Positions 1-64,000 of a DNA stretch of 64,000 nt are shown here, piece by piece. The stretch is taken from NCBI RefSeq assembly GCF_947495325.1, contig NZ_CANLYK010000001.1:1612001-1676000 (forward strand). The letters run 5' to 3'. Source of the stretch: an uncultured Allomuricauda sp. (GTDB taxonomy: Bacteria; Bacteroidota; Bacteroidia; Flavobacteriales; Flavobacteriaceae). The notes under the pieces were generated by a model, which did no database searches, was not told the DNA's origin, and saw only the letters and a list, made by a program, of their open reading frames with translations. How positions within the stretch are numbered: position 1 is the stretch's first letter; every line of letters starts with the position of its first letter. Made by a program: the position numbers and the translations under genes.

Positions 1-53
1 TTTTCGGTACTTACACAAAAAGAGGCTATAACTTATATTGATAAGAATTACAC

Positions 54-1157
54 ATGAATTTTAGTCCCTACGAAACAATTCATATACTTAGTATTTTTAT
101 TCAGCTTCCCTTAATTTCGGTTTTGCTTCTTAAAGGAAGACTGTTGATCTCCAATCAGATAATGATTTTCTTCTTTTTGGCACAAATCCTATACTCAGTC
201 GATGAAATCTTCAAGTCTGTCTCTTTTTATACCAATTTCCCATATTTAGCTTACATAGTACTACCCTTTTATGCCGTTTGGGGCCCTTCAATATACTTTT
301 ATATCAAATCTGAAAGCACTTATAAGTTCAGTTTTAAAACCAAATACGTGCTTCATTATTTACCATTTATTCTATTAACAACATACTTTCTTTTTAGCTT
401 CCATTTTCAGACCATTGAAGAGAAAAGTCAATTACTTATTTCAAAAGATATATTTCCAAATTTATATAGAAGGGGGTTTGTGTACTTTATTGGACTACAA
501 GTTTTCATCTATAACATCTTTGCAATAGTTACTATTGAAAAATTTGCCAAAAGTTATTCCATCAAAGACAGGAATGTGCAATCCAAAATAAAATGGAACA
601 GGTTTATTGCATATGGGTATTTTATAACATGTTTGTTTAATAATTTGGCATGGTACATATTTATGTATTCAAGTGCCAAAAACACCAAAGTCTATTTGTA
701 TGTATCCACATTTTTATTCTTGGCTTACTTCTCAATCATATTGTGCAAAGCACTGCTTAGCTCACATTTTGGTGAAAAATTAAAAAGCAACAAGTCTATT
801 TCCCTATCCAAAGAGGAGTATATCAACTTGAATTCTAGCCTAGAACGGTACATGAAAAATCAAAAACCATTCTTACAACTTGGACTTACATTGTCTGATT
901 TGGCCTCTCAGTTAAATACTAGGGAAAGACAATTGTCCCAATTCATTAATAACCATTACAATTTAACTTTTCAGGACTACATTAATTCATTACGAATTGA
1001 AGAAGCCAAAAAATTGATTGAACAAAATAGAAGCTCGGGAAAAACAATTCTGGAAATCGCCTATGCCTCAGGTTTCAATTCAAAAAGTGCTTTTAACTTC
1101 GCCTTTAAAAAACATACCCAGACTACACCCACCAGCTATAAAAGAAGTCTTAAATAA
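54..1157 (+). CDS. AraC-family transcriptional regulator with N-terminal membrane domain
   Basis: A 367-residue protein. Roughly the first 240 residues are hydrophobic, with about seven predicted membrane segments. The C-terminal ~100 residues form a two-helix-turn-helix AraC domain: the first HTH is near residues 278-300 (LSDLASQLN) and the second near 330-364 (ILEIAYASGFNSKSAFNFAF, followed by the typical TTPTSYK ending). This membrane-AraC layout is common in Flavobacteriia and implies a regulator that senses a signal in or across the inner membrane. The ligand and targets are unknown. It is not close enough to the next gene (112 bases) to prove co-transcription. Family call secure; function inferred. 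Confidence 0.9.
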   Translation: MNFSPYETIHILSIFIQLPLISVLLLKGRLLISNQIMIFFFLAQILYSVDEIFKSVSFYTNFPYLAYIVLPFYAVWGPSIYFYIKSESTYKFSFKTKYVLHYLPFILLTTYFLFSFHFQTIEEKSQLLISKDIFPNLYRRGFVYFIGLQVFIYNIFAIVTIEKFAKSYSIKDRNVQSKIKWNRFIAYGYFITCLFNNLAWYIFMYSSAKNTKVYLYVSTFLFLAYFSIILCKALLSSHFGEKLKSNKSISLSKEEYINLNSSLERYMKNQKPFLQLGLTLSDLASQLNTRERQLSQFINNHYNLTFQDYINSLRIEEAKKLIEQNRSSGKTILEIAYASGFNSKSAFNFAFKKHTQTTPTSYKRSLK

Positions 1158-1268
1158 CTAAATAATAGTCCTGTATCATGAAACAGGACATTTTAATGGA
1201 TTTATCCCTATTAATTTACCTATCGTAATTTTTTAGCAACAATAAACTCATTAATCACAAATCATTTC

Positions 1269-3056
1269 ATGAAGACATCAATTGAATTATTCTATCAAAA
1301 ACCAAAAACCTTATTTCTCTCTCTTTTTTTATTTCTCACCTTTTTCCAACTCACCTTTGCAGTCCAGGATATAGAAAACCCAAAGGTTAAATGGAAGTTT
1401 AAAACCCAAGGTGCAATTCGAGGTACTTCGGTAATTGTTAGCCAGACAATTTATTTTGGGAGTTCAGATGGTCATATCTATGCTTTGAACAAACTAGATG
1501 GGAGCTTAATATGGAAACATAAAACAGAAGGCGCCATAGTTTCATCGCCGTTGATAGATGGCTCAAGGCTGTACATTGCCAGCAGGGACAATAATTTATA
1601 TGCCCTAAATAGTACCGATGGGAACTTAATCTGGAAATTTAAGATGTCCGAAATTCTGAAAGATGACCATAGTGGATGGAAATACTACATGGCTTCTCCG
1701 GCACATATGGGAGAAAATGTTCTGATTGGATCGGGTGATGGTAATTTATATGCTGTCAACGCAGCAAGTGGAAAATTGGATTGGAAATTTAAGACCAATG
1801 GAAGAATCCGGGCGACACCTTTGATACATGAAAACAAAATTTATCAACCCAGCAATGATGGCTATGTTTACGTTTTGAACTCGGAAGGAAACTTGGATTG
1901 GAAATTTGAAACGCTGGGGGTTGGTTACAATCCAGCTGATTTTTCCTTTGACCGAAGTTCTATAATTGCACAACCACAGATTAAGGATAATTTACTCTTC
2001 ATAGCCTCAAGAGATGGAAATACTTATGCCATCAATCTGAGTACAAAAAAGATTGAATGGAAATTCACCTATGGCAATACATGGGCAATGTCTACAACTA
2101 TTGATGATACTACAGTATATGTAGGTTGGTCCACAAATGACATTTTTTCCGCTTTTGATATAAAAACAGGTGAAGAGAAATGGAAGTATAAGACGGGTGC
2201 CCATAACTTTCCAAAAGGATTATTGTCCAATACGAGCGTCTATATCACTTCTTCTGATGGCAAATTGTATAGGTTAAACAAATCTACTGGTGAAAAAACA
2301 TGGGAATACCCTATTGGTGATGAAATCTACTCGTCGCCGGTATATGATACAAATACCATTTTCTTTGGATGCGATGATGGATTTCTATATGCAATAGATG
2401 AAGGTGCAAAGGTGCATAAAGTTGTTTACCATCCTTATGATAAAAACGGAAGGCTTAAAAATCCCAAGGGAAGCAAAGAAATACCAGCTTATTTGAAGAA
2501 AAAAGGATTTACCCATATTGATAATGAAGAAAAACTGTATCAATTTGTTGAAAACCGGATGAAGGACAAAGCCCCAAGCGTAATTGTTTTCTCCCATATG
2601 GTTATCCCAAGGGATTTACTAGGAGCAAATCCTGAAAAAGGACTTATGAGGCACTATTTAGATGAAGGCGGAAAAGTGCTTTGGCTCGGTAATATTCCCA
2701 ATTTTTATGAACGGAACAGTGAAGGGAAAGCTATTCGTTCCAAAACAGCTGCTTCAAAATTGCTCGGTGTTAAGTACAAAGCACCAGAATCAGGTGTGTA
2801 TTTCAGTAAAGCTACACAAGAAGGTGAAAATTGGGGACTTCCCAAATGGACAAAAACAATAAGTACCGATATCGAGTCAAATAACATTACTCCCCTAGCC
2901 TATAACGAGTTTAATGAAATTAGTTTTTGGGTAAAAAAATTCCATCCGAGATTAGGTTCTGGCTTTGTTTCTGGCAGAACTTGGGGACACAACGTTTCTA
3001 TTAAAGAAAAAGATCTTGATTTATTGTACAAACTGGCCATCAATGGATTGGAATAA
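1269..3056 (+). CDS. Secreted PQQ-type beta-propeller protein with ThuA-like C-terminal domain
   Basis: A 595-residue protein with an N-terminal signal sequence (cleavage near residue 31). Residues ~35-380 carry at least seven propeller blades with the recurring pattern 'G.LYALN...G...WKFKT', as in PQQ-dependent dehydrogenases and BamB. From ~390 to the end the sequence changes to an alpha/beta domain with 'PSVIVFSHMVIP' and 'YLDEGGKVLWLGN', resembling ThuA/glutamine-amidotransferase-like folds, in which a carbohydrate-related role is often suggested. The enzyme-specific PQQ ligands cannot be confirmed, so it may be a scaffold or binding protein. A hairpin terminator follows directly. Confidence 0.82.
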   Translation: MKTSIELFYQKPKTLFLSLFLFLTFFQLTFAVQDIENPKVKWKFKTQGAIRGTSVIVSQTIYFGSSDGHIYALNKLDGSLIWKHKTEGAIVSSPLIDGSRLYIASRDNNLYALNSTDGNLIWKFKMSEILKDDHSGWKYYMASPAHMGENVLIGSGDGNLYAVNAASGKLDWKFKTNGRIRATPLIHENKIYQPSNDGYVYVLNSEGNLDWKFETLGVGYNPADFSFDRSSIIAQPQIKDNLLFIASRDGNTYAINLSTKKIEWKFTYGNTWAMSTTIDDTTVYVGWSTNDIFSAFDIKTGEEKWKYKTGAHNFPKGLLSNTSVYITSSDGKLYRLNKSTGEKTWEYPIGDEIYSSPVYDTNTIFFGCDDGFLYAIDEGAKVHKVVYHPYDKNGRLKNPKGSKEIPAYLKKKGFTHIDNEEKLYQFVENRMKDKAPSVIVFSHMVIPRDLLGANPEKGLMRHYLDEGGKVLWLGNIPNFYERNSEGKAIRSKTAASKLLGVKYKAPESGVYFSKATQEGENWGLPKWTKTISTDIESNNITPLAYNEFNEISFWVKKFHPRLGSGFVSGRTWGHNVSIKEKDLDLLYKLAINGLE

Positions 3057-3077
3057 TATTTCATCCTTTTACAAAAT

Positions 3078-3109
3078 AAAAAACCACCCATTTAAATGGG
3101 TGGTTTTTT
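3078..3109. terminator. Bidirectional intrinsic terminator
   Basis: A perfect inverted repeat built on ACCACCCATTT/AAATGGGTGGT, flanked by A and T tracts on either side. It lies between the convergent propeller gene and secDF and can serve both. Confidence 0.85.
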
Positions 3110-3130
3110 ATATAAATCGTACAGAACGTT

Positions 3131-6094
3131 TTATTCGTCAGCTCCCGCTATTTTCTTTTTTAAAGCATCAAACATAATCGGTGTTGCAATAAATACAGAC
3201 GAATATGTACCCACCAACACACCAACAATCATAGCAAACATAAATCCTTGAAGACTTTCTCCTCCAAATGTAAAGATGGCCAACAGCACTATCAATGTGG
3301 TTAAAGAAGTGTTCAATGTACGGCTCAATGTACTATTTAATGCTTGATTAATGTTTTCTCCATTATTCCACCCCTTAAGGTTCACAATCTCCCGAATACG
3401 GTCAAAAACAACCACGGTATCATTCAGGGAGTACCCTATTACCGTAAGGATTGCAGCTATAAATGCCTGATCAATTTCCATGTTAAATGGCATGATGCTT
3501 CCGGTTAATGAGAAAATTCCCAACACGATCATTACATCATGGAATACCGCAACAACGGCGCCTAATGAAAATTGCCATTTTCTAAATCGCAATAAGATGT
3601 ATAGGAATACAACCGCCAATGAGCCGATAATTGCCAAAAAGGCGTTGTTCTTAATATCATCAGCTATGGTTGGACCAACTTTTACAGATTGTAAGATACC
3701 TATTGATTTTTCAGATGCCCCAACGGTAAAGTCTTCAAAAGAAGTGCCATCTGGCAAGTAGTTTTGAAGTGCTGTATATAATTTATCTTGAATTTCATTA
3801 TCCACCTCAATACCTTCAACATCTACCTTATAGGGAGTGGTTACTTTAATCTGATTTGCCTCTCCGAAAGTTTTCACATTGGTTCCGCTACCAAATACAG
3901 TATTTAATTCTGAAGCAATTTCTGATGGATTAACGGCCTTTTCAAAACGGATTTGATAAGAACGTCCACCAACAAAATCGACCCCCTGTTGTAATCCTGT
4001 TGTGAATAACGAGAATACTCCAACACCAACCAAAATAAGAGAAACTACATAAGCTATCTTACGTTTGCCCAAGAAGTTAATCTTCATATTCGTGAACAAG
4101 TTTTTGGTCAATCCTGTTGAAAAATCCAAACTTCTTCCTTTTTTAGAAACATACCAATCTACCAGCAAACGAGTAATAAAGATTGCAGTAAACAAAGAGG
4201 TAACAATACCTATCAATAAGGTAGTAGCAAATCCTTTAATTGGGCCTGAACCGAAGATAAAAAGTATAATCGCTGTAAGCCCTGTTGTAATGTTTGCATC
4301 TAAAATAGAGGACAATGCATTACTAAAACCATCGGCAACGGCTTGAGCTTTCCCTTTGCCACGTGCCAATTCCTCTTTAATTCGTTCAAATATAAGTACG
4401 TTGGCATCTACCGACATACCAATGGTCAAAACGATACCGGCAATACCAGGTAAAGTCAATACTGCGCCTAAGCTTGTCAGTACTCCAAAGATTAATAGGA
4501 TGTTCAGTATTAAGGCGATATCTGCAAAGATTCCGGCTTTTCCATAGTAGAAAACCATCCATACCAATACAAATGCCATTGCAATCAAGAAAGACATAAA
4601 ACCACTATCAATAGCTTCTTGCCCTAAAGATGGACCAACAACTTCTGATTGAATGATTTCTGCGGAAGCTGGTAATTTACCTGCACGCAATACGTTAGCG
4701 ATATCTTTGGTTTCATTTACTGTAAATGTTCCCGTAATCTCCGAACGACCACCAGATATTGGTCCTGTAGAAACCCCTGGAGCGGTGTATACTTTGTTAT
4801 CCAATACAATGGCAATACCTGTTTGGTTATTGAAAGCATCTCCGGTCAATTTTTCCCATTCCTTTGCCCCTCTTGTATTCATGGTCATACTTACAGCAGG
4901 CTTGTTGAATTGGTCAAATGTATCTTGAGCATCAGAAACTACATCTCCACTTATTCTAGGAGTATTATCTCTATTGGACTTTAAGGCGTACAATTCGGCC
5001 AGTTCAGAATCTTTGGCTGATCGTTCCCAAAGGAATTTCGTAAACTGTACATCATTAGGTAAAAGTCTTTTGATTTCGCGCATTCTCAAGTATCCACCGA
5101 TTTCTGCGGTATCTGTAACCAATACCCTGGCAATTGCATGACTCCCAGGACTTGCAGGAATCAATTTGCTCAACAATGGGTTTACCTGTGTGCTTAAATC
5201 CAAAGAATCTTGTGCAACATCTGATAATAAGGAATCAATTTCAGATTCCGGTTTAGAAATTTCTTCCTCAGTTTCAACTGGTTCTAAAATCTCTTTTAGT
5301 TTTTCATTTGCATTGATAAAAAAGGTGCCTATGCTCTGGTTACTCTGTGAGTAGGTTTCCCAGAATTCCAATTGAGCTGTACTTGACAACAATTCTTGGG
5401 CCCTTGCAATGTCTCTAGCACCGGGTAATTCCACCAAAATACGTCCAGAATTCCCTTCCCTTTGAATATTGGGTTGTGTTACCCCAAAACCATCAATACG
5501 CTCGCGGAGTACTTCAAAAGCCGAAACGATTGACTCATCAATCTTTGTTCTAATGATAGGTTTTACCTCATCATCCGTCATTTGAAAATTGATGACATCA
5601 CTTAATCCCTTGTTTGCAAAAATATCAGGGGAAGCAAGTTTAGCATCTCCTTTTATATTGTCGAATGCATCGAAAAATAACTCCAAATACGTATCCGGAC
5701 TATTTTTGGAAGCATCATCAGCATCAGCCAAAGCTTTGTTGAAAATTGGATTTTTGGTATTGTTTGCAAGACCTTTCAAGATATCTTTTACCGAAATCTG
5801 AAGGGTTACATTGATACCTCCCTTAAGGTCCAATCCCTTGTTCAATTCCTTTTTCTTCGCATCATCATAGCTGGTATATCCCAAAACCGGATTACTACCA
5901 ATCGAATCTAGATATGATGCTTCTAAAGCCTCACGCTTTGCCACATAATCTTCTTCAGCTTCCGAAATTTGATTGACCGCATAGGTTTCAGCATCCTTTT
6001 CCAACTTACTTGCGATGAAAGTATAGGAAAGCTGATAAATACTTACCAAACCAAAAAGGAGCGCGAAAAGCTTTATAAGTCCTTTATTTTGCAT
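3131..6094 (-). CDS. secDF: Protein translocase subunit SecDF (fused SecD-SecF)
   Basis: A 987-residue single-chain fusion of SecD and SecF, the accessory membrane part of the Sec translocon, which uses the proton gradient to pull exported proteins across the inner membrane. An N-terminal membrane helix (residues ~8-27) is followed by the large periplasmic SecD domain with the 'GLDLKGG' motif. A SecD membrane bundle lies at ~500-660 and contains 'GIVLTIGMSVDANVLIFERIKEE'-type sequence. The SecF half starts near residue 685 with 'GVDFVGG' and a second bundle with 'SLNDTVVVFDRIRE'. Fusion and length are usual for Bacteroidota. It is separated from mdh upstream by a hairpin, so it is probably transcribed alone. 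Confidence 0.97.
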   Translation of the reverse strand: MQNKGLIKLFALLFGLVSIYQLSYTFIASKLEKDAETYAVNQISEAEEDYVAKREALEASYLDSIGSNPVLGYTSYDDAKKKELNKGLDLKGGINVTLQISVKDILKGLANNTKNPIFNKALADADDASKNSPDTYLELFFDAFDNIKGDAKLASPDIFANKGLSDVINFQMTDDEVKPIIRTKIDESIVSAFEVLRERIDGFGVTQPNIQREGNSGRILVELPGARDIARAQELLSSTAQLEFWETYSQSNQSIGTFFINANEKLKEILEPVETEEEISKPESEIDSLLSDVAQDSLDLSTQVNPLLSKLIPASPGSHAIARVLVTDTAEIGGYLRMREIKRLLPNDVQFTKFLWERSAKDSELAELYALKSNRDNTPRISGDVVSDAQDTFDQFNKPAVSMTMNTRGAKEWEKLTGDAFNNQTGIAIVLDNKVYTAPGVSTGPISGGRSEITGTFTVNETKDIANVLRAGKLPASAEIIQSEVVGPSLGQEAIDSGFMSFLIAMAFVLVWMVFYYGKAGIFADIALILNILLIFGVLTSLGAVLTLPGIAGIVLTIGMSVDANVLIFERIKEELARGKGKAQAVADGFSNALSSILDANITTGLTAIILFIFGSGPIKGFATTLLIGIVTSLFTAIFITRLLVDWYVSKKGRSLDFSTGLTKNLFTNMKINFLGKRKIAYVVSLILVGVGVFSLFTTGLQQGVDFVGGRSYQIRFEKAVNPSEIASELNTVFGSGTNVKTFGEANQIKVTTPYKVDVEGIEVDNEIQDKLYTALQNYLPDGTSFEDFTVGASEKSIGILQSVKVGPTIADDIKNNAFLAIIGSLAVVFLYILLRFRKWQFSLGAVVAVFHDVMIVLGIFSLTGSIMPFNMEIDQAFIAAILTVIGYSLNDTVVVFDRIREIVNLKGWNNGENINQALNSTLSRTLNTSLTTLIVLLAIFTFGGESLQGFMFAMIVGVLVGTYSSVFIATPIMFDALKKKIAGADE

Positions 6095-6182
6095 TGATTG
6101 TTAAATTTTTAGAAGTTTTCTTAAACAGCGTGCAAATATATCATTTCCAACAGGATTTGCCAATAGAATTTAGGGGAATTGC

Positions 6183-6206
6183 AAATGGGCAGTTTCCTGC
6201 CCATTT
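6183..6206. terminator. Putative terminator hairpin between mdh and secDF
   Basis: A 10-bp perfect stem, AAATGGGCAG/CTGCCCATTT, with a 4-base loop, 27 bases after the mdh stop. The T tract is short, so it may work as a weak terminator or as an mRNA 3' end stabiliser. Confidence 0.55.
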
Positions 6207-6233
6207 ATTTTAAATCTTAAAATGTATCAAAGT

Positions 6234-7160
6234 TTAGAACTGAAGCAGCCCGTTGGTTTTTTTAACCCCTTCGGCACTTTCCTGCATTTTTGCCTTTTCA
6301 GCATCACTCAATTCTATCTCCACAACCTTTTCAATACCGTTTCTTCCCAACAGCACGGGAACTCCAATACATAAATCTTCCAATCCATATTCCCCTTCCA
6401 AAAGTGTTGAACATGGGAACATTTTTTTCTGATCACAAGCAATTGCCTGAACCAATCCTGAAACGGCGGCTCCCGGCGCATACCAAGCACTGGTTCCCAA
6501 TAGTTTTGTTAAAGTGGCACCACCAACTTTAGTGTCCTCTACCACTTGTTGCATGCGGTCTTCTGCCAAAAATTCGGAAACTTTGACGCTATTTCTAGTT
6601 GCATGGCCAATTAACGGCACCATCCCTTTATCACTATGGCCTCCAATTACCATCCCATCAACATCAGAAATAGGTGCTTCCAATGCTTCTGCTAATCTAT
6701 ACTTGAAACGGGCACTGTCCAAAGCCCCTCCCATACCAATAATCTTATGTTTTGGCAAACCTGTAGTTTTATGTACCAAATAGGTCATTGTATCCATAGG
6801 ATTACTTACCACAATCAAAATAACATTGGGGGAATGCTCAATAAGACTGGAAGATACCGTCTTTACGATTCCTGCATTGATCCCTATAAGTTCTTCACGC
6901 GTCATCCCTGGTTTCCTAGGAATTCCTGAAGTAATAACGGCAATATCGCTGCCTGCAGTTTTTGAATAATCACTGGTACTCCCAGTAATTTTGGTATCAA
7001 ACCCGTTTAGTGAGGCTGTCTGCATCAAATCCATCGCCTTTCCTTCGGCATATCCTTCCTTAATATCCAACAATACAACTTCTGATGCAAAATTTTTCAT
7101 TGCAATATATTCGGCACAACTAGCGCCAACAGCTCCTGCTCCAACTACTGTAATTTTCAT
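6234..7160 (-). CDS. mdh: Malate dehydrogenase
   Basis: A 308-residue NAD-dependent malate dehydrogenase of the LDH-like type; it interconverts malate and oxaloacetate in the TCA cycle. The start is set at the ATG before KITVVGAGAVG, because the Rossmann glycine motif GAGAVG then lies at residues 7-12, as in the family; an in-frame extension of nine residues upstream has no family support. Other visible signatures are the substrate loop 'GIPRKPGMTRE', 'VVSNPMD', and the catalytic histidine in 'GGHSDKGMVP'. A TATTTTTG box on the minus strand (7194-7187) fits a TAnnTTTG -7 element. Confidence 0.97.
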   Translation of the reverse strand: MKITVVGAGAVGASCAEYIAMKNFASEVVLLDIKEGYAEGKAMDLMQTASLNGFDTKITGSTSDYSKTAGSDIAVITSGIPRKPGMTREELIGINAGIVKTVSSSLIEHSPNVILIVVSNPMDTMTYLVHKTTGLPKHKIIGMGGALDSARFKYRLAEALEAPISDVDGMVIGGHSDKGMVPLIGHATRNSVKVSEFLAEDRMQQVVEDTKVGGATLTKLLGTSAWYAPGAAVSGLVQAIACDQKKMFPCSTLLEGEYGLEDLCIGVPVLLGRNGIEKVVEIELSDAEKAKMQESAEGVKKTNGLLQF

Positions 7161-7404
7161 TTTTCTAGGTTTAAATTTGAATCGCACAAAAATAAGGCAT
7201 TTAAATCAGAAAAAACCTGACTTTTGGCATTTTAGAGCATGTCTATTTTCTTGTTTTCTTGTAAGTAAATGAAACGTAATGTTAACAAAATATGTAATTC
7301 AACGATGAAATAAAAGCAAGTCATACCATACATCGAATTTGTAACAATAGTTTTTCATAAATCAGCGTTCTAATAGTCCCAAATTACGTTTAACCTACTT
7401 GCCT

Positions 7405-7773
7405 ATGAAAAAGCTCTTTTCATTATTGTCAATTGTATGTATAATTGCGATAAGCAACTGTACCAGTATCCCTGAAAATAATGACCCTATTTTAGGTATC
7501 TGGGCTCGAGGCAGTTCAACACTTGACAACAAAAGCGAAAATTCCACACGGGAAGAGTGGATTTTCAATGATGTATACTTAGGTAGATATCAAAGCTATT
7601 CCAATTCCCATCTTATTTTTTACACAGATTTTAAGTGGTCCGAAGAAAATGGCGTTTATTCCATTATTTATTCAGACGACGAAGTAAATGATGTTTCTGT
7701 AAGTTTAGAGGAATCCAATGATTCAGAAGTTTTAGCCCTAGAAAACGGTTCCGTCTTCGCCACTAGGGAATAA
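7405..7773 (+). CDS. Small lipoprotein of unknown function
   Basis: A 122-residue protein with a lipoprotein signal: 'MKKLFSLLS...IAISNC', where Cys lies at about residue 18. The start is placed at the ATG that begins MKKL; a TTG two codons upstream is less likely. The mature part contains 'PILGIWARG' and 'EEWIFNDVYLGRYQ', reminiscent of lipocalin-like/DUF4488-type Bacteroidota lipoproteins, but I cannot name a family. Single gene, ended by a strong hairpin. Confidence 0.75.
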   Translation: MKKLFSLLSIVCIIAISNCTSIPENNDPILGIWARGSSTLDNKSENSTREEWIFNDVYLGRYQSYSNSHLIFYTDFKWSEENGVYSIIYSDDEVNDVSVSLEESNDSEVLALENGSVFATRE

Positions 7774-7800
7774 ATTAGAAGACATCACCATATGAAAATA

Positions 7801-7832
7801 AAATGCCCCATCTTTTTTGACGGGGCATTTTT
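7801..7832. terminator. Bidirectional intrinsic terminator
   Basis: Stem AAATGCCCC/GGGGCATTT with A and T tracts outside it. It lies between the convergent small lipoprotein gene and the DUF6588 gene. Confidence 0.8.
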
Positions 7833-7853
7833 AGTTATGGTTGGTTATTTGTT

Positions 7854-8864
7854 TTATCTAAATCCAAAATTGACACCAAAGGTAAGAGTGCTAAATTCAG
7901 CAATATTATAATCGGCATTAATTCTAAAGAAGCCTAGTTTCAGTTTTGTCCCAATGTTTGCAGATACCCCACTTACCTTGTTACTAATAGCAAACGGGTC
8001 ATTATACACAATTGGAGCACCTATTGTTTCAACTTCATATGTACCCAAAATATCGATATCCGATTTTCCGGTGATATAATTCAATCCTCCATAAAAATTG
8101 ATTACTGGCAAACGTGTAGAGACTACGGCACTAAAATTCCATGAGCTAAACTGCGCATCAATACGCTGGTTTTCTCCGTTAACAACCCCTGTGCTGGTAA
8201 AATCATATTCCCCACTCAGATTGGTATAGCCTATAACCGCAGAGATTGCTACAGGAAGCAATTTATCTGCAGGAAGATGTTTGGTGAAATCATGTTGAAT
8301 TCCAAAACCATACAGTCCCACTGAAACATCATCTGTGTTTATTTTAGGCAAAAACCGAGCTTTTATCTCAGTTCCTTTTATTAAGCCTACACTTGCTTGA
8401 ATGTATCCTGAAGGAATAAAATTTAAATCTTCTGAAGACAAACCAGACGGCAGTTCAAACTGTGTGCTTACCTGCTGTCCTTCAATAATTGCGTTAATGG
8501 CGACATCAATTCCCTCAATATCCCCCAAAGCGGTTGCCACTTCTTTTGAGGTACTTGCATCAACAAACTGAAGATTTTCATAATCCGCGGTATTTAGGGT
8601 AAAGGTCTTTTTATCATCCTTGTTTTTAAAACCGGTGATATTTCCGATAATTGAAATTTCAAATCCGCCCAATGGTTTGGCATCTGCAGAATTGTACCAT
8701 CCGTTGGAGATGCTATAAATCCCTGCTTCTGTCATTGGAGCCATCCAATCATTGGTAAACCGCTCAGCGTCATTTAGACCTGCGGCTAAGAGATCATTTA
8801 AATTTGATTGTGCCGTTCCTATGGAAAAACTACATAATGCGAACAAAAGAATTATTCTTTTCAT
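7854..8864 (-). CDS. DUF6588-family putative outer-membrane protein
   Basis: A 336-residue protein with a clear signal peptide ('LFALCSFSIGTAQ') and a mature part rich in alternating hydrophobic/polar strands, ending 'LTFGVNFGFR' with a terminal aromatic-Arg, typical of a beta-barrel outer-membrane protein. The opening 'LNDLLAAGLNDAERFTNDWMAPMTEAGIYSIS' region matches my recollection of the DUF6588 family of Bacteroidota. The gene sits between mdh and gyrB. Family name moderately sure; role unknown. Confidence 0.8.
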   Translation of the reverse strand: MKRIILLFALCSFSIGTAQSNLNDLLAAGLNDAERFTNDWMAPMTEAGIYSISNGWYNSADAKPLGGFEISIIGNITGFKNKDDKKTFTLNTADYENLQFVDASTSKEVATALGDIEGIDVAINAIIEGQQVSTQFELPSGLSSEDLNFIPSGYIQASVGLIKGTEIKARFLPKINTDDVSVGLYGFGIQHDFTKHLPADKLLPVAISAVIGYTNLSGEYDFTSTGVVNGENQRIDAQFSSWNFSAVVSTRLPVINFYGGLNYITGKSDIDILGTYEVETIGAPIVYNDPFAISNKVSGVSANIGTKLKLGFFRINADYNIAEFSTLTFGVNFGFR

Positions 8865-8888
8865 CTTGTAAAATTTTTCCTAAAACTA

Positions 8889-8917
8889 AAAAACTCGCTT
8901 TGTAAGAGCGAGTTTTT
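8889..8917. terminator. Intrinsic terminator after gyrB
   Basis: Perfect stem AAAAACTCGCT/AGCGAGTTTTT with a 7-base loop, 19 bases after the gyrB stop on the minus strand. Confidence 0.82.
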
Positions 8918-8935
8918 GTTGTGAAACAGTAGTTA

Positions 8936-10876
8936 TTATACATCTATGTTCGCATAGACAGCATTTTTCTCTATAAATTCCCGCCTTGGCGGTACCTCAT
9001 CCCCCATTAACATTGAGAAGATACGGTCAGATTCTGTTGCATTATCTATGGTAACCTGCCTTAAAGTTCTAAAATCAGGATTCATTGTAGTATCCCACAA
9101 TTGTTCTGCATTCATCTCACCAAGACCTTTATAACGCTGTATGCCGGCGCCTCCATTCATAGAATCCACAATCTCATCACGTTCTTCATCGTTCCATGCA
9201 TATCTTCGCTTTGTTCCTTTTTTCACCAAATATAATGGTGGGGTAGCAATGTAAACGTGTCCGCCTTCTATCAACTCACGCATATACCTGAAGAAGAAAG
9301 TTAGAATCAAAGTCTCAATATGGCTACCATCCACATCCGCATCACACATAATCACCACCTTGTGGTAACGTAGTTTTTCAAGGTTCAATGCTTTACTATC
9401 TTCTTCGGTTCCAATAGTGACACCAAGAGCCGTGTAGATATTTTTAATTTCTTCGTTTTCAAAAACCTTATGTTGCATGGCTTTTTCAACATTCAAGATT
9501 TTACCACGTAAAGGTAATATTGCCTGAAATTTTCTATCTCTTCCTTGTTTGGCTGTTCCTCCTGCAGAGTCACCCTCTACCAAGAACACTTCGCAATTAG
9601 CAGGGTCCTGATCTGAACAGTCTGATAATTTTCCTGGAAGACCTCCAATACTCATTACCGTTTTACGTTGGACCATTTCTCTAGCCTTCGCAGCTGCATG
9701 TCTTGCCGTGGCTGCTAAAACAACTTTTTGGACTATTACTTTTGCATCGTCCGGATGTTCTTCCAAATAATTGGTCAGCATTTCTGAAACTGACTGACTT
9801 ACCGCACTAGTAACTTCTCTATTACCTAATTTGGTCTTGGTCTGGCCTTCAAACTGAGGTTCTGCAACTTTTACCGAAACAATGGCCGTTAACCCTTCTC
9901 TAAAATCATCACCAGCAATCTCAAATTTTAGCTTATCAAGCATTCCAGAACTATCTGCATACTTTTTTAAGGTAGAAGTTAACCCTCTTCTAAAACCTGA
10001 CAGATGAGTCCCACCTTCGTGAGTATTGATATTGTTTACGTAAGAATGCAGGTTTTCGGTAAACCCTGTATTGTACACCATTGCCACTTCAACAGGAATA
10101 CCATTCTTCTCTCCTTCCATGGAGATAACCTTTTGAATAAGAGGTTCTCGAGTTTCATCCAAAAATCGTATAAACTCTTTTAATCCTTCTTGAGAATGGA
10201 ACGTTTCAGAAACATATTCTCCTTTTTCGTCCTTACTTCTTTTATCTGTCAGTGTTATTGTTATTCCCTTATTCAAATAAGAAAGCTCTCGCATCCTATT
10301 TGCCAAGGTGTCATAACTATATTCCGTCGTCTGTGAAAAAATGGTGTTATCCGGAGTAAAGGTTACCACGGTACCTGTTTCCTCACTCTCGCCAATACTT
10401 TTAACGGGATATAAGGTTTTACCTCTTTCGTATTCTTGTTCCCAAATTTTACCTTCTCTAAAAACAGTAGCTTTTAAATGACTTGAGAGTGCATTTACAC
10501 ACGAAACCCCTACACCGTGAAGTCCACCAGAAACTTTGTAGGAATCCTTATCAAATTTACCTCCGGCACCAATTTTGGTCATAACCACTTCTAAGGCCGA
10601 AACTCCTTCTTTTTTGTGAATACCTACTGGAATTCCCCGTCCATTATCTTTTGTCGTTATGGAGTTATCTTCATTAATAGTTACATTGATAGTGTCACAG
10701 TGCCCTCCCATGGCCTCATCAATGGAATTATCCACAACTTCATATACCAAATGGTGCAATCCCCTGGTCCCTACATCTCCAATATACATTGAAGGTCTCA
10801 TTCGTACATGTTCCATCCCTTCAAGGGCCTGAATACTATCCTCTGAATACTGAGGTTTTTTAGCTTCTTCGCTCAT
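8936..10876 (-). CDS. gyrB: DNA gyrase subunit B
   Basis: A 646-residue ATPase subunit of DNA gyrase, which with GyrA introduces negative supercoils. The GHKL ATPase domain is N-terminal ('EVVDNSIDEAMGG', 'DNGRGIPVGIH', 'GLHGVGVSCVNALS'). The transducer domain follows. The TOPRIM metal-binding motifs are 'EVFLVEGDSAGG' and 'DADVDGSHI', and the C-terminal GyrB tail has 'RYKGLGEMNAEQLW'. Length is normal for the short Bacteroidota GyrB. A TATATTTG box on the minus strand at 10921-10914 fits a -7 element. Confidence 0.98.
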   Translation of the reverse strand: MSEEAKKPQYSEDSIQALEGMEHVRMRPSMYIGDVGTRGLHHLVYEVVDNSIDEAMGGHCDTINVTINEDNSITTKDNGRGIPVGIHKKEGVSALEVVMTKIGAGGKFDKDSYKVSGGLHGVGVSCVNALSSHLKATVFREGKIWEQEYERGKTLYPVKSIGESEETGTVVTFTPDNTIFSQTTEYSYDTLANRMRELSYLNKGITITLTDKRSKDEKGEYVSETFHSQEGLKEFIRFLDETREPLIQKVISMEGEKNGIPVEVAMVYNTGFTENLHSYVNNINTHEGGTHLSGFRRGLTSTLKKYADSSGMLDKLKFEIAGDDFREGLTAIVSVKVAEPQFEGQTKTKLGNREVTSAVSQSVSEMLTNYLEEHPDDAKVIVQKVVLAATARHAAAKAREMVQRKTVMSIGGLPGKLSDCSDQDPANCEVFLVEGDSAGGTAKQGRDRKFQAILPLRGKILNVEKAMQHKVFENEEIKNIYTALGVTIGTEEDSKALNLEKLRYHKVVIMCDADVDGSHIETLILTFFFRYMRELIEGGHVYIATPPLYLVKKGTKRRYAWNDEERDEIVDSMNGGAGIQRYKGLGEMNAEQLWDTTMNPDFRTLRQVTIDNATESDRIFSMLMGDEVPPRREFIEKNAVYANIDV

Positions 10877-10913
10877 AAATTCTCTTTAATTGCCTTGAAA
10901 TTTTCAAATCTTA

Positions 10914-10921
10914 CAAATATA
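10914..10921 (-). promoter_or_regulatory. Probable gyrB promoter -7 box (TATATTTG)
   Basis: Exact match to the Bacteroidota TAnnTTTG -7 consensus on the minus strand, 38 bases upstream of the gyrB ATG. No good TTG -33 box was found at the expected distance. Confidence 0.4.
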
Positions 10922-11037
10922 AGGAATACCCAATGGAATTAGGTACTTGAGGCCATTCAGACACCTTAAGTTATCAACAAATAAATGTGGAAAAATAAGC
11001 TTGATTTTAAGACGCCGAACTAAGGTGCAGAATAACA

Positions 11038-11063
11038 AAAAGCCCCTTCTCCAAGGGGCTTTT
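11038..11063. terminator. Intrinsic terminator after asnB
   Basis: Perfect stem AAAAGCCCCTT/AAGGGGCTTTT with a CTCC loop, downstream of asnB on the minus strand. T-rich on exit. Confidence 0.82.
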
Positions 11064-11123
11064 CTGACTAATTAAATGAAACAAAACAGCATCTTCACCC
11101 TACATATCTTAAAATTTGGTTGC

Positions 11124-12794
11124 CTATTTATCGTATGCATCTTCATGGACATTGGCCACTGCCCTTCCTGATGGATCATTCATGTTCTTGAAAGCTTCGT
11201 CCCACTCTAAAGCTATTTTGGTGCTACAGGCCACAGAAGGTTCCTGAGGCACGCACAATGCAGCGGCATCTGACGGAAAATGTGACTCAAAAATGGAACG
11301 GTAATAGTATTCCTCTTTTGTTGTTGGTGTTTGTATTGGGAATTTGAAATGAGCGTTGGCCAATTGCTCATCACTCACCTCCTGATCCACTAATTCTTTC
11401 AGCGTGTCTATCCAGCTGTATCCAACACCATCAGAAAATTGTTCTTTTTGTCTCCAAGCCACACTTTCTGGAAGATAGGCTTCAAAAGCTTTGCGAACCA
11501 CCCATTTTTCCATACGCTCTCCATTGATCATTTTATCTTTTGGATTTATACGCATGGCAACGTCCATAAACTCCTTGTCCAAAAAGGGGACACGACCTTC
11601 TATTCCCCACGCGGCAAGCGATTTATTGGCCCTAAGGCAATCGTACATATGTAATTTATCAAGCTTTCTTACGGTTTCTTCATGAAAATCTTTTGGGCTT
11701 GGAGCCTTATGGAAGTACAGGTACCCTCCAAACAACTCGTCCGCTCCTTCTCCAGATAACACCATCTTAATTCCCATCGATTTTATTACTCTGGCCATCA
11801 AATACATTGGAGTAGAAGCTCTAATGGTAGTAATATCATAGGTTTCCAGATTATAAATAACATCTTTTATGGCATCAAGGCCTTCTTGGATAGTAAATTT
11901 GATTTCATGGTGTATTGTACCAATATGATCCGCAACCAATTTAGCCGCGGCCAAATCTGGGGAGCCCTCCAAACCTACTGAAAAGGAATGTAGTTGAGGC
12001 CACCAAGCCTCTTTGGTATCTCCTGATTCAATCCGCATTTGCGAATACTTTTTAGCAACCGCAGAGGTTACTGATGAATCCAAACCACCGGACAATAAAA
12101 CACCGTATGGCACATCTGACATCAACTGACGGTGGACGGCAGCTTCTAGAGCGTCCTTTATTTCCTGGATACTTGTTTCATTTTCTTTTACGGCATCATA
12201 CTCCATCCAATCTCTTTTGTACCATCTTTTAAACTCACCATCTGCACTATGCAAATAATGCCCAGGAGGGAAAAGTTCAATCTTAGCACAGGTTCCTTCT
12301 AATGCCTTAAGTTCAGATGCAACATAAAAAGTACCATTTTTATCCCATCCAATATATAATGGAATGATCCCCATATGATCTCTAGCAATAAAGTATTCGT
12401 CCTTTTCGCTATCATATATGGCAAAACCAAAAATTCCATTTAGTTCGTCAACAAAATCGACTCCTTTTTCTTGGTACAGCGCCAAAATAATTTCACAATC
12501 TGATTCGGTCTTAAATTCATATTTACCTTCAAACTGCTTTCTTAATTCTCTATGGTTGTAAATCTCCCCATTGGCAGCCAACACCAATTTCCCATCCGCA
12601 CTGAACAAAGGTTGCTTTCCAGATGCCGGGTCAACTATTGCCAACCTTTCATGAGCTAATATTGCTTTATCATCTGAATAAATTCCACTCCAATCCGGTC
12701 CTCTATGCCTCACTTTCTTGGACATTTCCAAAAGTTGGGGTCTTAATACTTCTGTACTCTCCTTAACATCAAACGCACATACAATTCCGCACAT
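11124..12794 (-). CDS. asnB: Asparagine synthase B (glutamine-hydrolysing)
   Basis: A 556-residue asparagine synthetase that makes Asn from Asp, Gln and ATP. The N-terminal class II glutaminase domain begins MCGIVCAF, where Cys2 becomes the catalytic nucleophile after Met removal; 'RHRGPDWSGI' and 'AANGEIYNH' are also visible. The synthetase domain has the PPi-loop 'LLSGGLDSSV' and 'SGEGADELFGGY'. Length equals the E. coli type AsnB. Flanked by terminators and long intergenic stretches, so probably monocistronic. Confidence 0.97.
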   Translation of the reverse strand: MCGIVCAFDVKESTEVLRPQLLEMSKKVRHRGPDWSGIYSDDKAILAHERLAIVDPASGKQPLFSADGKLVLAANGEIYNHRELRKQFEGKYEFKTESDCEIILALYQEKGVDFVDELNGIFGFAIYDSEKDEYFIARDHMGIIPLYIGWDKNGTFYVASELKALEGTCAKIELFPPGHYLHSADGEFKRWYKRDWMEYDAVKENETSIQEIKDALEAAVHRQLMSDVPYGVLLSGGLDSSVTSAVAKKYSQMRIESGDTKEAWWPQLHSFSVGLEGSPDLAAAKLVADHIGTIHHEIKFTIQEGLDAIKDVIYNLETYDITTIRASTPMYLMARVIKSMGIKMVLSGEGADELFGGYLYFHKAPSPKDFHEETVRKLDKLHMYDCLRANKSLAAWGIEGRVPFLDKEFMDVAMRINPKDKMINGERMEKWVVRKAFEAYLPESVAWRQKEQFSDGVGYSWIDTLKELVDQEVSDEQLANAHFKFPIQTPTTKEEYYYRSIFESHFPSDAAALCVPQEPSVACSTKIALEWDEAFKNMNDPSGRAVANVHEDAYDK

Positions 12795-13032
12795 ATCCTT
12801 CTATTTATTTCAATTTTAAAACAAAAATGGACTTAATATTACATTAAATAAACATATGTCGATATATTGATTACAATTTAATATCATAAATTTCATATTT
12901 ATATTGGATTGAAATCATTTTTTGCCAAAAATATACTTTGCAAAACAATTTGAAAGTGATGTTAAATTTTAACTTCTTTTTAAATAAAAACGAACCAATT
13001 ACACCCTAGTTTTGAAATCAACTAAAATCATC

Positions 13033-13566
13033 ATGATGAAAAAAATTTTATTACTTACTTTTTTAACCTTAACGCTTGTTTTTTCAACAGAAGCAACCGC
13101 TCAAAAATTCAATGGATTGGATAAGAGTCCCGCAGATATTGCATCTTTTCCATCTAGCTATAGGATTTCTGAAAAAGCTGCCCGTGTAATATACAGTCGT
13201 CCGCAATTAAAAGGGCGTAGTCTTTCTGAACTGGCGCCTGATGGTAAAGTTTGGAGAACTGGTGCCAATGAAGCACCAGAAATTACTTTTTATAAGGATG
13301 CCACTGTAGGTGGGAAATCTGTGAAAGCTGGAACTTATGCTCTATTTACCATACCTGGGGAGAGTGAGTGGACTGTTATTTTAAATGGAAATTTAAACCA
13401 ATGGGGAGCCTATTCTTATAATAGCGATGCAGATGTGGTACGGGTTACAGCAAAAGCAAGTACTGACAGTGATTCTTTAGAGGCGTTTTCTATTGCTTTT
13501 GAAGAAAATGGCACTATGGTTATGGGATGGGGCACTACACGAGTTTCCTTACCAATGAGCCTGTAA
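13033..13566 (+). CDS. DUF2911 domain secreted protein
   Basis: A 177-residue protein with a signal peptide (MMKKILLLTFLTL...STEATAQ) and one DUF2911 domain with typical elements: 'VIYSRPQLKGRSL', 'GKVWRTGANEAPEITF', 'AGTYALFTIPGESEWTVILN', 'WGAYSYN'. DUF2911 proteins are common periplasmic proteins in Bacteroidota with no known activity. The ATG at 13033 (or 13036) is preferred to an upstream TTG because it gives a standard signal peptide. Ended by a strong hairpin. Confidence 0.9.
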   Translation: MMKKILLLTFLTLTLVFSTEATAQKFNGLDKSPADIASFPSSYRISEKAARVIYSRPQLKGRSLSELAPDGKVWRTGANEAPEITFYKDATVGGKSVKAGTYALFTIPGESEWTVILNGNLNQWGAYSYNSDADVVRVTAKASTDSDSLEAFSIAFEENGTMVMGWGTTRVSLPMSL

Positions 13567-13584
13567 ATACAAGATTTCAATACT

Positions 13585-13615
13585 AAAAAGGCGAGCCAAA
13601 TGGCTCGCCTTTTTT
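13585..13615. terminator. Bidirectional intrinsic terminator
   Basis: Stem AAAAAGGCGAGCCA/TGGCTCGCCTTTTT. Its right T tract touches the stop codon of the convergent amidohydrolase gene, so one hairpin closes both genes with no spacer. Confidence 0.88.
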
Positions 13616-15236
13616 ATTTTACCTGATTTCCTCCAATAAAAACCTGTTCTGCCTTCAAACTGGGGATTTGGTCAAGTGATATGGTCATAATATCATCTTC
13701 CAAAATGACAAAGTCAGCAAATTTACCAACTTCGATGCTTCCTTTTTCGTTCTCTTCAAAATTTGAATATGCCGCCCAAATGGTCATCCCTTTCAAGGTT
13801 TCCTCCCTCGTAAGTGCATCCTTAGTTTGAAAACCACCTTCAGGGTACTTTTCCAAATCTTGACGAGCCACCGCGGCATAGAATGTTAAGAACGGACTGA
13901 CCTGTTCCACTGGAAAATCTGTTCCCAAGGCAACGATACCTGCCCTATTCAATAATTTTTTAAACGCATATGCGCCCTGAACTCGTTCTAACCCCAAACG
14001 GTCTTCGGCCCAGTACATGTCACTGGTGGCATGCGTAGGTTGAACGGAAGGGATTATTCCATTTTTAAAATAGTCAAAATCCGCTTCGGAGACCACTTGC
14101 GCATGTTCTACCCTCCAACGTCTATCTTTCTTGTTGCTCAACGCCTTTTTATAGGCTTTAAGTACCACAACATTTGCTGAATCACCAATGGCATGGGTAT
14201 TCATTTGATATTCGGAGGCAGCAATTCGCTCCGCCAAATGTTCAATTTGGTCCACAGGGGTAACCATAGCTCCAAAATGATTTTCTTTATCTGAATATGG
14301 TTTTTTCAATGCGGCACCTCGTGATCCCAATGCGCCATCACCATAAACTTTGATAGAACGAACGTTCAACCTATCTGTTTTTATGATTCCATTTTCTAGG
14401 TAATAATCCAAATTTTCTCGCGTATTGCTCACCATGGCATACACTCTTATCGACAAATCCCCTGTGCCTTGTAGACTGTCTATCAATTCAATCGTACTTC
14501 TGTGGAGTCCAGCATCATCAACTGTGGTTAAACCATAATCAAGGCATAGCTGCTCTGCATCCTTTAAAGCTTGAATCTGGGTTTTTCTAGTAGGTTTTGG
14601 GATTACGGCATCTACCATTGCCATGGGATTGTCAACCAAAACACCTGTTAGCTTTCCGTCCTTTTTTACAATTTCACCACCTTCCACTTGAGTGCTGACA
14701 ATAATTCCAGCCAAATCCAATGCCTTTTGATTGACCAAATAAGCATGCCCATCCACTCTTTCCAAGGCAATGGGAGTATCTGGAAACAACTCGTCCAATC
14801 TATCTTTTGTTGGAAATTCCTTTACCTCCCAATCATTTTGGTCCCAACCCCTACCTCTAATAAAATTTGCGGGGTGTTCTTTTTGAAATGCCATTACCCT
14901 ATCAACAATCTCCTCAAAACTAGAAGTGCCTACCAAATCCACAACTTGCTGGTTAAGCCCCAATCCATAAAAGTGGCAATGCGCATCAATTAGCCCGGGA
15001 ATGATAGTCTTTCCTTCTACATCTATCTCCTTCTTGGCTTTATATTTTTGTTGAATGTCTTCGGTATCCCCAATGGCCACAAATACACCATCTTTTACTG
15101 CTGCGCTGGTTGCTTTTGAAAAATCCGTATCAACAGTATAGATATTGGCGTTGGAAACAATTAAATCTACTTCTTCTTTTGGGTTGCAGGCAACAAAAAA
15201 AGAAAGGATAAAAAAACTGAAAAGAAATTTTTTCAT
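13614..15236 (-). CDS. Amidohydrolase family lipoprotein (YtcJ-like)
   Basis: A 540-residue metal-dependent amidohydrolase of the Amidohydro_3/YtcJ type. A lipoprotein signal ends 'FFVACN', with Cys at about residue 17. Motifs include 'GKTIIPGLIDAHCHFYGLG' (metal-binding HxH), 'GRGWDQNDW', 'IKVYGDGALGSRGA', 'THAIGD', 'RRWRVEHAQ' and 'VALGTDFPVE'. Such proteins hydrolyse amide or related bonds of small molecules at the cell envelope; the substrate is unknown. The stop codon abuts the terminator shared with the DUF2911 gene. Confidence 0.92.
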   Translation of the reverse strand: MKKFLFSFFILSFFVACNPKEEVDLIVSNANIYTVDTDFSKATSAAVKDGVFVAIGDTEDIQQKYKAKKEIDVEGKTIIPGLIDAHCHFYGLGLNQQVVDLVGTSSFEEIVDRVMAFQKEHPANFIRGRGWDQNDWEVKEFPTKDRLDELFPDTPIALERVDGHAYLVNQKALDLAGIIVSTQVEGGEIVKKDGKLTGVLVDNPMAMVDAVIPKPTRKTQIQALKDAEQLCLDYGLTTVDDAGLHRSTIELIDSLQGTGDLSIRVYAMVSNTRENLDYYLENGIIKTDRLNVRSIKVYGDGALGSRGAALKKPYSDKENHFGAMVTPVDQIEHLAERIAASEYQMNTHAIGDSANVVVLKAYKKALSNKKDRRWRVEHAQVVSEADFDYFKNGIIPSVQPTHATSDMYWAEDRLGLERVQGAYAFKKLLNRAGIVALGTDFPVEQVSPFLTFYAAVARQDLEKYPEGGFQTKDALTREETLKGMTIWAAYSNFEENEKGSIEVGKFADFVILEDDIMTISLDQIPSLKAEQVFIGGNQVK

Positions 15237-15311
15237 TTTTGAAGGTTTCCTTCAAAAATAGAAAATGTAATTGTAACGATGTCTATGAAATTGAAGACAC
15301 ACCGGAAAATA

Positions 15312-16400
15312 CTAATCCTTAAATTCGGTCATCACAAATTCTACTCTCCTATTGGAAAGATGGTCTTCCTTGATTTTTCCGTTTCCAAGCGGTCTTGTGT
15401 CTCCAACACCTTCCCAGACAATACGATTGTCCTCAATACCAAGGTTTTTGAGGTATAGTGCAACGGCTCTTGCCCTTAAAGAAGATATGTACTTATTATA
15501 TCCTGGTTGTCCTACATTGTCTGAATGGCCCGTAATCTTCATCTGAACCTCAGCATTCTCTTTTAGGAACTTGAATATCTTTTTAACACTTGCTATTGCC
15601 TCTGCGTCCAATTCGTATCCTTTTGGTTCAAACGGATTACGCTCCAACACATATATCTTATCTTTTTCATAATTAATTCTTGGCAATTCTTCCAAGGCTA
15701 AATTGTCCACATAGTAATAAGAGAAATCACTGGATAATATAGATTCTTTTTGATTTAACAACTCCGTATTTAAATTGTCACTAAAATTGCCAACTATAAT
15801 ATGGTTTTCAAAGCCTTTGGCATCAAATTCTGCCGATAGCGTAACCCAGTCATCTGTGTTTGCCAATGAATTGTCTGCCTTTAGTCTTACCTTCTGAAAT
15901 TTTATATCCTCCTGTAAATCCATTCGAGAACTGGTCAAAGCTGAACTATTGGGTAGTTTTACTTTCTTATTTACCAATACAATGGACATATTTTTCAATG
16001 CCAAGCTGGAAGTCTCCGCAAGGCTCACTTGTAAAGTTATTTTGTACGGATGTTTTTCCCTAAGTGTTCTACTGGTGTTTAACTGAATATATTCACGGTA
16101 ATCATTTAAGGCATAGAAATAAAGCCCCACATAGCCAGAACCTTCAGTGGCTTTTTGTGCTCCCTTGAAATTTGACGGAACTCCAAAATCAGTTGAACCG
16201 CATGTATTGAAATAATCTCCTGAACTTGATGATGGTAAAGAAACATCTTCGAGCAAGGTACCAAAATTGGTAATGTTCAACGGACAAGTTTTATAGTTTT
16301 CAAAACTAGGGTTCAAAATTAAATTTTGCCCAAAAAGAGATGTTGCCAGTGAAAAATAAAGACTAAGGGACAAAAAAATACGAGTAACCTTATAAAGCAT
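15312..16400 (-). CDS. OmpA-family envelope protein, paralogue 1
   Basis: A 362-residue protein: signal peptide, then an N-terminal region starting 'LILNPSFENYKTCP' (a carbohydrate-binding-like beta domain with 'DYFNTCG', 'GYVGLYFYA', 'YREYIQ'). A C-terminal OmpA peptidoglycan-binding domain follows (residues ~245-360) with 'ITGHSDNVGQPGYN', 'LSSLRARAVALYL' and 'NRRVEFVMTEF'. It has the same length and order as the protein encoded at 16984-18072 and is clearly its paralogue. Probably links the outer membrane or a secreted ligand to peptidoglycan. Confidence 0.9.
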   Translation of the reverse strand: MLYKVTRIFLSLSLYFSLATSLFGQNLILNPSFENYKTCPLNITNFGTLLEDVSLPSSSSGDYFNTCGSTDFGVPSNFKGAQKATEGSGYVGLYFYALNDYREYIQLNTSRTLREKHPYKITLQVSLAETSSLALKNMSIVLVNKKVKLPNSSALTSSRMDLQEDIKFQKVRLKADNSLANTDDWVTLSAEFDAKGFENHIIVGNFSDNLNTELLNQKESILSSDFSYYYVDNLALEELPRINYEKDKIYVLERNPFEPKGYELDAEAIASVKKIFKFLKENAEVQMKITGHSDNVGQPGYNKYISSLRARAVALYLKNLGIEDNRIVWEGVGDTRPLGNGKIKEDHLSNRRVEFVMTEFKD

Positions 16401-16552
16401 AGTTATGATTATTTTAGGTTCTCGTACCGCATATACAAACGTGTTTTTTCAACCCATATTGTTTAGCATACTATTTTTTGATGTCACTAATTTTATCTCT
16501 TTTTAGGATACTAACTTCCAATAAAATTCGTTACTATAGTCCAAATCTTACT

Positions 16553-16978
16553 ATGATGCGCATAGTGACCTATATGTTCATATTATCGATTATTCCCTAT
16601 TTTGGCATTGGCCAAAATAAGATAACTGGGAAAATTGTTGACCAGTTGGGATTTCCTGTCTATCGAGCTTCCGTTGAATTAAATTCAACGGATAATATTA
16701 CGTATACCGATTACGATGGTTCTTTTTCACTTAGTAGCACAAAAGATTTTCATTGGAAAATCAATATTAAATCCAAAGGTTACAAACCGGAATCTTTTTT
16801 TGTTCTAAATGGCGGTAATACCGGAAATATTGTACTGGAGTACAATACGGATATAAATAAATTATTGGACGGCAGTTCTAGTTTACACCAAAAATTTTAT
16901 TGGGATACGTGGAACAAGGAAATTTTGTTTCCCAAATCGGAACATTTATTGGTAGGCCTTTTCAATCTATCAAATTAG
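16553..16978 (+). CDS. Secreted protein with carboxypeptidase-regulatory-like domain
   Basis: A 141-residue protein (from ATG 16553) with signal peptide 'YMFILSIIPYFGIGQ' followed by the start of a CarboxypepD_reg-like/DUF4480 beta-sandwich: 'KITGKIVDQLGFPVYRASVEL', 'TYTDYDGSFSL'. The N-terminal 25 residues of the longer frame (starting 16478) do not look like a signal and are excluded. The protein is shorter than TonB receptors that carry this domain, so it is a stand-alone surface module or a remnant. It lies on the opposite strand between two OmpA paralogues, ending 6 bases from the second. Confidence 0.7.
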   Translation: MMRIVTYMFILSIIPYFGIGQNKITGKIVDQLGFPVYRASVELNSTDNITYTDYDGSFSLSSTKDFHWKINIKSKGYKPESFFVLNGGNTGNIVLEYNTDINKLLDGSSSLHQKFYWDTWNKEILFPKSEHLLVGLFNLSN

Positions 16979-16983
16979 AAAGA

Positions 16984-18072
16984 TTATTCGTCTACGAATT
17001 CGGTCATAACAAACTCTACCCTGCGATTTTTTCTTCGTGCCTTATCGGTTTGTGTACTATCCAAGGGGATCTTATTCCCATATCCGGAAGAAGTAATCCG
17101 GCTTTTTGGAAGCCCTAATCGCATTAAATATTTTGCAACGGTCTTAGCCCTTTGTCTGGATAAAACATCATTATATTCTTCTGAACCTTGGTCATCAGTG
17201 TGTCCGCTAATGGACACTTTTAGGTTTGGGTTCTTTTGAAGATATTGATATACATCGTTTAAACTTTGTTTAGCCTTTGGTTCCAATTCAAATCGGTCAA
17301 AATCAAAATTGACATGGTTTAGCACATAACTCTGATTGGTTTTGTAGTCCGGGCCTAAATAGACAAGTGAAATATCATCCAGATAATAATAAGAGTAACC
17401 CTCTGTACTTGTCGCCGTTTTTCCAAAATCTAAATACTGGGTCCCGCCATTACTTTTAAAATTTCCGAGAATTAGTATTTTTTCAAATCCCTTCGCAACG
17501 ATATCCAAATCTACCTGCATCCAATCCGTTTTATCATCATAAAAACCTGTAGCTGAAAACTGCTTTGCATGGGTTGTCTTTGTTGATTCTGAAGCGAGAA
17601 CACCGTTTGAAAGCTGTCTTTTGGTATGAATGGATAGGGGGTGTTCAGCAAAGATTGCCCCAATGTCCATCACAGCACCATCGGATTTTTCGGAGAGACT
17701 CAAGGAAAGGCTTAATCTATATCGGTGCCCTTTCTTTAGGGTTTCGGTCAATTCTACCTGAATATATTCCCTGTAGTCCTTTGGTGCAAACAAATACAGG
17801 CCTGCATAGGCATTGCCTTCATATGCTTCCTGTTTGCCCTTAAAATTCATGGGGATTCCCAACTTTGTTCTACTACATTCATTAAAATAATCTGTAGTAC
17901 CCAAGGTTGGCGCGCTCCAATATTCAGCATCTTTATTGAGATTGCTCATTTTAACGGGGCATTCCACAAAATCTTCGAACCCACCATTATGCACAAGGTT
18001 TTGTGATACCGCCGATGAAAAAATCAGGGTGAAAAGAGTGTAGGTTGGTATGTTAATGAATCGTAATTGCAT
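16984..18072 (-). CDS. OmpA-family envelope protein, paralogue 2
   Basis: A 362-residue OmpA-like protein, the same length as its neighbour once the start is set at MQLRFINIP; the extra 14 upstream residues would block the signal peptide. The N-terminal domain shows 'LVHNGGFEDFVECP', 'TTDYFNEC', 'NAYAGLYLFAPKDYREYIQVEL'. The C-terminal OmpA domain shows 'NFDFDRFELEPKAKQSL', 'ISGHTDDQGSEEYN', 'LSRQRAKTVAKYL' and 'RRKNRRVEFVMTEF'. Paired with the paralogue at 15312-16400. Confidence 0.9.
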   Translation of the reverse strand: MQLRFINIPTYTLFTLIFSSAVSQNLVHNGGFEDFVECPVKMSNLNKDAEYWSAPTLGTTDYFNECSRTKLGIPMNFKGKQEAYEGNAYAGLYLFAPKDYREYIQVELTETLKKGHRYRLSLSLSLSEKSDGAVMDIGAIFAEHPLSIHTKRQLSNGVLASESTKTTHAKQFSATGFYDDKTDWMQVDLDIVAKGFEKILILGNFKSNGGTQYLDFGKTATSTEGYSYYYLDDISLVYLGPDYKTNQSYVLNHVNFDFDRFELEPKAKQSLNDVYQYLQKNPNLKVSISGHTDDQGSEEYNDVLSRQRAKTVAKYLMRLGLPKSRITSSGYGNKIPLDSTQTDKARRKNRRVEFVMTEFVDE

Positions 18073-18172
18073 GATTTCCAATTCAATTGGAGCAATCAAT
18101 CCACAAAAAAACAATAGATTGAGGTAGTGATTAAAACGATTCCATTAACAATTTATTGTGTTAATTTACAGC

Positions 18173-19930
18173 TCAAAAATCAAATTTGTAAGAAACACCT
18201 GCTAAAGCTTGAAAGCCTTGCACCCTAAAATTGGTCCATCTCTGGTAATCATTATTGGCGATATTGGATGCTTTTACAAAAACCGATAACTGTTCGTTAA
18301 AACGATACCCTACATGGGCATTGGCATCAAAAAAACCATCTAATGTTACAATTGCTGCAGGAAATTCTGAAGGCAATACATTTTGAACAGCTTGCGAAAC
18401 CAAATCATCACGCTCTCCAACATAAAACAAATTAGCGCCTAAATACCATTGCTTGTTTATTTGATAATCCATAAACAAGGATCCTTTAACGCTTGGTAAG
18501 TTCCAAGCCGGGTTATCAGTTTCGGTATCATAATCATAAAATTCCGCATTGATACCCAAAGTGAAGTTTCGGTTTATATCAATATTTAATTCTCCGAAAA
18601 TGCCCAATGTCTTTACATCATCATAAAACACTTGAAAGGAATTGCCATAGAAATAGCCTTTCTCATCATTCCTGAAAAGGTTTTGGGGATTGAGAAAAAA
18701 CAAAGGCCTTCTATTCTCCGCTGTGTATGACCCTTTAATATTATACCCCACATTTGACACTAATTGTCCTTTGAGTCCCAAATACCCTTCATACTGTTGA
18801 TCTGTGGGTTGAATATCCAAAGTGGGAGAGACATAGGGGTTTTCATCTACAAAATCATGATAGGAATTTTGTTTTAGTTCGCCTTCAACACCACCATAAG
18901 CGATTACTGTTTCGTCCACCAAACGATACGATGCGGTAACTACTGGGTATATATAAAAATTACCGTCACTGCTTTCTGTATCCAGCCCATATACAAAATT
19001 GGCACCCAAATTAAGGGTGAGGTCATCACGCAGTATTAATAAACTTGGGTTTACCCCAACTTGAAATTGGCCATACTTAATTTCAGAATCATTTACAGTG
19101 TTGTTCAATGAGGCGTTTTTAAAGTTCCCATTAACGTAGTCAAATTTGGTGTTTATAGTTATTAACTCCTCTGTTATGGGCAATTCTATGGATGGTTCCA
19201 AGACCACACGATTCTCACCCGATTCCGTTGCATCCCAAAATCGTCTCAACAGAATATTTCCTTTCTTAAAAAATGAATCTTCCAAATTTAAATGGGCTTT
19301 TGCCTCGGCATTAAAATAATTCTGGCGTTCATCTATGGAGGTAATTGTAGCATCATCAAAAGCGCCGTTTTCAATTCCGTACCAATTATATAATTGGTGC
19401 TGAAGTCCAATACTAGCCCCCCAATCCATGTCTCTATCCTTCTTAGCATAGGAAACGTCTAGATTTGTGTTGTAAAAATCTGCATCCAATGGAGTGGTTT
19501 CTATAGCGCCGCGAGATGAATGGTGACTCAACCCAAAATCCAACAAGTCTTCTCCTCGATTAAATTCTCGACTGGTATATAAATCGACCAAAGCATTGTT
19601 GAAATTTCCCAAACCAACGGAAGCGTATGAATTATACAAGGTAGGCGCCGGTGTCTTTTTTACTCTTGATGCTTTTCCTTTTGCCGGTGTAAATGTTGAA
19701 GCCACTGGCACAGAAAAAATACTATAATTGATCTCTTTTTTTTGAAGGACTATGGAATCATTCAAATTTGGAGTGGATTTTATTTTAAAGGCATCTGAAA
19801 CGGTGGGAGAATACGGTTTGACAACTGTAACCGTTTCAGTGCCTATATCATCGGTTTCCTGAGCAAAAACCGCACTCCAAAGACTCAAAAATAATATGGA
19901 AAATATATAGTTGTTCTTATGCATAATCAT
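18173..19930 (-). CDS. TonB-dependent-receptor-like outer-membrane beta-barrel protein
   Basis: A 585-residue protein with signal peptide ('LFLSLWSAVFAQ') and then 'ETDDIGTETVTVVKPYSPTV', a short TonB-box/plug-like N terminus without a full plug domain. A long beta-barrel runs to a C-terminal 'LAGVSYKFDF', the expected terminal aromatic. It lies 9 bases after the TPR gene and is almost certainly co-transcribed with it. This pair is a recurrent Flavobacteriia arrangement. The lack of an obvious complete plug suggests a receptor-like porin rather than a classical siderophore or SusC receptor. Confidence 0.82.
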   Translation of the reverse strand: MIMHKNNYIFSILFLSLWSAVFAQETDDIGTETVTVVKPYSPTVSDAFKIKSTPNLNDSIVLQKKEINYSIFSVPVASTFTPAKGKASRVKKTPAPTLYNSYASVGLGNFNNALVDLYTSREFNRGEDLLDFGLSHHSSRGAIETTPLDADFYNTNLDVSYAKKDRDMDWGASIGLQHQLYNWYGIENGAFDDATITSIDERQNYFNAEAKAHLNLEDSFFKKGNILLRRFWDATESGENRVVLEPSIELPITEELITINTKFDYVNGNFKNASLNNTVNDSEIKYGQFQVGVNPSLLILRDDLTLNLGANFVYGLDTESSDGNFYIYPVVTASYRLVDETVIAYGGVEGELKQNSYHDFVDENPYVSPTLDIQPTDQQYEGYLGLKGQLVSNVGYNIKGSYTAENRRPLFFLNPQNLFRNDEKGYFYGNSFQVFYDDVKTLGIFGELNIDINRNFTLGINAEFYDYDTETDNPAWNLPSVKGSLFMDYQINKQWYLGANLFYVGERDDLVSQAVQNVLPSEFPAAIVTLDGFFDANAHVGYRFNEQLSVFVKASNIANNDYQRWTNFRVQGFQALAGVSYKFDF

Positions 19931-19938
19931 GTCTCGCT

Positions 19939-22900
19939 TTAATTACCGTTGGGATCTACTGAAGAATTGCTCTGTGCTTCCCGGGTCTTTATTAAGGATA
20001 GTTCTCCTTTTGCCTCTGCTACAATATCATCATACTCGGCAAAATTGGAAATAACGCTTTCAAGGATATAGGTAGCCTGAAAAGCATCTTCCAAAGCATA
20101 GAAGTTTTTGGCCATGATGATCAATCCTTTTCCTCCCCACTGTTTATAACTGGCATAATCTTTTGCCAATTTCTGAACGGATACATTAGAAGCTTCAAAA
20201 TCCTGATTTTTATTTTTAAAATAGGCATCATAAAACCAAGCTTCCGCAGCCAATTCGCCAGTTGCGATTTTCTTAACTTCTTTATAGGCGGTCTCCGCCA
20301 ATTGTTCATTATCAGTAGCTATCGCAGAGCGAGCGATCATGGTCTGCGCATCACTTTTAATACGGTTGTCAATTTTTGGGGCATCCAATACTTTTTCAGC
20401 ATAGGCAATGGTCTGTCCGTAATCTTTTTTCCCGTAATAGCCTTTCATTAGATTGGACTGGGCAAAAGTTCTGTTTTGAACAATTTCAGCCGTACTTTCC
20501 AATTGTTCCAAGTATGGAATGGCATTTTGGTAATCCTGTTGCCCCACATATATTTCACAAACTCGCGTAAGTGCTTGCTCCGTATTTTCTCCGCTACCAC
20601 TATTGGCCACTACTATATATTTACTCAGAGCATTGTCTTTTTCTCCTTTGGAAAAATATAGTTGGGCCAGATTAAAATTGACTTTTAATGCGTGAAGACC
20701 ATTAGGAAACTCTCTTAAGTAATCTTCATAACCACGTATGGCAACGTCCGTTTTTCCTTCCACATATTTTCTGTCGGCTGCTTCAAAAGTGGCATTATCC
20801 AATTCTGCATCAGTAACCTCAACAAAATCCAAGTTTCTTACCCAAGCTGCATATTCCCCAACTCTCCCTTCATCTACATATACTAATTTTGCCGTGGCCA
20901 CTGCCTGTTTGGCTTCTTGGGTGTTGGGGTATTTTTTAACAACGCCTTTTAACTTGGACAAAGCTTGGTCGTTCCTATTTGCATTGTAATGCACCAGTCC
21001 TTGTCGTAACAACGCTCTAGGTGCAAATTTACTTCTACCGAACTCTTCTACCAATCGGTCATAGGTTTGTAAGCCAGTTGTTTCCTTGTTCGCTTTTATA
21101 TAGGAGTTTCCCAATTCAAAAAGTGCATCATCTCGCAGTGATGACTTGGGATATCTAGTCAAAAACTGATTCAAATAATCAATTTTGGCTGAGTTATTAC
21201 CCAAAAACCCGCTGCAAAGCGCTTTCTGAAATGCTGCATAATCCCTTTCAGGACCATTCAATTTAGATGATTCATCATAAGCGGATTGGGCCAACTTATA
21301 TTTACTATTTACAAAATAGCTGTCACCCAAGCGAAGGTAACTGTCATTCAAACGCTCATTGTTCTCCCCATTGGAAGTTGTGACTTTTTTGAAGTAAGCA
21401 ATGGCGTTGCCATAGTCTTTCAATTTGAAATAGCAGTAGCCCAAATTATAATCGATACTTTGATATTCCTCCAAATTTTTTGCAACTGGGTTACGTTGAA
21501 ATTGTGAGAAATCCACCAAAGCATCATCAAAACGCATCAATCTATAGGCGGATTCAGCTTTCCAGTATAGAGCACGTGCTTCAAAAGTGTTGTTTTCCGC
21601 ACTTTTCAAGGATTTGGAAAATCGCTCCAATGCTGGTTCATAGTCACCATCAATAAACAATTCCACTCCTCTATAAAATGCAACTTTTTGATAGGTTTCC
21701 TTACTGGCGTAGCCCTTGTTTTTTTCCAAAAGTGTCATTGCTCCCTCAAAATTCTTGGAAGTGATATAAGAATCAACCAGTAATTCCTGAATTTCCTGCT
21801 GATGTTCATCCTTAGGGTACCTCTCCAAATAGGTGGTCATCACCTGCGGAACGGGTTCATATGCGTTCCCTATTTCGTAGCTTAAACGAGCATAATTAAG
21901 CAACGCATCTTTTTGGATTTCCGCACTAAAATCCATTTGGGATGCATTTCTAAAAGCGTTGAGTGCTTCTGACTTTTTATCTAGTTTCAGATAACATTCG
22001 GCCAGATGATAATATGCATTTTGAGAAACACTGTTTGTGCCTCCTATAATTTTATTGAAATATTGAATAGCTCCTTCAAAATCAGCTTGTTTATAATGGC
22101 TGTACCCCATTAAGTAATAATCAGTGTTGCTCAACTTTCCCCTTCTCCCCCGATATTTTTTCAAATAGGGAACGGCTTCACCGTACTGCTCAAGATTAAA
22201 GTAACTTTCACCTATTATCTTATTAAGTTCAGATATTTCTTTCCGGTCTGATTTTGGTAATTGCTTTTTAGCCATAGCTATGGCTTCTTCAAAATTGCCA
22301 AGCTTAAAATTTAAATCGGCCTGATAATAAGACAACTTCTCATTGAGTAGCTCAGGGTCAGTAATTTGGTCAAATCGGGCACTGGCCTCATCATAATCAT
22401 CTTGTTCATACGCGATATATCCTAAATAATATTTGGCCTGGGAACCGTACTGGGGAGAATTGCTCACTTTACTCAAATAGCGTTCCGCATCTTTGGGCCT
22501 TTTTGAAGCATATAACGCATATCCGTTATTGAAGTTAAAGCGCTCTTTGTCCGTATTGGACATGGCAGATTGATCTACCTTTTTATACCATTTTAGGGCA
22601 TACGGGTACTTTCCCGTCTCAAAATAATAGTCGGCAACATCTAAAAAAGCGGAATTGCGTTTGGTTGATGTTGGATAGCGTTCCACAAAATCTTCCATCA
22701 TCTCATCAGCTCCACGTTGATTCAACCGAATAGCGGCATTGGCCGAATAGTATGCACTATTGGCCTCTGTCTCACCATCTGTTGTGATGGTTTTTACCTT
22801 TTCAAAAATAGCTTGAGAGGCCTGGTATTGTTGATTATTGTATAAGGCCAATGCATCTTGAAATGCCTTATCCTCGTGTGAATAGATTTTGGTCTCTTGG

Positions 22901-22962
22901 GCGGGAAGCACAAAAAAGGTTCCCAATAAAATTAGGAAAAAAAGGAGGTTTTTTCGATTCAT
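19939..22962 (-). CDS. Large periplasmic tetratricopeptide-repeat protein
   Basis: A 1,007-residue protein with signal peptide ('LILLGTFFVLPAQE') and TPR units across almost the whole length: repeated 'A...YN..QY..A...F', 'YYLGYIAYEQDDYDEAS', 'AYYHLAECYLKLDKKSEALNAF', 'FELGNSYIKANKETTGLQTYDRL'. Such long TPR solenoids act as protein scaffolds. Start of a two-gene minus-strand operon with the TonB-receptor-like barrel, 9 bases downstream, which is its likely partner at the outer membrane. Confidence 0.9.
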   Translation of the reverse strand: MNRKNLLFFLILLGTFFVLPAQETKIYSHEDKAFQDALALYNNQQYQASQAIFEKVKTITTDGETEANSAYYSANAAIRLNQRGADEMMEDFVERYPTSTKRNSAFLDVADYYFETGKYPYALKWYKKVDQSAMSNTDKERFNFNNGYALYASKRPKDAERYLSKVSNSPQYGSQAKYYLGYIAYEQDDYDEASARFDQITDPELLNEKLSYYQADLNFKLGNFEEAIAMAKKQLPKSDRKEISELNKIIGESYFNLEQYGEAVPYLKKYRGRRGKLSNTDYYLMGYSHYKQADFEGAIQYFNKIIGGTNSVSQNAYYHLAECYLKLDKKSEALNAFRNASQMDFSAEIQKDALLNYARLSYEIGNAYEPVPQVMTTYLERYPKDEHQQEIQELLVDSYITSKNFEGAMTLLEKNKGYASKETYQKVAFYRGVELFIDGDYEPALERFSKSLKSAENNTFEARALYWKAESAYRLMRFDDALVDFSQFQRNPVAKNLEEYQSIDYNLGYCYFKLKDYGNAIAYFKKVTTSNGENNERLNDSYLRLGDSYFVNSKYKLAQSAYDESSKLNGPERDYAAFQKALCSGFLGNNSAKIDYLNQFLTRYPKSSLRDDALFELGNSYIKANKETTGLQTYDRLVEEFGRSKFAPRALLRQGLVHYNANRNDQALSKLKGVVKKYPNTQEAKQAVATAKLVYVDEGRVGEYAAWVRNLDFVEVTDAELDNATFEAADRKYVEGKTDVAIRGYEDYLREFPNGLHALKVNFNLAQLYFSKGEKDNALSKYIVVANSGSGENTEQALTRVCEIYVGQQDYQNAIPYLEQLESTAEIVQNRTFAQSNLMKGYYGKKDYGQTIAYAEKVLDAPKIDNRIKSDAQTMIARSAIATDNEQLAETAYKEVKKIATGELAAEAWFYDAYFKNKNQDFEASNVSVQKLAKDYASYKQWGGKGLIIMAKNFYALEDAFQATYILESVISNFAEYDDIVAEAKGELSLIKTREAQSNSSVDPNGN

Positions 22963-23204
22963 AGTGTTCTACGCTGTTCTCGATTGACTTTTAACATAAC
23001 GTCAAAATCCGAGCCAAAGTATACAAATATCAATTTGAACTGGACTCCTATCAATTCAACATGAAGTATTAAAACTAATTACAGAATATTTAAGGAATGG
23101 GGTCTATCCTATTGTTTACTCCATAATATCCCTGAGAATATATAATAAATGCATTCTCATAATCAATTTAGAAATCGAAACCATAACACCATAAACAAAT
23201 ATTT

Positions 23205-23747
23205 ATGTTTTTAATAGGTATTGGAATGATTATTCTTTTGATGTCCATTTTCTTATACAACAGTTTAATAAGCAAAAAAAATAAGGCGTATGAAGCCTTT
23301 AGCAGTATCGATGTCATTTTTAAAAAACGAACAGATTTGATTCCCCATCTGGTCAAAGTGGTAAAAGGATATATGGAACATGAACGGGAAACCCTAACCG
23401 AGATTACCAAAATCCGAAAACAACTAATTAACAAAAATCTAGAGGATGACCAGCGAATAAATCTGGAAAGCAAATTGGACGGCATGCTGAGTAAGATAAA
23501 CATTGCAGTAGAGGCTTATCCCGATCTTAAAGCGAGTGAAAACTTTCTTAAGCTCCAGGCCAGTTTAAACGAAGTAGAAGAGCAATTATCTGCGGCCCGA
23601 AGAGCTTACAATGCAGCTATAAATGCCTTTAACAATTCCGTGGAGATGTTCCCTTCCAACCTTATGGCCAAAATTATGGGATATACCTTAAAACCACTTT
23701 TTAAAATTAATCCCGAGGAAAGAAAAGTTCCCACAATCAAATTTTAA
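23205..23747 (+). CDS. LemA family protein
   Basis: A 180-residue LemA protein: one N-terminal membrane helix (residues ~1-22), then a helical domain with signature elements 'YNSLISKKNKAYEAFSSIDV', 'FKKRTDLIPHLVKVVKGYMEHE', 'YPDLKASENFLKLQ' and 'RRAYNAAINAFNNSVEMFP', ending 'KINPEERKVPTIKF'. The bulk lies on the outer face of the inner membrane. First gene of a three-gene unit with two DUF3137 genes (5- and 18-base gaps), a pairing known in other phyla. Function unknown. Confidence 0.95.
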   Translation: MFLIGIGMIILLMSIFLYNSLISKKNKAYEAFSSIDVIFKKRTDLIPHLVKVVKGYMEHERETLTEITKIRKQLINKNLEDDQRINLESKLDGMLSKINIAVEAYPDLKASENFLKLQASLNEVEEQLSAARRAYNAAINAFNNSVEMFPSNLMAKIMGYTLKPLFKINPEERKVPTIKF

Positions 23748-23752
23748 AAATC

Positions 23753-24820
23753 ATGAGTTCCTATACCCAGACCAAAGAAGCATTAATGCCACTTATACGA
23801 CAGGCTGAAAAAGCAAGGAAACCGTATCGATTTATAGAAGCCCTAAATATCTTCTTAGGTCGGTTTATTTTTCTTTTAGGCTTATTGTTAATAGTACTTT
23901 TTTTAGTTTTTACAGATACATACGACACTCTGATGCCAAAACTGCTGTCAATACTATCGCTGTTGGATTCTTCCTCTCCATATCTTTTATCTGTCTTATT
24001 GATACATGCCTTCATAGTGATCATCTTTAAATCTCAATACCACAGAAAAGAAGGTATTTTACTTCGTGCTTTTTTAGAAAAAATGATTCCGGACTTCATA
24101 TTCAATCCTTCAAAGAGTGTCGACCTCCAAACAATTCTAAACAGTGGTCATTTCTTATTGAAAAATAAAAAGACCAATCCTAAAACTGTTATAAGCAATG
24201 GAAATCTCTATGGTAAAATTGATGGTATTGGGCTTACTATTTTTGGCTTAAAAATTACCGGTTTAAGCAAATTCCATAACATACTGTCATACATACCTTT
24301 TCTCTGGATTTTAGTAGTAATGGTAAAACCGTTATTTACTAAAAACATCAATCAAATAGGGGTTGTTTTCATGGGAATGTTCGTAGTCGCAAAGTTTAAT
24401 AAAAAAATAAAAGGTCGAACAGTTGTTCTTCCTGATACCATTGAAAAAAGAGTAGGTTATCTGGCCAAAACCTTGCAATCCTTACATTTTAAGAGAAATC
24501 AATTGGTCAATATGGAGGACACCGAATTCGAGAAACAGTTTGTAGTCTACAGTACGGACCAAACAGAAGCCAGATATATCCTCACTCCTTCCCTGATGAA
24601 ACGAATATCCGCATTACAAAAAAAAATAGCTCGCCCCATAAGATTGTCGTTTAAAGAAGATAACGTATATATGGCCGTGGAACATCTTAATGGTTTTCTC
24701 ACCCTATCCAAAAACAAAAATCTTGTCACTTCGAATGCCCTTGAGGGCTTTTACCATGGTATTAGCACGGCTATCGGTATTGTAGAAGATTTGAATTTGA
24801 ATACCAAGATTTGGCATTGA
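23753..24820 (+). CDS. DUF3137 membrane protein, copy 1
   Basis: A 355-residue membrane protein of the DUF3137 type. Membrane helices lie at ~30-50, ~75-95 and ~180-205. The C-terminal half has the family features 'FNKKIKGRTVVLPD', 'NMEDTEFEKQFVVYSTDQTEARYILTPSLM', 'VYMAVEH' and ends 'DLNLNTKIW'. It follows lemA by 5 bases. The next gene is a tandem paralogue sharing most of the C-terminal half, so the pair arose by duplication. Confidence 0.85.
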   Translation: MSSYTQTKEALMPLIRQAEKARKPYRFIEALNIFLGRFIFLLGLLLIVLFLVFTDTYDTLMPKLLSILSLLDSSSPYLLSVLLIHAFIVIIFKSQYHRKEGILLRAFLEKMIPDFIFNPSKSVDLQTILNSGHFLLKNKKTNPKTVISNGNLYGKIDGIGLTIFGLKITGLSKFHNILSYIPFLWILVVMVKPLFTKNINQIGVVFMGMFVVAKFNKKIKGRTVVLPDTIEKRVGYLAKTLQSLHFKRNQLVNMEDTEFEKQFVVYSTDQTEARYILTPSLMKRISALQKKIARPIRLSFKEDNVYMAVEHLNGFLTLSKNKNLVTSNALEGFYHGISTAIGIVEDLNLNTKIWH

Positions 24821-24838
24821 ACACCTAGATTTCAATAT

Positions 24839-25867
24839 ATGATCAATTTTCAAACACATAAGGAAGAATTACTTCCTTTGCTCAAAAAGGCTGAAAGCAC
24901 AAGAAAGCTGTTCCGATTCTTCAAAACACTTAACTACATTTCTGTTTTTTATATAGTGTTCATCTTCTTCTCTTATGAAATCATCTTCCATAGTTTCAGC
25001 TTCTATCATAATGAAGAGTGGTATATAAAAAAAATTATCATATGGGGGCCGTTTTTTGCCTGTAATTATATTAACTATAGGTATAAAATAAAGCATGAAT
25101 CTTGTCAAGCCAATGTCTTATACGCTTTTCTCCGCAACGTCCTTACAGATTTTAAATTTTATCCTAAAAAAAGGTTAAAACGAAGGGAACTTGCTAAAAG
25201 TGGACTTTTTGATAATCCACATTCGTTTTGTAAAACAGGTCTATTGTTAGGAAAAGTAGGAAACACAAAACTTTCCATAGGCAATGTGGCTTCCCGAACT
25301 GGATCAATTCTAGACAATTTTATTATGATACCTGTAATCAATCTTTTTGTTTTGTCAATCCTATATACTATACCGCTGTTTACAAAAAAATCACTTGATC
25401 AACTCTTTTATAATTTTTTAGGGATGTTGGCTGTTGCCGATTTTAATAAAAAAATAAAGGGGACTATCTTGGTCTTACCCGATAAGTTGGAGAAAAAAAT
25501 GGGGTATTTCGCCAAGAGACTACAATCTAAGCATCTTGAAAAAATACAATTGGTCAATCTTGAAGACCCTATATTTGAAAAGGAGTTTAAGGTATATGCA
25601 ACCCATCAAGTTGAAGCGCGCTATGCCCTAACGCCGTCTCTAATGCACCGAATTTCTACCCTTAAGAAAAAAATAAACAGGCCTATTATGCTTTCCTTTA
25701 AAGGCAATACATTGTACATAGCGGTAGAACATCCCCATGGCTTTTTTACACTACCACAAAACAAAAACAATGTATCCGCTGATGCCCTTGAGGACTTTTA
25801 CAATGAGGTTACCATGGCAATCGATATTGTAGAAGACCTGAATTTGAACACAAAAATCTGGGGGTAA
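24839..25867 (+). CDS. DUF3137 membrane protein, copy 2
   Basis: A 342-residue paralogue of the previous gene. The N-terminal membrane region has diverged, but the C-terminal half is very similar: 'FNKKIKGTILVLPDKLEKKMGYFAKRLQS', 'VNLEDPIFEKEFKVYATHQVEARYALTPSLM', ending 'DLNLNTKIWG'. Last gene of the lemA unit. The two copies may form a heteromeric membrane complex with LemA; that is inference. Confidence 0.83.
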   Translation: MINFQTHKEELLPLLKKAESTRKLFRFFKTLNYISVFYIVFIFFSYEIIFHSFSFYHNEEWYIKKIIIWGPFFACNYINYRYKIKHESCQANVLYAFLRNVLTDFKFYPKKRLKRRELAKSGLFDNPHSFCKTGLLLGKVGNTKLSIGNVASRTGSILDNFIMIPVINLFVLSILYTIPLFTKKSLDQLFYNFLGMLAVADFNKKIKGTILVLPDKLEKKMGYFAKRLQSKHLEKIQLVNLEDPIFEKEFKVYATHQVEARYALTPSLMHRISTLKKKINRPIMLSFKGNTLYIAVEHPHGFFTLPQNKNNVSADALEDFYNEVTMAIDIVEDLNLNTKIWG

Positions 25868-25993
25868 TTCCATATTTGGTATAATTCTGGCCTCTTCAAA
25901 CCAGCAATTGATATGCTCAAGTAATGTACTTTAATAGGAACATATCCCACAATAATTTTAGAACTTAGTACCTTTATTTCTCAAAGCAGAATT

Positions 25994-26683
25994 ATGCCAG
26001 ATACTATTTTAAAATTAAAGGACGTAGCCGTTTTTCAAAATGAAAACCTCATTTTAAAAGACATCACCTTAGAGGTTAAAAAAGGGGAATTCGTTTACAT
26101 TATAGGAAAAACGGGTAGCGGCAAAAGTAGTTTTATGAAAACGCTGTACGCCGATATCCCTTTAAAAAAAGGGTCTGGAAGTGTAGTGGATTTTGGTTTG
26201 AAAAACTTACAAGAAAAAGACATTCCCTTTTTAAGAAGAAAGCTTGGTATCGTTTTTCAGGATTTTAAACTATTGCCTGATCGTAATGTGAACAACAATC
26301 TGCGTTTTGTACTAAAAGCAACCGGATGGACGGATGCTTCTAAAATGGATTCCAAAATTGAAGAGGTTTTGGATAAAGTGGGTATGAAAACCAAAGGTTT
26401 TAAATTTCCCCATGAACTTTCGGGTGGAGAGCAGCAACGTATTGCAATTGCTAGGGCCCTCTTGAATGACCCCGAGTTGATTCTTGCTGACGAGCCTACT
26501 GGAAATCTTGACCCTCAAACCAGTGTTGAAGTCATGAAAGTTCTTCAAGACATTAATCAAAATGGGCGAACAATTATTATGGCCACACATGATTACGCAC
26601 TGATTTTAAAATACCCCCATAAAACATTAAAATGTGATGGAAGCAAGGTTTTTGAGGTCATCCAAAAAGCAACTTCAACATGA
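25994..26683 (+). CDS. ftsE: Cell division ATP-binding protein FtsE
   Basis: A 229-residue ABC ATPase with Walker A 'GKTGSGKSS', Q-loop '[13 protein letters not shown]', signature '[15 protein letters not shown]' and Walker B '[12 protein letters not shown]', H-loop 'ATHDY'. The '[10 protein letters not shown]' segment is characteristic of FtsE, which with FtsX controls peptidoglycan hydrolases at the septum. FtsX is not adjacent, which is usual in Flavobacteriia. The next gene overlaps by 4 bases (ATGA), so the two are translationally coupled. Confidence 0.92.
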
Positions 26684-27111
26684 TTATTAAAAAAAAAGAC
26701 TGCGCAAGAGATAAGAACTCAAACCCTGTTATAGGAGTTCTTCTTTTCTTTATCTCCATTATTCTGATGATTCTAACAGGACCGATAGGACTTCTATACG
26801 GTTTTCTTCAACAACTATTAACCAAAGGGTTACATGGAATTGGAGAATTTGCATTGAAAATGGCAATTTCAATTGATCAATTGGGAAATGTAATGATGCA
26901 ACATCTTTTTAATCTATTATGGATAAAAGAAGGTGGATACGAATTCGGAAACAGGGATGAGACCATTTCCAGTGCACTAGGAAAAAACAAGCAATTGGGC
27001 ACCTTATCTGGATTTGGAAAATTAATTGATAGCATTTTGGATTTCATTGATCCAGACCATTCCCTTAATTCCATTGACTATTACATTCAACCATCAAAAA
27101 AGAACAGTTAA
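26680..27111 (+). CDS. Small membrane protein coupled to ftsE
   Basis: A 143-residue protein starting at an ATGA overlap with ftsE. It has an N-terminal lysine-rich cytoplasmic stretch and one long hydrophobic region (residues ~18-45, possibly a hairpin), then a polar C-terminal part with 'GKLIDSILDFIDPDHSLNSIDYYIQ'. I do not recognise a family. Translational coupling suggests it works with FtsE or its partner. Confidence 0.8.
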   Translation: MIIKKKDCARDKNSNPVIGVLLFFISIILMILTGPIGLLYGFLQQLLTKGLHGIGEFALKMAISIDQLGNVMMQHLFNLLWIKEGGYEFGNRDETISSALGKNKQLGTLSGFGKLIDSILDFIDPDHSLNSIDYYIQPSKKNS

Positions 27112-27196
27112 CAAATTTTTAATTATTGTTGACGGGTTAACTCTTTGACCGCCAAAAGTTTTTGTTTATTTGTCAAAATTTAATTTTCTTCCTTTT

Positions 27197-27964
27197 ATGG
27201 AAATTCTTGGTATTGATATAGGCGGATCGGGCATTAAGGGTGCATTGGTGAACGCCGAAACCGGAGAAATGCTTACAGAAAGATATCGTATTCCCACCCC
27301 TGCTTCGCGAAAACCCGAAGACATGGCTGAAGTTATTTCCCAAATCGTTGCACATTTTAAGTATAGCGGTCCCGTGGGTTGTGGTTTCCCTAGCATTGTT
27401 AAAAATGGAGTTTGTTTATCTGCAGGAAACTTACATCCAAGTTGGGTCGGGGTAAATATTGATGAGCTGTTCACAAAGGTCACTGGCCATGAATTTACAG
27501 TGTTGAATGATGCCGATGCTGCTGGATATGCCTCAATGAACTATGGTGTTGGAAAAGGAAGAAGTGGTCTTGTTCTTATGATTACCATTGGCACTGGATT
27601 AGGAAGTGGCGCATTTTATAATGGCATATTGCTTCCCAATTTTGAACTAGGTCAAATTCCCTATAAAAAATATAAAAAGATTGAACAATGGGCAGCCGCA
27701 TCTGCAAAGGAAAGAGAAAATCTTTCTTTTGAAAGATGGAGCAAACGATTTAATAAATTCCTAAGCTTAGTAGAATTGATTGTTTCCCCAGACCTTATTA
27801 TTGTTGGCGGAGGAACCTCAAAAAAGTGGAAGGAATTCAGTCATTTGATAACTATTGAAACTGAAGTCGTCAAAGCGGAACTCATGAACCATGCTGGCAT
27901 TATTGGAGCTGCCATTGCTTGTTTACGAGAACGGCACCATGGTCATTTAAGCCAAAAAGTTTAA
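27197..27964 (+). CDS. ppgK: Polyphosphate glucokinase (ROK family)
   Basis: A 255-residue ROK-family sugar kinase closest in pattern to polyphosphate/ATP glucokinases: 'MEILGIDIGGSGIKGALV', 'RIPTPASRKPEDMAEVI', 'VGCGFPSIV', 'LNDADAAGYA' and 'MITIGTGLGSGAF' (phosphate-binding). It phosphorylates glucose to glucose-6-phosphate, probably from polyphosphate. Start placed at the ATG before EILGIDIGG; a TTG nine codons upstream has no family support. Its stop codon overlaps the typA stop on the other strand through a shared TTAA. Confidence 0.88.
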   Translation: MEILGIDIGGSGIKGALVNAETGEMLTERYRIPTPASRKPEDMAEVISQIVAHFKYSGPVGCGFPSIVKNGVCLSAGNLHPSWVGVNIDELFTKVTGHEFTVLNDADAAGYASMNYGVGKGRSGLVLMITIGTGLGSGAFYNGILLPNFELGQIPYKKYKKIEQWAAASAKERENLSFERWSKRFNKFLSLVELIVSPDLIIVGGGTSKKWKEFSHLITIETEVVKAELMNHAGIIGAAIACLRERHHGHLSQKV

Positions 27965-29760
27965 TCGATTTTATTACGCTTTCTATCTACTTCCTTTAGG
28001 AAAATCTTACGGAGCCTAATGTGGCTTGGGGTAACTTCAACATATTCATCTTTCTGAATGTATTCCAAAGCTTCCTCCAATGAAAACTTAATTGCGGGAA
28101 CAATCTTTGCCTTATCGTCAGCACCTGAAGATCGTACATTGGACAATTTTTTGGTCTTGGTCACATTTACCGTCATATCATCTCCACGCGAATTCTCACC
28201 AATTACCTGTCCTTCGTAAATATCCTCTCCCGGATCGATAAAGAATTTACCTCTTTCCTGTAATTTATCAATTGAATATGGAATTGCAGTGCCATTTTCC
28301 ATTGAGACCAAGGAACCGTTCTGACGTTGTGCGATTTCTCCTTTTAAAGGTTGATATTCAAGAAAACGGTGTGCCATAATTGCCTCACCTGCAGTTGCGG
28401 TCAATAATTGATTTCTAAGGCCTATTATTCCTCTAGATGGAATCAAGAACTCACAGAGCATTCTAGAACCCTTGGCTTCCATACTTGTCATCTCCCCTTT
28501 TCTGATGGATACCATTTCAACTGCCTTTCCAGATACTTCTTCTGGTAAATCAATGGTCAAATGTTCAACCGGTTCGCATTTTACACCATCAACTTCCTTA
28601 ATGATCACTTGGGGCTGACCAATTTGAAGCTCGTACCCTTCCCTACGCATAGTTTCAATTAATACCGAAAGGTGAAGAACACCACGACCAAAAACCATAA
28701 ACTTATCCGCGCTATCAGTTTCCTCCACACGCAGTGCCAAGTTTTTCTCCAATTCTTTTTCCAGACGTTCTTTAATATGCCTTGAAGTCACAAATTTTCC
28801 ATCCTTACCAAAAAACGGGCTATCATTAATGGTAAACAGCATACTCATGGTAGGCTCATCAATAGCAATGGTCTTCAGTTTTTCCGGGTTTTCAATATCA
28901 GCAACGGTATCACCAATTTCAAAACCTTCCATTCCAACAATGGCACAAATATCACCCGCAACCACTTCCTGTACTTTTTTACGACCCAACCCTTCAAATG
29001 TAAAAAGCTCTTTTACTTTTGTTTTTACTATTGCTCCATCCCTTTTTACCAAAGAAATTTGCTGGTTTTCCTTTAAAGTACCGCGTTGTAACCTTCCAAT
29101 GGCAATCCTACCTGTAAAAGATGAAAAATCCAGTGAGGTAATAAGCATTTGGGTAGAACCTTGTTCCGGTTTGAATTCTGGAACATGATCAATAACCATA
29201 TCCAAAAGAGGTTCTATATTTTCAGTTGGTTTTTCCCAATCCTCGCTCATCCAATTCTGTTTGGCCGAACCATATACCGTTGGAAAATCCAATTGCCACT
29301 CTTCTGCTCCCAATTCAAACATGAGGTCAAAGACTTTTTCATGTACTTCTTCTGGAGTACAGTTTTCTTTGTCCACCTTATTGATGACCACGCATGGTTT
29401 CAAACCCAAATCGATTGCTTTTTGCAGTACAAATCGAGTTTGTGGCATTGGCCCTTCAAAGGCATCAACCAACAGCAAAACCCCATCGGCCATATTCAAA
29501 ACCCGCTCAACTTCGCCTCCAAAATCGGCGTGACCAGGGGTATCAATGATATTTATTTTTGTGTCTTTGTAAACAACGGAAACATTCTTGGAAACAATGG
29601 TAATTCCCCGCTCTCGTTCCAGGTCATTATTGTCCAAAATCAAATCACCTTTATTCTCATTATCACGGAATAATTGACAATGAAACATGATTTTATCCAC
29701 CAGTGTAGTTTTACCGTGGTCAACGTGTGCAATGATGGCAATATTCTTGATTTTAGACAT
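27961..29760 (-). CDS. typA: Ribosome-associated translational GTPase TypA/BipA
   Basis: A 599-residue EF-G-like GTPase: G1 'AHVDHGKTTLVD', G2 region 'ERERGITI', G3 'DTPGHADFGGEVER', G4 'NKVDK', then domains II, III and the BipA-specific C-terminal domain ('GIIGLRNQLLTATAGEAIM'). It takes part in 50S subunit assembly and stress responses. The start is set at MSKIKNIAIIAHVDHGKT; a 30-residue upstream extension is not family-like. Tail-to-tail overlap with ppgK. Confidence 0.97.
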   Translation of the reverse strand: MSKIKNIAIIAHVDHGKTTLVDKIMFHCQLFRDNENKGDLILDNNDLERERGITIVSKNVSVVYKDTKINIIDTPGHADFGGEVERVLNMADGVLLLVDAFEGPMPQTRFVLQKAIDLGLKPCVVINKVDKENCTPEEVHEKVFDLMFELGAEEWQLDFPTVYGSAKQNWMSEDWEKPTENIEPLLDMVIDHVPEFKPEQGSTQMLITSLDFSSFTGRIAIGRLQRGTLKENQQISLVKRDGAIVKTKVKELFTFEGLGRKKVQEVVAGDICAIVGMEGFEIGDTVADIENPEKLKTIAIDEPTMSMLFTINDSPFFGKDGKFVTSRHIKERLEKELEKNLALRVEETDSADKFMVFGRGVLHLSVLIETMRREGYELQIGQPQVIIKEVDGVKCEPVEHLTIDLPEEVSGKAVEMVSIRKGEMTSMEAKGSRMLCEFLIPSRGIIGLRNQLLTATAGEAIMAHRFLEYQPLKGEIAQRQNGSLVSMENGTAIPYSIDKLQERGKFFIDPGEDIYEGQVIGENSRGDDMTVNVTKTKKLSNVRSSGADDKAKIVPAIKFSLEEALEYIQKDEYVEVTPSHIRLRKIFLKEVDRKRNKID

Positions 29761-29881
29761 AACCCTATTTTTAAGCCCGCAAAGATACTGCGATTTCTTT
29801 GCATGACAACCTAAAGGAATGTTATTTTTATCTTGTTGATTTTGAGACAATTCGCAAGAATGGTTCAGAAACTAAAACCAG

Positions 29882-29889
29882 TATCTTTG
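29882..29889 (+). promoter_or_regulatory. Probable kdsA promoter -7 box (TATCTTTG)
   Basis: Exact TAnnTTTG match 18 bases upstream of the kdsA ATG. No clear -33 element was seen. Confidence 0.5.
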
Positions 29890-29907
29890 CAATCAAATTA
29901 AACAGGC

Positions 29908-30726
29908 ATGAATTTGGAGTTAATTTCACAGATAAAACACACCAACGGAGATAACTTTTTCCTACTGGCAGGCCCCTGTGCCATTGAAGGAGAAGAAATG
30001 GCATTGCGAATAGCTGAAAGAGTGGTCAAGATTACCGAAACACTTAAAATTCCATATGTTTTTAAGGGAAGTTTTAAAAAAGCCAATAGAAGTAGAATAG
30101 ATTCTTTTACCGGAATTGGAGATGAAAAAGCTTTAAAAATACTTAGAAAAGTCTCCGAAACTTTTAAAGTTCCCACAGTTACAGATATTCATACGGAACA
30201 GGATGCTGCCATGGCTGCTGAGTATGTGGATGTACTACAAATACCTGCTTTTTTGGTTAGACAAACCGATTTGGTGGTGGCCGCAGCTAAAACTGGCAAG
30301 GTTGTCAACCTTAAAAAAGGGCAATTCATGAGCCCAGAGAGTATGCAACATGCCGTAAAGAAAGTAACGGATTCTGGAAATGACCAAGCTTGGATTACCG
30401 ATCGTGGTACCATGTTCGGCTACCAGGATATGGTAGTGGATTTTAGAGGGATTCCCACCATGAAACAATACGCACCAGTAGTTTTAGATGTTACGCATTC
30501 GCTGCAACAACCCAATCAGTCCTCTGGGGTTACCGGGGGCCGGCCGGCCTTAATTGGAACCATGGCCAGAGCTGGTATTGCAGCTGGGGTGGACGGACTC
30601 TTTATGGAAACCCATTTTGACCCTGCCAATGCCAAAAGTGATGGGGCCAATATGTTGGACCTCAGTTTACTTGAAAAATTATTGGGGGATTTAGTAGCTA
30701 TCCGAAAGGTTGTGAACTCACTTTAA
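29908..30726 (+). CDS. kdsA: 2-dehydro-3-deoxyphosphooctonate aldolase (KDO-8-P synthase)
   Basis: A 272-residue KdsA, which condenses arabinose-5-phosphate with phosphoenolpyruvate to KDO-8-P for lipopolysaccharide. Motifs include 'FFLLAGPCAIEGEE', 'VFKGSFKKANRSR', 'TDIHTEQDAA', 'IPAFLVRQTDL', 'KKGQFMSPESM', 'DVTHSLQQPNQSSGVTGG' and 'GLFMETHFDP'. Length fits. Its stop overlaps that of the convergent DUF1801 gene through a TTAA. Confidence 0.97.
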   Translation: MNLELISQIKHTNGDNFFLLAGPCAIEGEEMALRIAERVVKITETLKIPYVFKGSFKKANRSRIDSFTGIGDEKALKILRKVSETFKVPTVTDIHTEQDAAMAAEYVDVLQIPAFLVRQTDLVVAAAKTGKVVNLKKGQFMSPESMQHAVKKVTDSGNDQAWITDRGTMFGYQDMVVDFRGIPTMKQYAPVVLDVTHSLQQPNQSSGVTGGRPALIGTMARAGIAAGVDGLFMETHFDPANAKSDGANMLDLSLLEKLLGDLVAIRKVVNSL

Positions 30727-31103
30727 CTTAAATCACTTTTCTTATAAAACCCTTTTTTTCTTAGGGCGTGGGCCTCTTGTAGAACCTCAATCAAGACACT
30801 ATCATCAATCTCCTCAAGTGTTGTATAACGAAGCGACCTGACCACCTTGCGTTTTTCTGAAACCATTTTATCCAAATGTTTAGTGAGATGGGCAGAATTC
30901 CAAAAGGCTATATCTACATACCCTTTTTTCAGGGATACATTCAAATAGCAAATCGGACTTTTTCCAACATAAAAGCAGGGAATACGCCACTTATATTTCA
31001 TTTCTGCACTAGGAATGGAGGCTGTAATAACTACTTGTACGTGTAATAAAATACTTCGGAAAGGTTCTGGTTGGTTTAAAATGTAATTTTCGGCGGGATT
31101 CAT
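30723..31103 (-). CDS. DUF1801 domain protein
   Basis: A 126-residue cytosolic protein of the DUF1801/YdhG type: 'YILNQPEPFRSILLHVQVVI', 'MKYKWRIPCFYVGKSPICYLN', 'VDIAFWNSAHLTKH' and 'VRSLRYTTLEEID' are typical. Function unknown in the family. Shares a TTAA stop overlap with kdsA. Confidence 0.87.
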   Translation of the reverse strand: MNPAENYILNQPEPFRSILLHVQVVITASIPSAEMKYKWRIPCFYVGKSPICYLNVSLKKGYVDIAFWNSAHLTKHLDKMVSEKRKVVRSLRYTTLEEIDDSVLIEVLQEAHALRKKGFYKKSDLS

Positions 31104-31126
31104 ATCTTTAAAGAAAGTTATAACTA

Positions 31127-32113
31127 ATGAAATACCAGATATTGGCTTTTATCTTCTTTTTAACCTCAGTTTGTTTTTCACAGAATTATTTTCAAGTTGA
31201 CTCCAAAGTTAAGAACTATCCTGAGTTCTCCAGTCTTACTAATTTATCGATACGAATAAAAAATAATTTTGACAATAATTCGGAAAGAGTGAGAGCGGCT
31301 TTTACATGGATTGTATCAAACATAAGGTATGATGAATCTTTGGATACTTTTTTTGCACCCAAACCAAATTTGGTTTACCTCTCGGAACGGGGAAGAAATC
31401 ATCAAATACAAAAAAGTACCGGTAAACGAATCGCTAAAGCCTTCCGTTCAAAAAAAGGCACTTGTATAGAATATTCACTGCTTTTGCATGAGCTGTGCCT
31501 TACTTTCGGAATTGATTCCCAAATTATTAAGGGTATTGCCAAAACCGAAATAAAAAACTTTAAAGGTGAACAACTGTTCAAAAACCACTCTTGGAATGTG
31601 GTCAAATTAAATGGTGAATGGGCATTCATTGATGCAACTTGGGCATCGGCCTATTTTAAGTCTAATTCCAAGAAAATTGTACATGAAAGTGCTGAACATT
31701 ATTTTTTAACACACCCTTCTTCATTTATAAAGACCCATTTTCCTGCTAATCCAGATTGGCAATTGTTATCCCCTATGGTTGATATTGGTTCTTTTTTTAA
31801 TGGCCCAATTTATTTTCCAGGTTACTTCGCCAATGGAGTTGCTTTGGCATCGAACATGAATGGTTGGCTCAGGCTTTCTAAGGACAATGATTTTCTTATC
31901 CGTTTTAAAAAACTACCTAAAAAAAAGAATATGCAGTTTTGGGTATCTGAAACTTCAGAACTCAAAAAACTACGGCTTAAAAAAACAGAAAACAACGAGT
32001 ACATTTTCAAGTCTAAATTGAATAAAAAATTACAAGACAAGAAAGACCTTGTTTTAATCTGGGATAATCAGCCAATACTAGCTTTTAAGATTCAGAAAAG
32101 TCATGAATTTTAG
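31127..32113 (+). CDS. Secreted transglutaminase-like (CYK3-type) protein
   Basis: A 328-residue protein with signal peptide ('FIFFLTSVCFSQ') and a transglutaminase-like/papain-fold domain. The triad is visible: Cys113 in 'KKGTCIEYS', His154 in 'KNHSWNVVKLNGEW' and Asp169 in 'FIDATWAS'. The N-terminal 'VRAAFTWIVSNIRYD' and the C-terminal beta-rich domain match envelope transglutaminase-like proteins of the CYK3 group. It may be a periplasmic peptidase or cross-linking enzyme; substrate unknown. A TATCTTTA sequence upstream is one mismatch from a -7 box. Confidence 0.87.
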   Translation: MKYQILAFIFFLTSVCFSQNYFQVDSKVKNYPEFSSLTNLSIRIKNNFDNNSERVRAAFTWIVSNIRYDESLDTFFAPKPNLVYLSERGRNHQIQKSTGKRIAKAFRSKKGTCIEYSLLLHELCLTFGIDSQIIKGIAKTEIKNFKGEQLFKNHSWNVVKLNGEWAFIDATWASAYFKSNSKKIVHESAEHYFLTHPSSFIKTHFPANPDWQLLSPMVDIGSFFNGPIYFPGYFANGVALASNMNGWLRLSKDNDFLIRFKKLPKKKNMQFWVSETSELKKLRLKKTENNEYIFKSKLNKKLQDKKDLVLIWDNQPILAFKIQKSHEF

Positions 32114-32200
32114 GTGCAGGAATAATCTCAAAATTTGCATTCGTAATTAACTTCAATGGTTTTGGATATCATTTTCCCTTTCCAAGGAATTCTAAATAAT

Positions 32201-34168
32201 TTATAACTTCTTGAAGAACTTATCACTCTGCTCAAGGATATATCCAATACTATTACTGTTTTCAATGCTATGTCCTTGGGATTCAATTATTGTAAATTTG
32301 TCCTTTCTCCCCAACTTTTCAAATTCTGTTTTCATTCGCTCTGTATGTTCTACTGGAACTACAATGTCTTCTCTACCATGAAAGACCATTATGGGCTTAT
32401 TTATTTTATCCGCATAATTAATTGGAGATATTTCTTCGTAATAGCTTTTACCTCTGTTGCCAAGGGCTGTTTTCCAGAACTCATGGGCATACATATAATT
32501 TTCCTTCTTTTGTGTTTTAAGCAAACTCTTTAAATCCGTAGGCGCAGCAATGGCAACTCCAGCTGCAAAAGCGTCTGGGTATCTAATCAAACTTAAATAT
32601 GTAGCATAGCCTCCATAACTGTGTCCAAATATATATTTCTTTTTTGCATCAATATTATAGTGTTCAGATATATAATTTTCAGCATCAATTATATCATCTA
32701 TCATTGTAGTATTTATAGCCTCAACCCCGGCATAGACATGTTCCTTCCCAAATCCTACGGAACCTTGAAAATTAACCCTCAAAACTGCATACCCCATGTA
32801 CGAAAAATACTGAGCATACGGATGAAGCTCCCAATAGTCCCTTGAAAATGGCCCTCCATGAGGTATAACTACTAAAGGCAGAGGTTTACTTTCATTGTCA
32901 TTTGTATATCCTGGCGGTAAATTAAAGTAGGAGGGTATCATTTTTCCTTCTCGATTCCTTATACCAATTGTTTTACTTTTTGATAGTTTATATTCATCCA
33001 ATTCCTCATTGAAATAGACCATTATGGAATAACTATCATTTTCAAAATCGTAAACACCTATATTCCCTGCATAAGAATCGCTCCATTGATAAATCACAAA
33101 TCTGTTATTCTCTGCATCCGCATCCAATATCTCATTGAAGTAGTGTTTAAATTTTTTCCTCAAACCTTCATAGACATTTTTAAAATCTTTAGAAAAAGGC
33201 ACAAAATTTGGTGTTACCCCTTCATATCGTACTCCTCCTAATTCTTTATTTTTATCATCATATAAAATCCTGATTTCCGTACCCTCAGGATTTCCAACAT
33301 CACAATTTTGGTCGACTATTACAGTATCAACCACCTGTCCTTTAACATAATTGTACTTAAGTAATTTACGCCTATCGCTATTGATATTGCTGGTTACATA
33401 AATTAAATCCTTGTCAAAGTCATTGCCAACAAAAGTTAAATTTTGATTAAAAAAGGTTTCAGCACTTTTTTTTAGCCAATGACGCTCTCCTGAAATATTC
33501 ACTTCCAATGGGACCCATTGCTTTTTGGTAACGTTTTCAACATAAAACTCTGAACCCCAGTCATAAATTTTAACACCAATAATCGGTACGCCTGCTTTGT
33601 CCACGACCCACCTATTCATTTTATGATTGGCTCCTTCTATGATGGTTTTTTCTACTCCAGTGAAGATATTCACTCGTTTTATTTTCGAATACCCCTTCAT
33701 ATCAAAGGATTCGATTAAAATTTCGTCGTTGTCAAGTTTAAATTCCTTAAAAATCTTACTGAACCTGAAGTTCTTTTTAAAGTTGTAGTAGCTTACATAA
33801 GTTCTATTGGTGCGATAATTTACAAGTTTGATTTTATTTGTCCCATCAATATCCATGGCATAGATCTCTCCCCTTGAGCTATAACTTATTCTTTTGTCAT
33901 TTAACCATATTAGGTCGTTTACGTGCTTAGAACCCAATGGAATGGTATATAACAACTCATAATTATCTATGTCAACCACAACAACATCATTGGCTACATT
34001 ATTTTTTAAAAGCTCCATAAAATACTTCCCATTTGGGGATATGGAAAAACTACTTTGTTTGCTTTTTTTAAAAAGTATATCTGGAGAAAGTGTCTTTTTT
34101 ATGGCATCTTGAGCAATCCCAAAATTTAAGAAAAGGAAAAAAAAACAGGAGAAGTAATACTTGTTCAT
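32201..34168 (-). CDS. S9-family serine peptidase (acylaminoacyl-peptidase-like)
   Basis: A 655-residue secreted prolyl-oligopeptidase-family enzyme: signal peptide ('FFFLFLNFGIAQ'), an N-terminal seven-blade-like beta-propeller (residues ~35-390) and a C-terminal alpha/beta hydrolase. Catalytic Ser517 lies in 'FGHSYGGY', Asp601 in 'HGREDIVVP' and His633 in 'SQGHSIEN'; 'VVIPHGGPFSRDYWEL' is also typical. It would cleave short peptides in the periplasm. A TAAATTTG box on the minus strand (34199-34192) may be its -7 element, divergent from the next regulated promoter. Confidence 0.93.
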   Translation of the reverse strand: MNKYYFSCFFFLFLNFGIAQDAIKKTLSPDILFKKSKQSSFSISPNGKYFMELLKNNVANDVVVVDIDNYELLYTIPLGSKHVNDLIWLNDKRISYSSRGEIYAMDIDGTNKIKLVNYRTNRTYVSYYNFKKNFRFSKIFKEFKLDNDEILIESFDMKGYSKIKRVNIFTGVEKTIIEGANHKMNRWVVDKAGVPIIGVKIYDWGSEFYVENVTKKQWVPLEVNISGERHWLKKSAETFFNQNLTFVGNDFDKDLIYVTSNINSDRRKLLKYNYVKGQVVDTVIVDQNCDVGNPEGTEIRILYDDKNKELGGVRYEGVTPNFVPFSKDFKNVYEGLRKKFKHYFNEILDADAENNRFVIYQWSDSYAGNIGVYDFENDSYSIMVYFNEELDEYKLSKSKTIGIRNREGKMIPSYFNLPPGYTNDNESKPLPLVVIPHGGPFSRDYWELHPYAQYFSYMGYAVLRVNFQGSVGFGKEHVYAGVEAINTTMIDDIIDAENYISEHYNIDAKKKYIFGHSYGGYATYLSLIRYPDAFAAGVAIAAPTDLKSLLKTQKKENYMYAHEFWKTALGNRGKSYYEEISPINYADKINKPIMVFHGREDIVVPVEHTERMKTEFEKLGRKDKFTIIESQGHSIENSNSIGYILEQSDKFFKKL

Positions 34169-34191
34169 CAGATAAATTTTATTCTAAAAAC

Positions 34192-34199
34192 AAATTTAT
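34192..34199 (-). promoter_or_regulatory. Possible -7 box (TAAATTTG) of the S9 peptidase gene
   Basis: Exact TAnnTTTG match on the minus strand, 24 bases upstream of the peptidase ATG. It is back to back with the operator-covered promoter at 34216. Confidence 0.4.
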
Positions 34200-34215
34200 A
34201 TAATAAATATTTTAT

Positions 34216-34223
34216 TAACTTTG
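34216..34223 (+). promoter_or_regulatory. -7 box TAACTTTG of the membrane-protein/repressor operon
   Basis: Exact TAnnTTTG match. It overlaps the left arm of the palindrome at 34218-34234, so a bound protein would block this promoter. Confidence 0.6.
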
Positions 34224-34240
34224 AATTTCAAAGTACTTTA
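34218..34240. promoter_or_regulatory. Palindromic operator 1 (ACTTTGAATTTCAAAGT + ACTTTA)
   Basis: A 17-base palindrome followed directly by a third half-site ACTTTA, ending two bases before the ATG at 34243. An almost identical 23-base sequence (one base different at the centre) precedes creD at 35159-35181. The two sites flank the gene for a winged-helix regulator, its likely binder. Confidence 0.75.
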
Positions 34241-34242
34241 TT

Positions 34243-34848
34243 ATGGAGTCAAAAAAATATTTAGACGATATTTCCCAAATCAAAGATTTAATGAATCGTT
34301 CTTCGCGATTCATTTCCCTGAGTGGTCTTTCCGGAATACTTGCGGGTCTCTACTCAATTGCTGGCGCAATCATAACTTATGTGTTCCTTCTACCTCAAGG
34401 TGATTATGTGGTCTTGCATAGCTGGAACTTTAGACTTATAGTAGGTATTTTAATTGCCGTGGCCGTATTAAGCCTTGTAACAGCGTACTTATTGTCCTCA
34501 AAAAAAGCAAAAAAGAACAACGAAAACATATGGGATGAAACCACCAAACGACTGCTTATTAGCTTTTTGGTCCCATTAGTTACTGGGGGCATCTATATTT
34601 TAATCAAATTAAATAGCCAACACTATGGCCTTACAGGGTCATTAATGCTTATTTTTTATGGGTTGGCATTGGTAAATGCCTCAAAATACACCATTGGCAA
34701 TGTAAAATATCTTGGTTATGCCGAAATAGTCTTGGGACTCATCTGTGCTGCCCTTCCCGGCTATGGATTTTGGTTTTGGGTTGTTGGCTTTGGTGTTTTA
34801 CATATTGTTTATGGTAGCCTAATCTATTTTAAGGAAGAAAAAGCATAA
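34243..34848 (+). CDS. Multi-pass membrane protein of unknown function
   Basis: A 201-residue protein with a polar N terminus ('ESKKYLDDISQIKDLMNRSSRFISLSGLSGI') and about six membrane helices. The N-terminal motif recurs in uncharacterised Bacteroidota membrane proteins that sit beside a small winged-helix regulator, as here: the regulator begins one base after this stop codon. Directly behind operator 1, so probably repressed by that regulator. Confidence 0.85.
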   Translation: MESKKYLDDISQIKDLMNRSSRFISLSGLSGILAGLYSIAGAIITYVFLLPQGDYVVLHSWNFRLIVGILIAVAVLSLVTAYLLSSKKAKKNNENIWDETTKRLLISFLVPLVTGGIYILIKLNSQHYGLTGSLMLIFYGLALVNASKYTIGNVKYLGYAEIVLGLICAALPGYGFWFWVVGFGVLHIVYGSLIYFKEEKA

Positions 34849-34849
34849 C

Positions 34850-35143
34850 ATGGGGCTTATTGACAACATCAACAAATTATTTGACCATCGCATTCGCCTT
34901 GGAATCATGTCCATTCTTATGGTCAATGAAGAAGTGGATTTTAATAGGTTGAAAGAATTGCTCAATGTTACTGATGGCAACCTCGCAAGCCATACCAAAA
35001 CCTTGGAAAAGGCCGAGTATATAAAAATTGAAAAGTCGTTTATCGGAAAAAAACCAAATACACGATACACTGCAACTAAATTGGGAAAACTATCATTCAA
35101 AAAACATATTGAAGCTCTTGAGCAACTGATCAAAACAAAATAA
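34850..35143 (+). CDS. Winged-helix transcriptional regulator (HTH_34/MarR-like)
   Basis: A 97-residue DNA-binding protein: 'DHRIRLGIMSILMVNEEVDFNRLKELLNVTDGNLASHTKTLEKAEYIKIEKSF' is a complete winged-helix domain of the type often annotated 'transcriptional regulator, HTH_34', with wing 'KPNTRYTATKLG'. No effector domain. Being flanked by two copies of the same palindrome, it is the obvious candidate repressor of its own operon and of creD. Confidence 0.9.
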   Translation: MGLIDNINKLFDHRIRLGIMSILMVNEEVDFNRLKELLNVTDGNLASHTKTLEKAEYIKIEKSFIGKKPNTRYTATKLGKLSFKKHIEALEQLIKTK

Positions 35144-35158
35144 TTTTTTTATTAATTC

Positions 35159-35181
35159 ACTTTGAAATTCAAAGTACTTTA
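35159..35181. promoter_or_regulatory. Palindromic operator 2 (ACTTTGAAATTCAAAGT + ACTTTA)
   Basis: Second copy of the operator, 11 bases upstream of the creD ATG. The overlapping TCACTTTG is one mismatch from a -7 box. See operator 1. Confidence 0.75.
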
Positions 35182-35192
35182 AATTTAGTTCT

Positions 35193-36542
35193 ATGTCAAT
35201 ACAAAAACAAAAAATCGGAAACTGGTTCAGAAATTCTATTTCTGCCAAAATGCTAACCGTAGGGTTCTTAATACTTATCCTATTGATTCCTTTAGGGTTT
35301 ATTAAAGACCTCATTCGAGAAAGAGGATTTCGTCAAACCGAGGTCATCCAAGAAATCAATAGCAAATGGGGAACACAGGTGGTGCTCAACGGACCCATCC
35401 TAAAAATCCCTTATAATGTATATGTTGAAGAAAAAGTATTTGACGAAAAGACCAAGACCTATTTAAAATCCCAAAAAGCCGTTAGACATACCGCTTACTT
35501 TTTTCCTTGGGAACTGAACATTAACTCCATAGTAGACACAAAACCGTTGGAAAGGGGAATCTATGAATCAGCAGTCTTTACCGCAAATACGGCGATGAAA
35601 GGAAAATTCGCGAAACTCAACTTTTCTGAAAGTGAAATACAGGAAGAAAATATTCTCTGGGACAAGGCTACCGTATTAATCAAAACCAGTAATTTAAAAG
35701 GAATTCGAAATACGGTAAAAATCAAATTGGGAGAAAATAAATACACCCTAAAACCCAAGTTTGATAACACGTACATGAATATTCTTGAATCTGGATTTCT
35801 CACAGACTTGGAAGGGGTGTTGAAAAAACCATTGGACTTTGAATCAGAAATCACCATAAATGGTAGCAATACCCTACAGTTTATCCCAATTGGCAAGGAA
35901 ACCAATGTCTTTATGAAATCGAATTGGCACTCCCCCAGCTTTAACGGAAACTTTTTACCGGACACTGAAGGGAAAAAGATTTCCAACACAGGTTTTGAAG
36001 CCAAGTGGAAGGTATTGGAGACCAATCGCAGGTTTGGACAATACTTTATAGATAATTTACCTGATCTGTCCGATTTTTCCTTTGGAACAGCCTTTCTTGT
36101 ACCCGTAGATGATTATCAAAAAACGGAGCGGACAAGCAAATATGGCCTAATGATCATTGGGCTTACACTACTTGTATTTCTATTGATACAACTGAGCAGC
36201 AAAATATCCATTCATCCCTTTCAATATTTAATGATAGGTCTGGCATTGACTATGTTCTATACGCTTTTGATTTCAATTTCCGAGCACCAAAACTATTTAA
36301 TAGCATATTTGGTTTCAGGGATTTCCGTTGTCACATTGATAACCGTTTATTCGCGATCCATCCTAAAAAACACAAAGTTCACCTTATTGGTGCTAGGTTC
36401 AATGTTCAGCCTATACACCTTCATATTTGTAATAATACAACTGGAAGACTATGCCTTACTCGTAGGCAGCATCGGACTATTCATCATTTTGGGGATTATC
36501 ATGTTTACTTCCCGAAAAATTGATTGGACAGGCAATCAATAA
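35193..36542 (+). CDS. creD: Cell envelope integrity protein CreD
   Basis: A 449-residue CreD-family inner-membrane protein: one N-terminal helix (~20-40), the typical 'LIPLGFIKDLIRERGFRQTEVIQEINSKWG' opening, a large periplasmic beta domain, 'FGTAFLVPVDDYQKTERTSKYG', and about six C-terminal helices with 'HPFQYLMIGLALTMFYTLLISISEH'. In enterobacteria CreD is induced through CreBC; here the adjacent winged-helix regulator and palindromic operator suggest different control. Confidence 0.94.
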   Translation: MSIQKQKIGNWFRNSISAKMLTVGFLILILLIPLGFIKDLIRERGFRQTEVIQEINSKWGTQVVLNGPILKIPYNVYVEEKVFDEKTKTYLKSQKAVRHTAYFFPWELNINSIVDTKPLERGIYESAVFTANTAMKGKFAKLNFSESEIQEENILWDKATVLIKTSNLKGIRNTVKIKLGENKYTLKPKFDNTYMNILESGFLTDLEGVLKKPLDFESEITINGSNTLQFIPIGKETNVFMKSNWHSPSFNGNFLPDTEGKKISNTGFEAKWKVLETNRRFGQYFIDNLPDLSDFSFGTAFLVPVDDYQKTERTSKYGLMIIGLTLLVFLLIQLSSKISIHPFQYLMIGLALTMFYTLLISISEHQNYLIAYLVSGISVVTLITVYSRSILKNTKFTLLVLGSMFSLYTFIFVIIQLEDYALLVGSIGLFIILGIIMFTSRKIDWTGNQ

Positions 36543-36558
36543 TTTATTTAAGGTACAT

Positions 36559-36590
36559 AAGTACTGTTCCGCACTTCTGGAACAGTACTT
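36559..36590. other. Perfect 12-bp inverted repeat after creD
   Basis: AAGTACTGTTCC, 8-base loop, GGAACAGTACTT. It starts 17 bases after the creD stop and ends 25 bases before the next ATG. No T tract follows, so it is more likely an operator or mRNA processing hairpin than an intrinsic terminator. Confidence 0.65.
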
Positions 36591-36615
36591 ATCACAACCG
36601 TATAAATCCCACAGC

Positions 36616-37254
36616 ATGAACAGATTCATACTTTTCACACTGATTCATTATAGAACCTTGTTGCTCTCATTACTTTTTGCAACCACATTGGTATTGATTA
36701 GGGCATTGATTACGGGTTCTTCCTTTTATGGTTTCTTGATTTGGAATCTATTCTTGGCAGCATTGCCCTACATACTTACACAAACCGTATTTTGGTATCC
36801 GTTTGAAAGAATTAAAAACCGTACGCGTCTGGTATTGTTTTTAATTTGGTTAGTTCTTATTCCGAATGCTCCTTATATCATTACAGATTTAATCCATCTG
36901 CACAATGAATATTCCTTCTGGAAGTGGTTTGATTTATTCATTGTATTTGTTTTTGCTTTTAATGGATTAATTTTAGGTATACTATCCCTAATTGATGTGT
37001 TTAAATTCCTCTCCTTTCACCTAAAGGAAAGATGGGCATTAATAGCCGTTTTTGGGATTTGTATGATTAGTGGATATGGTATCTACGTGGGGAGGTTCCT
37101 CCGTTTTAACTCTTGGGACATTGCAATACAACCACACGTACTTTCACATGAAATACTTTTAAGTCTGGGCCATTCAAAAGTATGGTTGATGACATTCGCA
37201 TTTGGACTATTTTTTTGGATGGTTTTCTCTGTGTTTCGCTGGGTAAAGGAATAG
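36616..37254 (+). CDS. DUF1361 membrane protein
   Basis: A 212-residue inner-membrane protein with about six helices and DUF1361 hallmarks: 'NLFLAALPYILT', 'LVLIPNAPYIITDLIHL', 'WFDLFIVFVFAFNGLILG' and 'GYGIYVGRFLRFNSWDI'. Start set at MNRFILF; the longer frame overlaps creD and adds a non-family segment. Function unknown. Confidence 0.9.
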   Translation: MNRFILFTLIHYRTLLLSLLFATTLVLIRALITGSSFYGFLIWNLFLAALPYILTQTVFWYPFERIKNRTRLVLFLIWLVLIPNAPYIITDLIHLHNEYSFWKWFDLFIVFVFAFNGLILGILSLIDVFKFLSFHLKERWALIAVFGICMISGYGIYVGRFLRFNSWDIAIQPHVLSHEILLSLGHSKVWLMTFAFGLFFWMVFSVFRWVKE

Positions 37255-37255
37255 C

Positions 37256-37531
37256 TTAAACCATAGAGAACAATGCGGAGCCATTGATTTCCCTATCAAA
37301 ATCATCTCGAATACGGTCAATATAGTTGTGAGGGGTTTTTTCTGAAATCCAAACCCATTGGTTTTTAATATCAACATCAAAATGAAAACAGGAAAAATCA
37401 TCAAGGTGTTCACTATCCAATCGGGATAGGAGAAATTTGGTGATTCTAGGTCGTAATCGATATTCTAAATCTATACAGATTTTTTTAATAGATGGAGTAG
37501 TGTCTCCATTAATTACCCAATTGAACTTCAC
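37256..37531 (-). CDS. Small cytosolic protein of unknown function
   Basis: A 91-residue frame with a GTG start, filling an otherwise empty stretch and ending one base from the DUF1361 stop. The composition (balanced charged and aromatic residues, 'FHFDVDIKNQWVWISEKTPHNYIDRIRDDF') looks like a real protein. No family recognised. Confidence 0.55.
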   Translation of the reverse strand: MKFNWVINGDTTPSIKKICIDLEYRLRPRITKFLLSRLDSEHLDDFSCFHFDVDIKNQWVWISEKTPHNYIDRIRDDFDREINGSALFSMV

Positions 37532-37614
37532 AGGTTTGTTTAAAATTGAAGCTCAAGATAAGAAAAAAAGACTACCGGTATAAAGTTCTACTTTGCCGTT
37601 AGACCAATGACTTT

Positions 37615-38820
37615 TTATTCAAGACCATCAACGTACTTTTGCAAGTAAGCGTACCTTTTTGTAAGACTTCCATTTTTGGTCATTCTTGCCCTTTCCAAAA
37701 TGCCATCTTCATCATTGTTGAAAAATGCGGGGATCACATATTTTGAAAAAGCTTCCCCAAAACCAGTACTGGCATCCCTAGGCAGTTCGCAAGGCAAATT
37801 ATCTACTGCCATGACCCCAATGGCATTGGGGTTTTTAAAATCAGTTTCTTTCTCAGTACTTGGGTCATAACCATAAATGGGTTCAGCAATAGTGGAAGCT
37901 TTTATTGTTGAGGCTACAGGGCCATCAATATCGCAACTGATATCCGCGACCAGTTTTATCTTAAAGTTTGGATGTTTGGCATCTTCGCGTGTATATAAAA
38001 ACGGTGCACCATCGCCGTGAAAATGACCGGCAATATAAAAATCGGTTACTTCTGTAAAACGGAAGAAATTGGATCTATACTCCTGGGGATTTTTAAAAAA
38101 ATCAGCTTTATTCCCTCGTACTCTATCCTTACGCTTGTTGTATTCTGATGCATCTATCTGGCAGTATACGGGTTCGTTGAATGTATCTGTTAGATATTCC
38201 GATACGTTCACTTTTTTTAGTCCCATGGCATCCAACATCTCGCGAGAGCCATTGCCCACTCTGCCCCTACCCGTCAATAGAATCTTAATATTGGGCAGAT
38301 TCACTTTTTGAAGCTCGGAAATCAATGCCTTTTGGTCTTTCAAGGTTTCGGCTTTTGGTAGGTTGAATAGATTAAATTTTAACCCATACGCCCGCACTCC
38401 GTTATAAGCTCCCACAATTCCGGCATAACGCCCAAAAGCCACCAAACGTTGCCCTTTGGTATTGGTGATTACCTCATGGTCATAGAGTTCTATGTTCTTT
38501 TCCAATATTGCTTTTAACAATGGACGGTTGTAGGGCTGCTTTTTTATGGTATGGGAAAAGAAAAAGTATTTCTTGTTGGTAATAAGGGCATCTATAGGTA
38601 CTTCTTTTACTCCTAGCAAAACATCGCAGTTTTCCATTTCTTTTGATACGGAAATACCTTTTTGCTGGTATTCGTCATCAGTAAACACCCTAATTGGTGA
38701 AGGTTCGACAAATATTTGTGAATCCGGAAAGGCGGAAAGGACATTTTGGCACTCCGTTGGGGATAGTACCACTCTTCTATCTGGGGGATTTTTGCGTTCT
38801 CTTATTATTCCAAACTTCAT
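37615..38820 (-). CDS. NAD(P)-dependent dehydrogenase, alanine/saccharopine dehydrogenase-like
   Basis: A 401-residue enzyme of the AlaDH/PNT superfamily. The N-terminal domain starts 'MKFGIIRERKNPPDRRVVLSPTE' with 'VKEVPIDALITNKKYFFFSHTIKKQ', the pattern of LYS1-type saccharopine dehydrogenases. The Rossmann motif is 'ILLTGRGRVGNGSREML', followed by 'LVADISCDIDGPVAST'. Probably a lysine- or amino-acid-related dehydrogenase; exact substrate not resolved. Transcribed away from ssrA. Confidence 0.85.
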   Translation of the reverse strand: MKFGIIRERKNPPDRRVVLSPTECQNVLSAFPDSQIFVEPSPIRVFTDDEYQQKGISVSKEMENCDVLLGVKEVPIDALITNKKYFFFSHTIKKQPYNRPLLKAILEKNIELYDHEVITNTKGQRLVAFGRYAGIVGAYNGVRAYGLKFNLFNLPKAETLKDQKALISELQKVNLPNIKILLTGRGRVGNGSREMLDAMGLKKVNVSEYLTDTFNEPVYCQIDASEYNKRKDRVRGNKADFFKNPQEYRSNFFRFTEVTDFYIAGHFHGDGAPFLYTREDAKHPNFKIKLVADISCDIDGPVASTIKASTIAEPIYGYDPSTEKETDFKNPNAIGVMAVDNLPCELPRDASTGFGEAFSKYVIPAFFNNDEDGILERARMTKNGSLTKRYAYLQKYVDGLE

Positions 38821-38903
38821 ATCTATTCTGGTATAATTGTTGACCTAAAATAAGGGTATTGAAGAGGTGGCACAAACTTTTTTCTGGTTTGATGGATAAA
38901 AGT

Positions 38904-38911
38904 TAACTTTG
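38904..38911 (+). promoter_or_regulatory. Possible ssrA promoter -7 box (TAACTTTG)
   Basis: Exact TAnnTTTG match 95 bases upstream of the mature tmRNA 5' end, implying a roughly 90-base precursor leader. No well-spaced -33 box found. Confidence 0.4.
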
Positions 38912-39005
38912 CCGCCCGCGTTAGGGATAGAGGCAAGTACCGTGTACAGCCAATAGCCCGCCCTTTTTTAATAAAAAGGAACGCCATATTTGTTCTTTGA
39001 ATTAT

Positions 39006-39402
39006 GGGGCCGACCGGTTTTGACAGCGAGACCAATGGCGATGTAAGCATGCCGAGCGCTGGGATACAGCTCGTTAATCTCATTTTCCACACTTTTAATT
39101 GGCGATAATAATTACGCTCTTGCCGCTTAATCTGAATTATAGTAGGATTTAGCCTCGTCCTTACTAGGTAGGGAAGCGAGATGTTCCTGGGTAGCCCTTG
39201 TTGATGGCGACCCATTTAGGAGCACCAGAAAAGTCAACATAAGGGTGTTGTTCGCTTTGACGACACCACTAAAACTTTAAGAAGCTAAGTGTACGATAGG
39301 CGGTCTTTGGTCGGTCGTGCATCGAAAACCAAACAAAGTCTAAGCATGTAGAAAGCATTGATGTTGCTTGTTTGGACGAGGGTTCGAATCCCTCCGGCTC
39401 CA
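39006..39402 (+). ncRNA. ssrA: Transfer-messenger RNA (tmRNA)
   Basis: The 5' end GGGGCCGACCGGTTTTGACA and the 3' end GGGTTCGAATCCCTCCGGCTCCA form the tRNA-like domain. The acceptor stem GGGGCCG/CGGCTCC pairs with one G-U, the T-arm GAGGG-TTCGAAT-CCCTC is perfect, and the discriminator is A; the CCA tail is not encoded. The tag frame lies at 39101-39130. With SmpB it rescues stalled ribosomes. A strong terminator follows. Confidence 0.97.
39101..39130 (+). other. tmRNA proteolysis-tag reading frame (GDNNYALAA)
   Basis: GGC GAT AAT AAT TAC GCT CTT GCC GCT TAA, giving G-D-N-N-Y-A-L-A-A and stop. The ending YALAA is the usual ClpXP-recognised degron and the GxNNYALAA form is typical of Bacteroidota. 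Confidence 0.93.
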
Positions 39403-39425
39403 CTTTTTAGGTATCAAAACAAACC

Positions 39426-39463
39426 AAAACCCTGTAAATTATATGATTTACAGGGTTTTTTTA
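39426..39463 (+). terminator. Intrinsic terminator of ssrA
   Basis: Perfect 14-bp stem AAAACCCTGTAAAT/ATTTACAGGGTTTT with a 6-base loop and a T run. Confidence 0.9.
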
Positions 39464-39508
39464 TTTTATCTACTTTCATTTAATATCAAAAAGCATCATA
39501 TTTCGAGA

Positions 39509-39551
39509 CACCTATTCGGTGAGCATTTTATTTTATAAAAACACTCACCGA
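39509..39551. repeat. CACCTATTCGGTGA repeat (copy 1) with larger inverted repeat
   Basis: CACCTATTCGGTGA starts just downstream of the ssrA terminator and occurs again at 62622-62636 beyond the accessory region. Here the right half also forms an 8-bp inverted repeat, TCGGTGAG (39516-39523) with CTCACCGA (39544-39551). Role unknown; see findings. Confidence 0.5.
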
Positions 39552-39699
39552 TTTACTTTTAATTAATTGATTTTGTGTTAAATACAAAATTAATATTTTT
39601 ATTTTTTGTACCTTGATTTGCGTCTAAAAAGGTGGTTGTTTAATTCATTAGTTTTATGTCCATTTAATGGTATTTTGCATGGTATAAGAACAAATAAAA

Positions 39700-39789
39700 T
39701 CTATACATTCTTTCTTCTTTATATATAGAAAAGTTAATTTTCTATACAAAAGGCTCTATCTTTGTATAATAAAATAAAAAATCTATACA
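39700..39789 (+). repeat. Three TCTATACA direct repeats with 41-base period in the fic promoter
   Basis: TCTATACA at 39700, 39741 and 39782, each start exactly 41 bases from the last. The middle copy is part of two inverted repeats: TATAGAAAA-N5-TTTTCTATA (39724-39746) and TATACAAA-N10-TTTGTATA (39743-39768). They surround a TATCTTTG -7 box, so they look like operator sites. Confidence 0.65.
39757..39764 (+). promoter_or_regulatory. -7 box TATCTTTG of the fic gene
   Basis: Exact TAnnTTTG match, lying within the right-hand inverted repeat. It covers the TTG that could otherwise be taken as the fic start codon, which favours the GTG at 39792. Confidence 0.6.
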
Positions 39790-39791
39790 TA

Positions 39792-40871
39792 GTGTCCCAA
39801 AATGTTAATTATATATTACCCGAACTGCCAGTTGCCTTTGATATAGAAACAAAAGCTGTGCTCAAAAGCCTTCCTTCCGCACACGCAGCTTTGGCCGAGC
39901 TAAAAGGTATAGCGTCCACCATTCCCAACCAGAGCATCCTTATCAATACCCTCGCACTTCAAGAAGCAAAGGACAGTTCTGCAATAGAGAACATAATTAC
40001 CACTCATGATGATTTATATAAGTCAGAATTAAACCTTAATGTATTCAAACCCATTGATGCCAAGGAAGTACAAAATTACATACACGCTTTGAAACAGGGT
40101 TTTTCATTAATTTCAAATGAAAAGGTGCTGACCAATCGCACCATACTGGCCATCCAAGAAGTATTGGAGAAGAACAATGCCGGATTCCGAAAGCTGCCAG
40201 GAACCACCTTAAAAAATGCAACAACAGGTGAGACGGTATATACACCGCCCCAAAATATAGTCGACATCCAAAGATTGATGAAGAATCTTGAGCAATTCAT
40301 CAATGATTCTGAAAAGATTGATTATGATCCCATAGTTAAAATGGCCATTATCCATTTTCAATTTGAGAGCATACATCCCTTTTATGATGGCAACGGGCGC
40401 ACTGGAAGAATTATCAACATCCTATACCTAATACTGGAAAAACTACAATCGCTTCCCATTCTATATCTCAGCAGTTATATTATCGAGCATAAAACGGATT
40501 ACTATAGATTGTTACAGGAAGTAAGGGACGAAAACAATTGGGAAGAATGGCTTTTGTTCATGATCAAAGGAGTGGAACAGACTTCAAGAAACACGATTGC
40601 CCTGATCCTACAAATAAGGACTTTGATGCAAGAGTATAAAAACAAACTTAGATCCAACTATAAATTCTATAGTCAGGATTTATTGAACAACTTGTTCAAA
40701 CATCCGTATACAAAAATTGAATTTGTGGTAAATGATCTAGGGGTTTCCAGATTGACCGCCGCAAATTACCTTAACAAGCTGGCGGATGATGGACTGCTCC
40801 AAAAGGAACGGATAGGCACCGCAAACTATTACATCAATCGTCCTCTTTTTGAATTGTTGTCCAAACGGTAA
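39792..40871 (+). CDS. Fic family protein (class II, with C-terminal winged helix)
   Basis: A 359-residue Fic protein, from the GTG at 39792 because the promoter -7 box overlaps the upstream TTG. An N-terminal Fic/DOC helix carries the inhibitory motif 'SSAIEN' ([ST]xxxE[GN], residues ~62-67), which blocks ATP binding until relieved. The catalytic loop 'HPFYDGNGRTGR' (residues ~195-206) is complete. The C-terminal winged helix contains 'FVVNDLGVSRLTAANYLNKLADDGLL'. Fic proteins transfer AMP to target side chains. A DNA-binding tail and palindromes upstream suggest autoregulation. It is directly downstream of ssrA, a common site for acquired genes. Confidence 0.93.
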   Translation: MSQNVNYILPELPVAFDIETKAVLKSLPSAHAALAELKGIASTIPNQSILINTLALQEAKDSSAIENIITTHDDLYKSELNLNVFKPIDAKEVQNYIHALKQGFSLISNEKVLTNRTILAIQEVLEKNNAGFRKLPGTTLKNATTGETVYTPPQNIVDIQRLMKNLEQFINDSEKIDYDPIVKMAIIHFQFESIHPFYDGNGRTGRIINILYLILEKLQSLPILYLSSYIIEHKTDYYRLLQEVRDENNWEEWLLFMIKGVEQTSRNTIALILQIRTLMQEYKNKLRSNYKFYSQDLLNNLFKHPYTKIEFVVNDLGVSRLTAANYLNKLADDGLLQKERIGTANYYINRPLFELLSKR

Positions 40872-40995
40872 AGCAAACCGGATTTCTTTAAAATGAACCT
40901 ATTCAGTGGGCACAAAACATAAAGATATTGAAACCCTATCAAACAATGCCATTTGAAATTAGGTTCTGGTCTTTATACCGCTATTACAGTTCTTT

Positions 40996-41409
40996 TCATT
41001 TTTTTGAAGCTATTATTTTTAAATACAATAAAACTTTGAGAGAGATCTGTGCAAGTTCCCTTATAAGACTGAGGTACAAGGGCAAGAAATAAGTTATCCC
41101 TAAAATTCCCAGAAAAAGGCCAAAACCCCCAAAATAGCTATTTGCGCCTCTAATGGCCATCACAATTCCAATAGGGTATACCAGAAAAATTAATGCATCA
41201 AAAATGCTTATCAGCCAAACGTACAAGGGAAATTCATTTGATAATTGATGTACTTCTCCATTTTCGGATCTTGCATTCGAGAGGTTTTTTAATGCGTTAA
41301 TGTAAATTTTGATTGGTAAGGTAAACGGTTTAATTATTAGTAATTCAAGTACGCGGAGAAGAGCTTTGCCCCAATCTAGTTTTTTGAAATCTTTAGCAAT
41401 AGTTCCCAT
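40996..41409 (-). CDS. Small membrane protein of unknown function
   Basis: A 137-residue protein with two or three membrane helices (residues ~67-115, including 'FDALIFLVYPIGIVMAIRG' and 'FLGILGITYFLPLYLSL') and an amphipathic N-terminal part. The start at 41409 overlaps the stop of the upstream lipoprotein gene as TAATG, indicating translational coupling. No family recognised; the layout recalls DUF4282-like proteins. Confidence 0.75.
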   Translation of the reverse strand: MGTIAKDFKKLDWGKALLRVLELLIIKPFTLPIKIYINALKNLSNARSENGEVHQLSNEFPLYVWLISIFDALIFLVYPIGIVMAIRGANSYFGGFGLFLGILGITYFLPLYLSLIRELAQISLKVLLYLKIIASKK

Positions 41410-41708
41410 TAATCCACACAATTATTTAATGATTTTTCCATGACCAAGGTTTGAAATTTTTGTTTTTCTTCAAAACTCCCATACTTCTTGTTCATCCTTT
41501 CCACAAATTTTTGAACCTTTTCTCCATGGTCTTTTATTGATTCCATGTCCATTTCCCCATCTTCTATGGCATCCAGGGCTCCCCCCATTGTAATCTTAAT
41601 GGATTCGCACTGCAGTTCAGCCATTTTTTCAGCATCGCTATCCATACTGGAACAGGACATCAATGTTAGAAATACGATAAATATCTTTACCTTACTGGTA
41701 TTCTTCAT
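41409..41708 (-). CDS. Small lipoprotein of unknown function
   Basis: A 99-residue protein with lipoprotein signal 'FIVFLTLMSCSS'. The mature part is acidic and helical with 'MAELQCESIKITMGGALDAI' and a C-terminal 'SLNNCVD', leaving two Cys that could pair in the periplasm. Start set at MKNTSKVKIF; the longer frame would bury the signal. Coupled to the next membrane-protein gene (TAATG). Confidence 0.75.
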   Translation of the reverse strand: MKNTSKVKIFIVFLTLMSCSSMDSDAEKMAELQCESIKITMGGALDAIEDGEMDMESIKDHGEKVQKFVERMNKKYGSFEEKQKFQTLVMEKSLNNCVD

Positions 41709-41949
41709 ATTAGTCCGGTTTAGCAACAAACCTAATCGCATTACTTCTATTTTCACTACGGCTTTCCGTAATTACTTGTTTATCATTTTAAAATGATTGA
41801 AATTGCACCATCCCCATGATATGAAAAGGTTATTTAGCAAGCCGCAATAAGAAAATAAACCTTTCAAATAATCTTTCCACTATAGCCTATAATACTTTAA
41901 TGGGAAAGAAACTATTATTTAAGTGCTCATAAAATTGGGGAGGGCAAGA

Positions 41950-44900
41950 ATGAAATTGAAAAAAATATTGATTTTTATCACGGTAGCCTTGGTATTATTT
42001 TTCATCAAATACCAATTGCTACAAGAAGGTCTTTTTTCCATTCTGCTATGGATACTTACTATCCTATTAATTGGATTCCTGAAAAAAAAATATTTCAATC
42101 AACGTAGAAAAAGTGATTTAGATGACTTAATCCTATCCGATGTAAAAAAAGAATTTCTACGTGATTCCCTGCGGAGCCAAGCGATTGCTCGAAGTAAAGA
42201 TACCCTTAGGGTTTCTGGCAACAATAATCTAGAATACATTGAAACCCTCAATTGGCGCCTACATGCAGATAGTGGATTATTTGAAACATACAATGGCCCT
42301 CTTTATGAATTATTATCAAAAGTAAAATCCGAGCAAAAAAACAATTTCATAATTTTTGGTGAATCTGGTGTTGGCAAAACGTTTGCTGTTTTTGACTATA
42401 TAAAAAAGCGTATTGAAGCAGATTCAAATTTCACACCTATACTTATCTCATTATCGGACTGGAATGGACAAAAATCACTTGACCAATGGACAAGAAACAA
42501 GGCATCCAAAATATATCATCTGGATAAAGGGAGGTTGGAAATAGGATTGAAAAGAGGTCTTATATTTCCAATATATGACGGATTGGACCGGGTTAAAGAT
42601 GAAAATATCCTTTCGTTGTTTGAAAAATTGATGGCATTTGCAGCTAAAACTTCGATGGCAGTAGTAATGAAAACGGAAACCTACGAAAGATTAAGCATTG
42701 AATACACTCAAATGGATAAGTTTTGGAAGCTACCCTATAATTTGATTGAACTAAAGGCTTTAAAACCAAAACAAGTTGAAACCGTATTAAAAAACAATGG
42801 GGATTCCCACAAATTAGAAATCTTTCGCTCAAATCCAAAGTTCAAATTTCTTTGCCGATATCCTCTTTTCTTGAACTTACTTATTGGAATGGAATCTAAA
42901 TTCATCAAAGATAATTTGGGAGAGGAGCAACTTTCGCATGAACAATTTTTTAACCAAATATGGAGATGGTATGAACTAAAAATGCTCAATAGTTCAAGCT
43001 TTCTATCAGATTCAAAAAAAGAGAATTTAAAAATTTGGCTACGAAAAATGGCGCTAAATTCTGGTTTGTTCTTCCCAGAAGAACTGCAACCCTCCTATCT
43101 TGAATTTAAATGGTCCGTAGTCACGTATTATCTTGGTTCCAGATTATTGGGTACATCATTGGTGTCGATAGCGGCAGGTTTATTTCTTGCAGGACCCTTT
43201 GACTTTTGGGATGCCGCTGTTATTGGAGGTATAATCATTACATCTATTGACCTTATAAAATTATATTTTAAAGCATCTTATAATATTGAAGAATCGCTTT
43301 TTAAAATCAACGACCATAAATTAATCCCCCCCGGTATCAATATTTTGAAAAGAACTATACCATTAATATCAATATTGGGAATTTATTATGGCTTTACAAC
43401 ACCCAGATCATATAAATATGGCGGCGAAATGCTATTAAATGGCATGTTTTCCTCTACAGAAGCACTGGTGGGAATCATAGTTGGACTCTTACTTTCCATT
43501 TTTTTTGGCACTCGAAGTACTTGGCAGCAAAATCATTTTGACATAAGACCTATAGAACGAATAATTGGAAGCCTTAAAAATTATTTTATTTCTGGATTTG
43601 CAGGTGGCCTTCTGTTAGGGATTATAGTAGTTCCCATTTTTTACATTTTTAATTTTTTCACCAATGATGTCTCTTCTGTCAACGCATGGCTTAATCAAGA
43701 GCTGTATTTACAGGACAAATATTTGTTTGCAGGTTTTACGGGCTTTTTTTTGGGTTACCTATTTTTTGGCCTCTTTGGCTTTTTGCAGGGGAACAAGGTA
43801 ACCTTGGAGCGGACCGAAAAACTGGAGTTCATAAAACGTACCCCCATCACAAAATCTTTTATGAATGCCCTTAAATCAGCACTTGTATCCAGCTTGGTCA
43901 CTGGTGCTCTGTTAGGTAGTTATATTGGTTTGACAGAAATGGAGATAACAGCGGTTTTCAAGGCTTTGAAAACCGCCTTGGGTTTCGGTATTCTAGCATT
44001 TGCCTGGTTTGGGGGCCTAGACGCAATGTGCCATTGGTTACTAAGGTTTGTCTTATCACTTGAGGATAGTTTTCCATTGCACATTCGCTCATTTTTGCTT
44101 CATCTTTCTGAAATTGGTTTTATTAGACCTGTAGGTTCAGGTTATGAATTTATTCATCCCTCACTACGGGATTATTACAAAAGCGCACCTATCCAAAAAA
44201 AAACAAAAAAACCTACGTACCTAATTCCAATCAGCATAGTTTTATTATTATCGGCCCCAGTGTCGCTAAAATTATTTAAGAGATTTCAAAACGAATCCCA
44301 TTGGCAAAATGAATATGGCTTTAATGTGACCTTCAATAGCAATTTTGTACAGCATCATAAAGGGTCAAAAAACACATTCATAATTAACGGTATAGAAAAT
44401 GAAACCGAAAAGGTAATTCGGATAAATGCAAATGGGAAAGTGAAATTAGGGTCTTTTGTAGGGTTTGTATCCCCTACTGGTACAAAATCCGGTTTTTTAG
44501 GAATGAATTTGGGTGATACTTGGAACAAACCCGGCATGGAAAAACTCAACCATGGGGCACTTGCATTTCGAAAAAACAAAGGAAACTGGATTAGCTTTCC
44601 AGAAAATGATTTAATTCGTTATGGGCGAAATGAATCTTATTTAACCTTTACCGTAAAAAATGGAGATGTATTGGAAACCCACGTAAACGATAAAGAATGG
44701 CAAAATAATTCAGGCCAGTTTAATATTACTTTTGAAAACACTAGCAAAATGAGGAACCTACCTAAAATTGTGGCACATCGTGGCGGGGCAGCACTCTCCA
44801 CGGAAAATTCGATGGATGCAATAAAAAAATCGCTGCGATTGGGCGTTGATATTGTAGAAATAGATGTGAGGATGTCAAAAGATGGACATTTGGTACTTAT

Positions 44901-45459
44901 GCACGATAAAAGTGTTAATAGGACCACAGATGGGAAAGGATCGGTCAACAATTTAAATTTGGAAGAGATACAAAAATTGAGTTTGAACAATAGCTCCCAA
45001 AAAGAAGGCATTCCAACCTTAAATGAGGTTTTCTCTTTAATTTCAGGGCATAACACACAATTGTTAATTGAGGTAAAAACAGGTAAAAACTATAGTGATA
45101 CACTCGAAAAGCTGGCCCATACCATTAAAGAAAAAAATATGGAAAAACAGGTACTGGTTTTCTCGTTCAATAAAGCTTTTTGCGAAGAGCTAAAAAAACG
45201 TTTTCCAGAATTGACTGTTGGGGTGTTTCTCCTAAAACCTTCTTCAATTATGAAACTTCCAAATGTGGATGCGATTGGCGTAGAATACCACAGTCTTTTA
45301 TTATTTGGGTCCTGGTTAAAAAAATTGAAAGAAAAATATAATTCGGTCTATGCTTGGAATGTTAATTCCAGAAGTTCCATGCAGCGTCTGATGGATGAAA
45401 AAATCGACGGTATTATTACCGATGACCCAAAAAAGCTTCAAACATTATTAAACCAATAA
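41950..45459 (+). CDS. NACHT-type STAND NTPase fused to membrane bundle, LecA-like lectin domain and GDPD phosphodiesterase
   Basis: A 1,169-residue multidomain protein (ATG preceded by GGGGAGGGC; a GTG nine codons upstream is possible). Order: two N-terminal membrane helices (~4-42). NACHT/STAND NTPase with Walker A 'GESGVGKT' (~137-144) and Walker B 'IYDGLDRV' (~208-215). About eight hydrophobic helices (~395-705). 'YEFIHPSLRDYY' (~732-743), typical of the end of membrane NACHT proteins. One more helix (~755-774). A beta domain (~785-925) resembling PA-IL/LecA galactose lectins, with 'GALAFRKNKGNWISFPEND' and 'NNSGQFNITF'. Then a complete GDPD domain (~938-1169) with His943 in 'AHRGG', 'VEIDVRMSKDGHLVLMHD' (His985) and 'EVKTG'. 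By topology the lectin and GDPD parts are probably outside the cytoplasm. Likely senses a signal and acts on phosphodiester lipids or polymers; defence is a possible role. Confidence 0.8.
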   Translation: MKLKKILIFITVALVLFFIKYQLLQEGLFSILLWILTILLIGFLKKKYFNQRRKSDLDDLILSDVKKEFLRDSLRSQAIARSKDTLRVSGNNNLEYIETLNWRLHADSGLFETYNGPLYELLSKVKSEQKNNFIIFGESGVGKTFAVFDYIKKRIEADSNFTPILISLSDWNGQKSLDQWTRNKASKIYHLDKGRLEIGLKRGLIFPIYDGLDRVKDENILSLFEKLMAFAAKTSMAVVMKTETYERLSIEYTQMDKFWKLPYNLIELKALKPKQVETVLKNNGDSHKLEIFRSNPKFKFLCRYPLFLNLLIGMESKFIKDNLGEEQLSHEQFFNQIWRWYELKMLNSSSFLSDSKKENLKIWLRKMALNSGLFFPEELQPSYLEFKWSVVTYYLGSRLLGTSLVSIAAGLFLAGPFDFWDAAVIGGIIITSIDLIKLYFKASYNIEESLFKINDHKLIPPGINILKRTIPLISILGIYYGFTTPRSYKYGGEMLLNGMFSSTEALVGIIVGLLLSIFFGTRSTWQQNHFDIRPIERIIGSLKNYFISGFAGGLLLGIIVVPIFYIFNFFTNDVSSVNAWLNQELYLQDKYLFAGFTGFFLGYLFFGLFGFLQGNKVTLERTEKLEFIKRTPITKSFMNALKSALVSSLVTGALLGSYIGLTEMEITAVFKALKTALGFGILAFAWFGGLDAMCHWLLRFVLSLEDSFPLHIRSFLLHLSEIGFIRPVGSGYEFIHPSLRDYYKSAPIQKKTKKPTYLIPISIVLLLSAPVSLKLFKRFQNESHWQNEYGFNVTFNSNFVQHHKGSKNTFIINGIENETEKVIRINANGKVKLGSFVGFVSPTGTKSGFLGMNLGDTWNKPGMEKLNHGALAFRKNKGNWISFPENDLIRYGRNESYLTFTVKNGDVLETHVNDKEWQNNSGQFNITFENTSKMRNLPKIVAHRGGAALSTENSMDAIKKSLRLGVDIVEIDVRMSKDGHLVLMHDKSVNRTTDGKGSVNNLNLEEIQKLSLNNSSQKEGIPTLNEVFSLISGHNTQLLIEVKTGKNYSDTLEKLAHTIKEKNMEKQVLVFSFNKAFCEELKKRFPELTVGVFLLKPSSIMKLPNVDAIGVEYHSLLLFGSWLKKLKEKYNSVYAWNVNSRSSMQRLMDEKIDGIITDDPKKLQTLLNQ

Positions 45460-45464
45460 ATCGT

Positions 45465-46235
45465 TTAATTTCCAAACTCGGAAATAGCCTCCAACATTGA
45501 TTCATCTATCTCTCCTCCGTCCGAAATACCCATTTGATAGTCGTGTATGGCAGTGAACAAATCTTCCTCAAAAAGCAATTCATCATCCTTAGGTAAGAGC
45601 AAAAGACTGAACAATCCAAAACGGCGGTACAATTTCCGCGATGCTATTATTTTATCTTCCAAACGCTTTAATCGTTTTTGAACTATTATTTCAAATAAAG
45701 GTTCCAACTCTTCATTTTTCCATTCTTCAAAAAGTAATTTTAACTGCTCTTTGGCCCTTGGTCCTAAAACTTTTTTAAAATCTTCCAAGCTAAAATCTTC
45801 CAAAACGTCAATAACATCGTCCCTTCTGTCCTCCATTTCGGATATCACTTTTGATGCCTTATTCTGTTTTTTTCCAAAAAGAATATCAATCCATTGCTGT
45901 TCGGGCTTGTTTTGTTCGTAATGTATTTCTATTTCTTTTTTGTATGCTATTGTATAATCCAAAAAAGAAAGTTTAGAATTTCCTTCCAAAAAAGCAGTCA
46001 ATACATCCAAAGTTTTCTTTTGCGGGCGACCAGGTTTTTTTCCTTCCCATCCACTAATCAATTTTTCTCGGAGTTCAAAAGCTCTATCAATGGATCTTGG
46101 AACTACCATTTCATGGGTTTTGCTCTCTCTATCCGCAATTTCCTTAAAGTCCAAATCATATTCTTCTTCCTTGATTGTATCAATCAAGTAAATAAAACTA
46201 GGCAAGTGCACTTCAGTAAGTCTGGTGAATCCCAT
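45465..46235 (-). CDS. Protein of unknown function
   Basis: A 256-residue soluble, highly charged, mostly helical protein. An AT-hook-like 'KKPGRPQKK' occurs near residues 86-94, and acidic helices follow. It has no signal peptide or membrane segment. Its 3' end is 5 bases from the NACHT-GDPD gene (convergent). Its promoter region, shared with a divergent small lipoprotein gene, holds a pentamer tandem repeat. No family recognised. Confidence 0.7.
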   Translation of the reverse strand: MGFTRLTEVHLPSFIYLIDTIKEEEYDLDFKEIADRESKTHEMVVPRSIDRAFELREKLISGWEGKKPGRPQKKTLDVLTAFLEGNSKLSFLDYTIAYKKEIEIHYEQNKPEQQWIDILFGKKQNKASKVISEMEDRRDDVIDVLEDFSLEDFKKVLGPRAKEQLKLLFEEWKNEELEPLFEIIVQKRLKRLEDKIIASRKLYRRFGLFSLLLLPKDDELLFEEDLFTAIHDYQMGISDGGEIDESMLEAISEFGN

Positions 46236-46286
46236 GCCTTAAATGTAAAAAAAAGCTCGGCCATTTTTCTTTCGGAAATGGTTTTT

Positions 46287-46311
46287 ATGTCATGACATGT
46301 CATGTCATGTC
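46287..46311. repeat. Five tandem ATGTC pentamers
   Basis: ATGTC-ATGAC-ATGTC-ATGTC-ATGTC in the 133-base divergent promoter region. It contains the perfect palindrome TGACATGTCA. Could be an operator array or a slippage-prone repeat that alters promoter spacing. Confidence 0.7.
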
Positions 46312-46368
46312 AACATAAGTCACTGAAAAACAGGGTATTTAGATCTTATAATTCTAAAACAGTTTATT

Positions 46369-46515
46369 ATGAGAACTTTTATTTTAACACTTATTTTCGC
46401 CCTATCCCTTTGTTCAATTTCTTGCACCAAAGATGATGTAGCTGAGCAAGAAGAACAGATTACGCTTTTATCCACTGAGGGAAGTACTACCAGCCCAAAA
46501 GGAGGTAAAGACTAA
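46369..46515 (+). CDS. 48-residue lipoprotein
   Basis: A short frame that begins ATG-AGA-ACT and ends before its own strong terminator. The product has a full lipoprotein signal ('LIFALSLCSISC', Cys19) followed by a 29-residue tail 'TKDDVAEQEEQITLLS...' that ends 'SPKGGKD'. The clean signal, position between promoter and terminator, and location before a sensor-kinase gene support a real gene. It might be a small surface or signal peptide for that sensor; this is inference. Confidence 0.6.
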   Translation: MRTFILTLIFALSLCSISCTKDDVAEQEEQITLLSTEGSTTSPKGGKD

Positions 46516-46521
46516 TCTAAG

Positions 46522-46550
46522 AGAGCGCCATTGTATAATGGCGCTCTTTT
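46522..46550 (+). terminator. Intrinsic terminator of the 48-residue lipoprotein gene
   Basis: Stem AGAGCGCCATT/AATGGCGCTCT with a GTAT loop and T run. It isolates the small gene from the sensor-kinase gene that starts 25 bases later. Confidence 0.85.
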
Positions 46551-46574
46551 TATACTTTGCCAAAAAAAACAATA

Positions 46575-48503
46575 ATGCCGTCTAAAAACCTCCTATTTAC
46601 TCTTACGGTATTGATATTGGCAAGTTTTTGTGCTTGTCAAAACAAATCTTCAAAATTTGAGAAGACTCCAGAATATTCAGTATATAAAACTCAATATCAT
46701 TCTATTGACAGTATAAAGGACCAAGATGAGCTATCAAAAGTCATCATCTCTTTAGAAGGGAGTAAAATAGATTCGATTTTGTTAAAAGCTATTTGGAAAA
46801 AATCCGATTTATTCAGTGATCAAAACAGTTCAGATTCGGTCCTGAAATATGATAGATTATTGCTTAAAAAGGCAATGAACCTAAATAATCTTTTTTACAC
46901 GGCAATGGGAGAATCTTATCTAGCTTATGACTTTAGGGAACTGCAGCAATTCGATAGTGCTTTCTATTATTATCAGAAAGCTAAGAATAGTTATTTAAAA
47001 CTTTCGGATAGCACCCAGGCAGGAAAAAAACTTTTAGAAATGGGTAAGATACAGTACCGACAAAATGATTTTTATGGTTCTAAAGAATCCTTAACCGAAG
47101 CATTGCAGTTCCTCAGTGAAAAAAAGGATAGAGAGTACGTCATCTGGTGTTGGAACGAACTTGGAAACAATTATTCCAGTCTCAAAGATTTCAAAAATGC
47201 AGAAGAAAATTATAAAAGGGCAATAAAAGAAGAAAACAACAAATCTGACAAATTACTATATATCAATAATTTAGCTGTTCTATATTCAAAGAATAAGGAA
47301 TATTCCAAAGCAATCGAACTTTTGAGAAAGGCAATTGATTCAATACCAAATAATTTTAGTAAAAGTGAATATGCAAGGTTACTTCACAATAAGGCTGAAA
47401 ACGAATGGAGATTAAACTCTTCAGACGTTCTTGATACTTATTTGAATGTATTAAAAATTAGAAAGCAACATCATGATAAACGTGGATTACTTTCTAGTTA
47501 TGCCAGTTTGGCGGAATTCTATGAATCTTCAAACTTGGACTTAACGAAAAAATATATCGATACCTTGATAATTTTATCGAGAAAATTAAAAATACCCCGG
47601 GCGGAAACCGAGGCTCTACAGCTTTTAATGAGAATAGAACCTAATGAAATCAGCCATTTGGTTAGATATATTTCCCTAAAAGACAGTATGTATCTTCAAG
47701 AGTTGAAAGTCAAGAATCAATTTGCATTTTTAAAATACCAAGATCAAGAGGAAAAATCCCGTTTATTGACACTTGAGGCGGCAAACGCAAAGCAAGAAGC
47801 CCAATTGGCCCAGGAAGAGACCCAAAAAATACTTTTCCTTTCAACAAGTGCCCTATTGGTAATGGGGGGCATTTCCTTGTTTTTTCTATTGAAGCAAAGA
47901 CACAAAAAAGAAAAATTACAAGAGGTCTATAATACTGAAAAGCGCATAAGTCAACGCTTGCACGATGGTCTAGCCAACGATATTTTTAGTCTAATGACTA
48001 AAGTTGAAAATATAGAACAAATTGAAAACGACACGTTTTTAGATGGTCTTGAAACTATTTATGCCAGAACACGTGAAATTTCACATGAAAATAGTAATGT
48101 TAATACTGGAGAGCTTTTTTCAGGGGAATTAAAGAGTCTTATAAAAACCTTTCATAGCAATACTATCAATATAGTTACAAAAGGTTTGGAAGATATTGAA
48201 TGGGCAAGTTTAAATGAGCAAAAATGTGTGGTCCTACATAGAACGCTAAAGGAGCTTTTGGTCAATATGAAAAAACACAGCAAAGCCAGTTTGGTAGGGT
48301 TACACTTTTCATCAAATAATAAAATAATAAAAATTGACTATAAAGATAATGGTGTCGGTTTCCCAACAGATATAAAATACGGACTTGGATTACGAAATGT
48401 GGTTTCCCGTATTCGAAGTTGTGGCGGTACTTTTAATTTTACCCAGAAATCAGGAACAGGTGTTTCAATTGAGATTTCCCTTCCTAACAAATCTGGCATA
48501 TAA
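46575..48503 (+). CDS. TPR-containing sensor histidine kinase
   Basis: A 642-residue membrane kinase. An N-terminal signal/lipoprotein-like segment (...LASFCAC) precedes a periplasmic TPR array (residues ~35-400). A membrane helix 'LSTSALLVMGGISLFFLLK' lies near 420-440, then a cytoplasmic HisKA_3-like dimerisation helix with phospho-acceptor His463 in 'RLHDGLAND', and a HATPase with 'KDNGVGFP' and 'GLGLRNVVSRI'. This tetratricopeptide-kinase type is frequent in Flavobacteriia. Start set at MPSKNLLF. Its stop codon touches the response-regulator ATG, so the two are coupled. Confidence 0.9.
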   Translation: MPSKNLLFTLTVLILASFCACQNKSSKFEKTPEYSVYKTQYHSIDSIKDQDELSKVIISLEGSKIDSILLKAIWKKSDLFSDQNSSDSVLKYDRLLLKKAMNLNNLFYTAMGESYLAYDFRELQQFDSAFYYYQKAKNSYLKLSDSTQAGKKLLEMGKIQYRQNDFYGSKESLTEALQFLSEKKDREYVIWCWNELGNNYSSLKDFKNAEENYKRAIKEENNKSDKLLYINNLAVLYSKNKEYSKAIELLRKAIDSIPNNFSKSEYARLLHNKAENEWRLNSSDVLDTYLNVLKIRKQHHDKRGLLSSYASLAEFYESSNLDLTKKYIDTLIILSRKLKIPRAETEALQLLMRIEPNEISHLVRYISLKDSMYLQELKVKNQFAFLKYQDQEEKSRLLTLEAANAKQEAQLAQEETQKILFLSTSALLVMGGISLFFLLKQRHKKEKLQEVYNTEKRISQRLHDGLANDIFSLMTKVENIEQIENDTFLDGLETIYARTREISHENSNVNTGELFSGELKSLIKTFHSNTINIVTKGLEDIEWASLNEQKCVVLHRTLKELLVNMKKHSKASLVGLHFSSNNKIIKIDYKDNGVGFPTDIKYGLGLRNVVSRIRSCGGTFNFTQKSGTGVSIEISLPNKSGI

Positions 48504-49172
48504 ATGTTCAAAAAGGTTTTAGTTGTTGAAGATTTGGACAGCATAGGCTATGGTATAGCCGTCATGCTAAAACAAGAACTGGATGTAGGCGAAGTTGTAC
48601 TTTCCCAGTATTGCGGCGATGCCTATCTCAAATTTATGAAATCAGTTAAAGAGCAAAATACTTTTGATCTGCTTATTACTGATTTGTCGTTCAATGAAGA
48701 TTATAGAGAGGACAAAATTGGAAACGGAAAACAACTGATAAAAAAAATAAGGGCTTTGGGTTACGATATCCCTATTATTGTCTGCTCCGTGGAAGAAAAG
48801 TCAGCCGCTGTAAAAAAACTGTTTCAAGACCAGACAATCTCTGGTTATGTAGTAAAAGGAAGAAACGGGTTAAAAAATTTAATGCATGCAGTTCAATCGG
48901 TCCACACTGGGAACACTTATCTGTCTCCCCAGCTGTCCAATGCCATAAAACAAAAAGAGGTCTTCGAGGTGGAAGATTATGATGTAAGACTATTGTCCCA
49001 TTTGTCAAATGGACTCACCCAAGATGAAATAGCAAGATATTTTCACCAAAAAGGCATATCACCAAGTAGTCTAAGCTCCATCGAAAAAAGATTAAATCGA
49101 TTAAAAGATGAGCTTAGGGCCAAGAACACCATTCAGTTAGTGGCCAATGCCAAGGATTTAGGATTAATCTGA
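48504..49172 (+). CDS. Response regulator with LuxR/NarL-like C-terminal HTH
   Basis: A 222-residue response regulator. The receiver domain 'KVLVVEDLDSIGYGIAVML' has phospho-acceptor Asp60 in 'LLITDLSF' and conserved Lys near 118 in 'YVVKG'. The C-terminal HTH, 'DVRLLSHLSNGLTQDEIARYF', is NarL-like, but the second helix region ('GISPSSLSSIEKRLNRLKDEL') differs from the standard LuxR signature. It begins immediately after the kinase stop. Likely activator of the CCGTAAGG promoters downstream. Confidence 0.9.
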   Translation: MFKKVLVVEDLDSIGYGIAVMLKQELDVGEVVLSQYCGDAYLKFMKSVKEQNTFDLLITDLSFNEDYREDKIGNGKQLIKKIRALGYDIPIIVCSVEEKSAAVKKLFQDQTISGYVVKGRNGLKNLMHAVQSVHTGNTYLSPQLSNAIKQKEVFEVEDYDVRLLSHLSNGLTQDEIARYFHQKGISPSSLSSIEKRLNRLKDELRAKNTIQLVANAKDLGLI

Positions 49173-49238
49173 CAACTTAAATCTCCGTTAAACGATCTTT
49201 TTAGCACTTAGCCGAATTTAAATTTTATCTGTTTTAGT

Positions 49239-49256
49239 TTACGGATTCCCGTAAGG
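49239..49256 (+). promoter_or_regulatory. Activator-site candidate 1 (TTACGG-ATTC-CCGTAAGG)
   Basis: Perfect inverted repeat TTACGG/CCGTAA with a 4-base spacer. Its CCGTAAGG half starts exactly 27 bases before the -7 box TAGGTTTG at 49276. The same arrangement occurs at 58317 and 59395. It covers the place of a -33 box, as expected for an activator. Confidence 0.75.
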
Positions 49257-49275
49257 GTAACTTAAGTATGGATGC

Positions 49276-49283
49276 TAGGTTTG
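49276..49283 (+). promoter_or_regulatory. -7 box TAGGTTTG of the nine-gene envelope operon
   Basis: Exact TAnnTTTG match; transcription would begin near 49289-49291, leaving a roughly 83-base leader before the GTG at 49373. Confidence 0.7.
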
Positions 49284-49372
49284 TTTTAGCAAGTCATTCT
49301 GTTTGTGTACAGGTTTCATCAAATGAAATCATTTGGCAAAAAATGGCTTTCAAAACCAAACCGACATAACCT

Positions 49373-50191
49373 GTGAAAATTCATAAAAACACATTCCAGA
49401 TTCTCTTCTTTATTGTGCTTTGGTCAATCCAATCACGCTCACAGTCAGAGCAACCTTATGGCACTCAAGCCCAACTAGGTTCAAATAACAATATTGTTGA
49501 TTGCGGACACTTATTGGACGGGCCTTCTTATTATATAAAACAATTAGAGAACAAATCTTTGGACAATATGTTCTCCCTAACCCAAGAACAGAAACAACAA
49601 ATCGGTAAATCCAATTACAAAGAGATTCTAAAAAAACATAAGCTACTCAATGAATTTCCAAATAAGTCAAGTGTTCTCCAAACTTTTGCGAATGTCAAAA
49701 AGGTGGCCAATAGCACTACAGCATTCAAGCTACATATAATAGACTCTAAAGATATCAATGCATTTACCATGATTGGTGGGCATATATACCTTACAACAGG
49801 CTTACTTTCCTATGTAGATTCGATGGATGAACTTGCCTTTATCTTAGGCCATGAAATAGGGCATCATGAAAAACTTCACTTAGAAAGAAAAGTTAAAAAA
49901 ATAATGGCAACATCAACTTTTTTTGGTGCAACCGGTGTTGAGGAATTTACAAGAATAGCCATTGATCTAAACAACAAATTTTCCGCTCCTTTTGATCAAA
50001 TAAATGAGTATGAAGCAGATGAATACGGCTTTGAACTTGCTAAAGAAACTGGATATGATGTAAACAGATTTGCTGATTTTTTCAAAAAACTGGAAAAGAA
50101 CGAGAAAAGGTCAATACTCGCAAAGCTTAACTCTACCCATCCTTTTTCAAGCGATAGAAGGAAATGCGTAGAAAATTATATTGCCAATTAG
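49373..50191 (+). CDS. M48-family metalloprotease
   Basis: A 272-residue secreted zinc protease with a GTG start and a signal peptide ('ILFFIVLWSIQSRS'). The zinc site 'HEIGHHE' lies at residues 160-166, with the third ligand in 'NEYEADEYGFELA', and 'GGHIYLTTGLLSYVDSMDELAFILG' is typical of the BepA/YfgC-like M48 group. It probably degrades misfolded envelope proteins or processes a product of this operon. First gene of the nine-gene unit; the ABC gene starts 7 bases later. Confidence 0.92.
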   Translation: MKIHKNTFQILFFIVLWSIQSRSQSEQPYGTQAQLGSNNNIVDCGHLLDGPSYYIKQLENKSLDNMFSLTQEQKQQIGKSNYKEILKKHKLLNEFPNKSSVLQTFANVKKVANSTTAFKLHIIDSKDINAFTMIGGHIYLTTGLLSYVDSMDELAFILGHEIGHHEKLHLERKVKKIMATSTFFGATGVEEFTRIAIDLNNKFSAPFDQINEYEADEYGFELAKETGYDVNRFADFFKKLEKNEKRSILAKLNSTHPFSSDRRKCVENYIAN

Positions 50192-50198
50192 AACCAAT

Positions 50199-51959
50199 AT
50201 GAAAGAAAAGGATTTATCCATTCAAGCGATTGGGATAACTAAAAAATATCCAAAAAATAAGATTGGGCTACAACCAATGTCGTTGGAAATAAAACCCAAA
50301 AGTTTTGTTGCCTTGATGGGACCTTCTGGTTGTGGAAAATCCACTCTGCTCAAATGTTTGAATGGCGATAATCCTGCAACTTCTGGAGAGGTATATATTA
50401 ACGGTCTGTCACTAATAGATAATTACGACCAGATCAAAAAAAGTATAGGCTATGTTCCTCAAGATGATATTATCCATAGGGAGCTAAGTGTTTACAAAAC
50501 GCTTTTTTATGCCGCTAAACTTCGATTACCAGATGGCACTTCAAAAGAGGAAATTGAAAAGCGTATCAATAAAGTCTTGAAAAGCTTAAAACTAAATCAA
50601 CACGATCAAGGTAATCAAGAAGGGCAAAAGGACATTAAACACAAAAAGGTAAAAGAATTATCGGGTGGCCAAAGAAAGAGAATTTCAATTGCTGTTGAGT
50701 TATTGACAGAACCCTCCATCCTGTTTTTAGACGAACCTACTTCTCCCTTGGATCCCGAGACCATTGATAGTTTTCTTAAAAGTTTAAGGGATTTAGCAAA
50801 AGAAGGTACTTCCATTGTTATGGTAACCCACAAACCTGAAGATCTTAATTATGTTGATGAAGTGGTTTTTTTAGGTGTAAAGGGGCACTTGGTCTATAAA
50901 GGGCTTCCTCATAAAATCACAGAACATTTCAATGCGGACAGCATTATTGAAGTGTATAGCAAAATGAGTGATTTAGATGAGGTTGTAAAAAGTTACCTCC
51001 CGCCCAAAGAAGGTTCACGTTCTACGGACATGAGTCAAAAATGGAACAAAAGCAGGCCTGACTCCAGTTTTCAACAGCTGTATTGGCTAGCAAAAAGATA
51101 TTTGAATATAAAGCTTAACGATTATAGTAATCTTGTATTGCTGTTACTGCAGCCAATAATCATTGGTGGGCTGGTAAGTCTTGTTTTCAGCGAATTTCGA
51201 ATTGGAGTCATTTTTTTGACCGCCATTTCGGCCATTTGGTTTGGTGTCAGCAATTCAGCCAAGGAAATTGTTAGTGAACTACCAATTTATAAGAGGGAAC
51301 GAATGTTCAATTTGAACATCAACACATATATTATTTCAAAGTTGCTTATACTTTCCCTGATTGCTTTGATACAAGTAGTTGTATTCGTTGCGATTATTTA
51401 TTTGAATTTTAAGATCAATGCAATTGCGGAGTTTCCTGAAACCTATTTAAGACCATTTTGGGAAAGCGTTGGTTTCCTTTTTATGATTTCTTGTTCAGCT
51501 ACCTTAATTGGTTTGTTTCTGTCATCTTATTTCAGCACTACCGAAAAAGTCATGACCGTAGTACCTATTACGCTGATGCCACAGATAATGTTGGCAGGTG
51601 TAATGACAAAATTAGATACCCGCTTTATTGAAATTTTAAGTTTTTTCACTTTGGGCAGATGGGGCACTGAAGGATTCGCACGATTACAGGATACCTATTT
51701 TGAGAACAATTCTATTGAAACTGAAAGTGTTCTCACTCCTGAATTCAATCCAGATGGTTATCACAAAAACGATTGCAAATGTGAAGCTGCAAGTGCCTTG
51801 GACCAACTTGGGCTTTATGATGACAGCCTTATTGACAAAGGCATACTAATCGGGAAAGCCTTTAACAATATAACCGCCAACACATTGGCAATATTGATGC
51901 TAAGTTTTATCATGTATCTACTGATTTTTATTTCACTAAGTAAAAAAGATAGTATATGA
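50199..51959 (+). CDS. ABC transporter, fused ATPase and ABC2 membrane domain (ABCG-like)
   Basis: A 586-residue half-transporter with the ATPase first and the membrane domain second, as in ABCG proteins. Walker A 'GPSGCGKST', signature 'LSGGQRKRISIA', Walker B 'ILFLDEPTSPLD', H-loop 'VTHK'. The membrane part (~290-586) has six helices with 'GVSNSAKEIVSELPIYKRER', a typical ABC2/ABCG coupling motif. Start placed at MKEKDLS, 7 bases after the protease; an 11-base overlap start is less likely. Exports an unknown substrate. Confidence 0.92.
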   Translation: MKEKDLSIQAIGITKKYPKNKIGLQPMSLEIKPKSFVALMGPSGCGKSTLLKCLNGDNPATSGEVYINGLSLIDNYDQIKKSIGYVPQDDIIHRELSVYKTLFYAAKLRLPDGTSKEEIEKRINKVLKSLKLNQHDQGNQEGQKDIKHKKVKELSGGQRKRISIAVELLTEPSILFLDEPTSPLDPETIDSFLKSLRDLAKEGTSIVMVTHKPEDLNYVDEVVFLGVKGHLVYKGLPHKITEHFNADSIIEVYSKMSDLDEVVKSYLPPKEGSRSTDMSQKWNKSRPDSSFQQLYWLAKRYLNIKLNDYSNLVLLLLQPIIIGGLVSLVFSEFRIGVIFLTAISAIWFGVSNSAKEIVSELPIYKRERMFNLNINTYIISKLLILSLIALIQVVVFVAIIYLNFKINAIAEFPETYLRPFWESVGFLFMISCSATLIGLFLSSYFSTTEKVMTVVPITLMPQIMLAGVMTKLDTRFIEILSFFTLGRWGTEGFARLQDTYFENNSIETESVLTPEFNPDGYHKNDCKCEAASALDQLGLYDDSLIDKGILIGKAFNNITANTLAILMLSFIMYLLIFISLSKKDSI

Positions 51960-52948
51960 AAAATTCTGTCTACTACATTTTCACTTATGTTCTTTTTTTC
52001 CATTCCTGTGGTGTTGCTGAGCCAATTTTCATTTCCAATAGCAACCTACAATTTAAGGAAGTAAATGATTCTGATTTCCTTTTCACCATTGATGCCAATA
52101 TTTACAATCCAACCGGGTTCAAATATCAGTTGAAAGAACTTTACTTTGATATTAAATATGATGCGGAAAAAGTTGGGAGTGGAAAATTAACTGTTCCCCA
52201 ACATATAAATGCTAAGGATACTACAGCACTTCCTTTTCATTGTAACCTTAATCTTTCGCAGCTACAGAAAAAACATAAACAAATTTTATCTCAAGAAACC
52301 TCCAATTTCCTTTTTACCGGAGAGGCATTTGCAGTACACCCATTAAAAAAAATAAGAAAGGGGTTAGAAATAAAAATTCCATACGATGCCAAAAGTTTCA
52401 TCACAGATAATATACTGAGGCAAGATTTGGTATTGAACCAAATGGAAATTGAAAAAATCAATCCTTTCACTTGGAGCAACCCTATTAAATCAAGTTTTCG
52501 GCTTACAATTCAGATCCATAACGAACAACCCTTCGATTTTAAAATTAAGCAGGTTCAACTCTCGCTAAAGTCCAAACAAACAGATAAGGTTGTTTTAAAC
52601 GGTGTGCTGGATACCATTATCGATGCCCCAAGCCATGGAACAATCAAAGTTCCTCTTAACATTGAATCGAACAATTTGAGTCTACTACAGAACCTCGGCA
52701 GCTTTTTCTTAGGCAAAGACAACACTAAATATATCGGTTCCGGATTCGTGGTCATAGACATAGAAGGTTTTGATTTCCAAATTCCATTTATCAAAGAATT
52801 TAATCCCGTAATGAACTCTTTTGGAAACAAAGAGGTAAGCCCAATCAGTGATAGCGGCAAATATGGACTTTGTCATTTAATGAATAAGTCATTGAACCCA
52901 TACAGACAGGTACATAACTATATCATTAAACCAACCAACAAATTCTAA
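51956..52948 (+). CDS. LEA14-like (WHy) lipoprotein
   Basis: A 330-residue lipoprotein (Cys18 in 'LFFHSC') overlapping the ABC gene by 4 bases (ATGA). The mature part has two LEA type 2/WHy-like beta domains: 'FLFTIDANIYNPTGFKYQLKELYFDIKYDAEKVGSG' and 'FRLTIQIHNEQPFDFKIKQVQLSLKS'. Such domains bind or shield other proteins at the envelope. Role in this operon unknown. Confidence 0.8.
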   Translation: MKNSVYYIFTYVLFFHSCGVAEPIFISNSNLQFKEVNDSDFLFTIDANIYNPTGFKYQLKELYFDIKYDAEKVGSGKLTVPQHINAKDTTALPFHCNLNLSQLQKKHKQILSQETSNFLFTGEAFAVHPLKKIRKGLEIKIPYDAKSFITDNILRQDLVLNQMEIEKINPFTWSNPIKSSFRLTIQIHNEQPFDFKIKQVQLSLKSKQTDKVVLNGVLDTIIDAPSHGTIKVPLNIESNNLSLLQNLGSFFLGKDNTKYIGSGFVVIDIEGFDFQIPFIKEFNPVMNSFGNKEVSPISDSGKYGLCHLMNKSLNPYRQVHNYIIKPTNKF

Positions 52949-52949
52949 A

Positions 52950-53885
52950 ATGAAATCCAAAAGAAAAAGAAAAAAAAGATTACCTATTCTCATTTTATCA
53001 AGTGCTATGCTGGTGTTGATCGGGGGTTACTTTTATTTTTCTATTACCAATAGCGTGGAAGCGCTTGCTCTAGCACGAGAAGGTGAAAATTGGGGCTTTA
53101 TTGATAAAGATGGTGAGGAAATCATCCCCTTTAAATATGAAATGGCCTGGAAAATGTCGGAAGGTTTGGCTTTGGTAAAAAAATATGGAAAGTGGGGGTT
53201 CATAGATAAAAATGACAATGTCAAGATACCAATGATTTACGAGGACGCCCAACCATTCTCTGACAGTTTAGCAGCAGCAAAATTAAATGGAAAATGGGGC
53301 TTTATTGACCACAACGCAAATATGGTCATCGACGCAGCATATGAGGAAGCCATATCATTTTCAGAAGATTTGGCTCCTGTGAAAAAAGGAAACAAATGGG
53401 GTTTCATAAACAAAATAGGAGAAGAAATTATCCCCTTTAAATATTCCAGCGCCTATCTCTTCTCCGAAAAATTAGCTCCCGTAGGTATCAAAGGGCTTGA
53501 AGGTTTTATCAATAAAGATAATGTGATGGTCATTCCTCCACATTTTGATTTTGTATTGTCATTTGCAGAAGGACTGGCACCAGTGAACAAAGATGGAAAA
53601 TGGGGTTTTATTGCAAAAAACGGCAAAACCATTGTTGAACCCAAGTACGAACAAACATGGGGTTTTTCTGAAGATCTGGCTCCCGTTAAAATTGATGGGA
53701 AATGGGGTTTTATCAATAGAAAAGGTGAAGAGGTAATCGAGCCAATATACGAAGATGCATTTGTTTTTTTGAACGGTCTGGCTCCCGTAAAAGTAAATGG
53801 GCAACAAGGGTTTATCAATAAAGAGCAAGAAATCATCATAAAATTCAAATACGATTATGTCGATGCATTTTATGATATCGACTAA
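52950..53885 (+). CDS. Membrane-anchored WG-repeat protein
   Basis: A 311-residue protein starting one base after the previous stop. A basic N terminus (KSKRKRKKR) and one membrane helix (~11-31) are followed by eight WG repeats of about 34 residues with the core 'WGFID..G..IIP.KYE.A..FSE.LAPVK..GK'. These beta repeats form a rod or propeller outside the inner membrane. Binding partner unknown. Confidence 0.93.
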   Translation: MKSKRKRKKRLPILILSSAMLVLIGGYFYFSITNSVEALALAREGENWGFIDKDGEEIIPFKYEMAWKMSEGLALVKKYGKWGFIDKNDNVKIPMIYEDAQPFSDSLAAAKLNGKWGFIDHNANMVIDAAYEEAISFSEDLAPVKKGNKWGFINKIGEEIIPFKYSSAYLFSEKLAPVGIKGLEGFINKDNVMVIPPHFDFVLSFAEGLAPVNKDGKWGFIAKNGKTIVEPKYEQTWGFSEDLAPVKIDGKWGFINRKGEEVIEPIYEDAFVFLNGLAPVKVNGQQGFINKEQEIIIKFKYDYVDAFYDID

Positions 53886-53915
53886 AAATTAAAATGCCAC
53901 AACCAATTAACACAA

Positions 53916-54782
53916 ATGAAGATTATGAAAATGAAAAAGGGCTTATTTATCGTTCTACTTATTTCCTCAGCAATTTATGGCCAGGAAGAGACCATAGGTC
54001 TACAGTCCATCAAATCCGTTGACCCATCTGAAAACTACATTGAAGCCGAGCTGATTTCACAAAAAGTGAAAGAGGTCTTGGTAAATTCAAGGAACTACAA
54101 GGTCTTGGACAGGGAAAGTCTGGGCATTGTGCTTACCGAACAAGAAATACAGAAACAGATTACCTCCATAAATGCAAAAGTTGTTGAACAAGGCAGAATA
54201 GCTGGGGCAAAAAACGTAATTGGTGGGAAACTAACCAATGTTGAGTACAAAAAAGCCCTAAGCCTACTTAAAAAATCAAAGCTTGAAGGGCAATCGTTAC
54301 AAAGAGCCATATTTAGTTTTTCAATTGACATTATTGATGCTGAAACTTCCCAAACCTTGGAAACCAAAACCTTTAAGGTAGGTACGTTAAACACAAAATC
54401 TTTGGGTGGGCTTACCGAGCAAGAGGCTTTTTTAAATGCATTGAATCCTTTGACAAAAGATTTGGAAAAATTTCTGAACAAGTTTGTTGCCAAACCCATT
54501 GCAATTCTTTCCATAGAAGAAGAAAAAGGTGGTGCAGCCAAAAAAGTCTTGATCAATACAGGTGAAACCAATGGGGCTAAAAAGAACGATAAAATAAGTA
54601 TCTATGAATTATCTATGGTCAACATTGGGGATAAGCAGACCCAACGGGAAAAATGGGTTGCAGATATTAAAATCGATGCTACTGAGGGAGAAGAATTGTC
54701 CACAGCTGTGGTTGTAAAAGGTGGGGAAGAGCTTTTGGACAAGTTTAATTCCAAGGCAAAACTAATCTGTAAATCCAAATAA
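53916..54782 (+). CDS. CsgG/LpoB-like secreted protein, copy 1
   Basis: A 288-residue protein with signal peptide ('GLFIVLLISSAIYGQ'). The domain resembles CsgG/LpoB/TolB-like folds: 'AELISQKVKEVLVNSRNYKVLDRESLGIVLTEQE', 'AKNVIGGKLTNVEYKK' and 'RAIFSFSIDIIDAETSQTLETKTF'. It lacks the lipobox and the pore-forming loops of true CsgG, so it is more likely an LpoB-type envelope regulator. A second copy ends the operon at 57232. Exact ATG uncertain (three within nine codons). Confidence 0.8.
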   Translation: MKIMKMKKGLFIVLLISSAIYGQEETIGLQSIKSVDPSENYIEAELISQKVKEVLVNSRNYKVLDRESLGIVLTEQEIQKQITSINAKVVEQGRIAGAKNVIGGKLTNVEYKKALSLLKKSKLEGQSLQRAIFSFSIDIIDAETSQTLETKTFKVGTLNTKSLGGLTEQEAFLNALNPLTKDLEKFLNKFVAKPIAILSIEEEKGGAAKKVLINTGETNGAKKNDKISIYELSMVNIGDKQTQREKWVADIKIDATEGEELSTAVVVKGGEELLDKFNSKAKLICKSK

Positions 54783-54783
54783 C

Positions 54784-55236
54784 ATGAAAAAAACGATGAT
54801 ATTATTAGTTATTCTTTTAGCTGCATGCGGAGGTAACAAACACGCCAATTTTGATTCTGCCCAAGTAAACTATGTTACCAACGATAGATTAGAGTCTATT
54901 ACGGTAAGTAGTTCAGATATTGGAGAAAATGAGGAAGAAGCCATTTTTAACGCAAAGAAATTGGCTTTTCAAAATTTGTTTTTTAGGGGAATCTCAAATT
55001 CTCCATTCAATAAGCCACTAATTGGCATCAATGAACAAACAGAATACAAAAAACATAAAGACTATCTAAATTCTTTTTATACCAACCGAATGGGAACCTT
55101 CATCACAAGCTCCCATGAATCTGTTTCGAAAGTTAAGGGAGGCGGAAGACTGGCCAGAATCGATATCACCATTAATACGTTGGCTTTGCAAAAAGATTTA
55201 GAAGAACATCAAGTGATTAAAAAATTTGGATTATGA
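54784..55236 (+). CDS. Lipoprotein with LPP20-like motif
   Basis: A 150-residue lipoprotein: 'MILLVILLAACGG', Cys near 15. The core 'ENEEEAIFNAKKLAFQNLFFRGI' matches the alternating A..nA...A pattern of LPP20-like lipoproteins. It begins one base after the CsgG-like gene and overlaps the next by 4 bases. Such proteins are often found beside CsgG-like genes in Bacteroidota, which supports a shared complex. Confidence 0.8.
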   Translation: MKKTMILLVILLAACGGNKHANFDSAQVNYVTNDRLESITVSSSDIGENEEEAIFNAKKLAFQNLFFRGISNSPFNKPLIGINEQTEYKKHKDYLNSFYTNRMGTFITSSHESVSKVKGGGRLARIDITINTLALQKDLEEHQVIKKFGL

Positions 55237-56156
55237 AGATTAAAAAATTAGTGCAACAATTTTTGTTGGTTAGCGTATTATACATTGCAAACACTGTATA
55301 CGTACAAGCTCAAAAAGACTGCGAAGAAGTAAATACCCTTCAACCCAGTATAATGGTCTTACCCCGCACCATAAAGGGAGAAGACTTAAGGACCATAATG
55401 GATAAGCAACCGGAAGTACGGGTAGCCATTTCAAAGGTAAAGCAAGCCTTTGATGACAGGGGATACACTACGATGGATTTTGAAACGACCCTAAAATCCA
55501 GAATCAGGGATGAAGTAGTAACAAAAGAATCCCAAACAGAATTTAAAAACAGAATTTTCAGAAACATTCCTTCGGATATCATTGTAGAGATAGATGTTAT
55601 TATAAGTTATTCCGATAAGGGCAATAGGGCCACTCTAGTTTTGGAAGCCAACGTAACTGACAATGGTAACTCAATGGCCAGTGTACCACTTGAAGGAAAC
55701 ATGTATTATACAGAGGATAAAATACTACTGATTGGATCCGCATTGAAAAAAGAAAATGACAACAATGAGTTGTTATTAGATGAATTTTTAAGGAAAATGA
55801 ATGAAAAATGGGCAGAAATGCGGGAAAATGGTAAGTCGGTCAAAATGGAATTCAGCCTTTCAGAAGATGTGGTCATTACCATGGATGAGGATGTACCTTC
55901 CAAACGTGAAAAATTAAAATATGTGATTGAAGATTGGTTGGAAGAAACTGCTTATAAAAATTACTATGTAGTGACTTTTGTGACCGAGACCAAACTTATG
56001 GTCGAGGATTACAGATACCCTGTTCGCGATCCTAAAAACTGTTCCAATATGACAGCTAGAAAAATTGAACGAAAACTAGATCGTTTTTTTGACAAAATAG
56101 ATTTGCCCGTGAAATTTGATAATAGCAGGGGAACCATTTACATCACCATCTTATAA
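55233..56156 (+). CDS. Secreted protein, probable DUF6175 family
   Basis: A 307-residue protein with signal peptide ('VSVLYIANTVYVQAQ'). Early segment 'QPSIMVLPRTIKGEDLRTIMD' and 'VRVAISKVKQAFDDRGYTTMDFETTLK' recall DUF6175, found next to CsgG/LPP20-like genes in Bacteroidota; I cannot verify it without a profile search. ATGA overlap with the preceding lipoprotein. Confidence 0.72.
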   Translation: MKIKKLVQQFLLVSVLYIANTVYVQAQKDCEEVNTLQPSIMVLPRTIKGEDLRTIMDKQPEVRVAISKVKQAFDDRGYTTMDFETTLKSRIRDEVVTKESQTEFKNRIFRNIPSDIIVEIDVIISYSDKGNRATLVLEANVTDNGNSMASVPLEGNMYYTEDKILLIGSALKKENDNNELLLDEFLRKMNEKWAEMRENGKSVKMEFSLSEDVVITMDEDVPSKREKLKYVIEDWLEETAYKNYYVVTFVTETKLMVEDYRYPVRDPKNCSNMTARKIERKLDRFFDKIDLPVKFDNSRGTIYITIL

Positions 56157-56166
56157 ACTAACAATT

Positions 56167-57183
56167 ATGAAAAATAAAATATTTTTGACTGCACTTTTTC
56201 TTTTAAGTTGTATTTGTGGGGTTCAAGCCCAAATTGATGGTGAATCCGAAGACGATTTGAGCATATCTGCAGTTGTTCCTCTTCAAATGGAAGGGTTGAC
56301 AGCCGGGCAGATTTCAAAACTTGAATCCAGAATGCTCAGAATGGTGAGCAATTATGGTATAGCCGGGGAAGGTTACACTGATAAATTCATTATGTACCCA
56401 AAATACGAAATATACGACCACAAAGTTGTGGAAGGGATGCAAAATGTACATGTCATTGATGTGGAACTGAATCTTATAATTAAAGAAGTAAAGACGGGAA
56501 AAGTTTATAGTGTATTCAGTCAAGAAATTACTGGTGATGGGTACTCTAAAAAAGAAGCTGTAGACCAAAGTATCTCACAAATAAAAACAAGAGGAGAGAA
56601 CATCAAAAGCTTTTTACAGAGTGCAAAGACCAAAATTTTGGAATATTACCGTTCAAATTGCGATAGGTTGTATGACGAAGCCGACACCATGGTAAATCAA
56701 AAAAGATATAATGAGGCCATTGCTTTATTATACCCAGTGCCCAAAGAAGTTGGCGGTGAATGTTACAAAAAAATTCAAAGAAAACTGGATGAAGCCTATA
56801 ACGGGTATTTAAATAAAACCTGTGAAAAGAACTTGGTAAGGGCCAAGGCAGAAATATCTAAAAACAACAATGAAACCGCTCTTGAAATTTTAGGTTCAAT
56901 TGAGACTGAATCCAATTGCCATTCTTCTGCCCAGCAGCTCAAGGCCAAAATACAGGTGAAAACCAAACAAAATGAGGAAACTTCCAGTACCGATAACACT
57001 AATACGGAATCGGTTGAAAATGAAAAAGTTGATGACAATGACAAAACTTCAAGTACACCTTTAGTTAAAGAGAAGGAATCACGTCAAGTAAAAAAGAGAA
57101 GGAAAATGAGGGAAATTGCCAAATCTGAATTCACCCGCACAAGACATCAAGGTGAAGTGGACAGAGCAATACAGGAGGGTTAA
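56167..57183 (+). CDS. Secreted LpoB/TPR-like protein of unknown function
   Basis: A 338-residue protein with signal peptide ('ALFLLSCICGVQAQ'). The first half resembles a CsgG/LpoB-like envelope domain ('MYPKYEIYDHKVVEGMQNVHVIDVELNL', 'TGKVYSVFSQEITGDGYSKKEA'). The second half has two TPR-like helical pairs ('ADTMVNQKRYNEAIALLYPVPKE', 'NNNETALEILGSIE') and a charged tail with an Arg/Lys cluster. Start set at MKNKIFLTA, 10 bases after the previous stop. Confidence 0.72.
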   Translation: MKNKIFLTALFLLSCICGVQAQIDGESEDDLSISAVVPLQMEGLTAGQISKLESRMLRMVSNYGIAGEGYTDKFIMYPKYEIYDHKVVEGMQNVHVIDVELNLIIKEVKTGKVYSVFSQEITGDGYSKKEAVDQSISQIKTRGENIKSFLQSAKTKILEYYRSNCDRLYDEADTMVNQKRYNEAIALLYPVPKEVGGECYKKIQRKLDEAYNGYLNKTCEKNLVRAKAEISKNNNETALEILGSIETESNCHSSAQQLKAKIQVKTKQNEETSSTDNTNTESVENEKVDDNDKTSSTPLVKEKESRQVKKRRKMREIAKSEFTRTRHQGEVDRAIQEG

Positions 57184-57231
57184 TCTATGATGTGTTCAGG
57201 TTATAATTAAAAGTAAAAATCGCAAAAGGAA

Positions 57232-58059
57232 ATGATAAAAACAGCCAACATTAGTATACTTCTCATTTTGCTGATGACACCTTCATTAGTTTTGAGCCAA
57301 CTTAAATATATTGGATTAGTACCATTTAAAACTACTGATATAAATCATTACGCAGAGGCAGAGGCCATAACTGAAAAGGTAAAGGAACTATTTGTCGAAA
57401 GAGATAGGTTTACCATTTTGGATAGAACAAAATATTCCCAAACTTCCATTTATAAGGAAATTGAAGTCCAAAAAAACATTGAGTACATTGAAGGTTTTGT
57501 AATTGAACAAGGAAAACAAAACGGGGCACAGGCCATTGTTGGTGGCAACCTAACATCTTTGACCTATGGAAAGGACAAAAGTGGACTATATGAGTGTTCA
57601 ATGACTTTTAGCATAACCATAAATGATATTGAAAGTGGGCATGTTATAGGTTCCAAAACCTTTAATACTCCTTCCTTTTGCTTAACCTGTGCCGGAGGCA
57701 CCAAGACGGAAACCTTGTTCTCCGTATTAAGGATCTTGCAAAAGAAAATAAGAGCTTTCATTCTTGAAACTTTCCCCTTTACAGTTAAAATTGAAGATGT
57801 ATTTGAGATAAAAAGTGGTGGTGAAATCATTATCATAGCGGGAGAGAAAGAAGGTATTACCAAAAAAGATAAGTTCAAGGTATATGAGATTATTAAAAGT
57901 GGGAGCCGAACAAGAAAAGCTGAAATTCTTGAATTTACAATAGATAGGGTTGAGGGAGATTTCTCTGTAGGTAAAATAAAAGGAAAACAGTTTGATCTTT
58001 TAATGGAAAAATTCAAAGATTCCAATGTAAAACTTGAATGTGTTACACTTTCAAAATAA
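57232..58059 (+). CDS. CsgG/LpoB-like secreted protein, copy 2
   Basis: A 275-residue paralogue of the protein at 53916: 'YIGLVPFKTTDINHYAEAEAITEKVKELFVERDRFTILDRTKYSQ', 'NGAQAIVGGNLTSL' and 'MTFSITINDIESGHVIGSKTF'. Signal peptide 'ILLILLMTPSLVLSQ'. 48 bases after the previous gene; last of the operon. Confidence 0.8.
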   Translation: MIKTANISILLILLMTPSLVLSQLKYIGLVPFKTTDINHYAEAEAITEKVKELFVERDRFTILDRTKYSQTSIYKEIEVQKNIEYIEGFVIEQGKQNGAQAIVGGNLTSLTYGKDKSGLYECSMTFSITINDIESGHVIGSKTFNTPSFCLTCAGGTKTETLFSVLRILQKKIRAFILETFPFTVKIEDVFEIKSGGEIIIIAGEKEGITKKDKFKVYEIIKSGSRTRKAEILEFTIDRVEGDFSVGKIKGKQFDLLMEKFKDSNVKLECVTLSK

Positions 58060-58316
58060 TACATCTCCTTGATTTCAAATCAACTACACACATTAAGCCA
58101 ATAATCAAAAGGCGATTACCCCACTCCTACCATAAAATTCCTCATTGCTCTAGAAAAGAAAAAGCTTAAAAAGAAAACACCAGGCTTATCATCACAGTAA
58201 TATTCCCATAAAGAAATACTTCACGGACTACTTTTGCCGAATTTATTCGGACCACATAAACGTCAATAATCGTTTTTATCTGCATTTCATCCAAAATAGG
58301 GTTTTGGGCACTCCAG

Positions 58317-58334
58317 ATATGGAATACCGTAAGG
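58317..58334 (+). promoter_or_regulatory. Activator-site candidate 2 (ATATGG-AATA-CCGTAAGG)
   Basis: CCGTAAGG starts exactly 27 bases before TAGGTTTG at 58354, as in sites 1 and 3. The left half-site matches the site 1 half at four of six bases. Confidence 0.72.
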
Positions 58335-58353
58335 TAATGAGCTCTTCCGAAAT

Positions 58354-58361
58354 TAGGTTTG
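58354..58361 (+). promoter_or_regulatory. -7 box TAGGTTTG of the vWA lipoprotein gene
   Basis: Exact TAnnTTTG match, giving a predicted start of transcription only about 12 bases before the ATG at 58381. Confidence 0.7.
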
Positions 58362-58380
58362 TGACAACAAATAAACCTAT

Positions 58381-59316
58381 ATGAAAATGAGAAAACCCTT
58401 TTTAATACTTACTATCCTGGCATATTGTTTTCTATTATTAAACTGCACAAAAGATGAACCTATAGTTTTATCTCAGCCAGAAGCATTGATTGCATCTACA
58501 GATTTTGCCTTAAAGATAGACCTGTCATGGAGTCCCGTGCCTAATGCGGAAGGATATAATATTTATAGGGCAGATTACAGCTTTACTTTGGAAGAAACTG
58601 AATTCATCTTGATAGATGAAGTCGAGGGGCAAGAAAACTACACTGACATTACAGTAAATTCAAGCTCACAATACTATTATAAAATAGAAGCTTTTACCTC
58701 AAATGTAGTAAGTGAACTATCTACAGAAGCCATAGGTCAAACAAGAGCGGTAACAGCTGAAGAGGCATTTGATATTTTAGCAGAATTTACTGGAGGTACC
58801 GTATATAATGCAAACTCCGCTGATGAAGTACCTAATGCCATTATAGACATCATTAACGATAATGCTCCCGCAAATACCGATTTGGTCTTCTTAATTGACA
58901 ACACTTCTAGTATGAGCGATGATATATTTGAAGTAAAAAATTCAATCAACAATATCATTGATCAATTACCCTCTGGAGTTAGATTGGGAATGGCTACTTA
59001 TAATGATGCAAACACTACAATAGATTGGTATTTTAGTTTAGACTTAAATTCAGATTATAATCAAGCCATTACGTTTTTAGATGGCATTGGCGTTTTTGGT
59101 GGTGGTGATGCACCAGAATCCGTTTATGATGGCATTTATCTTACCCTAAACCAAATGTCTTGGAACTCTACTTCCGAGAGAATTATAATCGTTATTGGCG
59201 ATGCGCCTCCACTTGAAGGTTCCAGAACTGTCTATACACTTAAAAATGTTGTAGATGAGGCCAACAGACTACACATTGACGTAAATCTTTACCCTATTCT
59301 GATTGAAGATTTTTAG
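58381..59316 (+). CDS. Lipoprotein with fibronectin-III and von Willebrand A domains
   Basis: A 311-residue lipoprotein (Cys22 in 'FLLLNC'). Residues ~35-115 form an Fn3-like domain ('LIASTDFALKIDLSWSPVPNAEGYNIYRADY'). Residues ~160-311 form a vWA domain with the MIDAS start 'LVFLIDNTSSMSDD' and 'FGGGDAPESVYDGIYLTL', typical of secreted vWA adhesion or scaffold proteins. Single gene behind its own CCGTAAGG promoter. Confidence 0.9.
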   Translation: MKMRKPFLILTILAYCFLLLNCTKDEPIVLSQPEALIASTDFALKIDLSWSPVPNAEGYNIYRADYSFTLEETEFILIDEVEGQENYTDITVNSSSQYYYKIEAFTSNVVSELSTEAIGQTRAVTAEEAFDILAEFTGGTVYNANSADEVPNAIIDIINDNAPANTDLVFLIDNTSSMSDDIFEVKNSINNIIDQLPSGVRLGMATYNDANTTIDWYFSLDLNSDYNQAITFLDGIGVFGGGDAPESVYDGIYLTLNQMSWNSTSERIIIVIGDAPPLEGSRTVYTLKNVVDEANRLHIDVNLYPILIEDF

Positions 59317-59394
59317 TGCATACAGCATCGACAAAATATTGTTGGACCAATTAAAAAACATCATTGCAAATTTTAACTTAAAACAGATTAGTAC

Positions 59395-59412
59395 TTAGGG
59401 AAATCCGTAAGG
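59395..59412 (+). promoter_or_regulatory. Activator-site candidate 3 (TTAGGG-AAAT-CCGTAAGG)
   Basis: CCGTAAGG starts exactly 27 bases before TAGGTTTG at 59432. The left half TTAGGG differs from site 1 by one base and has the same 4-base spacer. Confidence 0.75.
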
Positions 59413-59431
59413 CATAACAAAATAACAGTAT

Positions 59432-59439
59432 TAGGTTTG
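59432..59439 (+). promoter_or_regulatory. -7 box TAGGTTTG of the beta-barrel gene
   Basis: Exact TAnnTTTG match, 45 bases before the ATG at 59485. Confidence 0.7.
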
Positions 59440-59484
59440 GCCCTAATGAAGAATCAATTATTGAAACCAAAATCCATTTAAATT

Positions 59485-60003
59485 ATGAGAAAATTATTTG
59501 TCACTTTCAGTTTAACACTACTTATAATAACAAGTATAAATGCACAGGAAATTTCAGAATCTGGCGTGTTGGGTGCCGGTATACAAGCCACTAGCCTAAA
59601 TTACGGACTGAGCGCACGTTATAATCTTACAGAAACCCATGGTATACAGGCCGTAATCGGAGGTGCCAACTATGGTTTCGGAGGCAGTGTGAGTGCTTTT
59701 ACCTTTACAGGTAGATATCTGTATAGTTTCAGTTCAAACACTAGTAATCTAAGGCCATATGCCGTTGGTCAAATAGGTGTCTGGACCGTAAAATACAAAG
59801 ATAACTTTTTTGGCACCAATGCAAATGAAAGCGAATCATCAATTTCGTATGGTGCAGGTGCAGGGATAGAATATGCCTTCAGTGGATTGGAGCAACTCGG
59901 GTTCAATGTTGAAGCCGGATATGGCGGTGGTTCTTTTGGTGATGGTTTCAGCTACTCTGGAATCTTTTTTGGGGGCGGCGTTCATTACTATTTTAATTTT
60001 TAG
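59485..60003 (+). CDS. Small outer-membrane beta-barrel protein
   Basis: A 172-residue protein with signal peptide ('FSLTLLIITSINAQ') and eight-strand-type alternating segments ('YGLSARYNLTETHGIQAVIGGANYGFGG', 'RPYAVGQIGVWTVKY'), ending 'FFGGGVHYYFNF', with a terminal aromatic as needed for barrel insertion. OmpW/OmpA-beta-barrel-like. Controlled by CCGTAAGG promoter 3. Confidence 0.87.
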   Translation: MRKLFVTFSLTLLIITSINAQEISESGVLGAGIQATSLNYGLSARYNLTETHGIQAVIGGANYGFGGSVSAFTFTGRYLYSFSSNTSNLRPYAVGQIGVWTVKYKDNFFGTNANESESSISYGAGAGIEYAFSGLEQLGFNVEAGYGGGSFGDGFSYSGIFFGGGVHYYFNF

Positions 60004-60056
60004 AAATAGATTTCACTCATAACAACTTCGTAGTGTTTGGTTAGTTTGGTAGGCTT

Positions 60057-60094
60057 GAGCCAGCACATCTTGCAAAAGATGCTACTGGCTCTTT
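60057..60094 (+). terminator. Terminator-like hairpin after the barrel gene
   Basis: Outer stem GAGCCAG/CTGGCTC and inner stem CATCTT/AAGATG, then TTT. Ends just before the next ATG at 60112, so it may act as an attenuating structure between the two genes. Confidence 0.6.
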
Positions 60095-60111
60095 GGTTAA
60101 AAACCCCTGTA

Positions 60112-61791
60112 ATGTATAAATACAATATCACCTTAATTCACCTGATAATTTTCCTTGGCTTTTTTCCAAAAGTTTTTGCACAAAATTTAGATACTCTCAA
60201 TAATCTGATTAAAACAGTTGAATCGGGCAAGTTTACTTATCGACAAAATATAAAATCCATTGGCGAAGGTCTTGTACAATTTTCCGTAACAAAAGTGGAT
60301 AGCAAGGGTAAGGAAGGTGAAACTGTTTATAATTTTAGTTTTGCCGATATTGATAAAAACACGGTAAAGGCAATAACCAGAAAAGATGTGATTATTGTCC
60401 AGCTTTTGGTTAGCGGAAAACAAAAGTTAATTCAATCCATTACTGATGGTGGTAATAAAGTCTCTTATGCGAGTGGTTTAGAAATCTATGCGACAGATTC
60501 AGAAAACGGAAATCAATTAGAAAAAAACATTAAACATCTTATTCCAAAGGCTATTGAACAAGAAAACAACAGATTGTCCCTTTCGGGTTATGAAGAGCAT
60601 CTGAACTGGCTATTGGAAAATATTACTGATGTAGAACTACCCAAAACAGAAATTATCCAGAAAACAAGTGCTTCTAAAAATGCTATTGGCAAACTTAATT
60701 TAGAGCAAACCTTAAACACAAAAGGTAAGAGCAAAAATAAATTGAAAATATTCAATCTTTCTACGCTCAACCCCAACTCGTTAAGTTATAAAATAAACGG
60801 GGAAGAGTTTATTGTTAGTGCAGGCACCAGAAGGAATATTAATGGAATTCGATATTTTGAAGATGGAGAGCAAAAAAACTACGTGGACGAATTGGCCATT
60901 TATGCCAAATCCATTTCAAACGGCAAAGATATATTGAAGGTTTTAAAGGCCATAATACCCTTGGCTATTGAAAATTTTGAGCAAAAAAAACCAAACGTTT
61001 CAAATACAGAAAATGCCTTAAAATATCTTACCGAAACAATATCTGAAATTTCCACAAGTGAAGAAACCTTATCTCAAAACATAACCATAACTTCCAACAT
61101 TGCAACGCTTAAAATCAACGAAATAAAGCCTAACGAAAATACTGAATTTGAATACCGGTTCAACCTTGCCGATATCAATGCAAACAATATCGATTACCTG
61201 GGGCAAAAGAATCGTTTGTTCATTACACTTCCTACTAAAAAATCAGCTAGGTTCATTCAAATCAAAAAAAATGATGAACTGGAAAATTACAGTAATGGAC
61301 TTTCCATTTTCTTCAACTCCATTGAAGAGGCAATGATTGGAACGTCCGCTTTAAAATCTTTGGTGCAAAACTTCGAAAAGGAAATGGAACAGGATACATA
61401 TATCCCTACTTCCTTGGACAAGGCAATTAATGATTTAAAAACACAAATGGTTCATGTTAAAATTGATGAGGAGAATTATGACACTTTTATTGAATTAATA
61501 GATAATGAGACCAAAACAGTTAAGGTAAGTACCGTTTTTTCAAATCTTAAAAAAAGTGTAGAAACTGTGCAAGAGTTTAGTCTTAACGACATCAATCCAA
61601 AAAATTGTTCAATTGAGGTAAAAGGTAAACGGGTTATGGTAGAGCTACGGACAAAACATTTAGAAAAAATAATAAAAACTTACGTTGATGGAGATATAAA
61701 GCCCTACGAATATAAAGTGGGTATTGAGGCAGTCGGTGTTGAAAGAGCTAGACAGATGCTAAGAATAGTTAAGGCTCTGTTACAGAATTAA
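60112..61791 (+). CDS. Secreted four-repeat protein of unknown function
   Basis: A 559-residue protein with signal peptide ('IIFLGFFPKVFAQ'). The mature part is four divergent tandem repeats of roughly 130 residues, each with a beta segment ending 'NFSFADIDKNTV', 'IFNLSTLNPNSL', 'RFNLADINANNI' or 'EFSLNDINPKNC', and a helical end such as 'LIPKAIEQ', 'IIPLAIENF' or 'ALKSLVQNF'. No known family recognised; a repeat-built periplasmic or secreted binding protein is likely. Start at MYKYNITL; the longer frame runs through the hairpin. Confidence 0.8.
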   Translation: MYKYNITLIHLIIFLGFFPKVFAQNLDTLNNLIKTVESGKFTYRQNIKSIGEGLVQFSVTKVDSKGKEGETVYNFSFADIDKNTVKAITRKDVIIVQLLVSGKQKLIQSITDGGNKVSYASGLEIYATDSENGNQLEKNIKHLIPKAIEQENNRLSLSGYEEHLNWLLENITDVELPKTEIIQKTSASKNAIGKLNLEQTLNTKGKSKNKLKIFNLSTLNPNSLSYKINGEEFIVSAGTRRNINGIRYFEDGEQKNYVDELAIYAKSISNGKDILKVLKAIIPLAIENFEQKKPNVSNTENALKYLTETISEISTSEETLSQNITITSNIATLKINEIKPNENTEFEYRFNLADINANNIDYLGQKNRLFITLPTKKSARFIQIKKNDELENYSNGLSIFFNSIEEAMIGTSALKSLVQNFEKEMEQDTYIPTSLDKAINDLKTQMVHVKIDEENYDTFIELIDNETKTVKVSTVFSNLKKSVETVQEFSLNDINPKNCSIEVKGKRVMVELRTKHLEKIIKTYVDGDIKPYEYKVGIEAVGVERARQMLRIVKALLQN

Positions 61792-61813
61792 ATATAATTT
61801 AAACCAATCAGAA

Positions 61814-62356
61814 ATGAAAAATATTGTCTATTTTCTTTTTTTAATGTTGTTATGGGCCTGCTCGTCAAATAGTACCGATGAGGATGTAATTGATATTGGG
61901 GATAAAGTCTCTTTTCGATTCAATAGTGCTGAACGTAATTCTTTAGATGATACTGCCACAGGTTCATTGACCGAAACCACTTTTGGGGACACTACCATTT
62001 TTGCATTGGGAATTGCAGCAGGATTTTCTGATTTATTGGGAAATGTATGGGGATTGGCAATTATTGTAACCACCACAGAAAGTTTGGATTCTATTGAGGG
62101 AAAATCATGGTCATCCTCCAATATATACGAATACGAATCATTTAATGCGGCCTATAATGAAGATTTTATATCCGAAGACCTCATTGAAGCAGAATCTGAC
62201 GAGAATCAATCCTTCCTTTTTACCATTACAGAATTGGATACTCAAAATAAAACAGTATCCGGAAACTTCAGTTTTGAAGCTATTGATACCGTTTCTGGTG
62301 AAACGCACCAAATTACAGATGGTAAGTTTAACAATATCAATTACACCACAAATTGA
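61814..62356 (+). CDS. Lipoprotein of unknown function
   Basis: A 180-residue lipoprotein ('LFLMLLWACSS', Cys near 16) 22 bases after the four-repeat gene. The mature part 'DKVSFRFNSAERNSLDDTATGSL' and 'ELDTQNKTVSGNFSFEAIDTVSGETHQITDGKFNNINY' resembles DUF6252-like Bacteroidota lipoproteins, where a C-terminal 'G.F..i.y' ends a beta fold. Probably co-transcribed with the preceding gene. Confidence 0.75.
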   Translation: MKNIVYFLFLMLLWACSSNSTDEDVIDIGDKVSFRFNSAERNSLDDTATGSLTETTFGDTTIFALGIAAGFSDLLGNVWGLAIIVTTTESLDSIEGKSWSSSNIYEYESFNAAYNEDFISEDLIEAESDENQSFLFTITELDTQNKTVSGNFSFEAIDTVSGETHQITDGKFNNINYTTN

Positions 62357-62621
62357 AGTCTCTTAGCATATCCGCTGATAATAAAAATCAGATTTTTAAG
62401 ATAGGTGCTGTTTTCACATTTAAACGTCTTAAGGGCTCATTTTCCCCTTTTAAATTAAATAATAGCAATTCCAGATTACTTATATCATCCAAGTAATAAA
62501 ATAATGATAAATGTTTTGGGGAATAACTAAAACTAAGTAATTAAGTCCTAAGTTATACTGTGCCAAAACCTTAAAAGAACTGAGATTTTTGCGCAATTTT
62601 CGATTGAATTTAAGAAAAAGT

Positions 62622-62636
62622 CACCTATTCGGTGAA
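62622..62636. repeat. CACCTATTCGGTGA repeat, copy 2
   Basis: Same 14-mer as at 39509-39522; the TCACC/GGTGA arms can form a 5-bp hairpin. The two copies bracket the 23-kb accessory region. Confidence 0.5.
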
Positions 62637-62657
62637 CAAAAATCTTTGATAGGCCAA

Positions 62658-62681
62658 AAAGCCCTTATTTATTAGGGTTTT
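62658..62681. terminator. Terminator-like hairpin
   Basis: Stem AAAGCCCT/AGGGTTTT (one G-T) with an 8-base loop and A/T tracts, after the lipoprotein gene at 61814-62356. Confidence 0.5.
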
Positions 62682-62686
62682 AAAAG

Positions 62687-62711
62687 ATGGGTTCAAGTCC
62701 CATAACTCTTA
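62687..62711 (+). other. Possible tRNA 3'-end remnant
   Basis: T-stem ATGGG/CCCAT and loop TTCAAGT match tRNA T-arms, followed by a 7-base AACTCTT and A as an acceptor strand would be. No matching D-arm, anticodon arm or 5' acceptor strand is found upstream, so it is not a functional tRNA. Confidence 0.35.
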
Positions 62712-62906
62712 GCTCATATTTTCTGTTTGAAAATCCCATTGAAGCTGATTTGTAACTGCGCTTGTTTACGAAATCTTCGGCTGTCAAATCCATATATACA
62801 AAATACCCTACAATTCATACACATTTATTCCTACATATCTTTTTCTGTATTACATTAGAATATATTCAATTTTATCAAGTACTCCATTCTGACCTAAGAC
62901 TGAATC

Positions 62907-63320
62907 ATGAACAAAACCAACTTTCCATTCAAAACTCTTATATGGGCATTCCTTATCATATCCATATTATTCCTATTTAAACCCCAAGTAGAAAAGCTTT
63001 TAGAGAATAGCGAAGAAATTGAAGTACTCGGGGTAAAAATTAAGGTAAGTACTTCAGAATCCGAAGAACTTCTTAAAGTGCAAAAAGACTTTGAAAAACA
63101 GTCCTTTGCCTTCAATGAAAAAATTACCCAACAAGATATGGCCATTGATTCATTAAATGACCTTGCAGCCAATCTCAAAGGTGAAATACAAGGTTGTGCT
63201 GAGGCGGAATCAATTACCAATCAAATAGATATGAAAATCAAAAACCTGAATACCTTAAATCGCACTATTAAGAGACAGCCCTTGCTAGTAAAAGATTTTA
63301 AGATTATTAAAAAAGAATAA
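62907..63320 (+). CDS. Membrane-anchored coiled-coil protein
   Basis: A 137-residue protein with one N-terminal membrane helix (residues ~9-27, 'LIWAFLIISILFLF') and a long helical region with heptad-like spacing ('EELLKVQKDFEKQSFAFNEKITQQDMAIDSLNDLAANLKGEIQGC'). A lone Cys lies near the middle. Family unknown; may be an envelope spacer or partner of the next lipoprotein. Confidence 0.72.
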   Translation: MNKTNFPFKTLIWAFLIISILFLFKPQVEKLLENSEEIEVLGVKIKVSTSESEELLKVQKDFEKQSFAFNEKITQQDMAIDSLNDLAANLKGEIQGCAEAESITNQIDMKIKNLNTLNRTIKRQPLLVKDFKIIKKE

Positions 63321-63362
63321 CCCAGCTTTTGACCATTTGTTCTAAAGCCAAAAAAACCTTCC

Positions 63363-63722
63363 ATGAAAAAAAAGTTCTATATAACTGTAATGGGCCTGTT
63401 GCTAATGCAGGGAATAAACTCTTGTGTCAGCACACGGATTGAGGCTAGTCCTTATCAAGATAGTGTTGAAAATTTAGAATGTCAACGTAAATCAAGTTGG
63501 AGCTATTGGTGGGGTGTAGCCCCTGGAAGCACAAAAATGGTCAGTGCCAACCCTGACGTTGAAGGCACTGTTTGCGCCTGTCACGAAAGAGCCATGTCAT
63601 GGGTCACCGTAAAAACTTCCTTTACTGATTTTTTATTAAGTCTGGTCACTCTAGGTATTGTAAATCATAGGACGGCAATTTACGGCTGTGCAAGGCCACA
63701 AGGTGGAGAAGAAGAAATCTAA
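63363..63722 (+). CDS. Small lipoprotein with Trp-rich central segment
   Basis: A 119-residue lipoprotein ('LLLMQGINSCVS', Cys near 21). The mature part has 'SSWSYWWGVAPGSTKMV', 'CACHERAMSWVTVKT' and 'LLSLVTLGIVNHRTAIYGCARP', a recurring but unnamed Bacteroidota pattern with several Cys. It lies 11 bases before an FAD-enzyme gene, so they may be co-transcribed. Confidence 0.75.
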   Translation: MKKKFYITVMGLLLMQGINSCVSTRIEASPYQDSVENLECQRKSSWSYWWGVAPGSTKMVSANPDVEGTVCACHERAMSWVTVKTSFTDFLLSLVTLGIVNHRTAIYGCARPQGGEEEI

Positions 63723-63733
63723 AATTTATAGTT

Positions 63734-64000
63734 ATGTTACCAGAGGGCATTAGCAAATTACCGATACAACAATGGACGAACAAGCATCAAAATTTTACAC
63801 ATAATTTGGTTGCCAATGCTTCATTTAAGCTACGAAACCCCCTAGGTCAAAAAAACAGCGACCGATATCCAAAGACCACAAAAAACTTTCAATGGCTGAT
63901 TCAACATGCCCTGGACAACAATCTAAAACTACGGGGAATGGGCAGTGGCTGGTCATTCACCAAAGTTGGGGTAACCGAAGGAGGACTGATCGATACTGCT
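63734..64000 (+). CDS. FAD-linked (PCMH-type) oxidase, 5' part only
   Basis: The frame is open from ATG 63734 to the window edge (89 codons). The translated part contains 'RYPKTTKNFQWLIQHALDN' and 'LRGMGSGWSFTK', the start of an FAD_binding_4 PCMH domain as in aldonolactone and related oxidases. The rest, and so the substrate class, lies outside the window. Confidence 0.8.
   Translation, partial: MLPEGISKLPIQQWTNKHQNFTHNLVANASFKLRNPLGQKNSDRYPKTTKNFQWLIQHALDNNLKLRGMGSGWSFTKVGVTEGGLIDTA

What the first reader, a model, noticed from the sequence alone, without database searches (positions are those of the whole stretch)
41950..45459. NACHT NTPase joined to a membrane bundle, a LecA-like lectin and a GDPD enzyme
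Seen: Walker A and B of a NACHT/STAND NTPase, many membrane helices, the FIHPSLRDYY ending of membrane NACHT proteins, a beta domain with PA-IL/LecA-like sequence and a full GDPD catalytic set, in one 1,169-residue chain. Membrane NACHT proteins and GDPDs are known families, and bacterial NACHT proteins take part in antiphage immunity; I know of no described protein with all four parts. By topology the lectin-GDPD end faces the periplasm, so a cytoplasmic signal could drive attack on membrane lipids, or a surface sugar could be sensed. Location downstream of ssrA with Fic fits an accessory or defence region.
Basis: partly seen in the sequence, partly recalled or inferred. Interest (0 to 1): 0.82.

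Follow-up and report, generated by a model that had tools for sequence, protein, structure and literature searches.

The report
NACHT-fold membrane switch with periplasmic enzyme
A flavobacterium carries, on a stretch of DNA that looks like a mobile island, an unusual membrane protein that joins the kind of switch found in animal immune receptors to a lectin-fold domain and a phosphodiester-cutting enzyme that appear to lie on the outer side of the inner membrane; what it does is not yet known.

Summary
One intact 1,169-residue gene (41950-45459) encodes a NACHT-fold NTPase, about 11 membrane helices, a divergent LecA-fold domain and a complete GDPD domain. It is no sequencing join: 5 of 71 same-genus genomes (window included) carry it full length, as do an uncultured Dokdonia (63%) and G183 (35%). 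Sequence profiles confirm only GDPD; NACHT rests on predicted fold (NOD2, Z 15.4) and on relatives that pass Pfam NACHT; the lectin rests on predicted fold alone (best six rows all LecA family, Z 8.7-6.2; next 5.3). Charge counts place lectin and GDPD in the periplasm. New here: the gene heads a co-inherited block of about 13 genes (two-component pair, M48, ABC, LEA_2, WG, CsgG/LpoB-like, DUF6175); in this genome it lies in a ~36-kb stretch between att-like repeats at ssrA; lectin and GDPD recur as adjacent, apparently exported genes in G1234; Walker B ends in Arg in this clade. I read it as a membrane STAND switch controlling a periplasmic lectin-GDPD arm in an envelope-directed conflict or stress cassette. 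An antiphage role is neither shown nor excluded. My paper searches listed no description of it.

The parts
41950..45459 (+). NACHT-fold, membrane, LecA-fold and GDPD protein, 1,169 aa
41968..42084 (+). N-terminal membrane hairpin TM1-TM2 (res 7-45)
42127..43092 (+). NACHT-fold NTPase region (res 60-381), placed in the cytoplasm
   Evidence: NOD2 5irm Z 15.4, 5.0 A over 291; NLRC4 4kxf Z 15.4, 5.8 A over 284; NLRP3 7vtp Z 15.0, 6.1 A over 283
42358..42381 (+). Walker A GESGVGKT (res 137-144)
   Evidence: Identical in 6 of 6 of the Flagellimonas/Dokdonia clade; GxxGxGKT in 8 of 8
42571..42591 (+). Walker B region IYDGLDR (res 208-214); last acidic residue replaced by Arg
   Evidence: R in 6 of 6 of the clade; DGLDQ in G183 and DGLDE in Pedobacter; DGLDE in L040, L042, L043
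43135..44022 (+). membrane bundle TM3-TM10 (res 396-691)
   Evidence: Hydropathy and predicted helices; pLDDT below 50 there
44023..44217 (+). segment with FIHPSLRDYY (res 692-756), placed in the cytoplasm
   Evidence: Profile match in NACHT-membrane proteins that end here; net positive in 8 of 8 sequences
44218..44277 (+). TM11 (res 757-776)
44299..44739 (+). LecA-fold domain (res 784-930)
   Evidence: H868, W880, N913, D914, N919, N920 invariant in 10 aligned domains
44755..45456 (+). GDPD domain (res 936-1169) with H943 R944, E970, D972, H985, E1041, K1043, W1136
   Evidence: PF03009 1.1e-38; residues present in 6 of 6; 3no3 Z 18.4, 3.4 A over 208
45465..46235 (-). convergent gene, 256 aa, no family found
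   Evidence: In all five same-genus loci and in Dokdonia (39% over 160); no Pfam or NCBIfam row
46557..48503 (+). TPR protein with a histidine-kinase-like end
   Evidence: TPR_12 49.5 bits over cut-off; HATPase_c 25.0 bits, just under cut-off 26.4; UhpB-like 3.8e-15; conserved
48504..49172 (+). response regulator-like protein, 222 aa (named by eye, no profile run)
   Evidence: 68-89% identity in the other five loci of the block
49373..50191 (+). M48 peptidase
   Evidence: PF01435 1.3e-26
50199..51959 (+). ABC transporter (ATPase plus ABC-2 membrane part)
   Evidence: PF00005 2.8e-32, PF01061 8.2e-19; 87% or more identity only in the 5 NACHT-bearing of 71 genus genomes
51956..52948 (+). LEA_2-domain protein
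   Evidence: PF03168 1e-9
52950..53885 (+). WG-repeat protein
   Evidence: PF14903
53916..54782 (+). CsgG-like protein
   Evidence: PF03783 7.1e-7
54784..55236 (+). conserved 150-aa protein
   Evidence: no Pfam row
55233..56156 (+). DUF6175 protein
   Evidence: PF19672 5.2e-44; close orthologue only in the 5 NACHT genomes of 70 searched
56116..57183 (+). conserved 355-aa protein
   Evidence: in the bin G026 only 128 residues lie in the stretch read
57232..58059 (+). LpoB/CsgG-like protein
   Evidence: PF13036 0.0072, under cut-off; 65-85% in three other loci; in G026 the stretch read ends before it
39389..39404 (+). att-like repeat at the ssrA 3' end; second copy at window-scale 75442, beyond the window
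   Evidence: 16 exact bases, 22 of 24 overall

Best explanation
A membrane-anchored NACHT-fold (STAND) switch that works across the inner membrane. The NTPase lies in the cytoplasm between an N-terminal membrane hairpin and an eight-helix bundle; the chain then crosses the membrane once more, so that a LecA-fold recognition domain and a GDPD hydrolase lie in the periplasm. A cytoplasmic cue, or a sugar bound outside, would drive nucleotide-dependent clustering of the NTPase, which rearranges the membrane bundle and brings together or unmasks lectin-GDPD arms that bind a surface glycan or glycolipid and cut a glycerophosphodiester in the envelope. It belongs to a co-inherited block with a two-component pair, an M48 peptidase, an ABC transporter and LEA_2, WG, CsgG/LpoB-like and DUF6175 proteins, so I read the whole as an envelope-directed conflict or stress system. 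Shown: architecture by homology or predicted fold, intact GDPD residues, purifying selection, co-inheritance, island-like repeats. Inferred: clustering, direction of signalling, substrate, sugar and biological role.
For: Fold matches for the three globular parts; GDPD profile and residues; K/R 310 in 1,715 inner-loop residues (0.181) against 67 in 736 outer-loop residues (0.091) over 8 sequences (segment limits set by me, long soluble parts counted by 30-residue flanks); GxxGxGKT and DGLD in 8 of 8; lectin and GDPD as adjacent genes with a 4-base overlap in G1234, both with export-like starts by eye; NACHT-membrane-lectin protein followed by a separate GDPD gene in Pedobacter; block in the five same-genus genomes and, as far as its stretch goes, in Dokdonia, with matching presence of the ABC orthologue (5 of 71) and close DUF6175 orthologue (5 of 70); att-like repeats; relatives of the LecA-like domain in a Runella plasmid protein beside annotated caspase genes, and beside two TIR-like genes in G1234.
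Against: No phenotype of any kind. No PADLOC hit. Walker B lacks its last acidic residue in this clade, so hydrolysis may be weak. The Pedobacter GDPD shows no signal peptide by eye, so there the enzyme may be cytoplasmic. G183 and Pedobacter lack the block in the stretches read. Of five non-fused lectin contexts looked at, three (G769, Runella, and the one Leptospira record read of three) show no GDPD next door. The G1234 TIR matches are under Pfam's cut-off (27.4 and 21.5 bits against 28), and no Pfam family, caspase included, hits the Runella lectin protein. The full-length model is poor (pLDDT 51.9, membrane part under 50). Lectin Z 8.7 is little above the 7-8 that the tool gives as typical for models without a clear match, and Foldseek gave no row under E 0.001. 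In one pair (G026/G051) the first 46 residues have dN/dS 0.55, the other parts 0.07-0.13.
Confidence: 0.42

Rival explanations
1. Antiphage abortive-infection protein: the NTPase senses a phage product inside the cell and the activated GDPD damages the cell's own membrane lipids, killing the infected cell.
For: NACHT fold close to NOD2, NLRC4 and NLRP3; bNACHT proteins defend against phage (passages of PMC12169576); presence in 5 of 71 genomes; an island-like stretch that also holds a SoFic-type Fic gene (PADLOC E 4e-120; under the NCBIfam SoFic cut-off, 375 of 550 bits); LecA-like relatives beside caspase and TIR-like genes; the ABC neighbour's ATPase part resembles PADLOC mad3 and mad8.
Against: No PADLOC hit for the protein; purifying selection; neighbours look like envelope and two-component genes; SoFic is not in the other loci; bNACHT proteins are described with the effector at the N-terminus, here the enzyme is C-terminal and outside; known GDPD substrates are mostly deacylated or lysolipids (recalled).
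Confidence: 0.25
2. Outside-in receptor for envelope homeostasis or nutrient use: the lectin binds a polysaccharide or glycolipid, GDPD processes it, and the NTPase reports to the cell beside its two-component pair; no conflict role.
For: Two-component-like pair, M48, ABC, LEA_2 and CsgG-like genes in all five genomes; related M48-ABC-LEA_2 clusters with kinase genes in other members of the genus (four loci read); purifying selection.
Against: The unit also occurs without the block (G183, Pedobacter); NACHT and STAND proteins are mostly conflict or cell-death switches (recalled).
Confidence: 0.25
3. The lectin fold is only a structural beta-sandwich spacer between membrane and enzyme and binds no sugar.
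For: No PA-IL profile hit; for the LecA domain of EclA, which holds calcium, no ligand was found (passages of PMC11875179); the Asp-to-Asn spacing of the putative calcium loop is two residues shorter than in EclA (D114, D121, N122); the Runella relative reads NN...NQ in that loop.
Against: H868, W880, N913, D914, N919 and N920 are invariant in 10 aligned domains down to 25% identity, more than a spacer needs; Runella and Leptospira were not in that alignment.
Confidence: 0.25

Closest known systems
Bacterial NACHT (bNACHT) antiphage proteins, e.g. bNACHT25 (passages of PMC12169576)
   Same: NACHT-module STAND NTPase
   Different: Described with N-terminal effectors such as nucleases, or none discernible; this one is membrane-embedded with a C-terminal LecA-fold domain and GDPD on the far side, has Arg at the end of Walker B, and is untested
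DGR-diversified NACHT-CLec proteins of Thiohalocapsa PB-PSB1 (passages of PMC10907252)
   Same: NACHT joined to a lectin-fold domain
   Different: C-type-lectin fold made variable by a retroelement; in one target both NACHT and CLec are predicted periplasmic, in the other cytoplasmic; no GDPD mentioned in the passages seen
Membrane NACHT proteins without lectin or GDPD (G445, G632, G762; loci L040, L042, L043)
   Same: NACHT, membrane region and a matching C-terminal segment
   Different: End after that segment; L043 carries an N-terminal Ser/Thr kinase
LecA/PA-IL family (LecA, PllA, EclA)
   Same: Predicted fold; ND...NN loop resembling the calcium site
   Different: Too divergent for PF07828; part of a membrane enzyme. 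EclA's authors call it the first LecA domain fused to another domain (passage of PMC11875179)
GDPD (PF03009) enzymes, e.g. 2pz0, 3no3, GlpQ 5t9b
   Same: Profile, catalytic residues and fold
   Different: Here joined to a NACHT-fold membrane protein

Membership tests
NACHT / STAND NTPase | Walker A GxxGxGK[ST] and DGxD of Walker B | tested here: met
   GxxGxGKT and DGLD in 8 of 8; the last acidic residue is R in 6 of 6 of this clade; motif roles recalled
NACHT / STAND NTPase | Pfam PF05729 above cut-off 26.7 (a detection threshold) | tested here: not met
   No PF05729 row for the window protein; 22.5 bits in G183, 14.8 in Pedobacter; 30.0-44.8 bits in L040, L042, L043, L056. Pfam membership is not claimed
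NACHT / STAND NTPase | NACHT fold | tested here: met
   Res 60-381: NOD2 Z 15.4, 5.0 A over 291; NLRC4 Z 15.4, 5.8 A over 284; this part of the model mostly pLDDT 60-85
bNACHT antiphage proteins | Protection against phage | not testable with these tools
   Needs an assay
Known defence systems (PADLOC 2.0) | Match to a defence model | tested here: not met
   0 families at E up to 1
LecA / PA-IL lectins | Pfam PF07828 match (a detection threshold) | tested here: not met
   No match at E up to 10 in the own genome, with no positive control among the 14; none. Pfam membership is not claimed
LecA / PA-IL lectins | LecA jelly-roll fold | tested here: met
   2vxj Z 8.7, 3.0 A over 101; 5odu Z 6.6, 3.2 A over 99; 6ygq Z 6.3, 3.9 A over 103; next unrelated 5.3; Foldseek best 2vxj E 0.021, prob 1.00. 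Moderate strength
LecA / PA-IL lectins | Calcium-site residues and sugar binding | tested here: inconclusive
   D914, N919, N920 resemble EclA D114, D121, N122 but the loop is two residues shorter; binding not testable here
GDPD (PF03009) | Profile and catalytic residues | tested here: met
   134.2 bits against cut-off 23.6; H943, R944, E970, D972, H985, E1041, K1043 in 6 of 6; catalytic roles recalled

The most novel reading that the evidence does not exclude
A STAND immune-type switch that signals inside-out: the NTPase lies in the cytoplasm while its effector, a glycan-targeted phosphodiesterase, lies on the far side of the membrane, and the whole is the trigger of a mobile envelope-attack block of about 13 genes in which a LecA-fold domain is an interchangeable targeting module, joined to GDPD in some members and to a caspase-like region in another.
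Probability: 0.3. Interest if true: 0.85.

Novelty: new variant of a known kind. Interest (0 to 1): 0.62.

Why it matters
The bacterial NACHT proteins described in the papers I saw act with cytoplasmic effectors. A NACHT-type switch wired through the membrane to a periplasmic hydrolase would show that STAND switches can act on the envelope from within, and offers a small testable case of transmembrane NLR-like signalling. It would also extend LecA-fold domains from secreted lectins to parts of membrane enzymes.

Tried and rejected
Sequencing join or frameshift: rejected. Finding NACHT or PA-IL by Pfam or PDB sequence search of the window protein: failed; replaced by predicted folds. Phage or plasmid origin of residues 1-930: no match in phages; two Acaryochloris plasmid places (one annotated NACHT) over residues 132-412; viral contigs gave none. 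Integrase: none noticed by eye among listed ORFs (shorter ORFs and families not examined). Shared integration site: no tRNA or tmRNA gene in the stretches of the other block loci. More lectin relatives: one search gave 1 of 88 and 1 of 161, each the genome already known; one search gave 3 of 395, one of them (G1057, E 6e-4, two stops inside) dropped. Runella and Leptospira came from a plasmid search with the G1234 lectin (4 records, 1 Runella, 3 Leptospira, of which one Leptospira was read). In one search one reference meant for a sigma-like gene fell inside the LEA_2 gene instead, so 'sigma-like' and 'FHA-like' in those clusters are by eye only.

Papers: searches for NACHT with GDPD or lectin terms, bNACHT (60), LecA domains (111) and DUF6175 (94, no paper) listed no description of this protein; several lists were capped (20 of 24, 20 of 686, 20 of 400, 10 of 15, 10 of 114,935), and only the open-licence library is covered. 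Beyond listings I saw passages of PMC7159879, PMC12169576, PMC11875179 and PMC10907252; no paper was read whole.

None required a change of odds.
Full report
What is there. The frame at 41950-45459 is one intact gene of 1,169 residues. Searching 148 relatives with the whole protein gave matches in 109; of the listed matches only five span residues 1-1169 (G000, G035, G015, G026, G051), the rest being GDPD matches. Searching with residues 1-930 gave 5 of 71 same-genus genomes. In a named genome collection the query found six loci: Flagellimonas aquimarina, Allomuricauda amphidinii, F. hadalis, a Bacteroidia bin, an uncultured Dokdonia (63%) and Pedobacter westerhofensis (25%). In a family sample 3 of 299 genomes matched: the own genome, G183 (full architecture, 35%) and G258 (68 residues only). 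In a phylum sample 11 of 395 matched: the own genome, G769 by the lectin alone, and nine by parts of the NACHT or C-terminal segment; in an order sample 2 of 296, the second (G1234) by the lectin alone. The architecture is real, rare and kept.

Domains. GDPD passes Pfam strongly. NACHT is too divergent for Pfam here, but relatives found by the family profile (L040, L042, L043) and an Acaryochloris plasmid protein pass PF05729, and the model of residues 60-381 matches NOD2 (Z 15.4, 5.0 A over 291), NLRC4 (15.4, 5.8 A over 284) and NLRP3 (15.0, 6.1 A over 283). The lectin part folded alone (pLDDT 78.7) has PA-IL/LecA, PllA and EclA as its six best structural rows (Z 8.7 to 6.2), then unrelated TNF-like folds at 5.3. 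This is moderate evidence: the tool gives 7-8 as a usual best Z for models without a clear match, and Foldseek's best E is 0.021. That the rows are one lectin family, and that H868, W880, N913, D914, N919 and N920 are invariant in ten aligned domains, supports it. In EclA calcium is held by D114, D121, N122 and two main-chain oxygens (passages of PMC11875179); the window loop is two residues shorter, and a Runella relative outside the alignment reads NN...NQ there, so calcium binding is open.

Topology. Hydropathy and predicted helices suggest eleven membrane segments. With the N-terminus inside, inner loops carry 0.181 K/R per residue and outer loops 0.091, over 8 sequences (limits set by me). 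This puts the lectin and GDPD in the periplasm. Support: in G1234 a lectin protein with a signal-like start is followed, with a 4-base overlap, by a GDPD that begins like a lipoprotein (by eye). Against: in Pedobacter the separate GDPD shows no signal peptide (by eye).

Altered switch. In the Flagellimonas/Dokdonia clade the motif reads DGLDR in 6 of 6, against DGLDQ in G183 and DGLDE in Pedobacter and three membrane NACHT relatives. A position that is Arg after the next strand in G183 and Pedobacter is Lys in the clade. That these positions serve catalysis is recalled; slow hydrolysis is an inference.

Neighbourhood. In the five same-genus genomes the gene is followed by the same block: a convergent 256-aa gene, TPR histidine-kinase-like protein, response regulator-like protein, M48, ABC, LEA_2, WG, CsgG-like, a 150-aa protein, DUF6175, a 355-aa protein and a LpoB/CsgG-like protein, 13 genes with the NACHT gene, to window 58059. 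In G026 the stretch read ends inside the 355-aa gene; Dokdonia shares the block to within LEA_2, where its stretch ends. The ABC orthologue at 87% or more occurs in exactly the 5 NACHT genomes of 71; twelve others have a 63-65% relative in a longer protein (17 of 71 matched). DUF6175 occurs in 6 of 70: the same 5 (70% or more) and G060 at 31%. As the genes are linked, these counts are not independent. Four of the longer ABC relatives, from three genomes, lie in M48-ABC-LEA_2 clusters with a kinase gene; Pfam confirmed kinase and PP2C in one. G1234 has lectin and GDPD with DUF6175 (E 1e-9) and LpoB-like (1e-7) relatives of the window genes (E-values for a small set), two TIR-like proteins under Pfam's cut-off, an ABC protein and a TssR-VWA protein. 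G183 and Pedobacter lack the block in the stretches read.

Island. The last bases of ssrA recur at window-scale position 75442: 16 exact bases, 22 of 24 overall. None of 60 Markov sequences reached 16 (best 13), but 1 of 300 real 50-mers did (best 18). G+C is 0.33-0.36 between the copies and 0.38-0.41 to the right; the left flank varies from 0.34 to 0.40. This fits a ~36-kb island at ssrA, with the NACHT gene about 2.5 kb inside its left end; no integrase was noticed. The SoFic-type Fic gene is in it but not in the other loci.

Mechanism and verdict. I favour a membrane STAND switch governing a periplasmic lectin-GDPD arm within an envelope-directed block (0.42). Defence by abortive infection (0.25) and plain envelope sensing (0.25) remain open. 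What it works like and what it is a member of are separate: it has the NACHT fold and P-loop, does not pass the Pfam NACHT, Pfam PA-IL or PADLOC models, and is a GDPD by the tests made. My paper searches, some with capped lists, showed no published protein with these four parts.

Noticed in passing
window 39389 and L085 about 11442 (window-scale 75442): Direct repeat of the ssrA 3' end (22 of 24 bases) bounding a ~36-kb lower-G+C stretch: a likely genomic island, no integrase noticed.
   Followed up: partly
window 39762-40871: Fic protein, PADLOC SoFic E 4e-120 (under the NCBIfam SoFic cut-off), in the island but absent from the other block loci.
   Followed up: partly
window 50199-51959: The ABC protein's ATPase part matches 28 PADLOC models, best mad3 1.2e-29; probably general ABC-ATPase similarity, not pursued.
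   Followed up: no
L065, L066, L067, L068: M48-ABC-LEA_2 clusters with a kinase gene (FHA-like and sigma-like by eye), related to the window block but with other regulators; kinase and PP2C confirmed in L065.
   Followed up: partly
L083:5029-6309: Runella plasmid protein with a caspase-like region (by eye; no Pfam row) and a C-terminal LecA-like domain, beside annotated caspase-family genes.
   Followed up: partly
L074:2338-10122: Two TIR-like proteins, LpoB/CsgG-like, DUF6175, apparently exported LecA-like protein and GDPD in one cluster.
   Followed up: partly
L043:508-3504: Ser/Thr kinase-NACHT-membrane protein ending in the same C-terminal segment.
   Followed up: no
L042:403-2409: NACHT protein whose membrane part is a long run of GL-rich repeats.
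   Followed up: no
window 45465-46235: Convergent gene right after the NACHT gene in the window, four same-genus loci and Dokdonia; no family found.
   Followed up: no
L085:3280-6793: Subtilase (S8) gene next to a gene that looks by eye like a metallo-beta-lactamase-fold protein, in the right part of the island.
   Followed up: no
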